From Deltaproteobacteria bacterium (GTDB lineage: Bacteria; Myxococcota_A; UBA796; UBA9615), in the NCBI GenBank assembly GCA_023954745.1, contig JAGSHC010000021.1, forward strand, positions 1-46,172: a stretch of 46,172 bases of DNA, read 5' to 3'. This document shows positions 1 to 46,172 of this stretch, in pieces. Under the pieces are notes generated by a model. It saw only the letters and a program-made list of their open reading frames with translations, was not told the origin of the DNA and did no database searches. The first letter of the stretch is position 1. The number at the start of each line of letters is the position of its first letter. The position numbers were made by a program, and so were the translations under genes.

Positions 1-351
1 ACGACGGGCCACAGCTTCGGCAACACCGCCAACTGCGCCGAGTTCTGCGCCATGCAGCACGACGTCATCGTCAACGACGAGCTGCACACCTGGGATGGGT
101 GGCGCGACGACTGCGACGCCAACCCCATCAGCCCTCAGAACGGCACCTGGGAGTTCGCCCGAAACGGGTGGTGCCCCGGCGCCGTGGCGGTGGGCAAGGT
201 CTTGAACATCCGGGAGTCGGTGACCCCGGGCGAGGACGCGGTCATCGACTTCGACATTCTGCGGGCCAACGGCGCCGAGTACGACAACCTCGACCCGGTC
301 GATCTGCTTCCGTACACGTTCGTCTCCCTGTCTCTGTACGTGGAGGAGTGA
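1..351 (+). CDS. PNGase F-like C-terminal domain protein (5' partial)
   Basis: The reading frame is open from base 1, so this is the C-terminal ~116 residues of a longer protein. The pattern NCAEFC, a Trp, a Cys, NP, Q-x-GTW and GWCPG matches the C-terminal half of the peptide-N-glycosidase F / PHM-like fold, where this jelly-roll supports removal of N-glycans from proteins. Catalytic acidic residues would lie mostly upstream, so activity cannot be judged. Several Cys suggest an exported, disulfide-bonded protein. It ends in TGATG, overlapping the start of the phosphatase gene, so the two are probably co-transcribed. The family call is by motif only. Confidence 0.6.
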   Translation, partial: TTGHSFGNTANCAEFCAMQHDVIVNDELHTWDGWRDDCDANPISPQNGTWEFARNGWCPGAVAVGKVLNIRESVTPGEDAVIDFDILRANGAEYDNLDPVDLLPYTFVSLSLYVEE

Positions 352-1274
352 TGCGCTGGGCCCTGTTTTTGCTGCTGTGCACGGGGTGCGCCTCGGTGGA
401 CGAGCCCGCTCCAGCCGCGCCCGAAGGGCGCCCCATCCCCTTCCCGACGGTCAGCGACGCGCCGAACCGCCTCATCGCGATGGGCGACGTGCACGGCGAC
501 TTCGACGCGATGATGCAGGCCCTGCGCATCGCCGACCTCGTCGACGACGACGGCAGCTGGGTCGGAGGCGACGCCTGGGTGGTGCAGACCGGCGACCAGT
601 TGGACCGGGGCGACACGGAGCGCCGCATCCTCGACACCCTGCCCCGCCTCGCGGACGAAGCCTGGGCCGCCGGAGGCGCGTTCATCGCGCTGAACGGCAA
701 CCACGAGGCGATGAACGTAGAGCTCGACTTGCGCTACGTCACTGAGGAGGGCTTCGCGGACTTCTCCAATGTGGCGCCGCCGGAAGCGGAGCAGGACGAG
801 GAGCTTCTGGGCTACCCCGAGGAGGAGCGCGGTCGCGTGGCTGCATTCCGACCCGGTGGGCCGTATGCGATGCAGCTGTCCGAGCGCAACATCGCGGTGA
901 TCGTCGGCGACTCGGCGTTCGTGCACGGGGGCATCAACCCTTCCCATGCGGAGCGCGGCCTCGAACGCATCAACGACGAGGTCCAGGAGTGGATGCGCGG
1001 CGAGGACGACTGGCCCTGGATCATCAATGGGGACGGCCCCCTGTGGATCCGCGACTACTCCGACGAGACCGGCACCGAGGAGTGCGCTGACCTCGAAGAG
1101 TCCCTCGCGATCCTCGGGGTCTCGCGCCTGGTGGTGGGACACACGAGGTACGGAGAGATCAACTCCGCGTGCGACGAGCAGGTGTGGCGGGTGGACGTGG
1201 GCATGGCCAGCTACTACGGGGGCTACCCGCAGGTCCTGGAGATCCGCGACGGCGAAGTCGACGTCATCGACTGA
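351..1274 (+). CDS. Calcineurin-like metallophosphatase lipoprotein
   Basis: A 307-residue protein with a short hydrophobic leader and lipobox-like Cys13, so probably a lipoprotein. The full metallophosphoesterase signature is visible: GDVHGD (45-50), GDQLDRG (81-87), GNHE (116-119), VHGG (191-194) and GHT (263-265). These bind the two metal ions that activate water for phosphoester hydrolysis. Spacing resembles the Shewanella-like PPP-type protein phosphatases rather than nucleases, so protein phosphatase activity in the periplasm or cell envelope is the best guess; the substrate is unknown. ATG 351 overlaps the upstream stop and places the leader exactly at the N-terminus. The frame is open further upstream, but that part reads antisense to nothing recognisable and lacks a leader. 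Confidence 0.8.
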   Translation: MRWALFLLLCTGCASVDEPAPAAPEGRPIPFPTVSDAPNRLIAMGDVHGDFDAMMQALRIADLVDDDGSWVGGDAWVVQTGDQLDRGDTERRILDTLPRLADEAWAAGGAFIALNGNHEAMNVELDLRYVTEEGFADFSNVAPPEAEQDEELLGYPEEERGRVAAFRPGGPYAMQLSERNIAVIVGDSAFVHGGINPSHAERGLERINDEVQEWMRGEDDWPWIINGDGPLWIRDYSDETGTEECADLEESLAILGVSRLVVGHTRYGEINSACDEQVWRVDVGMASYYGGYPQVLEIRDGEVDVID

Positions 1275-1378
1275 AGACCGACGCTCTCCACGTCAGCGCG
1301 TCCTTTCGTCTCTCGCCCCATCGTTGGAGGAGAGTCTGGGCAGCCGGTGTCGACCTCAGGACGCGATGAGGTCAAACG

Positions 1379-1393
1379 TCCGCGAAGCGCGGA
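1379..1393. terminator. Short hairpin between convergent genes
   Basis: Perfect inverted repeat TCCGCG-aag-CGCGGA in the 133-base gap between the phosphatase (+) and the ARPP-1 gene (-). It sits 15 nt after the minus-strand stop. There is no strong T run on either side, so it is only a weak candidate for a shared terminator. Confidence 0.3.
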
Positions 1394-1407
1394 TGAATCC
1401 CGTGTGA

Positions 1408-2526
1408 CTACTTCTTGTAGGCGTTGAAGTGGATGCGGGAGCCGTCCTTGTTGGTGGTCTCGAAGGCGGACGAGTTGACGCTGTCCATCTCCACCTTGCG
1501 GGCGTCGCCTTGCTCGGCCTCCGAGACGCGGGAGGCCTGAAGGGCTTCCCGCAAGAACGCCGCCGCCTCCGTCGCCTCGGGCGCGTCCCCCTTCGCCTCG
1601 GCCCCCACGCCGTCGAGGACGAAGCTGCGGACGAGGTCCTCGCGGCTCCGCTCGAACAAGGCCGGGTGACCGAAGAGCTCGGCGGTCGTGATCGAGTCTC
1701 CGACAGCCACCACGACCCCCACGACGCCCTTGTTCGCCTGGAGCTTCGTGATCAACGAGGCCGTCGCGGGGTTCACCTCCTCGAGCACGGCTTCGTTCTC
1801 CAGCGAAGCGACGTAGGTCCCCGACTCCGGGGCGAGCTTGGCCGCCTCGCTTGCCTTGCCCTTGCTCCGCACCAGCGCCGCCTTGCGTCCGTTGCTGGTC
1901 TCGACCTCGTTCCAGGTCGCCGACTGGTTCTTCGACACCTGGACCACCTTCTTCAGAGAAGCCTCACCGCGACCTCCCCACCCGAAGCTGTGCCCCGTCG
2001 CGCCAGCGCTCCAGCGCCCGTGCTCCACGCAGTTCACGGCCACATCCACGGGCGTGCCGTCGGCTGCCACCACGAAGTCCGAGGTGATCACGCGGTCCTG
2101 CTTTCCCCCCTTGACCACGTCTCCCGCGACGAGGAGCACTGGTTTGTCGCCGGTGTTCCTCACCATCAGGGTCGGCACCGTGCCACCGCCTGCCTCCTCG
2201 ACCGTCAGGCTCTTCGCCTCAAGGGCCTCCTTCAACAGCTGAAACTCGCCGTCCGGACGCTCGGGAGTCTTCGCGTCGACGACCGGGTAGAGGGTCACCA
2301 ACCCCTGGGTCACGGGCGTCTCGATGCGCAGACGCTCATCGATGGCCAGGGATCCCGACGCCGCAGGAACGGGCGGGGGCGTCGCTGCCCTCGCCTCGGC
2401 AGGCGGAGTCGACGCCCATGGAGCCGCTGCCATCACCGGGGACTCCTCTCCGGCGAAGGCCCGGAGACCGAGGAGGATCGCCAGCGAGGCGAACAACAAG
2501 AGAAAGGAACGAGCAGATCGGGACAT
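1408..2526 (-). CDS. ARPP-1 family exported protein
   Basis: 372 residues from ATG 2526, chosen over an upstream in-frame ATG at 2583 because GGAGGAG lies 8 nt before it and the protein then begins with a clean signal sequence (residues ~8-25). A Pro/Ala-rich linker follows. The core (residues ~60-330) carries GDVVKGGKQDRVI at 135-147, the hallmark of the ARPP-1 domain (ARG and rhodanese-phosphatase-associated protein), a family of unknown biochemical function. Transcribed divergently from the LysR gene, which may regulate it. The family call rests on this motif and the overall domain character; no activity can be assigned. Confidence 0.65.
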   Translation of the reverse strand: MSRSARSFLLLFASLAILLGLRAFAGEESPVMAAAPWASTPPAEARAATPPPVPAASGSLAIDERLRIETPVTQGLVTLYPVVDAKTPERPDGEFQLLKEALEAKSLTVEEAGGGTVPTLMVRNTGDKPVLLVAGDVVKGGKQDRVITSDFVVAADGTPVDVAVNCVEHGRWSAGATGHSFGWGGRGEASLKKVVQVSKNQSATWNEVETSNGRKAALVRSKGKASEAAKLAPESGTYVASLENEAVLEEVNPATASLITKLQANKGVVGVVVAVGDSITTAELFGHPALFERSREDLVRSFVLDGVGAEAKGDAPEATEAAAFLREALQASRVSEAEQGDARKVEMDSVNSSAFETTNKDGSRIHFNAYKK

Positions 2527-2601
2527 GAGAACTCCTCCGTGGGCGCCCTGCACAGACCCGCGCGCGCCCCGGACGTTCCCCACCCGCGTGAGCGATTACA
2601 C

Positions 2602-2618
2602 AGCCGTTACAAGCGGCT
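2602..2618. promoter_or_regulatory. Inverted repeat in the LysR divergent promoter
   Basis: AGCCG-ttacaag-CGGCT, 5-base arms, centred 21 nt before the LysR ATG in the 104-base gap between divergent genes. LysR proteins commonly bind imperfect dyads (T-N11-A type) between themselves and a divergent target, so this is a plausible operator. The arms are short and the match could be chance. Confidence 0.3.
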
Positions 2619-2630
2619 ACGGTCCGGGCC

Positions 2631-3557
2631 ATGGATCGTCTGTCCGCCATGAACGTATTCGTCCGCGTCGTCGACGAGAGCAGCTTCACCGCCGCTGCCC
2701 GCAGTCTGGGCATGCCTCGCAGCTCGGTGAGTCGGCAGCTGGCAGCTCTGGAGGAGCACCTCGGCGCGCGCCTGCTCAACCGGTCGACCCGCACCATGGC
2801 GCTGACCGAGGTCGGGCGGGCGTACTACGACCGCTGCGTACGCATCCTGGCCGACATCGACGAGGCGGAGACGGCCGTGGCGTCGCTCCAGACCAGCCCG
2901 CGGGGCACCCTGCGGATCACGGCCCCTCTCAGCTTCGGTCAGTCGTTCCTCGGCGGCACCGTCGCCCGATTCCTGACCGAGTACCCCGACGTCGACGTGG
3001 AGATGTCCCTCAACGACCGGGTGGTGGATCTGGTGGACGAGGGCTTCGACCTCGCCATCCGCATCGGACGGCTCCCCGACAGCTCGCTCATCGCCCGCAA
3101 GATCGGAACCGCCGACTCGGTCCTCTGCGCCTCAGAGGCCTATCTGCAGCGCGCGGGACAGCCGACCGACTTCGCCTCCCTCAAGGAGCACGAGTGCCTG
3201 CGCTATGCCTTTCAGACGATGGGCTGGCGCACCCGCGGTGGCGAGCTGCTCCACGTGAAGGGGCGCATGCTCGCGAACAATGGCGAGCTGCTGCTCCAGG
3301 CGGCCCTGGAGGGCCATGGCGTGCTCCTCAGCCCCCTCTTCATCGTCGGCCAGGCCCTGCAGCGTGGTGAGCTGACGCGCCTGCTCCCGGAGACGGAGTT
3401 CGAGCAAGCGGGCGTCTACGCGGTCTATCCGCACTCCCGACACCTCTCGGCGAAGGTGCGCCACTTCGTCGACTTCGTGCTGCGCGAGTTCAAGGGCGGA
3501 GCGCCCTGGGACCTCAGCCCTCCGCCCGTGAGCGACGCTCCCTCCGCGCCAGCGTGA
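2631..3557 (+). CDS. LysR-family transcriptional regulator
   Basis: 308 residues, typical LTTR length. N-terminal winged HTH (residues 1-60) with the classic pattern F-V-x-V-x-x-x-x-S-F-T-x-A-A, then S-x-V-S-R-Q-L-A-x-L-E and LLNRSTR. The effector-binding domain follows (~90-290), with the subgroup features DLAIRIG and GHGVLLSP that resemble the large AaeR/DmlR-type branch. The effector is unknown. The gene is divergent from the ARPP-1 gene. Its last 44 bases overlap the 3' end of the convergent sensor kinase gene; the C-terminal Pro/Ala tail lies in that overlap and is probably unstructured. Confidence 0.9.
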
Positions 3558-5730
3558 TCTGCCGCGCGAGGACTTCGGCGAGCTGCTCGGGGAGGAACGG
3601 CTTGGCGAGGTAGTCGTTCATGCCCGCCGCCAGGCATCGCTCCCGCTCGTCCCCCAGAGCGTGGGCCGTCACCGCGACGATGCGGTTGCGGCCGGGCTCC
3701 TCCTCCCGCAGCCGGATCTCCTCCGCCACTTCGTAGCCCGTCATGCCGGGCATCTGGCAGTCCATGAGGATGGCGTCGTAGGTGCTCTCCGTGAGCCGGT
3801 GGAGCGCCTGACGCCCATCCTCCGCCACCTCGACGGTGTAGCCGAGCCTCTCGAGCACCTTGGTGGCCAGCTCGCGGCCCACGGTGTTGTCATCCACCAC
3901 CAGGATCAGGCCTCCCGGCAGCATCACCGCGCCGGTGGATGGGTGCGAGACATCCGACGGCGTGCGCACCTTCAGCACGCTCGCTGCCACGCGCCACAGA
4001 TGACTCTCCAACACGGGCTTGCCCAGCCGCGCCGTGGACCGCCTCGCGAGAGGGCCCAGCTCGATGCTCTGGCCGAAGGGCATCAACAGCACGACCGGGG
4101 CGTCCGCCAGCTCACTTGCCTCGGCCAGGGCCTCCGCCACGGTGAGCTCCCCCGAAGGCTCCCGCGCCCTCGCGTCGAGGGCAATGAGATCCCACCCCTC
4201 GCCGGACCGCAGCTGCTTGCGGGCCCTGCGCGGGTCGCTCTCGGCGACGATGTCGGCTCCCCACGCTTGGAACAGGGTCTCGAGGACCTCGAGTTCGTGG
4301 GGGTGGGCACACCACACCAGGACACGCTTGCCCTTCAAGGGCTTGCCTTCTCGTGGGTCGCCGCCGTGGCCCTTGGCCCTCACCAGAGGCACCGAGAACC
4401 AGAAGGAGCTCCCTCCCTGGGGGAGGTTGGACGCACCGATGGTTCCTCCGAGAACGCCCACCAGTTCCTGGCAGATGGCGAGCCCCAGACCGATGCCCCC
4501 AGACCGCCGTGTGGGGAACGATGCAGCTTGGGTGAAGGGCTCGAACAGGGTCGCGTGGTCGGGACCGAGGCCAATGCCCGTGTCTTCCACCTGGAATCGG
4601 AGGCAGTCCCCATCGACGGTTCCCCGGACGGCGACGACCCCCTCCTCGGTGTACTTCACCGCGTTCCCCAGCAGGTTCACGAGCAGCTGTCGCAGGCGGT
4701 CGGGATCGCCCATCAGGCGTCGAGGGACCTCGGGATCCACGAGCCCCGTGAGCACCAGTCCCTTGCGCTGCGCGCCGGGCGAGAGCACCCGGACGGCGTC
4801 CTCCATGGGGCGCCGCGGGTCGAACTCCTCCATCTTCAGCTTCACCTGCCCCGCTTCGATCCGACTGAAGTCCAGGACGTCGTCGATGACGGCGAGCAGC
4901 GCGTCGGCCGACCGACGGATGGCCACCGCGTGCTCCCGCTGTTCGACGTCGAGCTTGCTGTCGAGTAGGAGCTCGTTCATCCCGATCACGCCGTGCATCG
5001 GGGTGCGGATCTCGTGGCTCACCCGGGCCACGAACTCGCTCTTCGCCAGGTTCGCGGCCTCGGCGCGATCGCGCGCCGACGCGAGCTCGGCGTTCGCCTC
5101 GCGAAGCTGCTGAAGGGTCGCCCTCTGTTGGGACTCTGCCCCCAGACGAGACTGTTCGAACAAGCTCGCCGCCGACGCGACGAAGAAGCAGGTGAGCGCA
5201 CCGACCACGGCGACGGTCCAGCTGTGGCCCACCTCGGAATACCTCGTGTCGGGCAGGAGCCCGGCGAGGTCGCAGCCCAGCAAGAGGGCGATCAGCCCCC
5301 CTTCGACAGCGGCAACCACCATCCCCGTGCGCGCCCCCCCGAGGAGCGTCCCCAAGAGCGGCAGGAGGGGGTAGACGATGATGGACGCGGAGCTCAGCCC
5401 GCCCTGGCCCCAAGCCGACATCGTCAGGACGACGAGGAACTGGAGCGGAAAGAAGAGCGTCGCCGGCCCCACCCACCCGCGGCGGAGCATGCCCAGAGTC
5501 ACTCCCCCTCCAGCCACCGCTGCGAGGGTCCACGCGGTGCTCGACGACGTCACCCCTCGGAAGAAGAGAGGCAGCGGGAGGTAAACCAGGGCAAAGGCGG
5601 CGAGCACGAAGGCGAAGGAAGACAGCAGAATCGCCCGCTCGGACTCGTGGGGTTTGAGCTCGGAGAACTCCCCAACAAGGGAGACGAGGAGCCGAACAAA
5701 GGCGGTTCGCTCTGGGGGCGGGGTGGGCAT
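3514..5730 (-). CDS. Hybrid sensor histidine kinase with two receivers
   Basis: 738 residues. About six hydrophobic segments (~33-190) form a membrane sensor without a recognisable ligand domain, then a short coiled coil (~195-230). HisKA has the H-box SHEIRTP with His239. The HATPase has the N-box around NLLGNAVKY (353-360), G1 DTGIGLG (383-389) and G2 GIGLGLAIC (412-420). Receiver 1 (~468-588) is degenerate: the acidic pair is replaced by CAHP. Receiver 2 (~608-725) is intact with D613/D614, phosphoacceptor D657, T688 and K710. The upstream sequence AGGGGGGCA is a good ribosome binding site. No cognate response regulator is adjacent, though the ECF sigma gene is transcribed divergently 20 nt away. 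Confidence 0.92.
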
Positions 5731-5750
5731 TGCCCCCCTAACATACGCCC

Positions 5751-6365
5751 ATGTTGGGGCTGATCATGGCGCTGCTTCTCGGAGCGACCCGGGTTCTGCG
5801 GTCGCCGGGCGATGGCGGCGGGGAGCCCTCGGATGAGGATCTGTTCGCGCGCTACGTGGACGGAGACCGTGCTGCCTTCGGAGTTCTCTGGTCGAGGCAC
5901 GCCCCCGCGATCGCACGCTTGATGCGCAAACAGATCCGCCGCTCGGAGGACGTGAACGACCTCGTGCAGCAGACTTTTTTGCAACTTCACCGGGCCCGCC
6001 GAGACTTCAGGCAAGGAGCCCGGCTTCGGCCGTGGCTCTACACGATCGCCCTGAACCTGCGGCGGGAGTACTGGCGGCGCTACGCCCGGACGCCCATCGC
6101 CCACGTGGAGCTCGACGAACGCATGCTGCCCACCACCGAGCAGGCCGACATCGTGGGGAAGGAGGACGCGCGCCGGGTGCGCGCTGCCCTCGCGAAGCTC
6201 CCCGCCGGGCAGCGGGACGTGATCGAGCTTCACTGGCTCGAGGGGTTCTCCTTCCCCGAAGTGGCGCAAATCGTGGGCGCGAGCTTGTCGGCGGTGAAGG
6301 TCCGGGCCCATCGTGGATACAAGGTGCTCCGTAAGCACCTCGGGCCAGAGGAGGGCCCAGTATGA
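5751..6365 (+). CDS. ECF-type RNA polymerase sigma factor
   Basis: 204 residues. Sigma region 2 spans ~29-100 ([30 protein letters not shown]) and region 4 ~145-197, whose HTH reads [23 protein letters not shown], then [12 protein letters not shown]. Group 4 sigma factors direct polymerase to stress or envelope genes once their anti-sigma is inactivated. The stop overlaps the next start (ATGA), so the DUF1109-like membrane protein is almost certainly its anti-sigma factor. ATG 5751 and ATG 5766 are both possible starts; neither has a strong Shine-Dalgarno. The promoter must overlap the divergent kinase gene because only 20 bases separate the two. Confidence 0.9.
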
Positions 6366-7081
6366 GCGGTCCCCAGAATCCAGAGGCGGGCGAGGAGCTT
6401 GCGACGGTGCTCAGCAACCTGGGCGACGGCGCACCCACGCCCGAGGTACCCGCCTTCGACGCACTGGCTCAGCAACTGGACGCCGAGCGCGGCCCGATGG
6501 CGTGGCTGCGTTCGCGGTCGACTCGCGAGCGCATGGGCATCCTCGTAGCTGCCGCCGCGGCGGTCGCCGTCATCGCCGGGACCATGGGAGGGTGGGCGGA
6601 CGTCGAGAAGGTCACCCAGACCGGGTTCCTCCTCGAGCTCGTGCTCCTCTCGGGCTTCGCTCTCGTCGCCATGTCGGCATCCCTCCGAGGACTTCAGCAC
6701 GCCGAGATCCCGCGCTGGGCGGGATGGGCGCTCGTCGGCGCCACCCTGGGCGTCCCGGTCGCCATTGGGATCGCGCCGATGCTCTCGGGAGTCGTCTCCA
6801 CCGGCGAGGCGACCCTGCGCGATGCCCTGGGCTGCCTCTGCTACGGGCTGAGCATCTCGGCCCCGGTGCTCGCGGTGGCGTGGGTCCTGGACCGCCGCTC
6901 GTGGCGAGGAAGCACCACCGTCCGCTACGCCGCCAGCGCGGCCGGATTGGCGGGCCTCGTGGGCTTGCAGCTGCACTGCCCTGTGCACGAGACCGAGCAC
7001 CTCATGAGCGGACACGTCCCGGTGGTGTTCGCGATGCTGGGGACGGCGGGCCTGCTGCACATGGTTCTGCGCCGGCCCTGA
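6362..7081 (+). CDS. NrsF-like (DUF1109) membrane anti-sigma factor
   Basis: 239 residues: a ~50-residue cytoplasmic N-terminus, then six hydrophobic segments. The segment five/six junction contains LHCPVHE followed by a second His, a conserved feature of the NrsF/DUF1109 family in which a polytopic membrane protein sequesters an ECF sigma factor. The ATGA overlap with the sigma gene gives translational coupling and hence balanced stoichiometry. The inducing signal is unknown. Family assignment is by topology, the LHCP..H motif and gene pairing. It ends 2 bases from the convergent TraB-like gene. Confidence 0.65.
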   Translation: MSGPQNPEAGEELATVLSNLGDGAPTPEVPAFDALAQQLDAERGPMAWLRSRSTRERMGILVAAAAAVAVIAGTMGGWADVEKVTQTGFLLELVLLSGFALVAMSASLRGLQHAEIPRWAGWALVGATLGVPVAIGIAPMLSGVVSTGEATLRDALGCLCYGLSISAPVLAVAWVLDRRSWRGSTTVRYAASAAGLAGLVGLQLHCPVHETEHLMSGHVPVVFAMLGTAGLLHMVLRRP

Positions 7082-7083
7082 GG

Positions 7084-8247
7084 TCACTCTCTCTGGGCGC
7101 CCTTGGCGAGGGCGGTCCGCACCGTCGCCCAGGTGATCATGCGGACGTAGCGGGGCTCCCCGCACGTGAAGCCCCGGTCCTCGACGGCCCGACCGACCTC
7201 CCGGAGATGCATCGCTCCCCAGGGCACCACGATCTCGGTCTCCTCAGCCACCACCTCGTCGATGACCGAGAGCAGATACGCGTTGCGCTTCGTCAGCACG
7301 TCGCCCATCACGGCCTCCAGCGTCTCCTCGGTGACGGCTGCGCTCTGGGTGACGCTCTCGAGATAGGCCGCCACGGGGTCACTGGCGCCGAGGATGGCGC
7401 CGACATCGCGTAGGAGCTTCAGGGTCTGCTCATCGAACGTGTTCACGTCCACGTCTGCGCGGCGCACCCGGAAGCGGCCCTGCCCCTCGCTGCCGGCTTC
7501 GTCGCCCTCACCCCGCTGGGGGACGAGCCCGAGCCGCTCAGCGATCTTCCCGTAGCCAAAACCCTTCCCCAGCTTGCCGTCCTCGTCGGACACGCCCTCG
7601 GCCAGGAGCAGCGCCCCGTCCGGAACGGTGGAGAGCAAGTCGTCGTATCCGCTCGACTCGCCGATGTGGATGGCGCCCACGAGGTGGATGGTGGTGTCGT
7701 CCTTTCTGCACGCTCGGTGCCCGGTCTCCAGCCCGGTGCCGTCGACCCGCACGTACCCGTCGGTCACGTGGTCGAGGCTCCAAGCCATGGACCACACCTG
7801 AAGGGCGACGCCTCCAACCAGCAGGAGTCCCAGGATCGCCGCCCGCGCCGCGCTGAAGCCGAGCCGCACGTCGCCGCCGGCGCGGAGATCCCCGTCCTTC
7901 AGGGGAAAGTGCCCTGGCCAGGGCATCACGAGCAGCGCGGCCAACGCCAGCTGGGCGAGCCCGCCCACGACTCCGGTCCAGGTGAGATCCAGCAACACCG
8001 CCGGGAGGGGCATCATCCCGCCGGTCTGCCACGCCACAAATGCGACGGGCAGGACCATGCGCCAGGGAAGCCGCGCGAGCACCACCCACGAGAGCAGCAC
8101 CAGGGGCGCGCTCAGGAGCATCAACCCCCGCGTCAGCATCCCGAGAGCCAGCAGCGGCTCCACGAGCACCGCGGCCAGCTGGACGAGGCCATCGACCGCG
8201 AACAGCACCACGAAGGCGTTGAAGAGGTGGCGCGGCAGCGCGCTCAC
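7084..8247 (-). CDS. Membrane-anchored TraB/GumN-like protein
   Basis: 387 residues from a GTG at 8247 that overlaps the upstream TGA (GTGA). The open frame continues further upstream, but that part lies antisense-phase inside the oxidoreductase gene and is not real. About four hydrophobic segments occupy residues 8-110 and another 133-155. The soluble domain then shows VGAIHIG (190-196), AEGV (216-219) and PWGAMHL with His347. These match the two His motifs and the Glu of the TraB/PrgY/GumN (TIKI-like) superfamily, whose characterised members include metal-dependent peptidases. The polytopic N-terminus joined to this domain is unusual. Last gene of a four-gene operon. Confidence 0.6.
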   Translation of the reverse strand: MSALPRHLFNAFVVLFAVDGLVQLAAVLVEPLLALGMLTRGLMLLSAPLVLLSWVVLARLPWRMVLPVAFVAWQTGGMMPLPAVLLDLTWTGVVGGLAQLALAALLVMPWPGHFPLKDGDLRAGGDVRLGFSAARAAILGLLLVGGVALQVWSMAWSLDHVTDGYVRVDGTGLETGHRACRKDDTTIHLVGAIHIGESSGYDDLLSTVPDGALLLAEGVSDEDGKLGKGFGYGKIAERLGLVPQRGEGDEAGSEGQGRFRVRRADVDVNTFDEQTLKLLRDVGAILGASDPVAAYLESVTQSAAVTEETLEAVMGDVLTKRNAYLLSVIDEVVAEETEIVVPWGAMHLREVGRAVEDRGFTCGEPRYVRMITWATVRTALAKGAQRE

Positions 8248-9251
8248 TGAACCACCTGCACCACGATCTTGCCTCGCGTGCGCCCGCTCTCCACCCGCCG
8301 GTTCGCCTCGGCGATGTCCGCGAGCGGGATCGCTTCCTCCACCACCGGCTTGATGGCGCCGGCGGTCACGAGCTCCCCGATGCGGGCCAGCATCTCGCCG
8401 TCGGCGGGCCGGAGGACGTGGCGCACGGTCTTGCCTCCGACGATGCCCGCGAGCTTGACCCGCAGCATGGACCCCGCCATGACGACAATCCCCGCGTAGG
8501 GCCCGAACCGATCGACATACGTCGGCATGCCGGTGGCGATGGACGCCATGTGCCCTCCGCGCTTCAAGACCTTGAGCGACGTACCCCAAGCCGAGGGCCC
8601 GATGGCCTCCAGGACGTGGTCCTGGGGCTCCAGGACCTCCCAGTAGTTGCTCGTCCGGTAGTCCACCACCTGGTCGGCGCCGAGGCCGCGCACCAGCTCC
8701 TCGTTTCGCGGGGAGCAGGTGACCGCCACGTGGGCGCCAAGATGCTTCGCCAGCTGGATGGCGGCGGTGCCGACGCCGCCGCTCCCCGCTTGCACCAGCA
8801 CCCGCTGGCCCGACTGGACCGGCGGCCCCGTCACGAAGCACTCCCAGGCCGTGAGGGCCACCAGCGGGAGCGATGCCGCCTCGACGTGACTGATGTTCGA
8901 TGGCTTGTGCGCCGTCTCCGCCTCGTCCACCGCCACGAACTCCGCCCAGGTGCCCGGCCGGTCGTGGGCCGGGGAGCTCCACACTTCGTCGCCGGGCTTG
9001 AAGCGCGTGACCTCGGGGCCCACCTCTTCGACGACGCCGCTCACGTCCATCCCCAGGATCACGGGCATCTTCTTGCGCACGACCACCCGCTGGATGCCCT
9101 TGCGCTGCTTTGTGTCCACGGGGTTCACGGAGCTCGCGTGCACCCGAACGAGCAGGTCCTTGGGGCGCAAGGTGGGGCGGGGAACGTCGGCGATGCGGAG
9201 GGTGTCCGCTGGTCCGTAGGCGTCGATGACGGCGGCGCGCATGGTGCTCAT
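8244..9251 (-). CDS. MDR-family NAD(P)-dependent quinone oxidoreductase-like protein
   Basis: 335 residues. GroES-like N-domain (NPVDTKQRKG, GMDVSGVVEEVG, FKPGDEVW) and a Rossmann domain with the nucleotide-binding turn AGSGGVGTAAIQLAK (155-169). No catalytic or structural zinc ligands of classical alcohol dehydrogenases are seen, so it belongs with quinone oxidoreductase/enoyl reductase-type MDR proteins that reduce quinones or unsaturated carbonyls with NADPH. Start ATG 9251 overlaps the antiporter stop (ATGA); ATG 9242 is an in-frame alternative. Its position in an operon with a Na+/H+ antiporter and a Usp-like protein suggests a stress role, which is inference. Confidence 0.85.
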   Translation of the reverse strand: MSTMRAAVIDAYGPADTLRIADVPRPTLRPKDLLVRVHASSVNPVDTKQRKGIQRVVVRKKMPVILGMDVSGVVEEVGPEVTRFKPGDEVWSSPAHDRPGTWAEFVAVDEAETAHKPSNISHVEAASLPLVALTAWECFVTGPPVQSGQRVLVQAGSGGVGTAAIQLAKHLGAHVAVTCSPRNEELVRGLGADQVVDYRTSNYWEVLEPQDHVLEAIGPSAWGTSLKVLKRGGHMASIATGMPTYVDRFGPYAGIVVMAGSMLRVKLAGIVGGKTVRHVLRPADGEMLARIGELVTAGAIKPVVEEAIPLADIAEANRRVESGRTRGKIVVQVVQ

Positions 9252-10651
9252 CGGAGGAACACCAGGACGTAGGCCGTCGCCAGCACCAACTGGGCCAGGG
9301 CGTAGGGAGAGGCTCGCTTCACGAAGCCAACGAAGCTCATGTCGAGTTTGTGCTTGTGCATGATCGTGACCGCCACGAGCGTGCTCGCTGAGCCAATGGG
9401 GGTGATGTTGCCGCCGAGGTTCGCCCCGAAGACCACTGACCACCAAAGGCTCGAGTCAGACGCCGTACCAAGTCCCCCCAGAATCTTCGCCAGCATCGCG
9501 GCGAGTGGAATGTTGTCCGTCACCGAGCTGAAGACCGCGCTGGCGATCAGCAAGACACCGGTCCCAGCCACGTCACCGAGCCCGATGACCTTCTCGAGCC
9601 CGGAGCCGATGAGCCCCAGCACCTGGGCGTGCTCCATCACGTTGATGACGACGAACAAACCCGCGAAGAAGCCCAACAAGTCCCAGTCCACCGCGTCGTA
9701 GAAGCGATCGACCTCGGACTTGTAACGAATCAGCATGATGACGGCGAAGGACAGGGCCACGAAGCCCATGCCGAGCTCGCTCACCCAGGGAAGCACCGAC
9801 GTCGTCGCGATCACCACGATGAAGAGCACGGTCATGGCGCCGGCGAACCAGAGGAAGCCCTCGCTCTCGATACCGTCCCGCTCATCGAAGCCCTGCACCA
9901 GCCCTTCGGCTTCCTCTTTCTCCTCGTCAGTGACGAGAGGGGTGATGCCGTTCCACTTCGCGCCGAGCCACAACGTCAGCACGGTGGCCACCAACACGTA
10001 GGGCGCCGCGACGACGAAGAACTTCACGAAGGAGATGCCCGCTGCGGTGCCCACGATGATGTTGGGGACCGAGGAGATGAGGGTGAGCAGGCCGCCGACG
10101 TTGGTGAGCAGCCCCTCCACCAGCAGGAAGGCGAGCAGCTTCTCCCGCCGGCCGAGCTTGTCGAGGGACACCGCGGTGAGCGAGCCCACGATGATCATGG
10201 CGGTGACGTTGTTGAGGACCGCCGAGAACACCACGGTCATCGCGCCATAGAGCCAGAGCAGGCGCAGGGGATCCCCCCCACTCATCTTCGTGAGCTTGAT
10301 GGCAATCCAGGTGAAGAGCCCCGAGCGGCTGGTGACGTCCACGAACAGCGAGCTGCCCAGGATGATCGCGATGACTCCCCAGTCGATGGCCGGGATGTAG
10401 ACCGGAAGGTTCAGCTCCTCGCCAAACACGTTGGTGACCGGCCCAAAGGGCAACAGCCCCATGGCGGCTCCGAGAAGCAACGAGATCACCGCGAAGACCC
10501 CGACGATGAGGGACTTCTTGGCGTGGATGGTCTCCTCGAGGGCGAGGGAGAGGATGAGGGCCACCAACACGGCGGCGAAGAGCAAGGTCGTGCTCATGGG
10601 CACGTCGTGGCCGTGGTGAGCGGCAGCGGACAGGGCGAGGAGGGTGCTCAC
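9248..10651 (-). CDS. NhaD/ArsB-type ion transporter (Na+/H+ antiporter family)
   Basis: 467 residues with about 11-12 membrane segments. Diagnostic stretches are VFSAVLNNVTAMIIVGSL, ISSVPNIIVGTAAGISF, SSVTDNIPLAAML and NLGGNITPIGSASTL, the paired hairpin-like repeats of the ion transporter (IT) superfamily that includes NhaD, ArsB and the P protein. Likely inner-membrane sodium/proton exchange; arsenite or dicarboxylate transport cannot be excluded. GTG 10651 overlaps the previous stop (GTGA) and is preferred; ATG 10597, just after a His-rich stretch (HHGHD), is the alternative. Confidence 0.85.
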   Translation of the reverse strand: MSTLLALSAAAHHGHDVPMSTTLLFAAVLVALILSLALEETIHAKKSLIVGVFAVISLLLGAAMGLLPFGPVTNVFGEELNLPVYIPAIDWGVIAIILGSSLFVDVTSRSGLFTWIAIKLTKMSGGDPLRLLWLYGAMTVVFSAVLNNVTAMIIVGSLTAVSLDKLGRREKLLAFLLVEGLLTNVGGLLTLISSVPNIIVGTAAGISFVKFFVVAAPYVLVATVLTLWLGAKWNGITPLVTDEEKEEAEGLVQGFDERDGIESEGFLWFAGAMTVLFIVVIATTSVLPWVSELGMGFVALSFAVIMLIRYKSEVDRFYDAVDWDLLGFFAGLFVVINVMEHAQVLGLIGSGLEKVIGLGDVAGTGVLLIASAVFSSVTDNIPLAAMLAKILGGLGTASDSSLWWSVVFGANLGGNITPIGSASTLVAVTIMHKHKLDMSFVGFVKRASPYALAQLVLATAYVLVFLR

Positions 10652-11508
10652 AGCATCAACACCGGGATCGCACGCATCTCGACGGCGATCTGGTAGCTGA
10701 GGCCGTGCATGGCGAGCTGTCCCTCGTCCTTGGTGTTCATCACCAGGAGGTCCACCTTGCCCTCCTCCACGATGGAGCGGAACGTGGGCAGGCGCTGCCC
10801 CATTTGCACCACCGCCCGCACCTCGATGGGCACCTTTGCGTTGCTCAGCGCGGCGGTGACCCCGTCGGCCCAGTCCGCCGGCTCCTTGAGCAGCTGACGG
10901 GCGATGTCCTCCCGGGCGAGGTCGGTGGGGATCCGAGGCAGCTTGCTGATGACATCCATGTAGCGCTCGAAGACCCGCTCCTGCTCAACGTGGGCGAGCA
11001 AGAGCTGCCCCCCCGCCCCAGCAAACTCCACCGCCCAGTGCACGAGACGCTGGTCCCCCGCGAGGTGGTCGGTGAGGGCCATGACCGTGAATGGAGCGCC
11101 GGTGGCGTCGACCCACCCCTGCTCCTGGGCCGGCCGCGGCAGGAGAAGCACGGGCACGTCCGTGACCTGGGTGAGCACCTCGATGTGATCCGAGAGGCTG
11201 TGGGGCCAGGGCCAGGCGCTGGAGTGCAGGTTGCGGTAGGCGCAGACGAGATCCGGGGCCCACGACTCCACCAGGGAGAGCATGTCTCCGATGGACGCGC
11301 AACGGGCCCCAGTGACCACCTCCCACGCCAGCGTTCCGTGCTGTCCCAGCCCGCTCAAGAAGTCACGAACGCGTGCTCCGTACGGAGCCGCCTCGGACTC
11401 GTCGAGGTCCGTCAACACGAGCACGCGGCCCAGATGCACCTCGGCATGCGCAAACTGCGGCTTGCTCGCCGACAGAAAGACACTCTCAAACTGATCGATG
11501 CGGGACAC
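10648..11508 (-). CDS. Tandem universal stress protein (UspA-like)
   Basis: 286 residues from GTG 11508, chosen because GGAGGG (11514-11519) sits 5 nt upstream; an ATG at 11532 is in frame but has no such site. Two alpha/beta halves are visible. The first is built on GRVLVLTDLDES and ends VPVLLLPRP. The second starts PFTVMALTDH and closes with VDLLVMNTKDEG and AIPVLML. These are the first and last strands of the Usp fold. The usual ATP motif G-2x-G-9x-G(S/T) is not evident in the second half, so it may not bind ATP in the classic way. First gene of the minus-strand operon. Confidence 0.65.
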   Translation of the reverse strand: MSRIDQFESVFLSASKPQFAHAEVHLGRVLVLTDLDESEAAPYGARVRDFLSGLGQHGTLAWEVVTGARCASIGDMLSLVESWAPDLVCAYRNLHSSAWPWPHSLSDHIEVLTQVTDVPVLLLPRPAQEQGWVDATGAPFTVMALTDHLAGDQRLVHWAVEFAGAGGQLLLAHVEQERVFERYMDVISKLPRIPTDLAREDIARQLLKEPADWADGVTAALSNAKVPIEVRAVVQMGQRLPTFRSIVEEGKVDLLVMNTKDEGQLAMHGLSYQIAVEMRAIPVLML

Positions 11509-11615
11509 GCCAACCCTCCATCCCACACGCATCGTGCGGCGGCTCAGTCTGCCTCATCCCGGCACGGGGTCCAGGGAGGCCCTCCAAGGGACAGGAAAAA
11601 GTGGGACAATGAGGG

Positions 11616-11633
11616 CCGGGCAGGGGTGCCCGG
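11616..11633 (+). promoter_or_regulatory. Hairpin overlapping the ribosome-binding region of the pilus ATPase operon
   Basis: CCGGGCA-gggg-TGCCCGG, seven perfect G/C-rich pairs with a four-base loop. It ends inside the Shine-Dalgarno-like GGGGA (11632-11636) that precedes ATG 11638. If formed in the mRNA it would mask that site, so it could control translation of the operon or act as an upstream terminator-like element. No T run follows. Confidence 0.45.
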
Positions 11634-11645
11634 GGAAATGACGGA

Positions 11646-14411
11646 CTGAACCCAAAGACTGCTCAGAGGCAGCTCTCCGCTGCGGCATGGAAGAACCCAG
11701 GTGAGCTGCAGGCCTTCGCGCAGCAGCTGAGTCTCCTTCCAGCGTCCGAGCTCGCCCGGCTCCTGCCGTTGCTTCGCGCGGACGGCGTGGACGGGCGGCG
11801 GCGCTCGCGCGTCAGGGCCTTCACGGCGGCCACCGAGACGTCCACGGACGCCGCACTGTTCTTGCCCGCGTTGAAGGCGAGCATTCAGGGGGACGATCGT
11901 CTTCGCCGCGCGCTGCTCCCCCTGCTGATGCGCACGGCCCGCGGCGACGCGCTGGACCCGGTCGTGGAGCTGCTGCGCTCCGACGAGCGCGAGCTCCGGC
12001 GGTTTGCGCATCAGCTGCTGCTGGAGAAGGCCGACGTCCGCGTGCTGCCCAGGCTGGGCCGGCTGATGAGCACCCACAAGCAGGCGGGCACGCGGGAGGC
12101 CATGGAGATCGCGGCGCGGGTCGGCGGCGTGAAGGCGATCCCACTGCTGACGCCCTTCGTCACGGACGGCGAGCTGAAGCTCCGCCAACAGGTTCTCGAG
12201 CTGCTGGGGGACCCGGAGTACTTCGGGAAGACGCCCCGCCAGGCCCTGGAGGCCATCGCTCCGGCGCTGTCTGATCCGGCTCGGGCCATCGCCTTGGAGG
12301 CCTTCCGGTCCTACGCCGCCCTCGCGACCGCGGAGGACTTCTACGCCATGGTGCTCGACGTGTTCGAGGCGGGGGACGACCGGCGTCTCCAGCTCACGGC
12401 CGTCCAGTCCCTGGCCCGGTACGAGGGCGAGCGCACCGCCGAGGTGCTGGGGCACGTCTACCGCAACTCCCAGCACACCAGCGTGCGCTCCGCCGCCATC
12501 AAGGCGATTCGCCTTCGACGGGAGACGGGCGTGCTGCCAGTGCTCGGCGAGGCCATCGCGGACGACGACCCCGCCATTCGCGACATCGCCCTGGGCGCCC
12601 TCCGCAAGCTCTCGACGGTCCCCGACTTCGACCTCGCCCTGCTGCTGATGTGGCTGCTGAAGAGCGACCGGAAGGGCATCGCCGCCCAGGCCATGGATCT
12701 GCTTGCGGCCCTGGGGCCGCTCCCCGGGGACCTCTGGCCGCGCCTCCTGGAGCACCTGCGGTCCGAAGACTGGTGGACCCGAGAGCGGGTCACACAGCAC
12801 CTGCCCGCCATTGCTGGCCCCCAGCTGACCCAGCACATCGTGCATTGGTTGGGCGATCCCAGCCCGCTCATCCGCCGCTATGCCCTGGAGTGCCTCGCGC
12901 GGCTGCGGGACCCCCGGGTGATGGAGGCGTGCCTCGAGGTCGCCGTGGACGACCCCGATTGGTGGGTGCGCGAGCGCGCCATCGAGTGCGTCGCTGCGAT
13001 TGGCGATGCGGCCGCAGTGCCCCACCTGGTGGCCCTCGCTCGGGCCGACGACTCTCTCATGGCGGCGATCCTGCACGCTCTGCGCACTCTGCGGCACGCC
13101 GCGGCGCTCCCCCTGGTTCTCGAGATGCTCCAGCACGAGGACCCAGGGATCCGACACGAGGCCGTGCTCGCCCTGGAAGCCGTAGGCGAACCCTCGGTCG
13201 CCCACGTGATCTTCCCGCTCCTCAAGGACCCCGAGATCGAGGTCCGACGCTCTGCAGAAGAGCTCCTGGGGACCTGGAAGGCGCGGCACCACTCCATCGA
13301 GTCCGACCTGGGTGGACAAGTCGAGCAGCTGCCGCGGCTTCTGTGGCACATGACCAAGGCCAGAGGAGACGACCTGTTCCTTCGAGCCGGACAACCGGCG
13401 TTCATGAAGCGCATGGGCCACATGGTCCGCATCACCGACCGCGTCTACACGCCCCAGGAAGTCGAGATGATGCTCCGCTCCATCCTCTCGCGTACCCAGA
13501 CGCGTCAGGTGGAGAGTCTCAAGGACGTCGACCTGTCGATGGAACTCAAGGCGCGCGGGCTGCGGTTCCGAGTCAACGTGCTTCAGCAGGTCACGGGCTG
13601 GTCCGGGGTCTTCCGCCGGGTCTCGGAGACCGTGCACAGCTTCGAGGAGCTCCGCCTCCCGCCCCTCATCAAGAACCTGTGCGACCTTCCACACGGCCTC
13701 GTGATCGTGGGCGGACCCACCGGGAGTGGGAAGAGCACGACGCTGGCAGCGATGATCGGCTGGATCAATCAGCGCCATGGTCGCCACATCATCACGGTGG
13801 AGGACCCCATCGAGGTCGTACACCGCAACGCGCGCGCCATCGTCTCTCAGCGGGAAGTGGGGAGCCACACCCACTCGTTCAGCAACGCGCTGCGCAGCAC
13901 CCTTCGAGAAGATCCCGACGTCATCCTGGTGGGCGAGATGCGGGACGCTGAGACCATGTCCTTTGCGGTGACGGCGGCCGAGACGGGGCACCTCGTGCTC
14001 GCCACGCTGCACACCTCCTCTGCCCGCAACGGCATCGATCGGATGATCGACTCGTTCTCGTCGAGCCAGCAGCCGCAGATCCGCTCGATGCTCGCCCAGA
14101 CCCTGCGCGCCGTGGTGTGTCAGCAGCTGCTCCGACGACGCGACGGCCGCGGACGCCTGGTGGCGCTGGAGTTGCTGCTCAACACCGAGCCCGTGGCCGC
14201 GACCATTCGCAAGGGAACGACCTTCAACCTCCCGTCGATGATCAGCACCGGCAAGGCCCACGGGATGCAAGCGATGGACGAGGAGCTCAAGAAGCTCGTC
14301 GACGAGGGACTGGTCCATCCGTCGGAGGCCTACCTCAAGGCGCAGCGGAAGCCGGACTTCCACGAGTTCCTGGAGTCCCGAGGACTGGAGGCCGCCAATG
14401 CCAGCTCTTGA
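11646..14411 (+). CDS. HEAT-repeat protein fused to a PilT-type pilus ATPase
   Basis: About 921 residues if counted from 11646. Residues ~1-545 are alpha-alpha repeats of HEAT type (recurring patterns such as ALECLARLRDPRV and REDP-like turns), a protein-interaction solenoid. Residues ~560-900 are a complete PilT/PilU-type motor: PAS-like N-domain, Walker A GPTGSGKS (690-697), Asp box EDPIE (719-723), Walker B around GEMRD (763-767) and His box GHLVLATLHTSSA. Such hexameric ATPases drive type IV pilus retraction at the inner membrane. The start is uncertain: the frame is open from 11613 with no ATG or GTG, and the first standard start is TTG 11769. Residues encoded upstream of it look genuinely coding. 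The 3' end overlaps the next gene by 14 nt. Confidence 0.88.
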   Translation: MNPKTAQRQLSAAAWKNPGELQAFAQQLSLLPASELARLLPLLRADGVDGRRRSRVRAFTAATETSTDAALFLPALKASIQGDDRLRRALLPLLMRTARGDALDPVVELLRSDERELRRFAHQLLLEKADVRVLPRLGRLMSTHKQAGTREAMEIAARVGGVKAIPLLTPFVTDGELKLRQQVLELLGDPEYFGKTPRQALEAIAPALSDPARAIALEAFRSYAALATAEDFYAMVLDVFEAGDDRRLQLTAVQSLARYEGERTAEVLGHVYRNSQHTSVRSAAIKAIRLRRETGVLPVLGEAIADDDPAIRDIALGALRKLSTVPDFDLALLLMWLLKSDRKGIAAQAMDLLAALGPLPGDLWPRLLEHLRSEDWWTRERVTQHLPAIAGPQLTQHIVHWLGDPSPLIRRYALECLARLRDPRVMEACLEVAVDDPDWWVRERAIECVAAIGDAAAVPHLVALARADDSLMAAILHALRTLRHAAALPLVLEMLQHEDPGIRHEAVLALEAVGEPSVAHVIFPLLKDPEIEVRRSAEELLGTWKARHHSIESDLGGQVEQLPRLLWHMTKARGDDLFLRAGQPAFMKRMGHMVRITDRVYTPQEVEMMLRSILSRTQTRQVESLKDVDLSMELKARGLRFRVNVLQQVTGWSGVFRRVSETVHSFEELRLPPLIKNLCDLPHGLVIVGGPTGSGKSTTLAAMIGWINQRHGRHIITVEDPIEVVHRNARAIVSQREVGSHTHSFSNALRSTLREDPDVILVGEMRDAETMSFAVTAAETGHLVLATLHTSSARNGIDRMIDSFSSSQQPQIRSMLAQTLRAVVCQQLLRRRDGRGRLVALELLLNTEPVAATIRKGTTFNLPSMISTGKAHGMQAMDEELKKLVDEGLVHPSEAYLKAQRKPDFHEFLESRGLEAANASS

Positions 14412-15480
14412 TTCCTTCCTCGAGCTCGTCGTCGACCAGCGCGCCAGTGACTTGCACTTCAGCTCGGGCGGTCCCCCTGCGGTGCGGTTCAACGGCGAGC
14501 TGATCCCCGTCCCGTTCCGCAGCCTGAGCGAGCCCGAGGCGCGTCGGTTCCTCTACGAGCTCATGACCCCGGAACAGCAGGAGAGCTTCGAGACGCGCCA
14601 GGAGCTGGACTTCGCCTACGAGCTTCCGGGCCTGGCGCGCTTCCGAGCCAATGTCTTTGTGCACCGGAGCGGGATCGGAGCGGTCTTCCGGGTGATTCCG
14701 GAGGAGGTCCCGACGTTGGCCGAGCTCCGCCTGCCCACGGCCCTCCGACGAGTGACCCAGTACACCGATGGCCTCGTGCTCTTCACCGGCCCCACCGGCT
14801 CGGGCAAGACCACGACCCAGGCGGCGATCATCCAGGAGATCAACCGCACGCGCCCCCTGCACATCCTCACCATCGAGGATCCCATCGAGTTCCTGCACAC
14901 CGAAGAGCAGGCGGTGATCACCCAGCGGCAAGTGGGTCTGCACACCGCCTCGTTCCACGAGGCCCTGCGATCCGCGCTGCGCGAGTCCCCCGACGTGATC
15001 CTCGTGGGAGAGATGCGGGACCACGAGACCATCTCCCTCGCCCTGGCAGCCGCGGAGACCGGCGTCCTCGTGTTCGGGACCCTGCACACGGGGGCGGCCG
15101 CCAACGCCGTCGACCGCATCGTGGACGTGTTCCCGGAGGAGCAGGCTGAGCAGGTGCGCGGCTCCGTCAGCGTGACTCTTCGAGCCATCGTGGCGCAGCG
15201 ACTGGTCAAGGAAGAGCGCGGGACCGGACGCGCGGCGGCGGTGGAGTTGCTCTTCAACAACACGGCGGTCGCCCACATGCTTCGCCAGGGGAAGTCCCAC
15301 CAGATCGACGCGTACCTGCAGCAGATCGACGCCCGCGGGGGCAACCTCTCCCTGGACCGCTCCCTCCTCAACCTCGTGCGCTCTCGTCGGATCTCCGTCG
15401 AGGAGGCCGCCAAGCAGGCACGCTTCCCCCAGGCGTTCCTCGCCGCCGCCGAGCAGGTTGGAGGACGGCCGAGTTCATGA
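14398..15480 (+). CDS. PilT/PilU-like type IV pilus retraction ATPase
   Basis: 360 residues, normal PilT length. An N-terminal PAS-like domain begins with the family signature ASDLHFSSG. Walker A is GPTGSGKT (131-138), the Asp box EDPIE (~160), Walker B VGEMRD (~205) and His box FGTLHTGAA (~228). It is closely related in architecture to the C-terminal half of the preceding HEAT fusion protein but is not a simple duplicate, since loop sequences differ. The two together resemble a PilT + PilU pair, where the second ATPase modulates retraction force. It overlaps both neighbours (14 nt upstream; ATGA downstream), so the three genes form one operon. Confidence 0.92.
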   Translation: MPALDSFLELVVDQRASDLHFSSGGPPAVRFNGELIPVPFRSLSEPEARRFLYELMTPEQQESFETRQELDFAYELPGLARFRANVFVHRSGIGAVFRVIPEEVPTLAELRLPTALRRVTQYTDGLVLFTGPTGSGKTTTQAAIIQEINRTRPLHILTIEDPIEFLHTEEQAVITQRQVGLHTASFHEALRSALRESPDVILVGEMRDHETISLALAAAETGVLVFGTLHTGAAANAVDRIVDVFPEEQAEQVRGSVSVTLRAIVAQRLVKEERGTGRAAAVELLFNNTAVAHMLRQGKSHQIDAYLQQIDARGGNLSLDRSLLNLVRSRRISVEEAAKQARFPQAFLAAAEQVGGRPSS

Positions 15481-17912
15481 CCCCCCAGTCCCACCGCATC
15501 CTCATCGTCGAAGACGACCCCATCGTCCGACGTGTCTACCGCGCTACCCTCGGCCGGGCGGGCTACGACGTCCTCGAGGCCATCGACGCGCGCACGGGGT
15601 ACTCCATCGTGTGCGACTCGCCCCTGGACCTCATCCTGCTCGACCTCCGTCTCCCGGACGAGTCGGGGGCCGAGCTGGGGGCGCGCATTCACGCCGACCC
15701 CGACCTTGAGGGCATCCCCCTCATCGCCGTGTCCGGGGTGTCGAGCACCATCGAGCAGACCCACGCGCTCCAGTCGGCGTTTCGGGAGTTCCTGCTCAAG
15801 CCGGTCTCCCCCGCCCGCTTGCTCGAGGTGGTTCGCTCCTATCTGCCCCAAGAGGGGGACAGCGGGCTTCCGGGGAAGCAGCGGGCCGTGATCGTCGCCC
15901 ACCACGACGAGCTCCAGCGCGGCACCATGGCCCTGCGCTTTCGCCGGCAAGGCTTCGCCGTCCAGGAGGTCAAGACCGGGGTGGAGGCCCTCGAACTCGC
16001 CCTGAAGGATCCGCCCGCGGCGGTGCTCTCGGGGGTGCCGATGCCCCACCTCGACGGCTTCGGCCTCGCGCGGGCGATGCGGGGCGAGGCGAGCCTCCGG
16101 GACGTGCCCCTGGTCCTCGTCAGTCCCGACGCGCTCGAGACCCGTGACGTGGACGCCGCCCTCAGGGCGGGCGCCGCCGCCTACGTGCAGAGTGATGTCT
16201 CCATGGAGGCGGCGCTGACCACCGTGCACCGGCTCCTGGACGCGGCATCCTCTGGAACCTCCCAGGAGGTGGCCCCCCTCACCGACCAGGAGATCTTCGG
16301 CGGTGCGGACGGCTTCATCGAGTCCACCGACGCGTTGCGCGAGACCATGCCATCGATGCGCCTCGACGAGCGCACTGACCAGGCCTCGATGCCGCGGGTG
16401 GTCGACGCCCGGAGTCGGTCGCGACTGCTTCAGCAGCTCGAGCGGCAGGCCCAGATCACCAAGGAGCTGACGCGGATCACGAACCGTCAGGCCGCCCAGC
16501 TCTCCGTCCTCGCCGGAGTCTCCGAGACGCTGACCCGGACACGAGACCCCCAGGCGGCCATCGAGGAAGCCCTCGCGCGCTGCATGGACGTGAGCGTGTT
16601 CTCCCTCGGCGCCGCGTTCCTCGTGAGCGACGGAGGACGACTGTCCCTGGCGTCGCGCCACGGGTTCTCGGAGTCGCGACGAGGTCGACTGCCGGACCTG
16701 TTCGGGTACCGCCATCTGTTGCACCAGGCCCTGCACGAAGACGAGATCATCACCCTCCCCTCCTCCCGGGAGGACCTCCGGGATGGGCCCGGGCTGCTCG
16801 AAGCCACGGGGACCCACGCCATCCAGCTGGTCCCGCTCTCCGTGGGCGGACAGCGCCTCGGCGTCCTGGTGCTCGCGTCACCGGACCGAAGCCTGCGTCG
16901 ACGAGGCTTCGCCTTCGCGCGGACGATCCAGGGGCAGCTCGCTCAGGCGCTCCTCCTCGGTCACACCATGGACCAGCTCGCCATCTCGGAGCAGCGCTTC
17001 CGCAGGGTGACGGAGCGGATGGCCGAGGGCCTCTTCACGAGCAACCGGGACGAGAAGATCACGTTCCTCAACGACGCGGCGCGGCGCCTGTTCGGGCTGC
17101 CCATGCGCGCCGCGATCAGCCTCGACCTGGAGTCCCTGCTCCCGGGCATCGATCTGGACGCAGCCGTCTGGGAGGGCACCGCTCTCGCCCACGACGGAGC
17201 GCGGCCCACCGTGCGGGTCTCCACGTCGGTCCACGCCACCGGCGCGGAGCTGGAGCGCACGCACATCGTGCAGGACGTCACCGATGCTCGGCGCCAGGAG
17301 GAGCACTTGCGTGTGCTCGCCGAGCGCGATCCGTTGACCGGGCTCCTGAATCGTCGGAGCTTCCTCGCTGGGGTCGAAGAGGCGCTCACCGCGTCCGCCG
17401 AGACGGGAGCCATCGGCGCCGTCCTCTTCATCGACCTCGACGGCTTCAAGGCGGTCAACGACAACCACGGACACGCCGCGGGCGACTACGTCCTGGAGAA
17501 GCTCGCAGATGCGCTCTCCACCCGACTCCGTCGTACGGACCTGGTGGGTCGCATCGGGGGGGACGAGTTCGCCGTCCTCCAGCCGGGAGCCGACGAGCAG
17601 GCGGCCCTCGCCCTCGGGCACCAGATCCTGCGGATCGTCCAGGGGTTGCGTCCGCGGGTGGGCAAGAAGCGTGTGTCCATCGGCGCGTCGGTGGGCTGCG
17701 TGGTGTTCCCCCGGGACGGAGCGACGGACGAGCTCCTCCTCGAGCGCGCGGACGCCGCCATGTACGCCGCGAAGAACGCTGGTGGCCACGAGGTCGTGAT
17801 GTGGCGGGCCGAGTCCGTGGAGCCCCGCATGCTCCCCAAGGACGAGTGGGACCCGGAGAGCGGTGGGGTGTCCGAGCTCGACGAGCCGGACCTCGACCCG
17901 ACCCTGGACTAG
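15477..17912 (+). CDS. Receiver-receiver-GAF-PAS-GGDEF diguanylate cyclase
   Basis: 811 residues. Receiver 1 (~5-125) is intact: EDD, phosphoacceptor D in LLDLRLP, S and KPV. Receiver 2 (~135-255) is degenerate: the acidic pair reads HHD, the acceptor Asp is lost in LSGVPMP, and the Lys is absent. A coiled linker, GAF-like domain (~345-490) and PAS domain (~500-595) follow. The GGDEF domain (~605-775) has an intact GGDEF motif (~693-697) preceded five residues earlier by RRTD, a full RxxD product-inhibition site, so it should make c-di-GMP and be feedback-inhibited. Being translationally coupled (ATGA) to two pilus motor ATPases suggests it links a phosphorelay and c-di-GMP to twitching motility. 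Confidence 0.92.
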   Translation: MTPQSHRILIVEDDPIVRRVYRATLGRAGYDVLEAIDARTGYSIVCDSPLDLILLDLRLPDESGAELGARIHADPDLEGIPLIAVSGVSSTIEQTHALQSAFREFLLKPVSPARLLEVVRSYLPQEGDSGLPGKQRAVIVAHHDELQRGTMALRFRRQGFAVQEVKTGVEALELALKDPPAAVLSGVPMPHLDGFGLARAMRGEASLRDVPLVLVSPDALETRDVDAALRAGAAAYVQSDVSMEAALTTVHRLLDAASSGTSQEVAPLTDQEIFGGADGFIESTDALRETMPSMRLDERTDQASMPRVVDARSRSRLLQQLERQAQITKELTRITNRQAAQLSVLAGVSETLTRTRDPQAAIEEALARCMDVSVFSLGAAFLVSDGGRLSLASRHGFSESRRGRLPDLFGYRHLLHQALHEDEIITLPSSREDLRDGPGLLEATGTHAIQLVPLSVGGQRLGVLVLASPDRSLRRRGFAFARTIQGQLAQALLLGHTMDQLAISEQRFRRVTERMAEGLFTSNRDEKITFLNDAARRLFGLPMRAAISLDLESLLPGIDLDAAVWEGTALAHDGARPTVRVSTSVHATGAELERTHIVQDVTDARRQEEHLRVLAERDPLTGLLNRRSFLAGVEEALTASAETGAIGAVLFIDLDGFKAVNDNHGHAAGDYVLEKLADALSTRLRRTDLVGRIGGDEFAVLQPGADEQAALALGHQILRIVQGLRPRVGKKRVSIGASVGCVVFPRDGATDELLLERADAAMYAAKNAGGHEVVMWRAESVEPRMLPKDEWDPESGGVSELDEPDLDPTLD

Positions 17913-17916
17913 CCCC

Positions 17917-18438
17917 CTACTTGCCGCAGTGCTCCTGGATGGACTCAGCGACGCCCTCCATCGCACGGACCTGGATGCTTCGCAGCAACGCCCGGTGCAG
18001 GATGCTCTTGGCCTCGATGGCGTTCTCGAACTCCACCTTGCCCGAGGGGTGCACCTGCCAGAAGCCGTCGTGCTTTGCCTGGCGCCCCTTGATGAGCTTC
18101 CACTCGAGTCGAGCAGTCCCGTCGATGCTTCGGTGATAGCGAGACTCCACGGTGCCCACCGGAAAGAAGCGCTCGACGAGGGTCACGTCCTGGAAGACGC
18201 CGTCGTCCGCGTGCACGAGCACGTCTTCGAGATGGGGAAGCACCTTGCCCATGACCTTGGGGTCGGCCATCGAGGTGTAGGCGCACTGGGAGTCACCCAC
18301 GGTGAAGACTCCCTTGCGCACGTCGGACTTGCCGCGCTCCCACTGGCTCCAGGTCACTGCCCGCTCGCTGCGGCCACCGGCCAGGGCGGGAAGAAGGGCG
18401 AAGACGGCGAGGCTGATCAGAAGTAGGCGAATTCTCAC
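17917..18438 (-). CDS. Secreted START-like (SRPBCC) protein
   Basis: 173 residues with a clear signal peptide (1-20, ending ALAGG). The mature part has the pattern of a small helix-grip fold: an early helix-forming stretch (ADPKVMGKVLPHLEDV), beta strands with alternating polar residues (TLVERFFPVG, TARLEWKLIKG, DGFWQVHPSG) and a long C-terminal helix. Two Cys could form a disulfide. Function unknown; similar periplasmic proteins are thought to bind hydrophobic ligands. It lies 17 nt downstream of the MFS transporter gene on the same strand and is probably co-transcribed. The fold call is by eye and moderate. Confidence 0.6.
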   Translation of the reverse strand: MRIRLLLISLAVFALLPALAGGRSERAVTWSQWERGKSDVRKGVFTVGDSQCAYTSMADPKVMGKVLPHLEDVLVHADDGVFQDVTLVERFFPVGTVESRYHRSIDGTARLEWKLIKGRQAKHDGFWQVHPSGKVEFENAIEAKSILHRALLRSIQVRAMEGVAESIQEHCGK

Positions 18439-18455
18439 GTGTGTAACTTAGCCCT

Positions 18456-19751
18456 TCAGTGGCCGGGGGGTCCGGGATCTTCGTGACCTGAATCCACCGG
18501 GACCTGATCATGCTCATCGCCCGGACGCAGCGCGAGCACCACCGCGAGCAGCAGCCCCGCCCCGCCCACGAGAAACGGCATGTCTGGCGTGATCTCGAAC
18601 AGCGGGCCCGCCACGACCGGCCCGAGGACACGGCCACCGGAGCCCAGGGCCTGGCCCACTCCGAGGACCGCTCCTTGCTCGCTGCCGGAGACCGACTTGC
18701 TCAGGGACGCGCTCAGGGACGGCGTGTAGAGCCCCGAGCCGATGGCGAGCAAGGCCGACACGGGCAGGAGAACCCAGTAGATCCCGAGGGAGCCCACCGC
18801 AGGGATCCCGACCATGCCCACGCCAGCGACGATGAGACCGACCTGGATGAGGCGCCGCTCACCGAAGCGGCGCGAGAGCGGCCCGATGAGGCCCCCCTGG
18901 ACCACGGTCGCCACGACCCCGACGAGCAGCAGCACCCAGGTGGTGAGCAGGGTCGCCCGCTTGTGGAGAGCCGCCTGCTCGGCGCTGCCCGCCTCGGCGA
19001 GCAGCGCGTCGGGCACCCACGCGCGCTCGATGAACAGTCCCAGACATTGCTCCATCAGGGCGAACGAGGTGACCGTCACGAGGGTCAGGACGAGGAGCGG
19101 TCGCACGGCGCGGCGGCTGAACGCGGCGCGCATGGAGCCGAGCCCCTCCCCCGCCTTCTGCGCCTCGGCGCGGGCTTCGGGCGGAAGGGTCTCTGGCAGG
19201 GCGAAGAAGGCGAAGACCCAGTTGATCGCTGCCATCCCAGCCGCAGCGAACGCCGGTGCTTCGGGGCCGAGCCAGCCTCCGAGGAGACCACCGACGCCCG
19301 GTCCCACGATGAACCCCAGCCCGAAGGCCGCGCCGATGAGGCCCATCGCCTTCGCGCGGTCCTCGGGCGCGGTGATGTCCGCGAGGATCGCCTGGACGGT
19401 GGCGATGTTGGCGTTGCCGAAGCCCGACAGCATCCGTGCGGCGAACAGCATCCCGAGCGAGCCGGCGAGTCCAAAGGCGATGTAGCCCGCGATGGCGAAG
19501 GCGATGCTGACGAGCACGACCGGACGGCGACCGATGCGGTCCGAGAGTCGGCCCCACAGCGGCACGAACAGAAACTGCATCAGGGAGTAGGCGGCGCCCA
19601 GCCAGGTCACCTGGGTGGGACTGGCGCCGAACGCTTCCGCGTAGAACGGCTGGATCGGGATGATGATCCCGAAGCCGAGGAGATCGAGGAAGATCGTCAG
19701 GAAGACGAGCCCGTAGAGACGCCGACTGGCTCCGCCGGCCTCCGCGGTCAA
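18456..19751 (-). CDS. MFS transporter, TetA-like drug efflux type
   Basis: 431 residues with 12 predicted membrane segments. Segment 1 carries DLLGFGIIIPIQPFY and the loop 2-3 motif A is GRLSDRIGRRPV (67-78), both typical of the DHA1 (TetA-like) drug:proton antiporters. Motif C-like Gly-rich sequence is in segment 5 (GLGFIVGPGVGGLLGG). The substrate is unknown. The start is a TTG overlapping the stop of the small upstream gene (TTGA), with GAGGG about 8-12 nt before it. The C-terminal tail is acidic/His-rich (GDEHDQVPVDSGHEDPG). Confidence 0.88.
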   Translation of the reverse strand: MTAEAGGASRRLYGLVFLTIFLDLLGFGIIIPIQPFYAEAFGASPTQVTWLGAAYSLMQFLFVPLWGRLSDRIGRRPVVLVSIAFAIAGYIAFGLAGSLGMLFAARMLSGFGNANIATVQAILADITAPEDRAKAMGLIGAAFGLGFIVGPGVGGLLGGWLGPEAPAFAAAGMAAINWVFAFFALPETLPPEARAEAQKAGEGLGSMRAAFSRRAVRPLLVLTLVTVTSFALMEQCLGLFIERAWVPDALLAEAGSAEQAALHKRATLLTTWVLLLVGVVATVVQGGLIGPLSRRFGERRLIQVGLIVAGVGMVGIPAVGSLGIYWVLLPVSALLAIGSGLYTPSLSASLSKSVSGSEQGAVLGVGQALGSGGRVLGPVVAGPLFEITPDMPFLVGGAGLLLAVVLALRPGDEHDQVPVDSGHEDPGPPGH

Positions 19752-19957
19752 TGGGCGTGGCCCTCGCGGACGAGCTCGATCTCGCGGGGGTCGAGCTTCA
19801 CTCGCTCACCAGCGAAGGTGCAGACGGCGAGACCGTCTTCACTACCGGAGTACACCCCGTGCACGGTGTCTCCACGGCGGCGCACCCTGCTCCCAGGGTG
19901 CAGTCCGAAGAGGCGCACGCGCTCGAAGAGGCTCAGGAATCGGGACCGTCGGGGCAT
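19748..19957 (-). CDS. Small basic protein of unknown function
   Basis: 69 residues from ATG 19957. The N-terminal half is Arg-rich (MPRRSRFLSLFERVRLF). The C-terminal half looks like a small beta-barrel (GSRVRRRGDTVHGVYSG, DGLAVCTFAGERVKLDPREIELV) of SH3/KOW type. Its TGA overlaps the TTG start of the MFS transporter, the main argument that it is real. No good Shine-Dalgarno is seen. The function is not recognised. A longer open frame continues upstream to 20470, but that is antisense to the O-antigen ligase-like gene. Confidence 0.5.
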   Translation of the reverse strand: MPRRSRFLSLFERVRLFGLHPGSRVRRRGDTVHGVYSGSEDGLAVCTFAGERVKLDPREIELVREGHAH

Positions 19958-20015
19958 GGCCGGGAGGATGACACAGCGTTCGCGCGCCAGCGACAGCGGC
20001 CGGTACCCTGCCTCC

Positions 20016-21230
20016 GTGCCGTCCCCCAACGAGTCCAGCACCTTCGACCTGGCCCTCGTGCTGCTCCTCGGGGCGACTGCGTTGCTCATCCTCGCCGACG
20101 ACGCCGTTCCCTGGGGGGTCTTGGTCGGCAAGGGCGTGGGCGGCGCGCTGCTGCTCGCCAGTCTCCCACGGCTGGTGACCACCCACCGGTCGGCGACGCG
20201 CTGGCTCGTCCTCCCCGTCGCCGGCTTCGCCGCATGGTCCCTGCTGTCGCTCGCGTGGACCGTCGACCCCACCGCCACCACGCTGCGAGGCCAGCACCTG
20301 GTCATGGAGACCCTGCTCCTTGGAGCCATCGCCGCCACCTGGACGACCCGCGGATCCCGGGCTGTGGGCCTGGGCGGTGCGTTGGCGACGGGCCTGATCG
20401 CCGCAGGCTTCCTGCTGGAGCTGTGGGCGCCGGACGGCGCCCGCCTCCGGCCCTTTGGGCTGCATCCCAACCTCGCCGCGCGGGATGCGTTGCTCGGCGC
20501 CCTGCTGGGGACCCTCCTCCTTCCTCGTCAGCCCGTCTGGGGGGCGACTCTGGTCGGACTCGTCGGGGGATTCGCGGTGGGCTGCTCCTGGAGCTCCGGG
20601 GCGATCCTCGCCTCGGTGGCGGTGTGTGCGGTGCTTCTGTCGCGTCGCCGGTGGCTCCCCGCCGTTGGTGGGCTCGTCTTGGGGATGGCCGTGGGCGCGG
20701 CCGCTCTGACCTGGACCGCCGAGCAGGCCCCCCCGACCCCCACCGAGGCGCGCAAGCTCCGCTCGCCAGCCACCGCCCTGAAGGGCAGCGCCATCGAGGA
20801 GATCGGCTCCGGCCGGCTGGTGCTTTGGGGACACGCCCTGCGGGTCGCGCGGCAGAGTCCGCTGCTCGGCGCGGGAGCGGGCGCGTTCCCCGCCGCGATG
20901 GAGCCCATTCGCGCCGCCCACCAAGCGGCGGGCGGGGAGCACAGCAAACCCCGGCGCCGGGCGCACAACACCTTCCTCGAGGTGCTCGCGGAGTCGGGCC
21001 CCCTCGGACTCCTGCTGTTCGTCATGCCAGTCGCGTGGGCCGGACGGCGCGCTTGGGGCCGGAGGGACGAGGTGACGGCCGCCCTCGTGACCTTCGTCGT
21101 GGTGTCCGCCCTCACCGACTCCCTCCTTCAGCAGAAGAGCCTGTGGCTGGCGGTGTGCGTGGCGGTGCTCAGCGCCCTCGCACCACTCCCGCGAGCCAGC
21201 GAGCCGCCGTCTCCTCGGCCCAATAGGTGA
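20016..21230 (+). CDS. O-antigen ligase/polymerase-like membrane protein
   Basis: 404 residues from GTG 20016, with ~10 hydrophobic segments. The last third contains HNTFLEVLAESGPLGLLLF (from residue ~318), the conserved H-N-x-x-L-x-x-x-x-E-x-G-x-x-G motif of the WaaL/Wzy superfamily, preceded by a large extracytoplasmic loop with RLVLWGHALR. These inner-membrane enzymes join or polymerise undecaprenyl-linked glycans. No other polysaccharide genes are nearby, so the substrate is unknown. The frame is open far upstream, but that part is antisense to the MFS gene. The last 62 bases overlap the convergent hydrolase gene. Confidence 0.8.
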   Translation: MPSPNESSTFDLALVLLLGATALLILADDAVPWGVLVGKGVGGALLLASLPRLVTTHRSATRWLVLPVAGFAAWSLLSLAWTVDPTATTLRGQHLVMETLLLGAIAATWTTRGSRAVGLGGALATGLIAAGFLLELWAPDGARLRPFGLHPNLAARDALLGALLGTLLLPRQPVWGATLVGLVGGFAVGCSWSSGAILASVAVCAVLLSRRRWLPAVGGLVLGMAVGAAALTWTAEQAPPTPTEARKLRSPATALKGSAIEEIGSGRLVLWGHALRVARQSPLLGAGAGAFPAAMEPIRAAHQAAGGEHSKPRRRAHNTFLEVLAESGPLGLLLFVMPVAWAGRRAWGRRDEVTAALVTFVVVSALTDSLLQQKSLWLAVCVAVLSALAPLPRASEPPSPRPNR

Positions 21231-22173
21231 GCCCGCCTTCGGCGCGCCGACCCACGAACGCGACGTGGCCTCCCCGGAGCGAGAAGCGGGGCTCGAGCGC
21301 GGGATTGCCGGCGATGACGTCGTGTGGGATGTCGTCTTCGGCCAGGAACGGGTCGTCGGTGGACCGCAGCAGCAGGGTCGGCACCGCGATGTGTTCGAGG
21401 AAGCCGGTGGAGGAGGAGCGCCGGTAGTAGTCGTCCGCGCCTTCGAACCCATGCAGGGGCGCGGTGAGGTGCTCATCGAAGCCTCGCAGGGTGCGGGCCT
21501 GGAGAGCTCCGTCGACGTTGGCGTGCTCCCTCAGCTCGTCCCGGCGGAGCGCCAGCTTGCTCTGGAGCCGGCGACGCAGGTACGCGCTGTACACCCGGCT
21601 GAAGCCCGACTCGATGCGCTGCACGCAGCGGCCCAGGTCAAAGGGGGCCGAGACCGACACTGCGGCCGAGATCGGCGTGCTCTCCCCCCACTCCCCGAGC
21701 ATCTTGAGGAGCACGTTGCCCCCCAGCGAAAAGCCGATGGCCACCAGGGGCGCGTCCGGGAAGCGATCGCGAAGGCGCTCCACCACCATGCGCGGGTCCG
21801 TGGTCTCGCCGGCGTGGTAGGCCCGAGGGAGGGACGGTGGCCGCCCTCCGCAGGTGCGGAAGTTGAGTCCCACAGGCCGAATCCCCACCGCGGCGAACTC
21901 CTTGTAGGACTGGTGGGCGTAGCTGGTGCGCGCGCACCCCTCGAGGCCGTGCAAGAGCAGGCCGATGGGGGCCTCGTCTCCGAGAGTGCTCCACTCGGCC
22001 CCCGGCACGTCAGCGAAGTCCACCTCCACCGCGTCCCCGTCGGGGGTCTCCCACTGCTCGCGGCGAAAGGCGACGCCGGTCTCGGGCCGCAGGAAGCGCG
22101 CCGCCAGCGTCTGCCGGTGCGGCCCCCGAAGCAGCGGGTGGGGGTCGAACGTCTCGCTCAACGGCGCCACCAC
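21169..22173 (-). CDS. YheT/ABHD1-like alpha/beta hydrolase
   Basis: 334 residues, typical for the YheT (COG0429) family. The N-terminal signature FDPHPLLRGPHRQT is characteristic, followed by the oxyanion region LLLHGLEG (72-79), nucleophile elbow GFSLGG with Ser149, an Asp in STDDP (~273) and catalytic His303 in RGGHVAF. An esterase or lipase-like activity is expected; physiological substrates in bacteria are not established. The ATG lies 16 nt inside the 3' end of the AAA ATPase gene, so it is the last gene of that operon. Its 3' end overlaps the convergent O-antigen ligase-like gene by 62 nt. Confidence 0.88.
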   Translation of the reverse strand: MVAPLSETFDPHPLLRGPHRQTLAARFLRPETGVAFRREQWETPDGDAVEVDFADVPGAEWSTLGDEAPIGLLLHGLEGCARTSYAHQSYKEFAAVGIRPVGLNFRTCGGRPPSLPRAYHAGETTDPRMVVERLRDRFPDAPLVAIGFSLGGNVLLKMLGEWGESTPISAAVSVSAPFDLGRCVQRIESGFSRVYSAYLRRRLQSKLALRRDELREHANVDGALQARTLRGFDEHLTAPLHGFEGADDYYRRSSSTGFLEHIAVPTLLLRSTDDPFLAEDDIPHDVIAGNPALEPRFSLRGGHVAFVGRRAEGGLTYWAEETAARWLAGVVRGR

Positions 22174-23387
22174 CGGGAGCGGGGCTTCTTCTTCCGGTCC
22201 TCGATGAAGGAGACCAGGTCGTCGTAGAGCCCGCCGGAGTTGGCGAAGGTCGCGTAGTTCTTCGCGGTGGAGAACCAGTCACTCGTGCTGGCTCGTGCGC
22301 CATCGAGGGCCCCGATGAGATCGTCGTTGCCCAGGTCTCGCTCGGTGCCAGTGAGGAGCGCCTCCTTGAGGGGGCCTTCGACGGCACGCTCGATGAGGTC
22401 CTCGAGATCGGCCCCCGAGAGACCGTCGGTCTCGGCCACGAGCTTCTTCATGTCGAGGTCGCCCGCCACCGGGCGGTCCCGCAGGTGCAAGCGCAAGATC
22501 TCTCCCCGCGCTGCGTCGTCAGGGGGTGGCACGAAGACCACGCGGTCGAATCGCCCGGGGCGGAGCAGGGCGGAGTCCACGTGCCAGGGCGCGTTCGTCG
22601 CGGCCATCACGAGCACCCGGTCGTTGGCCGAGTCCACCCCATCCATCTCGGCCAGCAGTTGGTTCACCAGGGTGCGGCCCGGCCCCTGACGAAGCTGCTG
22701 GCGGCTGGCTCCAATGGCCTCCACCTCGTCGAAGAAGAGGACCGCGGGAGCGCGCCGCCTCGCCTCGTCGAACAGGGCGCTCAGCTTCGCCTCGCTGTTC
22801 CCGAACCACATGTCGAGGACCTCGTTGATGGCGACGTTCATGAAGGTGGCGCCCACCTCGCCGGCCGTGGCGCGCGCGAGGAGGGTCTTGCCGCAACCCG
22901 GAGGGCCGTAGAGCATCATGCCGCCCCCGCGCTTCTTGCCGTATCTGGCGAAGACCTCGGGCTTCTGGAACGGCAGCACGATCTTCATGCGGATCGTGTC
23001 CTTGAGCTCGTCGAGCCCACCGACGTCGGAGAAGTCCACGTCATCGCGCTCGGGCTCGAGGGCGAGGGGGTCCTTCGTGGGGCCTCGTCCCCCCTTCAGC
23101 ACCTGGAAGCCTCCCTTTCGCGCGCCGAGGCTCGTGACGTTGTTGGGCGGGTCGGTGTGTTCCTCGTCCTCCTCCTCGGGCCCGAAGGTGGCGACGATCT
23201 GCGCCGCGCGGGCGCGCTGCTCCCCGGTGAGATGGGCGATGGCGGCCGCAGCGGCTTCGGCGGCCTCGTTCTCCCGTCCCAGCTCCGCGAGCAGCTCCGC
23301 CACCTGAAGGCGCAAGGGCCCGTTGTCGGGGGAGACGGCGAGGGCGGCGCGGAGGCCAGCGAGAGTGCGCTCGAGCAGGTCGGACAT
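22158..23387 (-). CDS. AAA ATPase with N-terminal TPR-like helices
   Basis: 409 residues. The N-terminus (~1-65) is helical and TPR-like; an acidic linker follows (EEEDEEH). One AAA module of the VPS4/katanin/CDC48 type begins at VGGLDELKD (~122): Walker A GPPGCGKT (161-168), pore loop around MWFG (193-196), Walker B FFDEVEA (218-224), sensor 1 AATN, and Arg fingers in LLRPGRFDR (274-282). It lacks the FtsH protease motif and a second AAA ring, so it is probably an unfoldase or remodeler. It sits 15 nt after the TPR gene and overlaps the hydrolase gene by 16 nt; its partners are unknown. Confidence 0.88.
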   Translation of the reverse strand: MSDLLERTLAGLRAALAVSPDNGPLRLQVAELLAELGRENEAAEAAAAAIAHLTGEQRARAAQIVATFGPEEEDEEHTDPPNNVTSLGARKGGFQVLKGGRGPTKDPLALEPERDDVDFSDVGGLDELKDTIRMKIVLPFQKPEVFARYGKKRGGGMMLYGPPGCGKTLLARATAGEVGATFMNVAINEVLDMWFGNSEAKLSALFDEARRRAPAVLFFDEVEAIGASRQQLRQGPGRTLVNQLLAEMDGVDSANDRVLVMAATNAPWHVDSALLRPGRFDRVVFVPPPDDAARGEILRLHLRDRPVAGDLDMKKLVAETDGLSGADLEDLIERAVEGPLKEALLTGTERDLGNDDLIGALDGARASTSDWFSTAKNYATFANSGGLYDDLVSFIEDRKKKPRSRWWRR

Positions 23388-23402
23388 CGTGTCTCCAGCG
23401 GC

Positions 23403-24341
23403 TCAGGTCAGCCAGGGATAGCTTCGGCGAAGCAGGGCGCGCGTGATGGGCCCAGCGAACCAGGTGTACGCACAAAAGCCGAAGTACACCGCCGTCAGGA
23501 GGTCCATCGCAGCCTGGTTTCCAGGCGGAACCACCGCGCGGGCGGTTTCATAGAGAGCCCACAACCCGAACAACACGCCGAGCTGCCCGTCCTGTCCCAG
23601 GCGCGACATCATCTGCCCGAACCAGAGCATGGGTCGGTAGAAGGGCGACTTGCCCTTCACCAGTTCGGAGAGCCCGCGAATCGCGAGGGGGTCCGCCGGG
23701 TCGAGGCGAAGCGCCTCCCGGAACGCATCTTCGGCCTCCTGGTTCTTGGCGCCGCGCAGCAGCACGAGCCCGAGGATGGAGTGGGCCTGCGCCGACTGCG
23801 GGTTGAGGCGGAGCGAGGTGCGCACCGCGTCTTCGCTGATGGTCCAGTGGCGCGGGTGCACGTAGAGGAGAAGCCGAGCCCTCAGGGTGTGCAGCCACGG
23901 CAGGTCGGGGTCGAGGGAGAGAGCGAGCTCGGCTCGCTGGAGCGCTTCGACGTTCCGGTCGCCATAGGACAGCAGGTTCGCGTAGGTGGCGTGGGCGCCG
24001 GCCCAGTTGGGGTCGATCTGCAGCGCCCGACGAATGGACTCCTCCGACTCCGCGAACCGGCCGAGGGAGGTCAGAGCGAAGGCCCGGAACAGGTGGCCGT
24101 CCTCGGAGTCGGGGTGCAGGGCGATGGCGGCTTCGGCGGCCTCGAGGGCGGCCTGGTTCTCGTCCTGCTGGCGCAGGATGCGAGACAGCGCGAGGTGGCC
24201 GGACGGGTGCGAGGGGTTGGCGGCGATGAAGTCCATCGCGAGCTCCTTCGCCCGGACGCTCTGTCCGACATCGATGAGGTTGCCCACCGCCCGCTGGAAC
24301 GCGCCGGGGTCCGACAGGACCGATTCTCTGCCGTCGTCCAT
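23403..24341 (-). CDS. TPR protein with C-terminal membrane segments
   Basis: 312 residues from ATG 24341, which overlaps the upstream stop as TGATG. Residues ~15-235 contain about six tetratricopeptide repeats (for example GHLFRAFALTSLGRFAESEESI, then AHSILGLVLLRGAKNQEAEDAF with Pro-containing turns). Residues ~240-300 hold two hydrophobic segments, so the repeats are likely membrane-tethered. No enzymatic motif. In operon with a small membrane protein, an AAA ATPase and a hydrolase; a scaffold role for the AAA protein is inference. Confidence 0.8.
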   Translation of the reverse strand: MDDGRESVLSDPGAFQRAVGNLIDVGQSVRAKELAMDFIAANPSHPSGHLALSRILRQQDENQAALEAAEAAIALHPDSEDGHLFRAFALTSLGRFAESEESIRRALQIDPNWAGAHATYANLLSYGDRNVEALQRAELALSLDPDLPWLHTLRARLLLYVHPRHWTISEDAVRTSLRLNPQSAQAHSILGLVLLRGAKNQEAEDAFREALRLDPADPLAIRGLSELVKGKSPFYRPMLWFGQMMSRLGQDGQLGVLFGLWALYETARAVVPPGNQAAMDLLTAVYFGFCAYTWFAGPITRALLRRSYPWLT

Positions 24342-24826
24342 CAGGAGCCACTCAGGAAGACGAGGATCGGGGCCACCAGGGTGAAGGCCACCTTGTTCGG
24401 CAGGAGGAGCAGGGCGGCGAAGGCCGGCATGATCGCCCACATCAGCGGGATCTCTGCCCCCTCGAGGTGCTCGTGCCCTCGGACGTGGGAGTTCATGAGC
24501 TTGTAGAGCGCAAAACCCAGCGCCACCGAGAGCAGGCGCCCTCCGAAGAAGAGGAGAGCGGAGCTCGGTTCGGCCCCCATCATCTGCGCGGCGTAGAACG
24601 GAGCGAGCGGGGTGACGAACCCCACGAGCCCCACCGCGAGAGTGGCCGCCGCGAGACCCACGCGCCGCAAGCTGAGGGCAAACACCACCGCCGCCGCGGC
24701 CGTCGGCACGATGCCGATGAGCAGTGCGAGGTAGATGTACGCCACCGCGGGGAGCTGCGGAAACGCCCCGAGGCGGGCGTCGGGCTCCTTGGTGAGGAGG
24801 GGCCCGGGATCGACGAAGTCAGGCAT
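24341..24826 (-). CDS. Small four-helix membrane protein, unknown function
   Basis: 161 residues with four hydrophobic segments (~28-52, 57-78, 88-108, 128-158). A short soluble N-terminus carries DFVDPGPLLTKEPDARLG. No family recognised. Ends in TGATG shared with the TPR gene, and is the first gene of a four-gene minus-strand operon. The FNR/CRP-like site at 24869-24882 lies 43 nt upstream of its ATG as well as upstream of the divergent radical SAM gene. Confidence 0.7.
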   Translation of the reverse strand: MPDFVDPGPLLTKEPDARLGAFPQLPAVAYIYLALLIGIVPTAAAAVVFALSLRRVGLAAATLAVGLVGFVTPLAPFYAAQMMGAEPSSALLFFGGRLLSVALGFALYKLMNSHVRGHEHLEGAEIPLMWAIMPAFAALLLLPNKVAFTLVAPILVFLSGS

Positions 24827-24868
24827 GGAAGCCGGGACGATAGCGGGGCGGGAGTTGTTCGAACCCCT

Positions 24869-24882
24869 CTGATTCAGATCAA
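24869..24882. promoter_or_regulatory. FNR/CRP-family box
   Basis: CTGAT-tcag-ATCAA matches 9 of 10 positions of the FNR consensus TTGAT-N4-ATCAA (read on the minus strand: TTGAT-ctga-ATCAG). It lies in the 119-base gap between the divergent membrane protein gene and the radical SAM gene. Its centre (24875.5) is 70 bases before ATG 24946, which would suit activation from -41.5 with transcription starting near 24917. Confidence 0.5.
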
Positions 24883-24945
24883 CCGCGGGGTGAAGATGGA
24901 GCAGTGTCAGCCGCCACAGCCTCGGGTCCGTGTCAGCGTCCAGCC

Positions 24946-26550
24946 ATGCAACCCACCGCCCATCGCCCGACCGATGCGACCGCCCGCCGGGCCCGACGCA
25001 TTCTGCTCGTCCATCCCCTCTTCCCCGTGACCTACTGGGGGTTCCAGTACGCCCTCCCCATGTCGGGCCGGCGGGCGAACCTTCCTCCCTTGGGCCTGGC
25101 GACCCTCGCGGCGCTGCTCCCCGACACCTGGGAGCTGAAGCTCGTGGACATGAACGTCGCCGATCTACGCGACGAGGACCTCCGGTGGGCCGACCTGGCC
25201 TTTGTGGGCGGAATGAGGGTGCAAGCCCCTTCGATGCTCGACGTGCTCGAGCGGGCCTCGATCCTCGGGCTCCGCACGGTCGTGGGAGGGCCTGCGCCCA
25301 CGAGCGATCCAGACCTGTTCGCCGAGGCCAACGTCGTCTTCCGGGGCGAGGCCGAAGGCCGGATCGATGCGCTCATCGCGGCCATCGACGCTCCCGACGA
25401 GCACGTCGTCGTCGCGCAGTCCGAGCAATACCCAGACCCCAAGACCTTCTCCGTGCCGCGGTTCGACCTCTTCGAGGTGGAGGCGTACGGCGCCATGTCC
25501 CTGCAGTACTCCCGCGGCTGCCCGTTCAAGTGCGAGTTCTGCGACATCGTGCAGCTCTTCGGCCGCGTCCCCCGCCCCAAGAGCTCGGACCTGCTCCTCG
25601 CAGAGTTCGAGGCCATCCGGGCAACCGGATACCGGGGCACGGTGTTCGTCGTGGACGACAACTTCATCGGGAATCGGAAGGCAGTGCGGCGCATGCTCCC
25701 CGACCTCGTGGCGTGGCAGCAAGACCGTCAGTACCCCTTCGATCTCATGACCGAGGCGAGCGTCAACCTCGCTGACGACGCGACCCTGCTCACCGGAATG
25801 GTGCAGGCGGGCTTCACCTCAGTGTTCCTCGGGTTGGAGACCCCGTCGCTCGAGGCGCTCCACGAGGCGGGCAAGACCCAGAACACGCGCAAGCCGCTCT
25901 CCGAGTCCGTGCAGGAGATCACCGAGGCGGGGCTTGAGGTCATGGGTGGGTTCATCGTGGGCTTCGACTCCGACGGAGCGGAGGTCTTCGAGGCCCAGCG
26001 CGCGTTCATCGAGGACAGCCCGATCCCCATGGCGATGATCGGCCCCCTCATGGCGCTACCGGAGACAGACCTGTGGGCCCGGCTCTCCCGCGAGGGGCGC
26101 CTCCGGCTCCAAGGGACGGGGAACGACGGCGACCAGTTCGGCCGACCCAACTTCGTCCCCGCCATGGACGAGGAGACGCTGCTCACTGGGTACGGGCGAC
26201 TGGTCGCCCAGCTCTACACGGCGGACGCGTACTACGACCGCTGCGAGCGGGTCCTGGACCTCGCTCCGCCGTCCCCCGGCCTGCGCGCCCCGGACCCACG
26301 AGACCTCGTCCACTTCGCACGCACGGCCTGGACCATCGGGGTCCGCTCGCCCCGGCGCCGCCGGTTCTGGCGGCTTCTCGCCGTCGCGCTGCGGCGCCAG
26401 CCCAAGGCGTTCTCCTGGGCCGTCGTCCGGGCAATGATTGGGGAGCACCTGATTCGGTACACGGAGGAGCAGGTGGTGCCCCGGATCCGGGACGCGGTGG
26501 CCGAGGTCCGTCGGGAGCGACGCGAAGAGGCGGTGGCCCGCTACGCGTAG
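24946..26550 (+). CDS. B12-binding radical SAM protein (HpnP/DUF4070-like)
   Basis: 534 residues from ATG 24946; GTG 24904 is an in-frame alternative but would precede the start site predicted from the FNR-like box. A Rossmann-like cobalamin-binding domain (~18-150) contains LPPLGLATLAALLP and the paired DMNVADLRDEDLRWAD / VFVGGM-type segment seen in this family. The radical SAM core has CPFKCEFC with Cys192, Cys196 and Cys199 for the 4Fe-4S cluster and GGE-like SAM contacts. A C-terminal DUF4070-like region follows (~380-520). Known relatives methylate unactivated carbons (for example hopanoids by HpnP); the substrate here is not determined. Oxygen-sensitive chemistry fits possible FNR-type control. 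Confidence 0.82.
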   Translation: MQPTAHRPTDATARRARRILLVHPLFPVTYWGFQYALPMSGRRANLPPLGLATLAALLPDTWELKLVDMNVADLRDEDLRWADLAFVGGMRVQAPSMLDVLERASILGLRTVVGGPAPTSDPDLFAEANVVFRGEAEGRIDALIAAIDAPDEHVVVAQSEQYPDPKTFSVPRFDLFEVEAYGAMSLQYSRGCPFKCEFCDIVQLFGRVPRPKSSDLLLAEFEAIRATGYRGTVFVVDDNFIGNRKAVRRMLPDLVAWQQDRQYPFDLMTEASVNLADDATLLTGMVQAGFTSVFLGLETPSLEALHEAGKTQNTRKPLSESVQEITEAGLEVMGGFIVGFDSDGAEVFEAQRAFIEDSPIPMAMIGPLMALPETDLWARLSREGRLRLQGTGNDGDQFGRPNFVPAMDEETLLTGYGRLVAQLYTADAYYDRCERVLDLAPPSPGLRAPDPRDLVHFARTAWTIGVRSPRRRRFWRLLAVALRRQPKAFSWAVVRAMIGEHLIRYTEEQVVPRIRDAVAEVRRERREEAVARYA

Positions 26551-26708
26551 GAGTGCAAGGTCGCCGCGATCTCGGACCACTGCCCGCCGAGCAGCCGCCC
26601 GGCCATGGGGTGGGACCTCGCGGGTCGGGCCGCGGGAGCCGCGCTCGTGATGACCGCCGGGGGCCTGGGATGGAACCTGAGGACGGCGCTTTCAGTGAGA
26701 GGCCGGGG

Positions 26709-28373
26709 TCAGCCCATCATCTTCATGGCAGCCCGGGGCTCCATGGCCGCCACGGCCAGCACGCCGCCCATCATGGCGCCGATGACGCCGACGGAGCTCA
26801 CCTCGCTGCCGCCGAAGAAGAGGTTCGGGATGGGCGACCGTGGCCTCAGGTTCTGGTTCCTGAAGCGTTCCGGGGTGGGTTCCAACCCGTAGATGCTTCC
26901 GCGGCTGGGCCGCACGAAGTGGTCGGTGGAGAGCGGGGTGCTGAGCTCGCTGAAGACGAGGTGCTGTCGTAGCCCCGGCATCTTGCTCAGGAACTGCTCC
27001 ACGAGAGAGTCGTGCATGCGCTCCTTGAAGGCCTCGTACTCGGGCCCGCGCTCGCTCCAGGGGGTGCCCTGCCACTTCGCGAAGGACTCCCAGGGGACGA
27101 AGGTCACGACCTCGCCGGTGTGCCGCTCATCCTGGCCGGGGTCATGCTCGGGGTTCTTGAGCGAAGGGAACGAGCAGTAGAGGACGTTGGCGTTGGGCAG
27201 GTCCTGGATGTCCGGCGCCACCTCCCAGTTGTCGTCCTCGGGGTCCCAGGTGTCGTAGAACCACTGGTTGGCCGCGGACGCGCCCCCCTGCCGGATGTCG
27301 CCCTTGAAGCCGAGGTACAGGCAGACGTGGCAGGGAGCGGGCTTCAGGGCCTCGATGGACTTCGCCCAGGGCTTGGACCGCTGGACCTCCGGCAGGAGGT
27401 TCCGAACGGTGGCCTGTACGCCCGCTGCGCTGAGGATGCGGGGAGCCCGAATCTCCTCGCCTTCGGGCAAGCGCACCCCGACGGCCTTGCCCTCTTCGAT
27501 GAGGATCTCCTGCACATCTGCGCGGATGCGGGTCCAGCCTCCAGCCTCGGCCACGGTGCGGAGGAGCTCCCGGGCAATGGCCGCGCTGCCACCACGCGGG
27601 TAATAGCCGCCGTGCAGGAAATGCTTCGTCACCAGGGCCTGCATGGCGAAGGACGAGCGCGAGGGCGTACTGCCGTAGTAGCCCCACTGCGCGGCGAGCA
27701 GCATCTTGAGCTTCGGGTCGTCGGTGACGCGGTCCAGGACCTCGGCGGTGGTGACGTCGAGCCACTTGCCGGCCCGGCGCCCGAGGGTGCGGTCCGCGAT
27801 GGGCGCGGCCCAGCGGGGCAGGGTGCGAGCGAGGTAGTACCCCCGCATCCCCTTGCTCACCTGCTTCACCAGGCCGAGGTACTCGTCGATGGCCTCCTGC
27901 CCGTCGGGGAAGGCGTCGATGAGGTTGGCTCGGAAGGCGTCGGGGGTGTTTGGGAAGGCCACCCTCTTCCCCTCGGGGAACGTGAACTCGTCGTACGTGG
28001 GGCCCAAGGACTCCCACTCCAGACGCCCGTCTGTGAGCGTGTGCAGCAGACGCCCCGGCATCGTGTGCTGGGTCACCTCACCCACCGCGTGCACGCCCAC
28101 GTCCCAGTTCCAGCCCTTGCGAGAGCCCTTGCGGTTGAACTCGTGGGTGAAGCCGCCAGGCACGTAGTGCTGTTCGAGGATGAGCACGCGCTTGCCCAGC
28201 TTGCTGAGCATGGCGCCCGCGGTCATGCCGCCCATGCCCGACCCGATGACGATGACGTCCCAGGGGCCCTCCGGCATGGTCTTGTGCCAGTAGCGGACAC
28301 GGTCGGCGCCCTTCTTGGGGTCGCGCACGGCCTTCGGGGGAGGGGCGGTCTCGGAAGCGGCGGGGTCGGTCAT
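26709..28373 (-). CDS. FAD-dependent RetSat/CrtISO-like oxidoreductase
   Basis: 554 residues. The dinucleotide-binding turn GSGMGGMTAGAMLSKLGKRV (from 44) is followed by ILEQHYVPGGFTHEF, typical of the phytoene desaturase / carotenoid isomerase / all-trans-retinol saturase family. The C-terminal FAD motif reads NLFFGGSEVSSVGVIGAMMGG. These flavoproteins isomerise, saturate or desaturate polyenes; no other carotenoid genes are adjacent, so the substrate is unknown. About 300 bases upstream separate it from divergent rtcB, and the perfect dyad CTGACAGTCAG lies 48 nt before its start, a candidate repressor operator. Confidence 0.85.
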   Translation of the reverse strand: MTDPAASETAPPPKAVRDPKKGADRVRYWHKTMPEGPWDVIVIGSGMGGMTAGAMLSKLGKRVLILEQHYVPGGFTHEFNRKGSRKGWNWDVGVHAVGEVTQHTMPGRLLHTLTDGRLEWESLGPTYDEFTFPEGKRVAFPNTPDAFRANLIDAFPDGQEAIDEYLGLVKQVSKGMRGYYLARTLPRWAAPIADRTLGRRAGKWLDVTTAEVLDRVTDDPKLKMLLAAQWGYYGSTPSRSSFAMQALVTKHFLHGGYYPRGGSAAIARELLRTVAEAGGWTRIRADVQEILIEEGKAVGVRLPEGEEIRAPRILSAAGVQATVRNLLPEVQRSKPWAKSIEALKPAPCHVCLYLGFKGDIRQGGASAANQWFYDTWDPEDDNWEVAPDIQDLPNANVLYCSFPSLKNPEHDPGQDERHTGEVVTFVPWESFAKWQGTPWSERGPEYEAFKERMHDSLVEQFLSKMPGLRQHLVFSELSTPLSTDHFVRPSRGSIYGLEPTPERFRNQNLRPRSPIPNLFFGGSEVSSVGVIGAMMGGVLAVAAMEPRAAMKMMG

Positions 28374-28420
28374 GGCGGTCTCCGCAGGGGATGGCGGACG
28401 GTAGATCAGGCCGGCGCTTA

Positions 28421-28431
28421 CTGACAGTCAG
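28421..28431. promoter_or_regulatory. Perfect dyad upstream of the FAD oxidoreductase gene
   Basis: CTGAC-a-GTCAG, an 11-base perfect palindrome in the divergent gap. Operators of TetR-type repressors often contain CTGAC/GTCAG arms of this kind, and its position 48-58 nt before the start codon fits a promoter-overlapping operator. No TetR gene is in the window. Confidence 0.35.
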
Positions 28432-28525
28432 ATGGTGGCGTGGGGCACGCCCCCAGGACCCGTCGGAGAAGCGAGCATCGTCACCGGTGGCAGAGGCCCG
28501 CCCCCTCCCGGCCTGACGCCTGAAG

Positions 28526-28549
28526 ACTAGTCGGCTAGCAATTTTGCTA
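28526..28549 (+). promoter_or_regulatory. Candidate RtcR upstream activating site of rtcB
   Basis: ACTAGTCGGCTAGC runs into the perfect dyad TAGCAA-tt-TTGCTA (28536-28549). The AT-rich dyads stand out in GC-rich DNA and begin 102 bases before the -24 element, a normal distance for a sigma-54 activator. A related dyad, ACTAGC-N6-GCTAGT, lies upstream of rtcA. Binding by RtcR is inference. Confidence 0.5.
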
Positions 28550-28627
28550 TTCACTGCGGGCCCACGAGTTCGGGACCACCCCGAGCAAACGTATGACGCC
28601 TCTCCAGTCTCGCCCTCCGCCACGAAC

Positions 28628-28644
28628 TGGCACGCCTCCTGCGA
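28628..28644 (+). promoter_or_regulatory. Sigma-54 promoter of rtcB
   Basis: TGGCACGCCTCCTGCGA contains GG (28629-28630), exactly ten bases, then GC (28641-28642), the invariant -24/-12 spacing, with consensus TGGCACG at -24. It lies 31 bases before the rtcB ATG. The adjacent gene rtcR encodes a sigma-54 activator, which supports the call. Confidence 0.85.
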
Positions 28645-28674
28645 TAGGACCGGGCACACTGGAGGAAACAGACC

Positions 28675-29913
28675 ATGTCCATGCGAACCAACTACGACGT
28701 CATCAACGCACCCCAGCAGCATGTCCCCGTGAAGACGTGGACCCAGGGCGTGCCCGTCGAGGACAAGGCGCGCAAGCAGCTGTCGCGCATCGCTGAGATG
28801 CCCTTCATCCACAAGTGGGTCGCGGCGATGCCCGACGTGCATGTGGGGATGGGCGCCACCATCGGCTCCGTGATCCCCATGGACCGCGCCATCATCCCCG
28901 CCGCCGTCGGCGTGGACATCGGCTGCGGGATGATGGCCGTGCGCACCTCCATCACCGCCTCCCAGCTCCCGGACAACCTCGCCCCCGTGCGAGGCGTCAT
29001 CGAGGCTGCGGTTCCCCATGGCCGCACCCACAACGGAAAGCCGTCGCGGGACAAGGGCGCCTGGGGGAACGTCCCGGACGTCGTGGACAACGCCTGGTCG
29101 GACCTCGCCGACGAGTTCATGGAGCTGACCGACAAGCACCGCGCCCTCCGCAAGGCGAACGCGCGACCGCACCTCGGAACGCTTGGGACCGGCAACCACT
29201 TCATCGAGCTCTGTCTCGATGAGCAAGGCCGCGTCTGGGTGATGCTGCACTCGGGGTCCCGCGGAGTCGGAAACCGCATCGGGAGCTACTTCATCGAGCT
29301 CGCCAAGAAGGACATGGAGACCTACTTCATCAACCTGCCGGACCGGGACCTGTCCTACTTCCCGCAGGGCACGGAGCACTTCACCGACTACATCGGCGCC
29401 GTCGACTGGGCCCAGCGGTTCGCCATGCGCAACCGCGAGGTGATGATGGCGGCGGTCCTCAAGGCCATGAAGAAGAGCAAGGTGCTGCCTCGCTTCGAGA
29501 GCCATCTCGAGGCCGTGAACTGTCACCACAACTACGTGGCGCGCGAGCACCACTACGGCAAGAACGTGTGGCTCACCCGCAAGGGCGCAGTGCGGGCCCG
29601 CAAGGGCGACCTGGGCATCATCCCTGGCTCGATGGGAGCGCGCTCCTTCATCGTGCGCGGGCTGGGGAACGACGAGTCGTTCCACTCGTGTTCACACGGG
29701 GCTGGTCGGGTCATGAGCCGCACGGCGGCGAAGCGCCAGTTCACGCTGAAGGACCACCGTCGGGCCACGGAGGGCGTCGAGTGCCGCAAGGACAAGGACG
29801 TGCTCGACGAGACCCCAGGCGCGTACAAGGACATCGACGCGGTCATGGCCGCGCAGTCCGACCTCGTCGAGGTCGTGTACACGCTCAAGCAGGTGGTCTG
29901 CGTGAAGGGCTAG
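28675..29913 (+). CDS. rtcB: RNA-splicing ligase RtcB
   Basis: 412 residues, the usual bacterial length. RtcB joins RNA 2',3'-cyclic phosphate or 3'-phosphate ends to 5'-OH ends using GTP and manganese. The metal and guanylylation residues are all visible: GVDIGCGM with Cys84, GTGNHFIEL with His175, HSGSRGVGN with His192, NCHHN (~283-286) and HSCSHGAGR with His341, the residue expected to form the GMP adduct. ATG 28675 follows GGAGGA by 8 nt. It is driven by its own sigma-54 promoter and is convergent with rtcR, unlike the E. coli rtcBA operon. Confidence 0.97.
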   Translation: MSMRTNYDVINAPQQHVPVKTWTQGVPVEDKARKQLSRIAEMPFIHKWVAAMPDVHVGMGATIGSVIPMDRAIIPAAVGVDIGCGMMAVRTSITASQLPDNLAPVRGVIEAAVPHGRTHNGKPSRDKGAWGNVPDVVDNAWSDLADEFMELTDKHRALRKANARPHLGTLGTGNHFIELCLDEQGRVWVMLHSGSRGVGNRIGSYFIELAKKDMETYFINLPDRDLSYFPQGTEHFTDYIGAVDWAQRFAMRNREVMMAAVLKAMKKSKVLPRFESHLEAVNCHHNYVAREHHYGKNVWLTRKGAVRARKGDLGIIPGSMGARSFIVRGLGNDESFHSCSHGAGRVMSRTAAKRQFTLKDHRRATEGVECRKDKDVLDETPGAYKDIDAVMAAQSDLVEVVYTLKQVVCVKG

Positions 29914-29929
29914 GCCCTCCGAGGGGCCC
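29914..29929. terminator. Hairpin after rtcB
   Basis: GGCCC-tccgag-GGGCC begins immediately after the rtcB stop. It is G/C-rich but has no T run, so it is a weak terminator candidate in the 96-base convergent gap between rtcB and rtcR. Confidence 0.35.
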
Positions 29930-29953
29930 GATCTCGGCGTCGCTCACTCGGTT

Positions 29954-29970
29954 GCGTATGTCACATACGC
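29954..29970. promoter_or_regulatory. 17-base perfect palindrome between rtcB and rtcR
   Basis: GCGTATGT-c-ACATACGC. The one-base centre makes an RNA hairpin unlikely and suggests a dimeric protein site or a chance palindrome. It lies between convergent 3' ends, where a promoter operator is not expected. Confidence 0.35.
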
Positions 29971-30009
29971 GTCCCTCGTGGCTCCTTGACCTCGGGCCGA
30001 TCGAGGCAC

Positions 30010-31653
30010 CTACTTGGTGGTCACCTCGGCGAAGGTCACCCCCCACTTGAGCAGGTATTTGCGGATCCGGTCGGCGTCGTTCGTCTTGCTGCGCGCCTTG
30101 CGCGACTCGGCGAACAGGCGTCGGCCGGCTTCGCTCATCGTCCGACTGCGTCGGCACACGCCGAAGACGTCCGCGAGCTGCACCAGTTCGAAGCGGTCGA
30201 CGCTCTGGGCCACCTCGTCACCCAACACCTCGGCCACCAACGCCCGGCACGCCCCGAACGAGGTGGGTGCTCCCGTCTCGTCCCCCACATCGCGCCAGTC
30301 ACTGCGCAGGCGCGTCACCTCTTCGTCCACTACGTCCGCAGTGATCCGCGCACCGGGCGCCAGGGTGCCCATGCGAGTCACGCTCGCGTTGAGGTCACGA
30401 AAGTTCCCCGCCCACGTGGCCTCGGCGCCGGTCGCGAAGTCCAGATAGCGAGTACGAGCCTCGGCGTTGAACGCGATTCGGCGGCCTTGATGCCGTGCAA
30501 ACGACTCCAACTCGAACTCGAGGTTCGGCTCCAGGTCCTCGATGCGTTCAGAGAGTCCGGGCAACCGAAAGGTCCACAGGTTGATGCGAGCCAGGAGGTC
30601 GCTGCGGAACTCCCCTCGGCCCACGGCCACGACCAGATCCTTGTTGGTGCCCGCGATGAGCTGGAAGTCGCTGCGCACTTCGCGGTCGGCGCCAAGAGGA
30701 ACGAAGACCCCCTCCTCGATGGCACGGAGCAGCATTGCCTGCTCATCGAGGCCCAGCTCCCCGATCTCGTCGAGAAAGACGAGCCCACCGTCCGCCGCCT
30801 TCAGCAGGCCCGCGCGGTCGCTCACCGCCCCCGTGAACGCGCCGCGCGTGTGCCCGAAGAGAGCGGACATGGCCGCATCCCCTCGGAGCGTCGCGCAGTT
30901 CACCTCCACATAGTCCCCGGTGACCGTGCGCCGCTGACTGCGCAACGAGTAGATGCGCTTGGCGAGGCGCGTCTTCCCCGCTCCCGTGGGGCCCGTCAAC
31001 AGGATGGGCGCGGTGCTCGCCAGGGCCACGCGCTCGATCTGGTCCATCATCCGGTTGAACGCGGCGTTGCGCGTCGGGATGCCCTGCTTGAGCAGCGAGA
31101 CGCCTTCGGCCCGCTCCGCGTCGAAGCGCTGCGCGATGGAGTCGTACTTCGACAGGTCCAGATCGATGATGGAGTAGCGCCCGACTCGCCGGTCCTGCCG
31201 CTCTCGCCGGTCCCGCCGCGTGATGGGGGAGGTCTGGAGGAGCCGCGCCGGGATGTGACGAGACTCGGCCAGCAGAAACATGCAGATCTGCTGCACGTGG
31301 GTGCCGGTGGTGATGTGGAGCAGATACTCCTCGTTCTCTGGGTCGAACCGATGGGAGCGGGCGAACTCGTAGAGCGTGCGCCAGACCTCCTCGAAGTCCC
31401 ACGGATCGGCGAAGTTCGTCCCGTGGAGCTGCACCGTGCAATCGGGCGCCACCGCCCCGAGGTCCTCCACCACCTGTCGACCGAGCGCGGTGAACTTCGG
31501 CTCCACGAGGAGCTCGATGCGGTGCGGGAGAAGGTCCTCCATCTGCCCGAGGGAGACGGTGGGGCGCCACTTCTCCCAACGCTTGGCCCCCTTGCCGGAG
31601 TCCAGGGTCGCTCCCACGATGCCAAGCACGACGAGTCTCTTGGTGTCGCTCAT
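30010..31653 (-). CDS. rtcR: Sigma-54-dependent activator RtcR
   Basis: 547 residues from ATG 31653; an upstream in-frame start at 31704 adds a non-homologous tail. Residues 1-~185 are the RtcR-type CARF-like sensor, with the ligand-site-like ITTGTHVQQICMFLLAE (114-130). The AAA+ domain has Walker A GPTGAGKT (221-228), the sigma-54 contact loop GAFTGA (271-276), Walker B VFLDEIGELG and an R-finger region. The C-terminus is helical. In E. coli, RtcR senses RNA ends or cyclic-phosphate products and then activates sigma-54 transcription of rtcBA. Here it sits between rtcB and rtcA, divergent from rtcA, and both genes have sigma-54 promoters. Confidence 0.95.
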   Translation of the reverse strand: MSDTKRLVVLGIVGATLDSGKGAKRWEKWRPTVSLGQMEDLLPHRIELLVEPKFTALGRQVVEDLGAVAPDCTVQLHGTNFADPWDFEEVWRTLYEFARSHRFDPENEEYLLHITTGTHVQQICMFLLAESRHIPARLLQTSPITRRDRRERQDRRVGRYSIIDLDLSKYDSIAQRFDAERAEGVSLLKQGIPTRNAAFNRMMDQIERVALASTAPILLTGPTGAGKTRLAKRIYSLRSQRRTVTGDYVEVNCATLRGDAAMSALFGHTRGAFTGAVSDRAGLLKAADGGLVFLDEIGELGLDEQAMLLRAIEEGVFVPLGADREVRSDFQLIAGTNKDLVVAVGRGEFRSDLLARINLWTFRLPGLSERIEDLEPNLEFELESFARHQGRRIAFNAEARTRYLDFATGAEATWAGNFRDLNASVTRMGTLAPGARITADVVDEEVTRLRSDWRDVGDETGAPTSFGACRALVAEVLGDEVAQSVDRFELVQLADVFGVCRRSRTMSEAGRRLFAESRKARSKTNDADRIRKYLLKWGVTFAEVTTK

Positions 31654-31662
31654 GAGCGAGAG

Positions 31663-31680
31663 ACTAGCGGACGAGCTAGT
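31663..31680 (+). promoter_or_regulatory. Candidate RtcR upstream activating site of rtcA
   Basis: ACTAGC-ggacga-GCTAGT, six-base perfect arms, just upstream of the rtcR start and 71 bases before the rtcA -24 element. It shares the ACTAG/GCTAG elements with the site before rtcB. CCCACGA (31700) and GCAAACG (31711) follow in the same order as at rtcB. Confidence 0.5.
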
Positions 31681-31733
31681 ACCCAGCGTGGGCGACGAGC
31701 CCACGAACCAGCAAACGCCTGGGTCTTCGTGGC

Positions 31734-31750
31734 TGGCACGCTGTGTGCGT
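31734..31750 (+). promoter_or_regulatory. Sigma-54 promoter of rtcA
   Basis: TGGCACGCTGTGTGCGT contains GG (31735-31736), ten bases, then GC (31747-31748). It shares TGGCACGC-N4-TGCG with the rtcB promoter and lies 43 bases before the rtcA ATG. Confidence 0.85.
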
Positions 31751-31792
31751 TGGACCAGGTCAACCCGCCCATCCCGGGCGACGGAGAAGCCG

Positions 31793-32818
31793 ATGATCGT
31801 CCTCGACGGAACTCACGGAGAAGGCGGAGGCCAGATCCTCCGCACCGCCCTGTCCCTCTCTCTGCTGACGGGCGCGGCCTTCACGCTCGAGCGAGTGCGT
31901 GGCGGCCGCTCCCGCCCCGGTCTGCTGCGCCAGCACCTGTGCGCCGTCCAGGCTGCCGCCTCCATCGGTGGCGCCTACGTCGAGGGAGCGGAGCTGGGCT
32001 CGCAGCGGGTCCTGTTCGCGCCGTCGGGACAGCTCGCAGGTGGCACCTACCGATTCGCTATCGGGAGCGCCGGCTCGGCGATGCTCGTCCTTCAGACGGT
32101 CCTCGTCCCGCTGCTCCACGCCGACGGGCCATCCACCGTGACCCTCGAAGGCGGCACCCACAACCCCATGGCGCCGCCCCTCCCCTTCTTGCAGTCCAGC
32201 TTCTTGCCGCTGCTGCGCCGCATGGGCGCCGACGTGAGGCTGCGGCTCGATCGCCCAGGCTTCTACCCCGCCGGCGGGGGGCGTGCCGTTCTCGAAGTGA
32301 CCCCCTCGACCTTGCGGCCAGTGGAGGTCCGGCGCGGCTCCGGCGTGACCGTCCGAGCCGTCGCCACGGTGGCGAACCTGCCCCCATCCATCGCCGAGCG
32401 CGAGCTGAAGAAGCTGCGGCGCCAGCTGCGCGAGCACGCCCCCACCTTGGAGCAAGAGGAGCTGACGGCGTCCCTCAGCCCCGGAAATCTGGTGCGGGTG
32501 GAGGTGGAGCACGGCGACGAGGTCGCATGCTTCGTTGGATTCGGTGAGCGACGAAGACGCGCAGAGAACGTGGCGGCTCGAGTCGCGGGGCAGGTGTTGC
32601 GCTGGCTGGAGTCTGGGGCCGCCGTAGAGGAGCACTTGGCCGATCAGCTGCTCCTTCCCATGGCCTGGGCTGGAGGCGGGGCCTTTGACGTAGACGTGCT
32701 GAGCGAACACACCCGCACGAACGTGCACACGATCGCCCAGTTCATGGACGTGCCAGTGACGCTGGAGGAGCGTGGCGAGGGCGCTGGCGTGCGCGTGGGG
32801 AGGAATGCCCTGAGGTAG
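31793..32818 (+). CDS. rtcA: RNA 3'-terminal phosphate cyclase RtcA
   Basis: 341 residues. RtcA converts RNA 3'-phosphates to 2',3'-cyclic phosphates through an adenylylated enzyme. The family start DGTHGEGGGQILRTAL (5-20) and the RGGRSRPGL-type motif are present. The nucleophile is expected at His306 in SEHTRTNVHT. ATG 31793 follows GGAG; the frame is open upstream but reads through the promoter and rtcR. It has its own sigma-54 promoter rather than following rtcB. With rtcB and rtcR it completes a cyclase-ligase RNA repair set. Confidence 0.96.
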   Translation: MIVLDGTHGEGGGQILRTALSLSLLTGAAFTLERVRGGRSRPGLLRQHLCAVQAAASIGGAYVEGAELGSQRVLFAPSGQLAGGTYRFAIGSAGSAMLVLQTVLVPLLHADGPSTVTLEGGTHNPMAPPLPFLQSSFLPLLRRMGADVRLRLDRPGFYPAGGGRAVLEVTPSTLRPVEVRRGSGVTVRAVATVANLPPSIAERELKKLRRQLREHAPTLEQEELTASLSPGNLVRVEVEHGDEVACFVGFGERRRRAENVAARVAGQVLRWLESGAAVEEHLADQLLLPMAWAGGGAFDVDVLSEHTRTNVHTIAQFMDVPVTLEERGEGAGVRVGRNALR

Positions 32819-32866
32819 GCGGGGTCGGGACGAGCGCCGGCGCAGCTCGCCCCGACCCGTCCAGCG

Positions 32867-33745
32867 TCAGGGGGTCAGGTTCGTCCAGGGGAAGCCGCCG
32901 CAGCCACCGGTGGAGGGGCTCGTCGCATCGGCAGCGGCCGTCGCCAGGGCGTCGGCCTCCGTCGCGGCGTCGTAGGCGGTGGTGCACGACCACCAACCCC
33001 CGTCGACCTCGACGAAGTCAAAGCGGGTCCACAGGTCGGCGTTGAACGTGTTCTTGGAGCCGTTCTGCGCGATGGCGTAGCCGGCAGCGTTGTCGAACTG
33101 GGTGATGGCGAAGCGCGCGAGGTCGTCGCCGGTCATCACCGACCACTCGGTGTCGGTGATGGTGTTGTCACCCGTGTACTCGTCCGTGTGCACGCCTGCG
33201 ATGGCAATGCGGGCGGGGTCGGCGGTCAGCGCAGACCAGCCGAAGCCTCCGCAACCGGCGACCAGGTCGCTCGCGTCGGCCGGCGTCGCGTCGATGGCCG
33301 CCTGCTCCGACGCTCCCTCGTAGACGGACTGGCAGAAGTACCCCGCGCCCTGCTCTTCGGTCCACTCGAAGCGGCTCCAGAGATCGGGTGCGAACCCGTT
33401 CGTGCTCGCGTTCTGGGCGATGATCAGCTGGTTCTGCTCGTCCATGGAGACGATGTCGTAGCGGCTCGTGCCGAACTCGCTCCAGCTCAGCCAGGCCTCG
33501 TCGTTCACGGCGATGCCGGATCCAAACCCGTCGTCGAAGACGCCGAAGATGGAGAAGGGGGTACCGGTGGCGTCGTCGTCGTCGCCGGTGGCGTCGTCGT
33601 CGTCGCCGGCGGAGTCGTCGTCGTCGCCCGTGGCGTCGTCGTCGTCACCGGCGGAGTCGTCGTCGTCGCCCGTGCTGGGGCACGCAGACAGGCCGAAGGT
33701 TCCAAGGCCCAGGAGCGCGAGAAAGAGAAAGAGTCGATGGTTCAT
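32867..33745 (-). CDS. Asp-rich repeat lipoprotein with two tandem domains
   Basis: 292 residues. Signal peptide with lipobox LSAC (Cys22), then five seven-residue units of DDDDSAG / DDDDATG type (~26-61), a likely Ca-binding or spacer stalk. The rest is two similar ~110-residue domains, each with an I-x-G-V start, an IAQN-G-x-N-x-F-x-x-DLW-x-R-F core, a Cys-containing segment, and a C-GGF-W end. This internal duplication is clear but matches no family I know. Exposed on an outer or inner membrane; function unknown. GAGGA precedes the ATG. Confidence 0.8.
   Translation of the reverse strand: MNHRLFLFLALLGLGTFGLSACPSTGDDDDSAGDDDDATGDDDDSAGDDDDATGDDDDATGTPFSIFGVFDDGFGSGIAVNDEAWLSWSEFGTSRYDIVSMDEQNQLIIAQNASTNGFAPDLWSRFEWTEEQGAGYFCQSVYEGASEQAAIDATPADASDLVAGCGGFGWSALTADPARIAIAGVHTDEYTGDNTITDTEWSVMTGDDLARFAITQFDNAAGYAIAQNGSKNTFNADLWTRFDFVEVDGGWWSCTTAYDAATEADALATAAADATSPSTGGCGGFPWTNLTP
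33570..33674. repeat. Five 21-base tandem repeats encoding Asp stalk
   Basis: Five in-frame units close to GCGTCGTCGTCGTCGCCGGTG (plus strand) run from 33570 to 33674. Alternating units differ at their edges (GCG versus GAG, CCGGTG versus CCGGCG/CCCGTG), giving DDDDATG or DDDDSAG on the minus strand. Such arrays can vary in length by slippage without breaking the frame. Confidence 0.85.
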
Positions 33746-34068
33746 GAGGTCCTCGGGTCAGGTACCCGGAACAAGAAACACGCACGCAGAGGACAACAGC
33801 GACCTGAGCGGACGCGATTCCGGTGCCGGGAATCGTTGGCGTCGCGCTCGCGGTCGGATATCCCGACTGACGGCCTTTGTCCCCGCCGCCTTCCCAGTCC
33901 GAGACGGAGTCCCGAAGGACTTCGTCACACACCCCGTAGGGTCTGCTGACCAGTGGCGTCATGGCGTGGCATGACCGATCACGGTGGCGGCCCCGTGCCG
34001 GGTTTTCACCGGCTTTCCCGAGTCCGCGAGCGATTCGGAGCTGACTGTGTTCTACGCGTGGGACCTCG
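33746..34068. other. Gap between the kinase fusion gene and the Asp-rich lipoprotein gene
   Basis: 323 bases with no supported gene. It contains the dyads CGATTCC-N7-GGAATCG (33815-33835) and GTCATG-N6-CATGAC (33958-33975). Neither is followed by a T run on the minus strand. One may terminate the kinase transcript and the other may serve the lipoprotein promoter, but nothing decides this. Confidence 0.5.
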
Positions 34069-37000
34069 TCAAGGGCCGTCGTAGAGAGTGAGTGCCCTTT
34101 GCAGCACCATCCCGGCCAGCCGGTTCGTGGCCTCGTGGGGGGCTCCCGCACCGGGGGCCTCCGGATACCCTCGGTGCTCGAGCCGAATCTGTGGGCTCGC
34201 CCGAAGCTGGCGCGCTCCTTCGGGGTCTCCCCCAGCGCGATATGCCCTGGCTTGAGCGAGCTCGACGTGACCACGCACGAGACCGACGAACGCCTCTCCT
34301 GAACGGTCAACCACCGCCTCCGACGCTTCGGAGAGGAGCACATCGGCTTGGACAAGCTCGTCCCGGTCGGCTGCGATGGCCGCACGGCATCCCAGGACCG
34401 AGGCCACCATCCAGCCCCCTTCGTCCCCCTCGAGGGCGATCTCGGCGCGCCCCAGTACCTCCGCGGCTTCGTCCAGACGCCCACCGAGGTGCAGCAGCGA
34501 CGAGAGATACCGCCAGGCCGCTCCGATGTAGTAGGGGCTACCGAAGCGCTGGAGGAGCAGCGCCCCCTCCCGAGACATGGAGGTGGCCACGTCGAGCTCC
34601 CCAAGGAGGCCCGTAGCGACCGCGAGGTTCATGAGCAGGATGCCTCTGGCCCTGCGGTTCCCGATGCGTTCGTGCATCCGCATCGCCTGGGCGAACTCCC
34701 GGCGGCCCCGCTCGATCTCTCCGGCCTGCACCGAGAGCAGTCCGAGGTTCGCCAGGGTCGTCGCCTGTCCGCGCCGGTTCCCGGCCTCGCGATGGAGCGC
34801 CAGGGACTGCTGGAAGAGCTCGGTGGCCCGACCGTGGCGCAGGCTCTGCGCGTTGCCGATGGCGAGCGTGTTGATGAGCTGTGCCGCGAGGCTGAGCATC
34901 CCCAGCTCCATGCACAGGGCGATGGCCTGCTCGAGGCGGGCCTCAGAGCCATCGATGGCCCCGGTGAGGAAGGACTCGGCCCGTCCCATGAGCCCCAGCG
35001 CCATCGCATCGAGGGTCCTGTCGGACGATGCAGCCGCCAAGGCTTCGAGACGACGGGCGATCTCCAGCGCGTCGGAGGTGCCCCCACGGTCGAGCAACAT
35101 GTTGGCCGTGGCTGCCAACACGGCCCCCTCCAAGCGGCGCTCCGCATGGTCCCGCGCCAGCGTCAACGCGGCGTCGAGGTCTTCTTCGGCCTCGATGAAC
35201 GCCGCCCGCACCGTGCGCATCTTCCCGCGCACCAGGAGGAGCCTCGCCAGCAGCAGCCCAATGTCGGCGCGCTCCGCAGCCAGGCCCTCGGCCGCGGCGA
35301 CGGCGCGGTCGATCAGGAGCACATGACCGTCGAGCGGCCCCGTGACGAGGAGGACCGGAGTCATGACGAGCGCAGCACGGACGGCCAGGTCGGGCTGAGT
35401 CTCGACGTGGCGCGCGAACACCGCGTGCAGGTTGTCGAGTTCGAGGGCCAGGGAGCGCCGCGCGGTCCGGCCCTTCGGACCGTCGACCAGGTCCAGCTGC
35501 CGCTCGCCCCAATCCAGATAGTGGCGAGCATGTCGGACCCAGGTGGCCGTACGCTCCTCCTCCTCGAGTTGCTCGGAGGCGAACTCCCGAATGCTCTCGT
35601 AGAGACGAAAGCGAATGCTGCCGCCGAGGGACCGCACCTGCTCCGCTCGCACCAGGGACTTGTCGCGTAGGGCCTCGATGGCGTCCAGAGCCCAACCTCC
35701 GTCCAGCGCCACGACCTCCTCCGCGGCGGCGAGGTCGAAGCTGCCCCGAAACACCGAGCACTGCGCCAGCGCTGACTGCTCATCGGGCTCGAGCAGATTC
35801 CAGGACCACTCGATGGCTCCCTGCAGCGTGGCTTGACGGTCGGGGCCTCCTCGTCGTGATCGGAGGAGCTTGAAGCGCTCGCTCAGGCGCTCCAGGATCT
35901 GCGCGGGGGTCAGGACCCCGGCGCGCGCCGCCGCGAGCTCGATGGCGAGAGGGATGTAGTCGAGGCGACGGACGATCCGCTCGACCACGTCGGCCACCAC
36001 GTCCGTGACCGCGAAGTCCGGGGCCACGTTCCTGGCGCGGGCTCGGAACAACTGCACGGCCGCGTCGGGATCCAGCGGGCCCAAAGAGAGCTCGTGTCCG
36101 CCCGCCACGCGAAGGCGCTCGCGCGAGGTGACGAGGATCACCGCATCGCTCGCCACATCAAGCCAGCGGCGCAGTGCCTCGCCCACGGGCTCCACCACCT
36201 GCTCGACATTGTCGAGGATGAGCAGCACCTTGCCCCGCCCCGCGATGGCGTACCCCACTTGATCCATGGCGGCCTCGAGCCCCCGCGCGCGGTCGAGGGG
36301 GACCCCCAGAGGAGCCGCGACCGCCGACAGGACCGTCAAGAGATCCGTGGCCGGCGCGAGGTCGCAGAACCATGCGCCGCCAGCAGGGAGGTAGGCATCC
36401 ATTCGCTTCTGGGCGAAGGCCCGAACGAAGCGCGTCTTCCCGGTGCCCGCGGGGCCGACCACGGAGACGAGGTGCGCTCCGTCGTCGATGAGGGTGCCCA
36501 ACGCCGCGAGGTCCTCCTGGCGACCGACGAACTCGGAGCGTTCCGCGACGATGTTCGTGCGGACCCCCAGACCATGGGAAGTGCCCGCAAAGCCCGTCCC
36601 CAGACTCGCTCCTGGCGGGTTGGCCAGGTGGGGAGCATGGTCCGACGCCCCGGTCACCGACAGGGCCCCGAGATCGAGTGAAGGATGGGACCTGTTGCCC
36701 AGGACCACAGCGTCGAGCCAGGACCGCAAGCTCGGGCCCGCCGGTTGCTGCCGCAGAAGGGCCCTCAGCGCGTCGACGAGGCCTCGCGTGCGGTCAAACC
36801 GGTCCGAAGGCTCGCGCCGAAGACAAAGCCTCAGGATGGCTCTCAGCCCGGGCACGTGAGCGTCCGCCGGCTGCAGGAACTCCGGATCCGCCAGGGACTG
36901 CTCGACCTGAACCAGGGCCATGACCAGCGCGATGATGTTGTCGCGCAGGAAGGGTCGCTCCCCAGTGGCAAGCTCGAACAGCATGATTCCGAACGAGAAG

Positions 37001-37614
37001 AGGTCCGAGCGGGGGTCGAGGTCCTCCCCCGAGGCCTGCTCGGGCGACATGTACGCCGGGGTTCCGCGCACCGTTCCCGACATCGTGGCCTCGGCCCCCT
37101 GCGTCGCCCGGGCGAGCCCGAAGTCCATGACCTTCGCGACGCCCTGGCGGCTGACGAGCACGTTGGCCGGCTTCAGATCCCGGTGGACGAGCGCGAGGTG
37201 GCGGCCCTCGTCCTGGAGCTCGTGAGCGTGCATCAGACCCTCGGCCACCTGGATCGCGAGGTCCAGAACCACGGTGGGCGGCAGGCGAGGCTGATCCCGC
37301 AAGAGCGCATCGAGGGGCCAGCCGTCCACGAGCTCCATCGCGAGCCAAGGCTGACCCTCGGTGGTGCCGAAGTCGTAGACGTCCACGACGTTTGGATGGT
37401 GGAGCAGCCCACAGAGCCGGGCTTCGGAGACGAACGCCTGGGCGGTAGCCTCCCGGTCCCCGTCGTCCCGCGGGCGAATCACCTTGAGCGCCAGCTCCTT
37501 GCGGAAACCCGAAGGCCCCGTGAGGGTCGCCCGATACACCCGCCCCATCCCCCCCTGCCCAAGGAGGGAAGTGAGCTGATAGCGGCCGAAGGTCTGGGGG
37601 AAGTTGGCTTTCAC
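34069..37614 (-). CDS. Ser/Thr kinase-STAND ATPase-TPR fusion protein
   Basis: 1181 residues from GTG 37614. The kinase domain (~11-285) is intact: GQGGMGRVY, Lys44, HRDLKPAN with Asp146, DFG with Asp164, and SPEQ in place of APE. A linker follows, then a STAND/NB-ARC-like ATPase (~370-690) with P-loop VGPAGTGKT (~386-394), Walker B LLILDNVEQV and a G-x-P-like YIPLAIELAAARA. The C-terminus (~705-1150) is TPR-like repeats of the MalT/AfsR kind. Such proteins in Myxococcota integrate protein phosphorylation with ligand-triggered assembly; the target is unknown. There is no transmembrane helix. The start is 20 nt after the esterase lipoprotein gene, so they are probably co-transcribed. The frame is open further upstream through that gene but is not real there. 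Confidence 0.88.
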   Translation of the reverse strand: MKANFPQTFGRYQLTSLLGQGGMGRVYRATLTGPSGFRKELALKVIRPRDDGDREATAQAFVSEARLCGLLHHPNVVDVYDFGTTEGQPWLAMELVDGWPLDALLRDQPRLPPTVVLDLAIQVAEGLMHAHELQDEGRHLALVHRDLKPANVLVSRQGVAKVMDFGLARATQGAEATMSGTVRGTPAYMSPEQASGEDLDPRSDLFSFGIMLFELATGERPFLRDNIIALVMALVQVEQSLADPEFLQPADAHVPGLRAILRLCLRREPSDRFDRTRGLVDALRALLRQQPAGPSLRSWLDAVVLGNRSHPSLDLGALSVTGASDHAPHLANPPGASLGTGFAGTSHGLGVRTNIVAERSEFVGRQEDLAALGTLIDDGAHLVSVVGPAGTGKTRFVRAFAQKRMDAYLPAGGAWFCDLAPATDLLTVLSAVAAPLGVPLDRARGLEAAMDQVGYAIAGRGKVLLILDNVEQVVEPVGEALRRWLDVASDAVILVTSRERLRVAGGHELSLGPLDPDAAVQLFRARARNVAPDFAVTDVVADVVERIVRRLDYIPLAIELAAARAGVLTPAQILERLSERFKLLRSRRGGPDRQATLQGAIEWSWNLLEPDEQSALAQCSVFRGSFDLAAAEEVVALDGGWALDAIEALRDKSLVRAEQVRSLGGSIRFRLYESIREFASEQLEEEERTATWVRHARHYLDWGERQLDLVDGPKGRTARRSLALELDNLHAVFARHVETQPDLAVRAALVMTPVLLVTGPLDGHVLLIDRAVAAAEGLAAERADIGLLLARLLLVRGKMRTVRAAFIEAEEDLDAALTLARDHAERRLEGAVLAATANMLLDRGGTSDALEIARRLEALAAASSDRTLDAMALGLMGRAESFLTGAIDGSEARLEQAIALCMELGMLSLAAQLINTLAIGNAQSLRHGRATELFQQSLALHREAGNRRGQATTLANLGLLSVQAGEIERGRREFAQAMRMHERIGNRRARGILLMNLAVATGLLGELDVATSMSREGALLLQRFGSPYYIGAAWRYLSSLLHLGGRLDEAAEVLGRAEIALEGDEGGWMVASVLGCRAAIAADRDELVQADVLLSEASEAVVDRSGEAFVGLVRGHVELAQARAYRAGGDPEGARQLRASPQIRLEHRGYPEAPGAGAPHEATNRLAGMVLQRALTLYDGP

Positions 37615-37633
37615 TGCCGGAGAGGGTCGCCGT

Positions 37634-38572
37634 CTATTCGACGACCTCGCACCACGACTCCTGGTCGCCGATGCCGTCCGTGGCGAAGGGGGACTCGATT
37701 CCGTACTCGTGGGCCATCGCCCAATCCTGGCCGAAGCCCCAGGCCTGATTCGTGATCGTGTGGCCGGCATCGTGGTCGCAGCGAGCGAGGAAGTGCCCGT
37801 CGACCCGCAAGCCACCCTGCAGGGTGTCCGTGGTCGACACGAAGTCGATGAGACCGAAGCCCTGCGGCCACTCGTCCGTCTCGCCGCCCGCCACGAGCAG
37901 GGTCGGAACCTTCTCGGCGGGGGTCTGGTATGTGAGGAACGGGGAGCCGTCGATGGGGAGCTCGAACTCCACGCCGCCGCTGAACGAGACCGCCGCCGCA
38001 AGCGTGTCCGCTCGAGACATGAGCATCTGGGCGGTCCACAGAGCGCCGCCGGAGAATCCAGCGCTCGTGACCCTGCGGATGTCGCCGCCGAGCTCGTTCA
38101 CGACGCAGGCGCGCAGATCGTCGTAGAGGGTCAAGTCCGCCGTTGGGTCACCGAGAATGCCCCAAATGGACACCTCACCTACCAGCGGCATCACGGTGGC
38201 GGGGGCCTCGGGGATCACGATGATCGCGGGGAGGTCCTCGGCCAACTCCTGAAGATCGAGGGCGTTGGCCATCTGCTCCGCGGGGTTCTGGTCTGGCGTG
38301 GTCAGCCCGTGGAAGAAGAAGATGATGGGCAGCCCCTCAGTCTCTCCTTCCGGGAACGCGGTCACCACCTTGCGGTCGGTGCCCCCGGACGAGAAGACCT
38401 CGACTCCAGGGGAGCTGAGGTCGGGACACTCACCATCAGACGGCTCCGCGAGGGCGGCCGGCTGTGGGAGTTGGGGCTCGGTGTCGTCGTCATCACCGCC
38501 GCCGGAGCCGGACGGAGGACACCCGACGAGCAGGGCCGCGCCGGCGCAGAGAAAGAGTGTGGTTCGAAGCAC
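37634..38572 (-). CDS. Esterase lipoprotein, PHB depolymerase/feruloyl esterase-like
   Basis: 312 residues. Lipobox LVGC (Cys18), an Asp-containing linker (GGDDDDTE), then an alpha/beta hydrolase: oxyanion region FFFHGL (85-90), nucleophile elbow GFSGGA with Ser174, and a His near 271 (HDAGH). This is the layout of the LpqC/PHB depolymerase-type esterase family, so hydrolysis of an extracellular ester is likely; the substrate is unknown. It starts 7 nt after the thioredoxin-like lipoprotein gene and ends 20 nt before the kinase fusion gene, so the three look like one operon. Confidence 0.72.
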   Translation of the reverse strand: MLRTTLFLCAGAALLVGCPPSGSGGGDDDDTEPQLPQPAALAEPSDGECPDLSSPGVEVFSSGGTDRKVVTAFPEGETEGLPIIFFFHGLTTPDQNPAEQMANALDLQELAEDLPAIIVIPEAPATVMPLVGEVSIWGILGDPTADLTLYDDLRACVVNELGGDIRRVTSAGFSGGALWTAQMLMSRADTLAAAVSFSGGVEFELPIDGSPFLTYQTPAEKVPTLLVAGGETDEWPQGFGLIDFVSTTDTLQGGLRVDGHFLARCDHDAGHTITNQAWGFGQDWAMAHEYGIESPFATDGIGDQESWCEVVE

Positions 38573-38579
38573 GTTGGAC

Positions 38580-39392
38580 CTAGAGGCTCAGGAGGGCGTT
38601 GAGGACCGCCGAGGTGTCGTCGACGATGAGGACCTCCATGGTGTCGAGATCGACGAGGCTGAGGCTCGGAATTCCAGGGGGACCGATCCAGCCAATCATT
38701 TCCGAGTCACCATCCACGAGGACCGGGACGCCCTCGGCCGGGTAAGCGTCATCCCAGCTCTCGGCGTCATCCACGTCCGCAGGCTGACCGGCGCCGTTCT
38801 CGTACAACGCCGTGATCCAGCGCACGTTGCCGTCCCAGACGTTTTCACGGGCCGCGTCGAGGTTCTGGCCGAAGAGGTCGGGCGTCTGATCCGCAAGCCA
38901 TGCCGCCATCGAGTTGCAGGGCCCGCACCACACGGCGCTCGTGTCGATGACCATGAACGCTGCGCTGCCGCGCATGTTCCACAGGTTGTAGTCCTCGCCA
39001 AACTGAGTCTCGAACTCGGCACAAGGCAACTGGTCACCCTCGCCTGCGGAGCCGAGAAAGTCCTCGTCATCGCAGTCCTCGAGGTCGTCGTTGAACGGGT
39101 ACCCCCCACGGAAGATCCCGTCCTCGTTGTCGGTCGGGTCCGAGTCGTTCGCTACTTCGTCGCCGTCGTCGTAGCCGTCACCGTCGGTGTCGGGGTCATC
39201 AGGGTCCGTACCGAGGTCATCCTCTTCAGCATCGGTCAGGCCGTCCTCGTCCGTGTCGGTGCCGTCGTCGACGGTCCCGTCACTGGTGTCGCCGCCTCCC
39301 CCGCCACCACCACCACGCCCGCCAGACCGCACGACACAACCAGATGCCATCACTGTGGAGAGCAGGAGAACCAGGAAGAGTCGAAGTCGCAT
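38580..39392 (-). CDS. Ca-binding thioredoxin-fold lipoprotein, copy A
   Basis: 270 residues. Lipobox ASGC (Cys19), a Gly-rich linker, then Asp-rich thrombospondin type 3-like Ca repeats (~44-92, for example DTDEDGLTDAEED and DTDGDGYDDGDE). The C-terminal domain (~135-270) is thioredoxin-like with active site WCGPC (Cys156/Cys159) and the cis-Pro-like GIPSLSLVD. It could reduce or isomerise disulfides, or oxidise them, in the periplasm. Closely similar to the protein encoded at 40535-41344; by eye about three-quarters identical over the thioredoxin part, with dusA between the two genes. Confidence 0.82.
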   Translation of the reverse strand: MRLRLFLVLLLSTVMASGCVVRSGGRGGGGGGGGDTSDGTVDDGTDTDEDGLTDAEEDDLGTDPDDPDTDGDGYDDGDEVANDSDPTDNEDGIFRGGYPFNDDLEDCDDEDFLGSAGEGDQLPCAEFETQFGEDYNLWNMRGSAAFMVIDTSAVWCGPCNSMAAWLADQTPDLFGQNLDAARENVWDGNVRWITALYENGAGQPADVDDAESWDDAYPAEGVPVLVDGDSEMIGWIGPPGIPSLSLVDLDTMEVLIVDDTSAVLNALLSL

Positions 39393-39414
39393 GCACGCTC
39401 CAGGACGCGCGGCT

Positions 39415-40437
39415 CTACGCCGCTGGGGATGGGGAGTTTATCGCAGTGGGCGGAAGCTCCGGCACCAGATCGGCCGCGGCCTCGATGAGCTCCGGGCCGG
39501 CGCCTGGGCGGTGTGCGCCTTCGGAGATGTGCCGCTTCCAGCGCTTCGCGCCTCGCTGGCCCGCGAACAGGCCGAGCATGTGGCGGGCGGCCCGATGGAG
39601 GGTGGTGCCGTCGGTCATCTCCCGCTCGATGTAGGGAAGCATGCGGCGCACTACGTCGTGCCGGGTGGGAGGGGCCTCCGTTGCGCCGAAGAAGCGCGCA
39701 TCGGCGTCGGCGAAGATCCAGGGCGTGTCGTAGGCGGCCCGGCCAATCATCACCGCGTCGACGTGGGCGAGTTGCGTCTCGGCGACGTCGAGAGTCCGGA
39801 TCCCGCCATTGATCTCGATGGGGAGGTGAGGCCGCTCTGCCTTGAGTCGATACACATCTGCATAACGCAGCGGAGGCACGTTGCGGTTTTCCTTGGGGGA
39901 GAGTCCCTTGAGCCACGCCTTGCGCGCATGCACCGTGAACCGGTCCGCACCCGCGGCGGAGACGATGTCTACGAAGTGGAGCATGTGCTCGTAGGTATCG
40001 ATGTCGTCGATCCCGATGCGGTGCTTCACCGTGACCGGGATCGCGACCACGTCCCGCATGGCGGCGACGCACTCTGCGACGCGCTCGGGACGAGCCATCA
40101 GCGAAGCTCCGAAGCACCCGTTGCTCACCCGATCCGACGGGCAGCCGACGTTGATGTTCACCTCGTCGTACCCCAGGGCCTCGGCCTTCTGGGCACAGGC
40201 CGCCAGCGCCGCGGGGTCGTCGCCGCCCAGCTGGAGCGCCACGGGGTGCTCGGAGACGTCGAACTGAAGATGGTCTTCGCGTCGGCCCCGGAGAATGGCG
40301 CCGGTGTGCACCATCTCCGTGTAGAGCAGGGTGTGGCGCGTGATCTGCCGCATCAGGTAGCGGTAGTGCCGGTCGGTGCACGCCATCATCGGTGCGATCG
40401 ACAGGGGTGCGGTGCTGCCTCGGAGGGGGGCTGTCAT
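39415..40437 (-). CDS. dusA: tRNA-dihydrouridine synthase DusA
   Basis: 340 residues. An FMN-dependent TIM barrel that reduces uridines in the tRNA D-loop. Signatures: SIAPMMACTDRHYR (13-26), LQLGG, NINVGCPSDRVSNG with Cys99 in the GCPS motif, TVKHRIGIDD, TVHARKAWLKGLSPKENR and INGGI. The GIDD and SPKENR segments are specific for DusA (U20/U20a) over DusB or DusC. The C-terminal helical domain is complete. It lies between two paralogous lipoprotein genes, 22 nt upstream of copy A and ~97 nt downstream of copy B, and has no obvious functional link to them. Confidence 0.95.
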   Translation of the reverse strand: MTAPLRGSTAPLSIAPMMACTDRHYRYLMRQITRHTLLYTEMVHTGAILRGRREDHLQFDVSEHPVALQLGGDDPAALAACAQKAEALGYDEVNINVGCPSDRVSNGCFGASLMARPERVAECVAAMRDVVAIPVTVKHRIGIDDIDTYEHMLHFVDIVSAAGADRFTVHARKAWLKGLSPKENRNVPPLRYADVYRLKAERPHLPIEINGGIRTLDVAETQLAHVDAVMIGRAAYDTPWIFADADARFFGATEAPPTRHDVVRRMLPYIEREMTDGTTLHRAARHMLGLFAGQRGAKRWKRHISEGAHRPGAGPELIEAAADLVPELPPTAINSPSPAA

Positions 40438-40480
40438 GGACCCTCAGGTAACACCACGGCGTGGCGTAGTCCAGAACGAC

Positions 40481-40515
40481 GAAGCGCCGGCCTCCGCGAT
40501 GGAGACCGGCGCTTC
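40481..40515 (-). terminator. Strong hairpin after lipoprotein copy B
   Basis: GAAGCGCCGG / CCGGCGCTTC, ten perfect pairs, with an inner CTCC/GGAG stem closing a five-base loop. It lies 20 nt after the stop of copy B on the minus strand and before dusA. No T run follows, so it may be a processing or factor-dependent end, but its stability argues for a transcript boundary. Confidence 0.65.
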
Positions 40516-40534
40516 ATCGACTCGACCTTGCGGT

Positions 40535-41344
40535 CTAGAGGTTCTCGAGCTCGTTCAAGACGCCGTTCGTGTCGTCCACGATCACCAGCTCCATCGTCTC
40601 CAGGTCCACGAGGCTCAGGCTCGGGATTCCGGGAGGTCCGATCCAGCTCACGAGATCCGAGTCATCGTCCACGATGACCGGGACTCCCTCAGCCGGGTAG
40701 TCATCTTCCCAGGCCTCGGCGTCGCCCACGTCGGCGGGCTGCCCGGAGCCGTCCTCGTAGAGGCCGGTGATCCAGCGGGCCTTGCCCTCCCACACGTTCT
40801 CACGCGCGTTGTCGAGGGTCGAGCCGAACAGGGTCGGCGAGTCGCCAGCGAGCCAGGCCGCCATGGAGTTGCAGGGGCCGCACCACACCGCGGAGGTGTC
40901 GATGACGAGGAACTCGGCGCTGCCGCGCATGTTCCAGAGGTTGTAGTCCTCGTCCCACTGGTTCACGAAGGTGGCGCAGGGGAGCTGGTCACCCTCGCTC
41001 GCCGAACCGGAAAAGTCCTCGTCGTCGCAGTCCTCGACGTCGGGGTTGAAGGGGAAGCCCCCCTCGAAGATTCCGTCGTCCTCGTCGGCGGGGTCGGAGC
41101 CCTCTTCGATCTCGTCGAAGTCGGAGTACCCGTCACCGTCGGTGTCGGCGGCGAGCGGGTTGATGCCCATCTCCACCTCGGCGCCATCATCGATGCCGTC
41201 GCCGTCGCTGTCCGCGACATCAGGATCGGTTCCGAGGTCAGCCTCTTCGCCGTTGGTGAGGCCGTCGCCATCCGAGTCCACGCAGCCGGTGAGGCCGAGC
41301 GTAGTGGCGGCGACAAAGGCAATCGCGACCTTGCGGTACTTCAT
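40535..41344 (-). CDS. Ca-binding thioredoxin-fold lipoprotein, copy B
   Basis: 269 residues. Lipobox LTGC (Cys21), then thrombospondin type 3-like Ca repeats (~23-90: DSDGDGLTNGEEA, DSDGDGIDDGAEV, DTDGDGYSDFDEI) that replace the Gly-rich linker of copy A. The thioredoxin domain has WCGPC (Cys155/Cys158) and the same GIPSLSLVD. Both copies share an acidic CDDEDF insert and a further Cys (QLPC) before the thioredoxin core. Upstream is a ~297-base gap shared with the divergent flavodoxin gene. A redox role in the envelope is inferred from the CxxC only. Confidence 0.82.
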   Translation of the reverse strand: MKYRKVAIAFVAATTLGLTGCVDSDGDGLTNGEEADLGTDPDVADSDGDGIDDGAEVEMGINPLAADTDGDGYSDFDEIEEGSDPADEDDGIFEGGFPFNPDVEDCDDEDFSGSASEGDQLPCATFVNQWDEDYNLWNMRGSAEFLVIDTSAVWCGPCNSMAAWLAGDSPTLFGSTLDNARENVWEGKARWITGLYEDGSGQPADVGDAEAWEDDYPAEGVPVIVDDDSDLVSWIGPPGIPSLSLVDLETMELVIVDDTNGVLNELENL

Positions 41345-41641
41345 CTATGTCTCCTCGTGAGGCCGTGGATGAGGCCTGTGAACTTTCGCCGGAGCACGAT
41401 TCGAGCTTCCCGGGGGCTTACTTATACCGAGCGCAAGATGGACCCGCACGGTTTCGTTCTCGCCCGAATCGGCCGCTCTCTGGTCCAAAGAGGCGAGATC
41501 GCTCTTTTTTCCTTATCTTCCAAAGCGTTGTCAGGATTTGGTCAACGCCGGTGTGTGGTCCCTCCACATGGTTTGACAGTTCCTCTCCTGGCGGGCAAAC
41601 AAGGACTTCGGCCACGTCCAAGCGGCCGAGTCAGGAGCAGC
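41345..41641. other. Divergent gap between lipoprotein copy B and the flavodoxin gene
   Basis: 297 bases. It contains an intrinsic-terminator-like hairpin (41487-41510), a second dyad GCGTTG-N12-CAACGC (41525-41548) and a -35-like TTGACA (41573-41578) without a good -10. AGGAG (41633-41637) serves the flavodoxin start. No FMN riboswitch features were recognised. Confidence 0.55.
41487..41510 (+). terminator. Intrinsic-terminator-like hairpin upstream of the flavodoxin gene
   Basis: AAAGAG-(g)CG-agat-CG-CTCTTT, eight pairs with one bulged G, runs directly into a T6 stretch. No gene lies upstream on the plus strand, so it either stops antisense transcripts from the lipoprotein region or attenuates a leader of the flavodoxin mRNA. 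Confidence 0.5.
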
Positions 41642-42103
41642 ATGAGCGACCTCGTCATCCTCGTGGGAACGGTCACCGGCAACGCCGAACTCGTCGCCGA
41701 GGAGATGCAGTACGTGCTCCAGGACGATCACGGCTTAGAGGTCGGGATCACCAACATGGATTCGCTCGATGCCTCGGGGCTCACTCCCGGGCCCGTCTAT
41801 CTGGTCGTCACGAGCACCTACGGGGTCGGCGATCTGCCCGACAACGCCCAGGACTTCTTCGACGACGTGCAAGCGAAGGGCCCCGATCTGAGCTGGATGC
41901 GCTTCGGGGTCTACGCCCTCGGCGACAGCGTCTACAACACGACGTTCTGCTTCGGTGGCAAGCACTTCGACGAGCTCTTCACGAAGCTCGGGGCCACACG
42001 TCTGGGTCCCGTGGCCCAGCACGACGCCAGCGAAGATGGCCTGGCCGAAGACTGCGGCGCCGAGTGGGTCAAGGTCTGGGCGAAGGCACACCTCGCCAAG
42101 TAG
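41642..42103 (+). CDS. MioC-like flavodoxin
   Basis: 153 residues from ATG 41642, preceded by AGGAG; the frame is open far upstream but is antisense there. The FMN phosphate loop GTVTGNAE is at 9-16, the 50s loop has TSTYGVGDLPDNA, and the 90s loop has ALGDSVYNTTFCFGGKHFDE. This matches short-chain flavodoxins of the MioC / sulfite-reductase-flavodoxin-like group, small single-electron carriers in the cytoplasm. The redox partner is unknown. Confidence 0.85.
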   Translation: MSDLVILVGTVTGNAELVAEEMQYVLQDDHGLEVGITNMDSLDASGLTPGPVYLVVTSTYGVGDLPDNAQDFFDDVQAKGPDLSWMRFGVYALGDSVYNTTFCFGGKHFDELFTKLGATRLGPVAQHDASEDGLAEDCGAEWVKVWAKAHLAK

Positions 42104-42158
42104 CTCGCGCCGCAGCAGCGGGACCTACTGCAGCGCGAGCGAGACCTCCGCCCTTGAC

Positions 42159-45100
42159 CTAGCGCCGGCGGCGCACCAGAACCGGCACGAGAAGCAGAAG
42201 CAGCGCCCAGGCGCTGGCGGACGGCTCACCGCTCACTGAGCTGGCGCAGTCGCAACCGCCGGTTCCGCCACCGTCGTCGTCGTCGTCATCATCACCGGGC
42301 ACCTCGGCGGTCGGGGCGACGAGGCTCCAGGGCGCGGCCCAGTCCGAAGTCGCTCCATCAGCGTCCACGGCGCGGGCGCTCCAGTACACCGTGCCCTCGA
42401 GGTTCACACCCACGGACCAGACCGTGGTTCCACCGCCGGCGACGACACCCTCGGCTCCGTCGATCACGTCCGTCAGTTCCGCATCCCGCGCGACGATGAA
42501 GTCGATGAAGACCACGTCCCCTTCGGGGTCCGCGGGGTCTTCCACCTCGAGGGTGGGCGCGGCCTCGGTCTCCGAGCCGTCCGCGGGAGAGAGCAGGACC
42601 GGCACGTCGGGCGCGTCGTTCTCCCCCCGCACGAAGAAGCTGATCGTGTCCGGGGTCGAGGTGACTCCACCCTCGTCGATCGCACGCACCCGGGCGTAGC
42701 TCCACGCGTTCTCCTGGAGGGTGATCCCCTCGCCCGGCAGGTCCCAGGAAACGGTGCCCGTCCCCGTGCCCGACAACGTGGCCTCCTGCACACCCGCGCT
42801 GTCGAAGCTGGGGCTGCTGTCCACCTCGAAGAGGTAGTCGAGATCGCCGCCCTCGGGGTCCTCACCCTCGCTCGCGACGAGAACGGGCGTGGAGTCGAGG
42901 GTGGCCTGGTCCGGTGGGTCGATGAAAGCCACACCGAAAGGAGCCGCGTTCTCGGTCGAGAGGAAGAAGGACTCGTCCGCGGACCAGTCACCGGCGAGGC
43001 CGTGCTCGTCCACCGCGCGTGCCGTCCACCAGTACACCTCGTCCTCCAGCAGAGCCGTGTCCACAGTCCACTCCGCTGAGGACCCGGTGCCGACCACACC
43101 GAAGGTGGAGGTCACGAGGACCTCGGCGTCGTCGTAGACCTCGACGTCGTAGGTGACAGAGTCGCCGTCGATGTCGATGACCTCCGCCCACTGCAGGGTC
43201 GGGGTGGCGCTCGCAGCGATCTCTCCGCCGATGGGGCTGGAGAGGACGGGGGCGTCCGGGGCTTCATTCGTCGCGTTCACCACGAACGACTCCTCCACCG
43301 ACCAGGGCCCCGCGGTCCAGGCGTCGTTGGCCCGCGCCCGCCAGTAGTAGGTGGCGTTCTCAGCGAGCCCGATGTCGACCTTCCAGGTCGACGTGCCAGA
43401 CAGGTCCTCGACCACTGCCATGGCGCTCGTGGCGAGCACCGTCAGGGCAGCGTCCTCGTAGACCTCCACGTCGTACGCAAGCTCCTCACCCTGAGGGTCC
43501 GTCGCGTTCGTCCAGTACAGGTCGGGGGCCGAGTCCGCGACTTCGTCGCCTCCGATGGGCTCCGTCAGGACGGGAGCGTCCGGGCCGTCGTAGGACTGGG
43601 GGTCGGTGCCCTCGGCGAGCTCGTCGAGGTTCGTGAGCCCGTCGGCGTCGGGGTCGCCCGTGGCGTCGCTCGGGTCGTTGGGATCCAACCCGTTGGCGAG
43701 CTCCCAGCCGTCAGGCAGGCCGTCACCGTCCGTGTCGGCAACCACGATGACGACCGTGATGCTCTGGGCGTCCGTGCCCGTGTCTCCGTCGTCCACTGTG
43801 AGGACCATCGAGGCGACGCCGGCGACCGCGTCGGCGTAGTCGGGCGTCCAGGACATGGCGCCCGTCGCGGTGTCGAAGGTCATCGCAGCGGGGGCCGAGG
43901 ACGACAGGGACCAGACCAGGGTGTCGGCCCCGGGGTCCGTTGCCGCGGGCGCGTACGTCCACTGCACACCCTCGCTGGCGGTGAGGGTCGGGGTCGACGT
44001 GATCGTGGGGGCGACGTTGGAGACCACGACGTTCAGGGTGTCCGTGTCCGTGCCACCGTCGTCGTCGCTGAGGGTGACGGTGACCGTGTAGGTGCCCTCA
44101 TCATCCCAGACGTGAGTCGGTGCGCTGCCCGTCGTGTCGGCCGTGCTGTCGCCCCAGTTCCACGAGTAGGTGAGGACATCCGCCGTCGCCGGGTCGGTGC
44201 CGGCTGCGCTGAAGCTCAGGGTGCTGCCCTCGTCGCCCGTGCTCGGGCCGCTCGCCGAGGTGATGCTCGGGGCGACGTTCCCCACGGTGACCGTGGCCGT
44301 CGCCGTAGCCGTGGCCGCGTCGTCGTCGGTCACTCGGACACGCACCGTGAAGACGCCATCGTCCGTGTAGGTGCACGCGTTCCCCGTGCCAGCCATTGAG
44401 ACCACGTCGTACACACCATCGTCGGTGCAGTCCCACTCCCACTGCACGATCACGCCGCCGCCCACGTCGGCGGACGCCGAGCCGTTCAACGCGATGGCGC
44501 TGCCCTCGTCGCCGGAGTAGGGGCCGCCGGCGTCGGCGGTGGGCGGATCGTTGCCGACAGTGACCGTTGCGGTGTCGGTCGCGGTGCCACCGTCATCGTC
44601 GGTGACGCGCAATCCCACCGTGTACGAACCCACCGCGGCGTAGGTGCAGGACGTGCCCGTCGGGCCCGCCGAAGACTGCTCGTACACCGTGTCGCCGTCG
44701 CAGTCCCACTCGTAGGAGACGATGGCCCCGTCGCTGTCCGTGCTGCCAGCCGCGGAGACAGCCACCCCGAAGCCCCTGGTCCCCGTGTAGGGCCCATTTG
44801 CCTCGGCCGTGGGCGCCGCATTCGGAATCGTGACGCCGGCGGTGTCCGTCGCCTGAGAGCCGCCGTCATCGGTGACCCGGAGCGTGGCCGTGTAGATGCC
44901 GTCATCGGCGTAGGTGCACGTAAGCCCGGTAGGGCTCGAGCCGCTGACGTCATAGGTGGAGTCACTCGTGCAGTCCCACTCATACAGAGTGATGGAGCCG
45001 TCGGCGTCGGAGGAGCCGGTGGCGTCGAGGGTGACCGCGACTCCCTGGGTGCCGGTGTAGGGACCGTTGGCTTCCGCGACAGGGGGCTGATTGGTCACGA

Positions 45101-45569
45101 AGTCCGACCCGGTTCCGTTGCCCGCGAAGTCGGTCCAGGAGCCGGTACTGGAGACGGTCGTGCTCTGCCGGGTCTGCTCCCGCACTTGCCAGCGCCAGGA
45201 GCCGCTGGTGGCCGGTGGAGTGTAGTTCTGCTGCGGGTAGGGCTTCGTGGTGCCGGAGGGCTTGAAGTTCGGCTGCCAGGAGCTGGAGAAGGTGGGGGTT
45301 CCCGTGAACGCCTGCCCGGCGGGGACCACCTCGAACTGCACGCGATAGTCGTAGCCACTTCCCCAGGTGGAGCTGCTCGAGCTCACCTGAAACCCGATCT
45401 GGCTCCCCGTGATGGTCCCGCCGGTGGCCACCGTGGAGTTGCTGTTCGCCGGATCTCGCTGAGACATGCTCACGAGGGCGACGCCGTGGGACGCCAGAGC
45501 GCTCCCGGGCAGAGTGAGTGCGAGAGCAAGGGCGACGATCGCGCCCACCGAGAGCTTGTTCCGAGTCAT
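42159..45569 (-). CDS. Large multi-domain surface protein with PKD repeats and MYXO-CTERM tail
   Basis: 1136 residues from ATG 45569 (GGAGG 5 nt upstream; signal peptide 1-27). After a ~130-residue N-domain come four PKD-like domains (~165-518, each with an ANGPYTG- or TGDEG-like start and W-x-W-D or WDC core), a cadherin-like/putative Ig domain (~520-610), Ca-binding TSP3 repeats (DTDGDGLPDG, DPDADGLTN, ~611-655) and several fibronectin III-like blocks (~660-1085). The tail has a run of Asp, then GGCDC, a hydrophobic helix and RRRR: a MYXO-CTERM-like sorting signal for cell-surface anchoring. Adhesion or matrix role is likely; the ligand is unknown. Its last FnIII-like block closely resembles that of the next gene. 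Confidence 0.85.
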   Translation of the reverse strand: MTRNKLSVGAIVALALALTLPGSALASHGVALVSMSQRDPANSNSTVATGGTITGSQIGFQVSSSSSTWGSGYDYRVQFEVVPAGQAFTGTPTFSSSWQPNFKPSGTTKPYPQQNYTPPATSGSWRWQVREQTRQSTTVSSTGSWTDFAGNGTGSDFVTNQPPVAEANGPYTGTQGVAVTLDATGSSDADGSITLYEWDCTSDSTYDVSGSSPTGLTCTYADDGIYTATLRVTDDGGSQATDTAGVTIPNAAPTAEANGPYTGTRGFGVAVSAAGSTDSDGAIVSYEWDCDGDTVYEQSSAGPTGTSCTYAAVGSYTVGLRVTDDDGGTATDTATVTVGNDPPTADAGGPYSGDEGSAIALNGSASADVGGGVIVQWEWDCTDDGVYDVVSMAGTGNACTYTDDGVFTVRVRVTDDDAATATATATVTVGNVAPSITSASGPSTGDEGSTLSFSAAGTDPATADVLTYSWNWGDSTADTTGSAPTHVWDDEGTYTVTVTLSDDDGGTDTDTLNVVVSNVAPTITSTPTLTASEGVQWTYAPAATDPGADTLVWSLSSSAPAAMTFDTATGAMSWTPDYADAVAGVASMVLTVDDGDTGTDAQSITVVIVVADTDGDGLPDGWELANGLDPNDPSDATGDPDADGLTNLDELAEGTDPQSYDGPDAPVLTEPIGGDEVADSAPDLYWTNATDPQGEELAYDVEVYEDAALTVLATSAMAVVEDLSGTSTWKVDIGLAENATYYWRARANDAWTAGPWSVEESFVVNATNEAPDAPVLSSPIGGEIAASATPTLQWAEVIDIDGDSVTYDVEVYDDAEVLVTSTFGVVGTGSSAEWTVDTALLEDEVYWWTARAVDEHGLAGDWSADESFFLSTENAAPFGVAFIDPPDQATLDSTPVLVASEGEDPEGGDLDYLFEVDSSPSFDSAGVQEATLSGTGTGTVSWDLPGEGITLQENAWSYARVRAIDEGGVTSTPDTISFFVRGENDAPDVPVLLSPADGSETEAAPTLEVEDPADPEGDVVFIDFIVARDAELTDVIDGAEGVVAGGGTTVWSVGVNLEGTVYWSARAVDADGATSDWAAPWSLVAPTAEVPGDDDDDDDGGGTGGCDCASSVSGEPSASAWALLLLLVPVLVRRRR

Positions 45570-45713
45570 GGAGCCTCCTCGCTGCGCACCTCCATGCCCA
45601 GCCAGGGCTGAAATAGCACGACTGGACCCTGGTGCTCGCCGGTCCCTTGGTGCCCGACACAATCTGTGACGTGGGCCCTGGAGGCGATGCCCTCCCCCCT
45701 TGAAACGCGAGAA

Positions 45714-45740
45714 CCCCGCCCGGCGCAATGCCGGACGGGG
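45714..45740 (-). terminator. Terminator hairpin after the right-end MYXO-CTERM gene
   Basis: CCCCG-c-CCGGC-gcaat-GCCGG-a-CGGGG, ten pairs with one mismatch, lies 24 nt after the minus-strand stop at 45764. On that strand a TTCTCGCGTTT stretch follows, only partly T-rich. It separates this gene from the downstream surface protein gene. Confidence 0.6.
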
Positions 45741-45763
45741 TCCTCGGAAGGTCAGTCGAGCGC

Positions 45764-46172
45764 TCAGTCGCGGCGGCGACGCACCAGCCCGAGGAGCGGG
45801 AGGAGCAGCAGCGCCCAGGCGCTGGAGCTGTCGTCGGCGACCAACGAGCTGTCGCAGCTGCAGCCGCCCGAGCCAGCGGTGACGCCGTCACCGGTGCCGT
45901 CGCCGATGTCGCCGGGAGGCGCCGTGTAGCGCCAGGGAGCGGCCCAGTCGGAGGCAGCGCCGTTCTCGTCGACCGCGCGGGCCGTCCAGAAGACTTCGCC
46001 AGCCAGGTCGGTGGTCAGGGTCCAGGAGGTCAGGCCCTCTTCGTTCTGACCGGCGAGGACGCCCTCGAAGTTGGCGACCATGTTCTCCAGGTCCTGCTCC
46101 TGCGCCACGATGAACTCGATGAACACCACGTCGCCCTCGGGGTCCGTGGGGTCACGCACGACCAGGGTCGGC
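45764..46172 (-). CDS. MYXO-CTERM surface protein (5' partial)
   Basis: The frame runs off the right edge, so only the C-terminal ~135 residues are seen. They contain one fibronectin III-like block (DPTDPEGDVVFIEFIVAQ ... WTARAVDENGAASDWAAPW), then GGCSC, a hydrophobic helix and RRRRD, a MYXO-CTERM-like tail. This block is strikingly similar to the last block of the 1136-residue neighbour, so the two genes are tandem paralogs at least at their 3' ends. The sorting model is processing at the Cys motif and surface anchoring. Function unknown. Confidence 0.8.
   Translation of the reverse strand, partial: PTLVVRDPTDPEGDVVFIEFIVAQEQDLENMVANFEGVLAGQNEEGLTSWTLTTDLAGEVFWTARAVDENGAASDWAAPWRYTAPPGDIGDGTGDGVTAGSGGCSCDSSLVADDSSSAWALLLLPLLGLVRRRRD

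Follow-up and report, generated by a model that had tools for sequence, protein, structure and literature searches.

HEAT-PilT fusion ATPases and their partner PilTs, an apparently undescribed PilT-family variant found across a phylum

HEAT-PilT fusion proteins encoded next to a second PilT are a real and phylum-wide variant of the PilT family that is apparently undescribed. No description of a HEAT-PilT was found in the open-licence literature, and a survey of myxobacterial pili reports many scattered ('randomly distributed') PilT homologs with HEAT not mentioned (PMC6060248). The window analysed here, a stretch of 46,172 nucleotides from the 7.1-Mb genome of a deltaproteobacterium (G000; contig JAGSHC010000021.1), carries one such pair, the HEAT-PilT gene A and the partner PilT gene B, followed by the GGDEF-protein gene C (Table 1). 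A preliminary description of this DNA had proposed a three-gene operon in which c-di-GMP or phosphorelay input controls pilus retraction. The operon-type layout was borne out by the overlaps of 14 nt between A and B and 4 nt between B and C, and full-length family matches together with conservation rule out chance open reading frames or artefacts. Of the findings, the motor pair with its usual cassette is the stronger one, and the case for c-di-GMP control is weak.

Gene A lies in a frame that is open from 11613 to 14411. Its CTG start at 11646 (LNPKTAQ..) aligns to the ATG of the full-length paralog on contig C408 of the same genome (MNYRAAK..). The first ATG, GTG or TTG of the frame, TTG 11769, was rejected as start codon because it would remove the N-terminal part shared with this paralog. 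Pfam recognized HEAT_2 (143 bits, four stretches) and T2SSE (164 bits) in the translation. Both A and B matched the PilT/PilU model TIGR01420 over its full length (410.9 and 425 bits; curated cut-off 319.1), whereas every other secretion-ATPase equivalog scored below its own cut-off. The Walker A motif, the Asp box, the Walker B glutamate and the ATP-contacting HIS-box histidine are all present in the two window proteins. For gene A, the full-length match and the intact catalytic motifs confirm that a complete PilT motor lies behind the HEAT region. In an AlphaFold model, residues 1-545 of A formed an all-helical solenoid (pLDDT mainly 75-92, with lower values over the first ~100 residues). 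For the motor core the model was poor, as expected of a thin alignment of four sequences (window A and B plus one relative). Foldseek matched the N-terminal part to the HEAT solenoids of PP2A PR65 and SF3B1, and the C-terminal part to P. aeruginosa PilT. Profile score, helical model and fold matches thus agree with the earlier claim of ~545 HEAT residues before the motor, and the helices and HEAT matches rule out a non-HEAT fold for this region. Within the solenoid, block 361-390, which contains the motif DWWxRER, was as conserved as the ATPase core among 31 sequences of the window's subtype (type I). The motif was not found in the eight HEAT-PilTs of a second subtype (type II) that were tested. 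A specific partner-binding face would be the natural reading of this patch.

Table 1. Positions of the motor genes, gene C and their features in the window
Feature	Positions	Strand	Evidence
Gene A, HEAT-PilT fusion ATPase, 921 aa, CTG start	11646..14411	+	Open frame, profile matches, paralog alignment
HEAT solenoid of A, residues 1-545	11646..13280	+	Pfam HEAT_2 143 bits; all-helical AF2 model; Foldseek to PP2A PR65
Conserved HEAT patch DWWTRER, residues 375-381	12768..12788	+	Conservation of block 361-390
Second conserved HEAT patch DWWVRER, residues 438-444	12957..12977	+	Paralog alignment, conservation
PilT/PilU-type ATPase domain of A, with intact Walker A, Asp box, Walker B and HIS box	13329..14351	+	TIGR01420 411 bits; motif table
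A/B overlap, 14 nt	14398..14411	+	
Gene B, partner PilT ATPase, 360 aa	14398..15480	+	TIGR01420 425 bits
B residue V223, Val in place of the first HIS-box histidine	15064..15066	+	Motif table
B/C overlap, 4 nt (ATGA)	15477..15480	+	
Gene C, REC-REC'-GAF-PAS-GGDEF, PleD-like, 811 aa	15477..17912	+	Pfam domains, residue alignment
Intact receiver domain of C	15498..15833	+	Pfam PF00072; acidic pocket, Asp and Lys present
GGDEF domain of C with RxxD I-site (RRTDLVGRIGGDEF)	17322..17786	+	Pfam PF00990 138 bits; residue alignment

The pair is not confined to this locus. Among the 23 T2SSE-family matches of the window's own genome are three HEAT-PilT and PilT pairs, in the window, on C408 (L009) and on C471 (L010). 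Full-length or HEAT-spanning matches with a second PilT adjacent recurred among 58 relatives. Across 379 genomes of the phylum, probably Myxococcota, type I was represented by at least 31 full-length loci, distributed over 28 genomes, and type II by at least 33 further HEAT-spanning loci, both numbers being lower bounds with two candidates scored per genome. At class level, type I was present in 10 of 71 genomes, and the same-genus relative G001 is without a type I pair. At every locus with clear gene starts the two genes overlap or are separated by a few bases. The preliminary description had treated the fusion as a departure from the standard PilT layout and had named, as evidence against its reading, HEAT-PilTs that are common and unlinked to signalling genes. 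The first half of this is what we observed, the fusion being widespread in the phylum. Two further loci are recorded here as observations. A metagenome-assembled genome of the candidate division CSSED10-310, outside the window's phylum, carries a type I HEAT-PilT, a PilT and a TPR gene that is cut by the contig end (L049:5536-10034). On C471 of the window's own genome, the type II pair is followed by a Ser/Thr kinase gene (L010:4863-8456).

The phylogeny of 102 PilT domains, obtained by maximum likelihood with references that included a single PilU (9n32, on a long branch), resolved four groups, one each for the HEAT-PilTs and the partner PilTs of the two subtypes. All four fell outside the reference PilTs, PilU and the operonic PilT. 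Support was strong for three groups and weak for the type II partners alone (81/31), which together with a pair of genome G006 (L038) that belongs with type II had strong joint support. The clades of A and B are separate and congruent, which indicates joint inheritance of the two genes. Each clade places the window copy as sister to the C408 copy, so the two genes were also duplicated together.

The two members of the pair differ at one conserved position. The first HIS-box histidine (ETGH), which is common to reference PilT and PilU proteins and lies outside the curated family definition, was kept in 44/44 HEAT-PilTs and in 0/43 partner PilTs of the two subtypes, the partners having V, L, F, M, S or T instead. 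No paper found in the open-licence literature describes this split. In G. metallireducens PilT, whose HIS box spans T221 to H230, the contact between these two residues crosses the subunit interface and H230 alone touches ATP (PMC6858323). The residue lost in B is therefore not the ATP-contacting one, the H230 equivalent is retained, and B need not be dead; the change sits in a subunit-interface motif. Some type II HEAT-PilTs have changes of a different kind, with the ATP-contacting histidine replaced by Asn or the Walker B glutamate by Asp or Gln. The C471 copy carries both Glu → Asp and His → Asn, which suggests a weakened or structural ATPase. Together, the HIS-box split and the motif losses of type II suggest that the two subunits play complementary parts, and a mixed A+B hexamer is possible on this basis. 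To our knowledge, all PilT-family hexamers solved so far are homomeric.

These data bear on an alternative that we consider rather unlikely, namely that A and B are a PilT/PilU-like tandem of separate homohexameric retraction ATPases, with HEAT serving as an accessory tether and drift as the cause of the HIS-box change in B. Tandems of pilT and pilU are a precedent, and the retention in both window proteins of Walker A, Asp box, Walker B and the ATP-contacting histidine is as such a tandem would have it. Moreover, PilT and PilU of V. cholerae each form a homohexamer of their own (PMC6821130), which keeps stacked or independent rings alive as a rival. However, a loss fixed in every one of the 43 partners across both subtypes is unlike drift, and A and B form clades of their own, neither of which includes the PilU sequence: 9n32, the one PilU of the tree and a long branch, grouped with T. 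thermophilus PilT.

The normal type I cassette is HEAT-PilT, PilT and a TPR-Ser/Thr kinase. Among the 26 type I loci readable past B, the TPR-kinase gene stood directly behind B in 20, and Pfam Pkinase scored 148-172 bits in those kinase genes that were scanned. In another four, all Sandaracinaceae-like, the place was taken by a TPR-type gene that is related but encodes no kinase domain, the resemblance being judged by eye in two of the four. Further loci, cut by contig ends after the start of the TPR gene, lie outside the 26. The only departures were the two copies of the window's own genome, with gene C in the window and no third gene on C408. In the Sandaracinus-like genomes (L071-L075), the third gene keeps its TPR-type array and is without a kinase domain where fully readable. 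These sequences suggest that the core function of the third gene resides in its TPR part. Although kinases are plentiful, as the ~120 kinase-like matches in the window's own genome illustrate, TPR-kinases that are homologous and stand at the same place in many families constitute conserved synteny. One of the ~120 matches is encoded in the window at 34072-38001 (minus strand); this Ser/Thr kinase of 1310 aa has AAA and TPR-like regions. We also considered that the TPR-kinase had moved elsewhere in this genome and rejected this, as none of the ~120 matches covered the TPR part of the query except one weak fragment.

Conservation of the kinase slot across families supports, in general form, the view that the motor has a signalling partner to itself. 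Of the dedicated motor and signalling unit that the preliminary description had envisaged, the signalling gene next to the motor nearly always recurred at type I loci, whereas its identity did not, the usual partner being a TPR-Ser/Thr kinase and not a GGDEF protein. The search for neighbours of HEAT-PilTs gave a similarly divided answer: a signalling gene is usual in type I, but the C408 copy is without one.

Gene C itself had been described as a receiver/GGDEF protein. Both domains are there, but the actual layout is REC-REC'-GAF-PAS-GGDEF, and the second receiver (REC') has lost the phosphoacceptor Asp and the Lys. The residues are thus those of a PleD-like protein, with a phosphorylatable receiver, a degenerate second one and a GGDEF domain with an I-site. 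Alignment also upheld the intact GGDEF and RxxD motifs of a predicted diguanylate cyclase. As gene C scored 198.7 bits against the PleD equivalog NF007135 (cut-off 474), we regard it as PleD-like by layout, without classing it as PleD, and as a putative diguanylate cyclase. A hybrid histidine kinase (HisKA-HATPase-REC; 3517-5730, minus strand), encoded ~6 kb from the motor genes, is a possible candidate phosphodonor for its receiver. Elsewhere in the window, genes for an RtcB RNA ligase and an RtcR sigma-54 activator lie close together on opposite strands (28675-31704), and a predicted lipoprotein-like gene with long Asp-rich tracts (GDDDDATGDDDD...) at 32867-33745 (minus strand) has counterparts at many loci of the genome.

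Orthologs of gene C are 56% identical in the same-genus genome G001 and 45% in G004. A contig of G001 matches the window block on both sides, with the MFS gene on one and ADH and the next gene on the other, and has a PAS-GGDEF-EAL gene beside the C ortholog at the place that CitMHS, Usp, A and B occupy in the window. There, the C ortholog lies 25 bases behind the PAS-GGDEF-EAL gene, placing synthase and phosphodiesterase-type proteins next to each other (L085:6292-10666). Gene C therefore existed and was kept without A and B, and its link to the motors is lineage-specific; the claim that the GGDEF gene is part of a dedicated motor unit is weakened by this syntenic ortholog of a sister species, which has no adjacent motor. 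The motors may either have arrived beside C or have been lost in G001, and the displaced EAL gene has no close match in the window's own genome that would tell the order (best match 37% identical). A dedicated c-di-GMP unit conserved across relatives is ruled out, as no GGDEF third gene occurred at the other type I loci examined and the C ortholog of G001 is without motors.

We give considerable weight, slightly short of an even chance, to the reading that the motor pair is real but came to lie beside an independent c-di-GMP gene, C, that is neutral towards it and has no functional tie to it. This accords with the PAS-GGDEF-EAL gene in place of CitMHS-Usp-A-B in the matching block, with the restriction of the GGDEF third gene to the window among type I loci examined, and with the C408 copy, which has no third gene. 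On the other hand, nearly all other type I loci use the third place for signalling, and the ATGA overlap implies that B and C are co-transcribed, with translational coupling likely. Neither A nor B gave a Pfam match to MshEN or PilZ, the known c-di-GMP receptor domains, so that c-di-GMP action would need another receptor. Control of retraction by c-di-GMP is accordingly a weak hypothesis, and docking of the motor by HEAT is likewise hypothetical.

Our own reading, to which we assign about an even chance, is that A and B are two subunits of a specialised accessory PilT-family pilus motor, inherited as a pair and with the third gene as regulatory input. The two would cooperate as mixed hexamers or stacked rings on the base of a type IVa pilus and pull or release pili. 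The HEAT solenoid of A may occupy the position of the N-terminal regulatory domain of PilB-type ATPases and act as a docking arm, whose DWWxRER face would bind a pilus-base or regulatory protein. Input would normally come from the TPR-kinase; in the window's lineage, a PleD-like diguanylate cyclase would have been co-opted instead and have become coupled to B in translation. Once phosphorylated on its first receiver, C would dimerise and raise the local c-di-GMP level, and any effect on the motor would be exerted via a separate receptor. A more specific version is put forward tentatively and as somewhat doubtful: A and B would form a mixed, hetero-oligomeric retraction motor whose active-site roles are divided between them, with HEAT arms crowning it as a docking platform and with an exchangeable control subunit (mostly the TPR-Ser/Thr kinase, here a phospho-gated diguanylate cyclase).

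The pilus function and regulation of A-B are inferred from sequence. The window's own genome has a type IVa pilus core, with a pilB-pilT-pilC-like operon on C438 and PilM, and A-B are located apart from its pil genes. This unlinked position is also what one would expect if A-B drove a non-retraction machine, for example secretion or cell-surface assembly with a PilT-type motor, as are the 23 T2SSE-family matches and several GspF/PilC-type platform proteins of the genome and the changed Walker B glutamate or ATP-contacting histidine of some type II HEAT-PilTs. We nevertheless consider such a machine improbable: A and B score above the cut-off of the PilT/PilU model and below those of all other secretion-ATPase equivalogs, and no other envelope machine lies nearby among the genes scanned. 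On the preferred reading, an accessory pilus motor, pilus pulling may have a built-in control point in the A-B pair. These bacteria are known for numerous additional PilT copies that lack an explanation, M. xanthus having four. With paired PilTs that differ across a phylum by a fixed HIS-box residue, mixed or coupled retraction motors become directly testable, and the conserved kinase partner (here GGDEF) is a handle on how pilus pulling is switched.

The known systems closest to these genes include the PilT/PilU family of retraction ATPases (TIGR01420), with the solved structures 3jvu, 6ojx and 5fl3 for PilT and 9n32 for PilU. Like PilT and PilU of type 4a pili, A and B show a complete family match and intact catalytic motifs, and A is ~42-43% identical to P. 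aeruginosa PilT in the aligned core. Unlike them, A has an N-terminal HEAT solenoid of ~545 residues and B is without the first HIS-box histidine, and both clades stand apart from the operonic PilT, P. aeruginosa PilT and PilU. As in the pilT-pilU tandem, two adjoining PilT-family genes read as one unit, but in the window HEAT is fused to the product of the first gene, and the PilU included falls outside both clades. The extra N-terminal domain on A and the proposed tie to c-di-GMP recall the PilB/MshE-type ATPases with their N-terminal c-di-GMP-binding MshEN domain, whereas A has HEAT in its place and no c-di-GMP-binding domain was detected. Finally, gene C shares with PleD (REC-REC'-GGDEF) an intact first receiver, a degenerate second one and a GGDEF domain with RxxD, but differs in having GAF and PAS before GGDEF, in scoring below the PleD equivalog cut-off and in being encoded behind a pilus motor pair.
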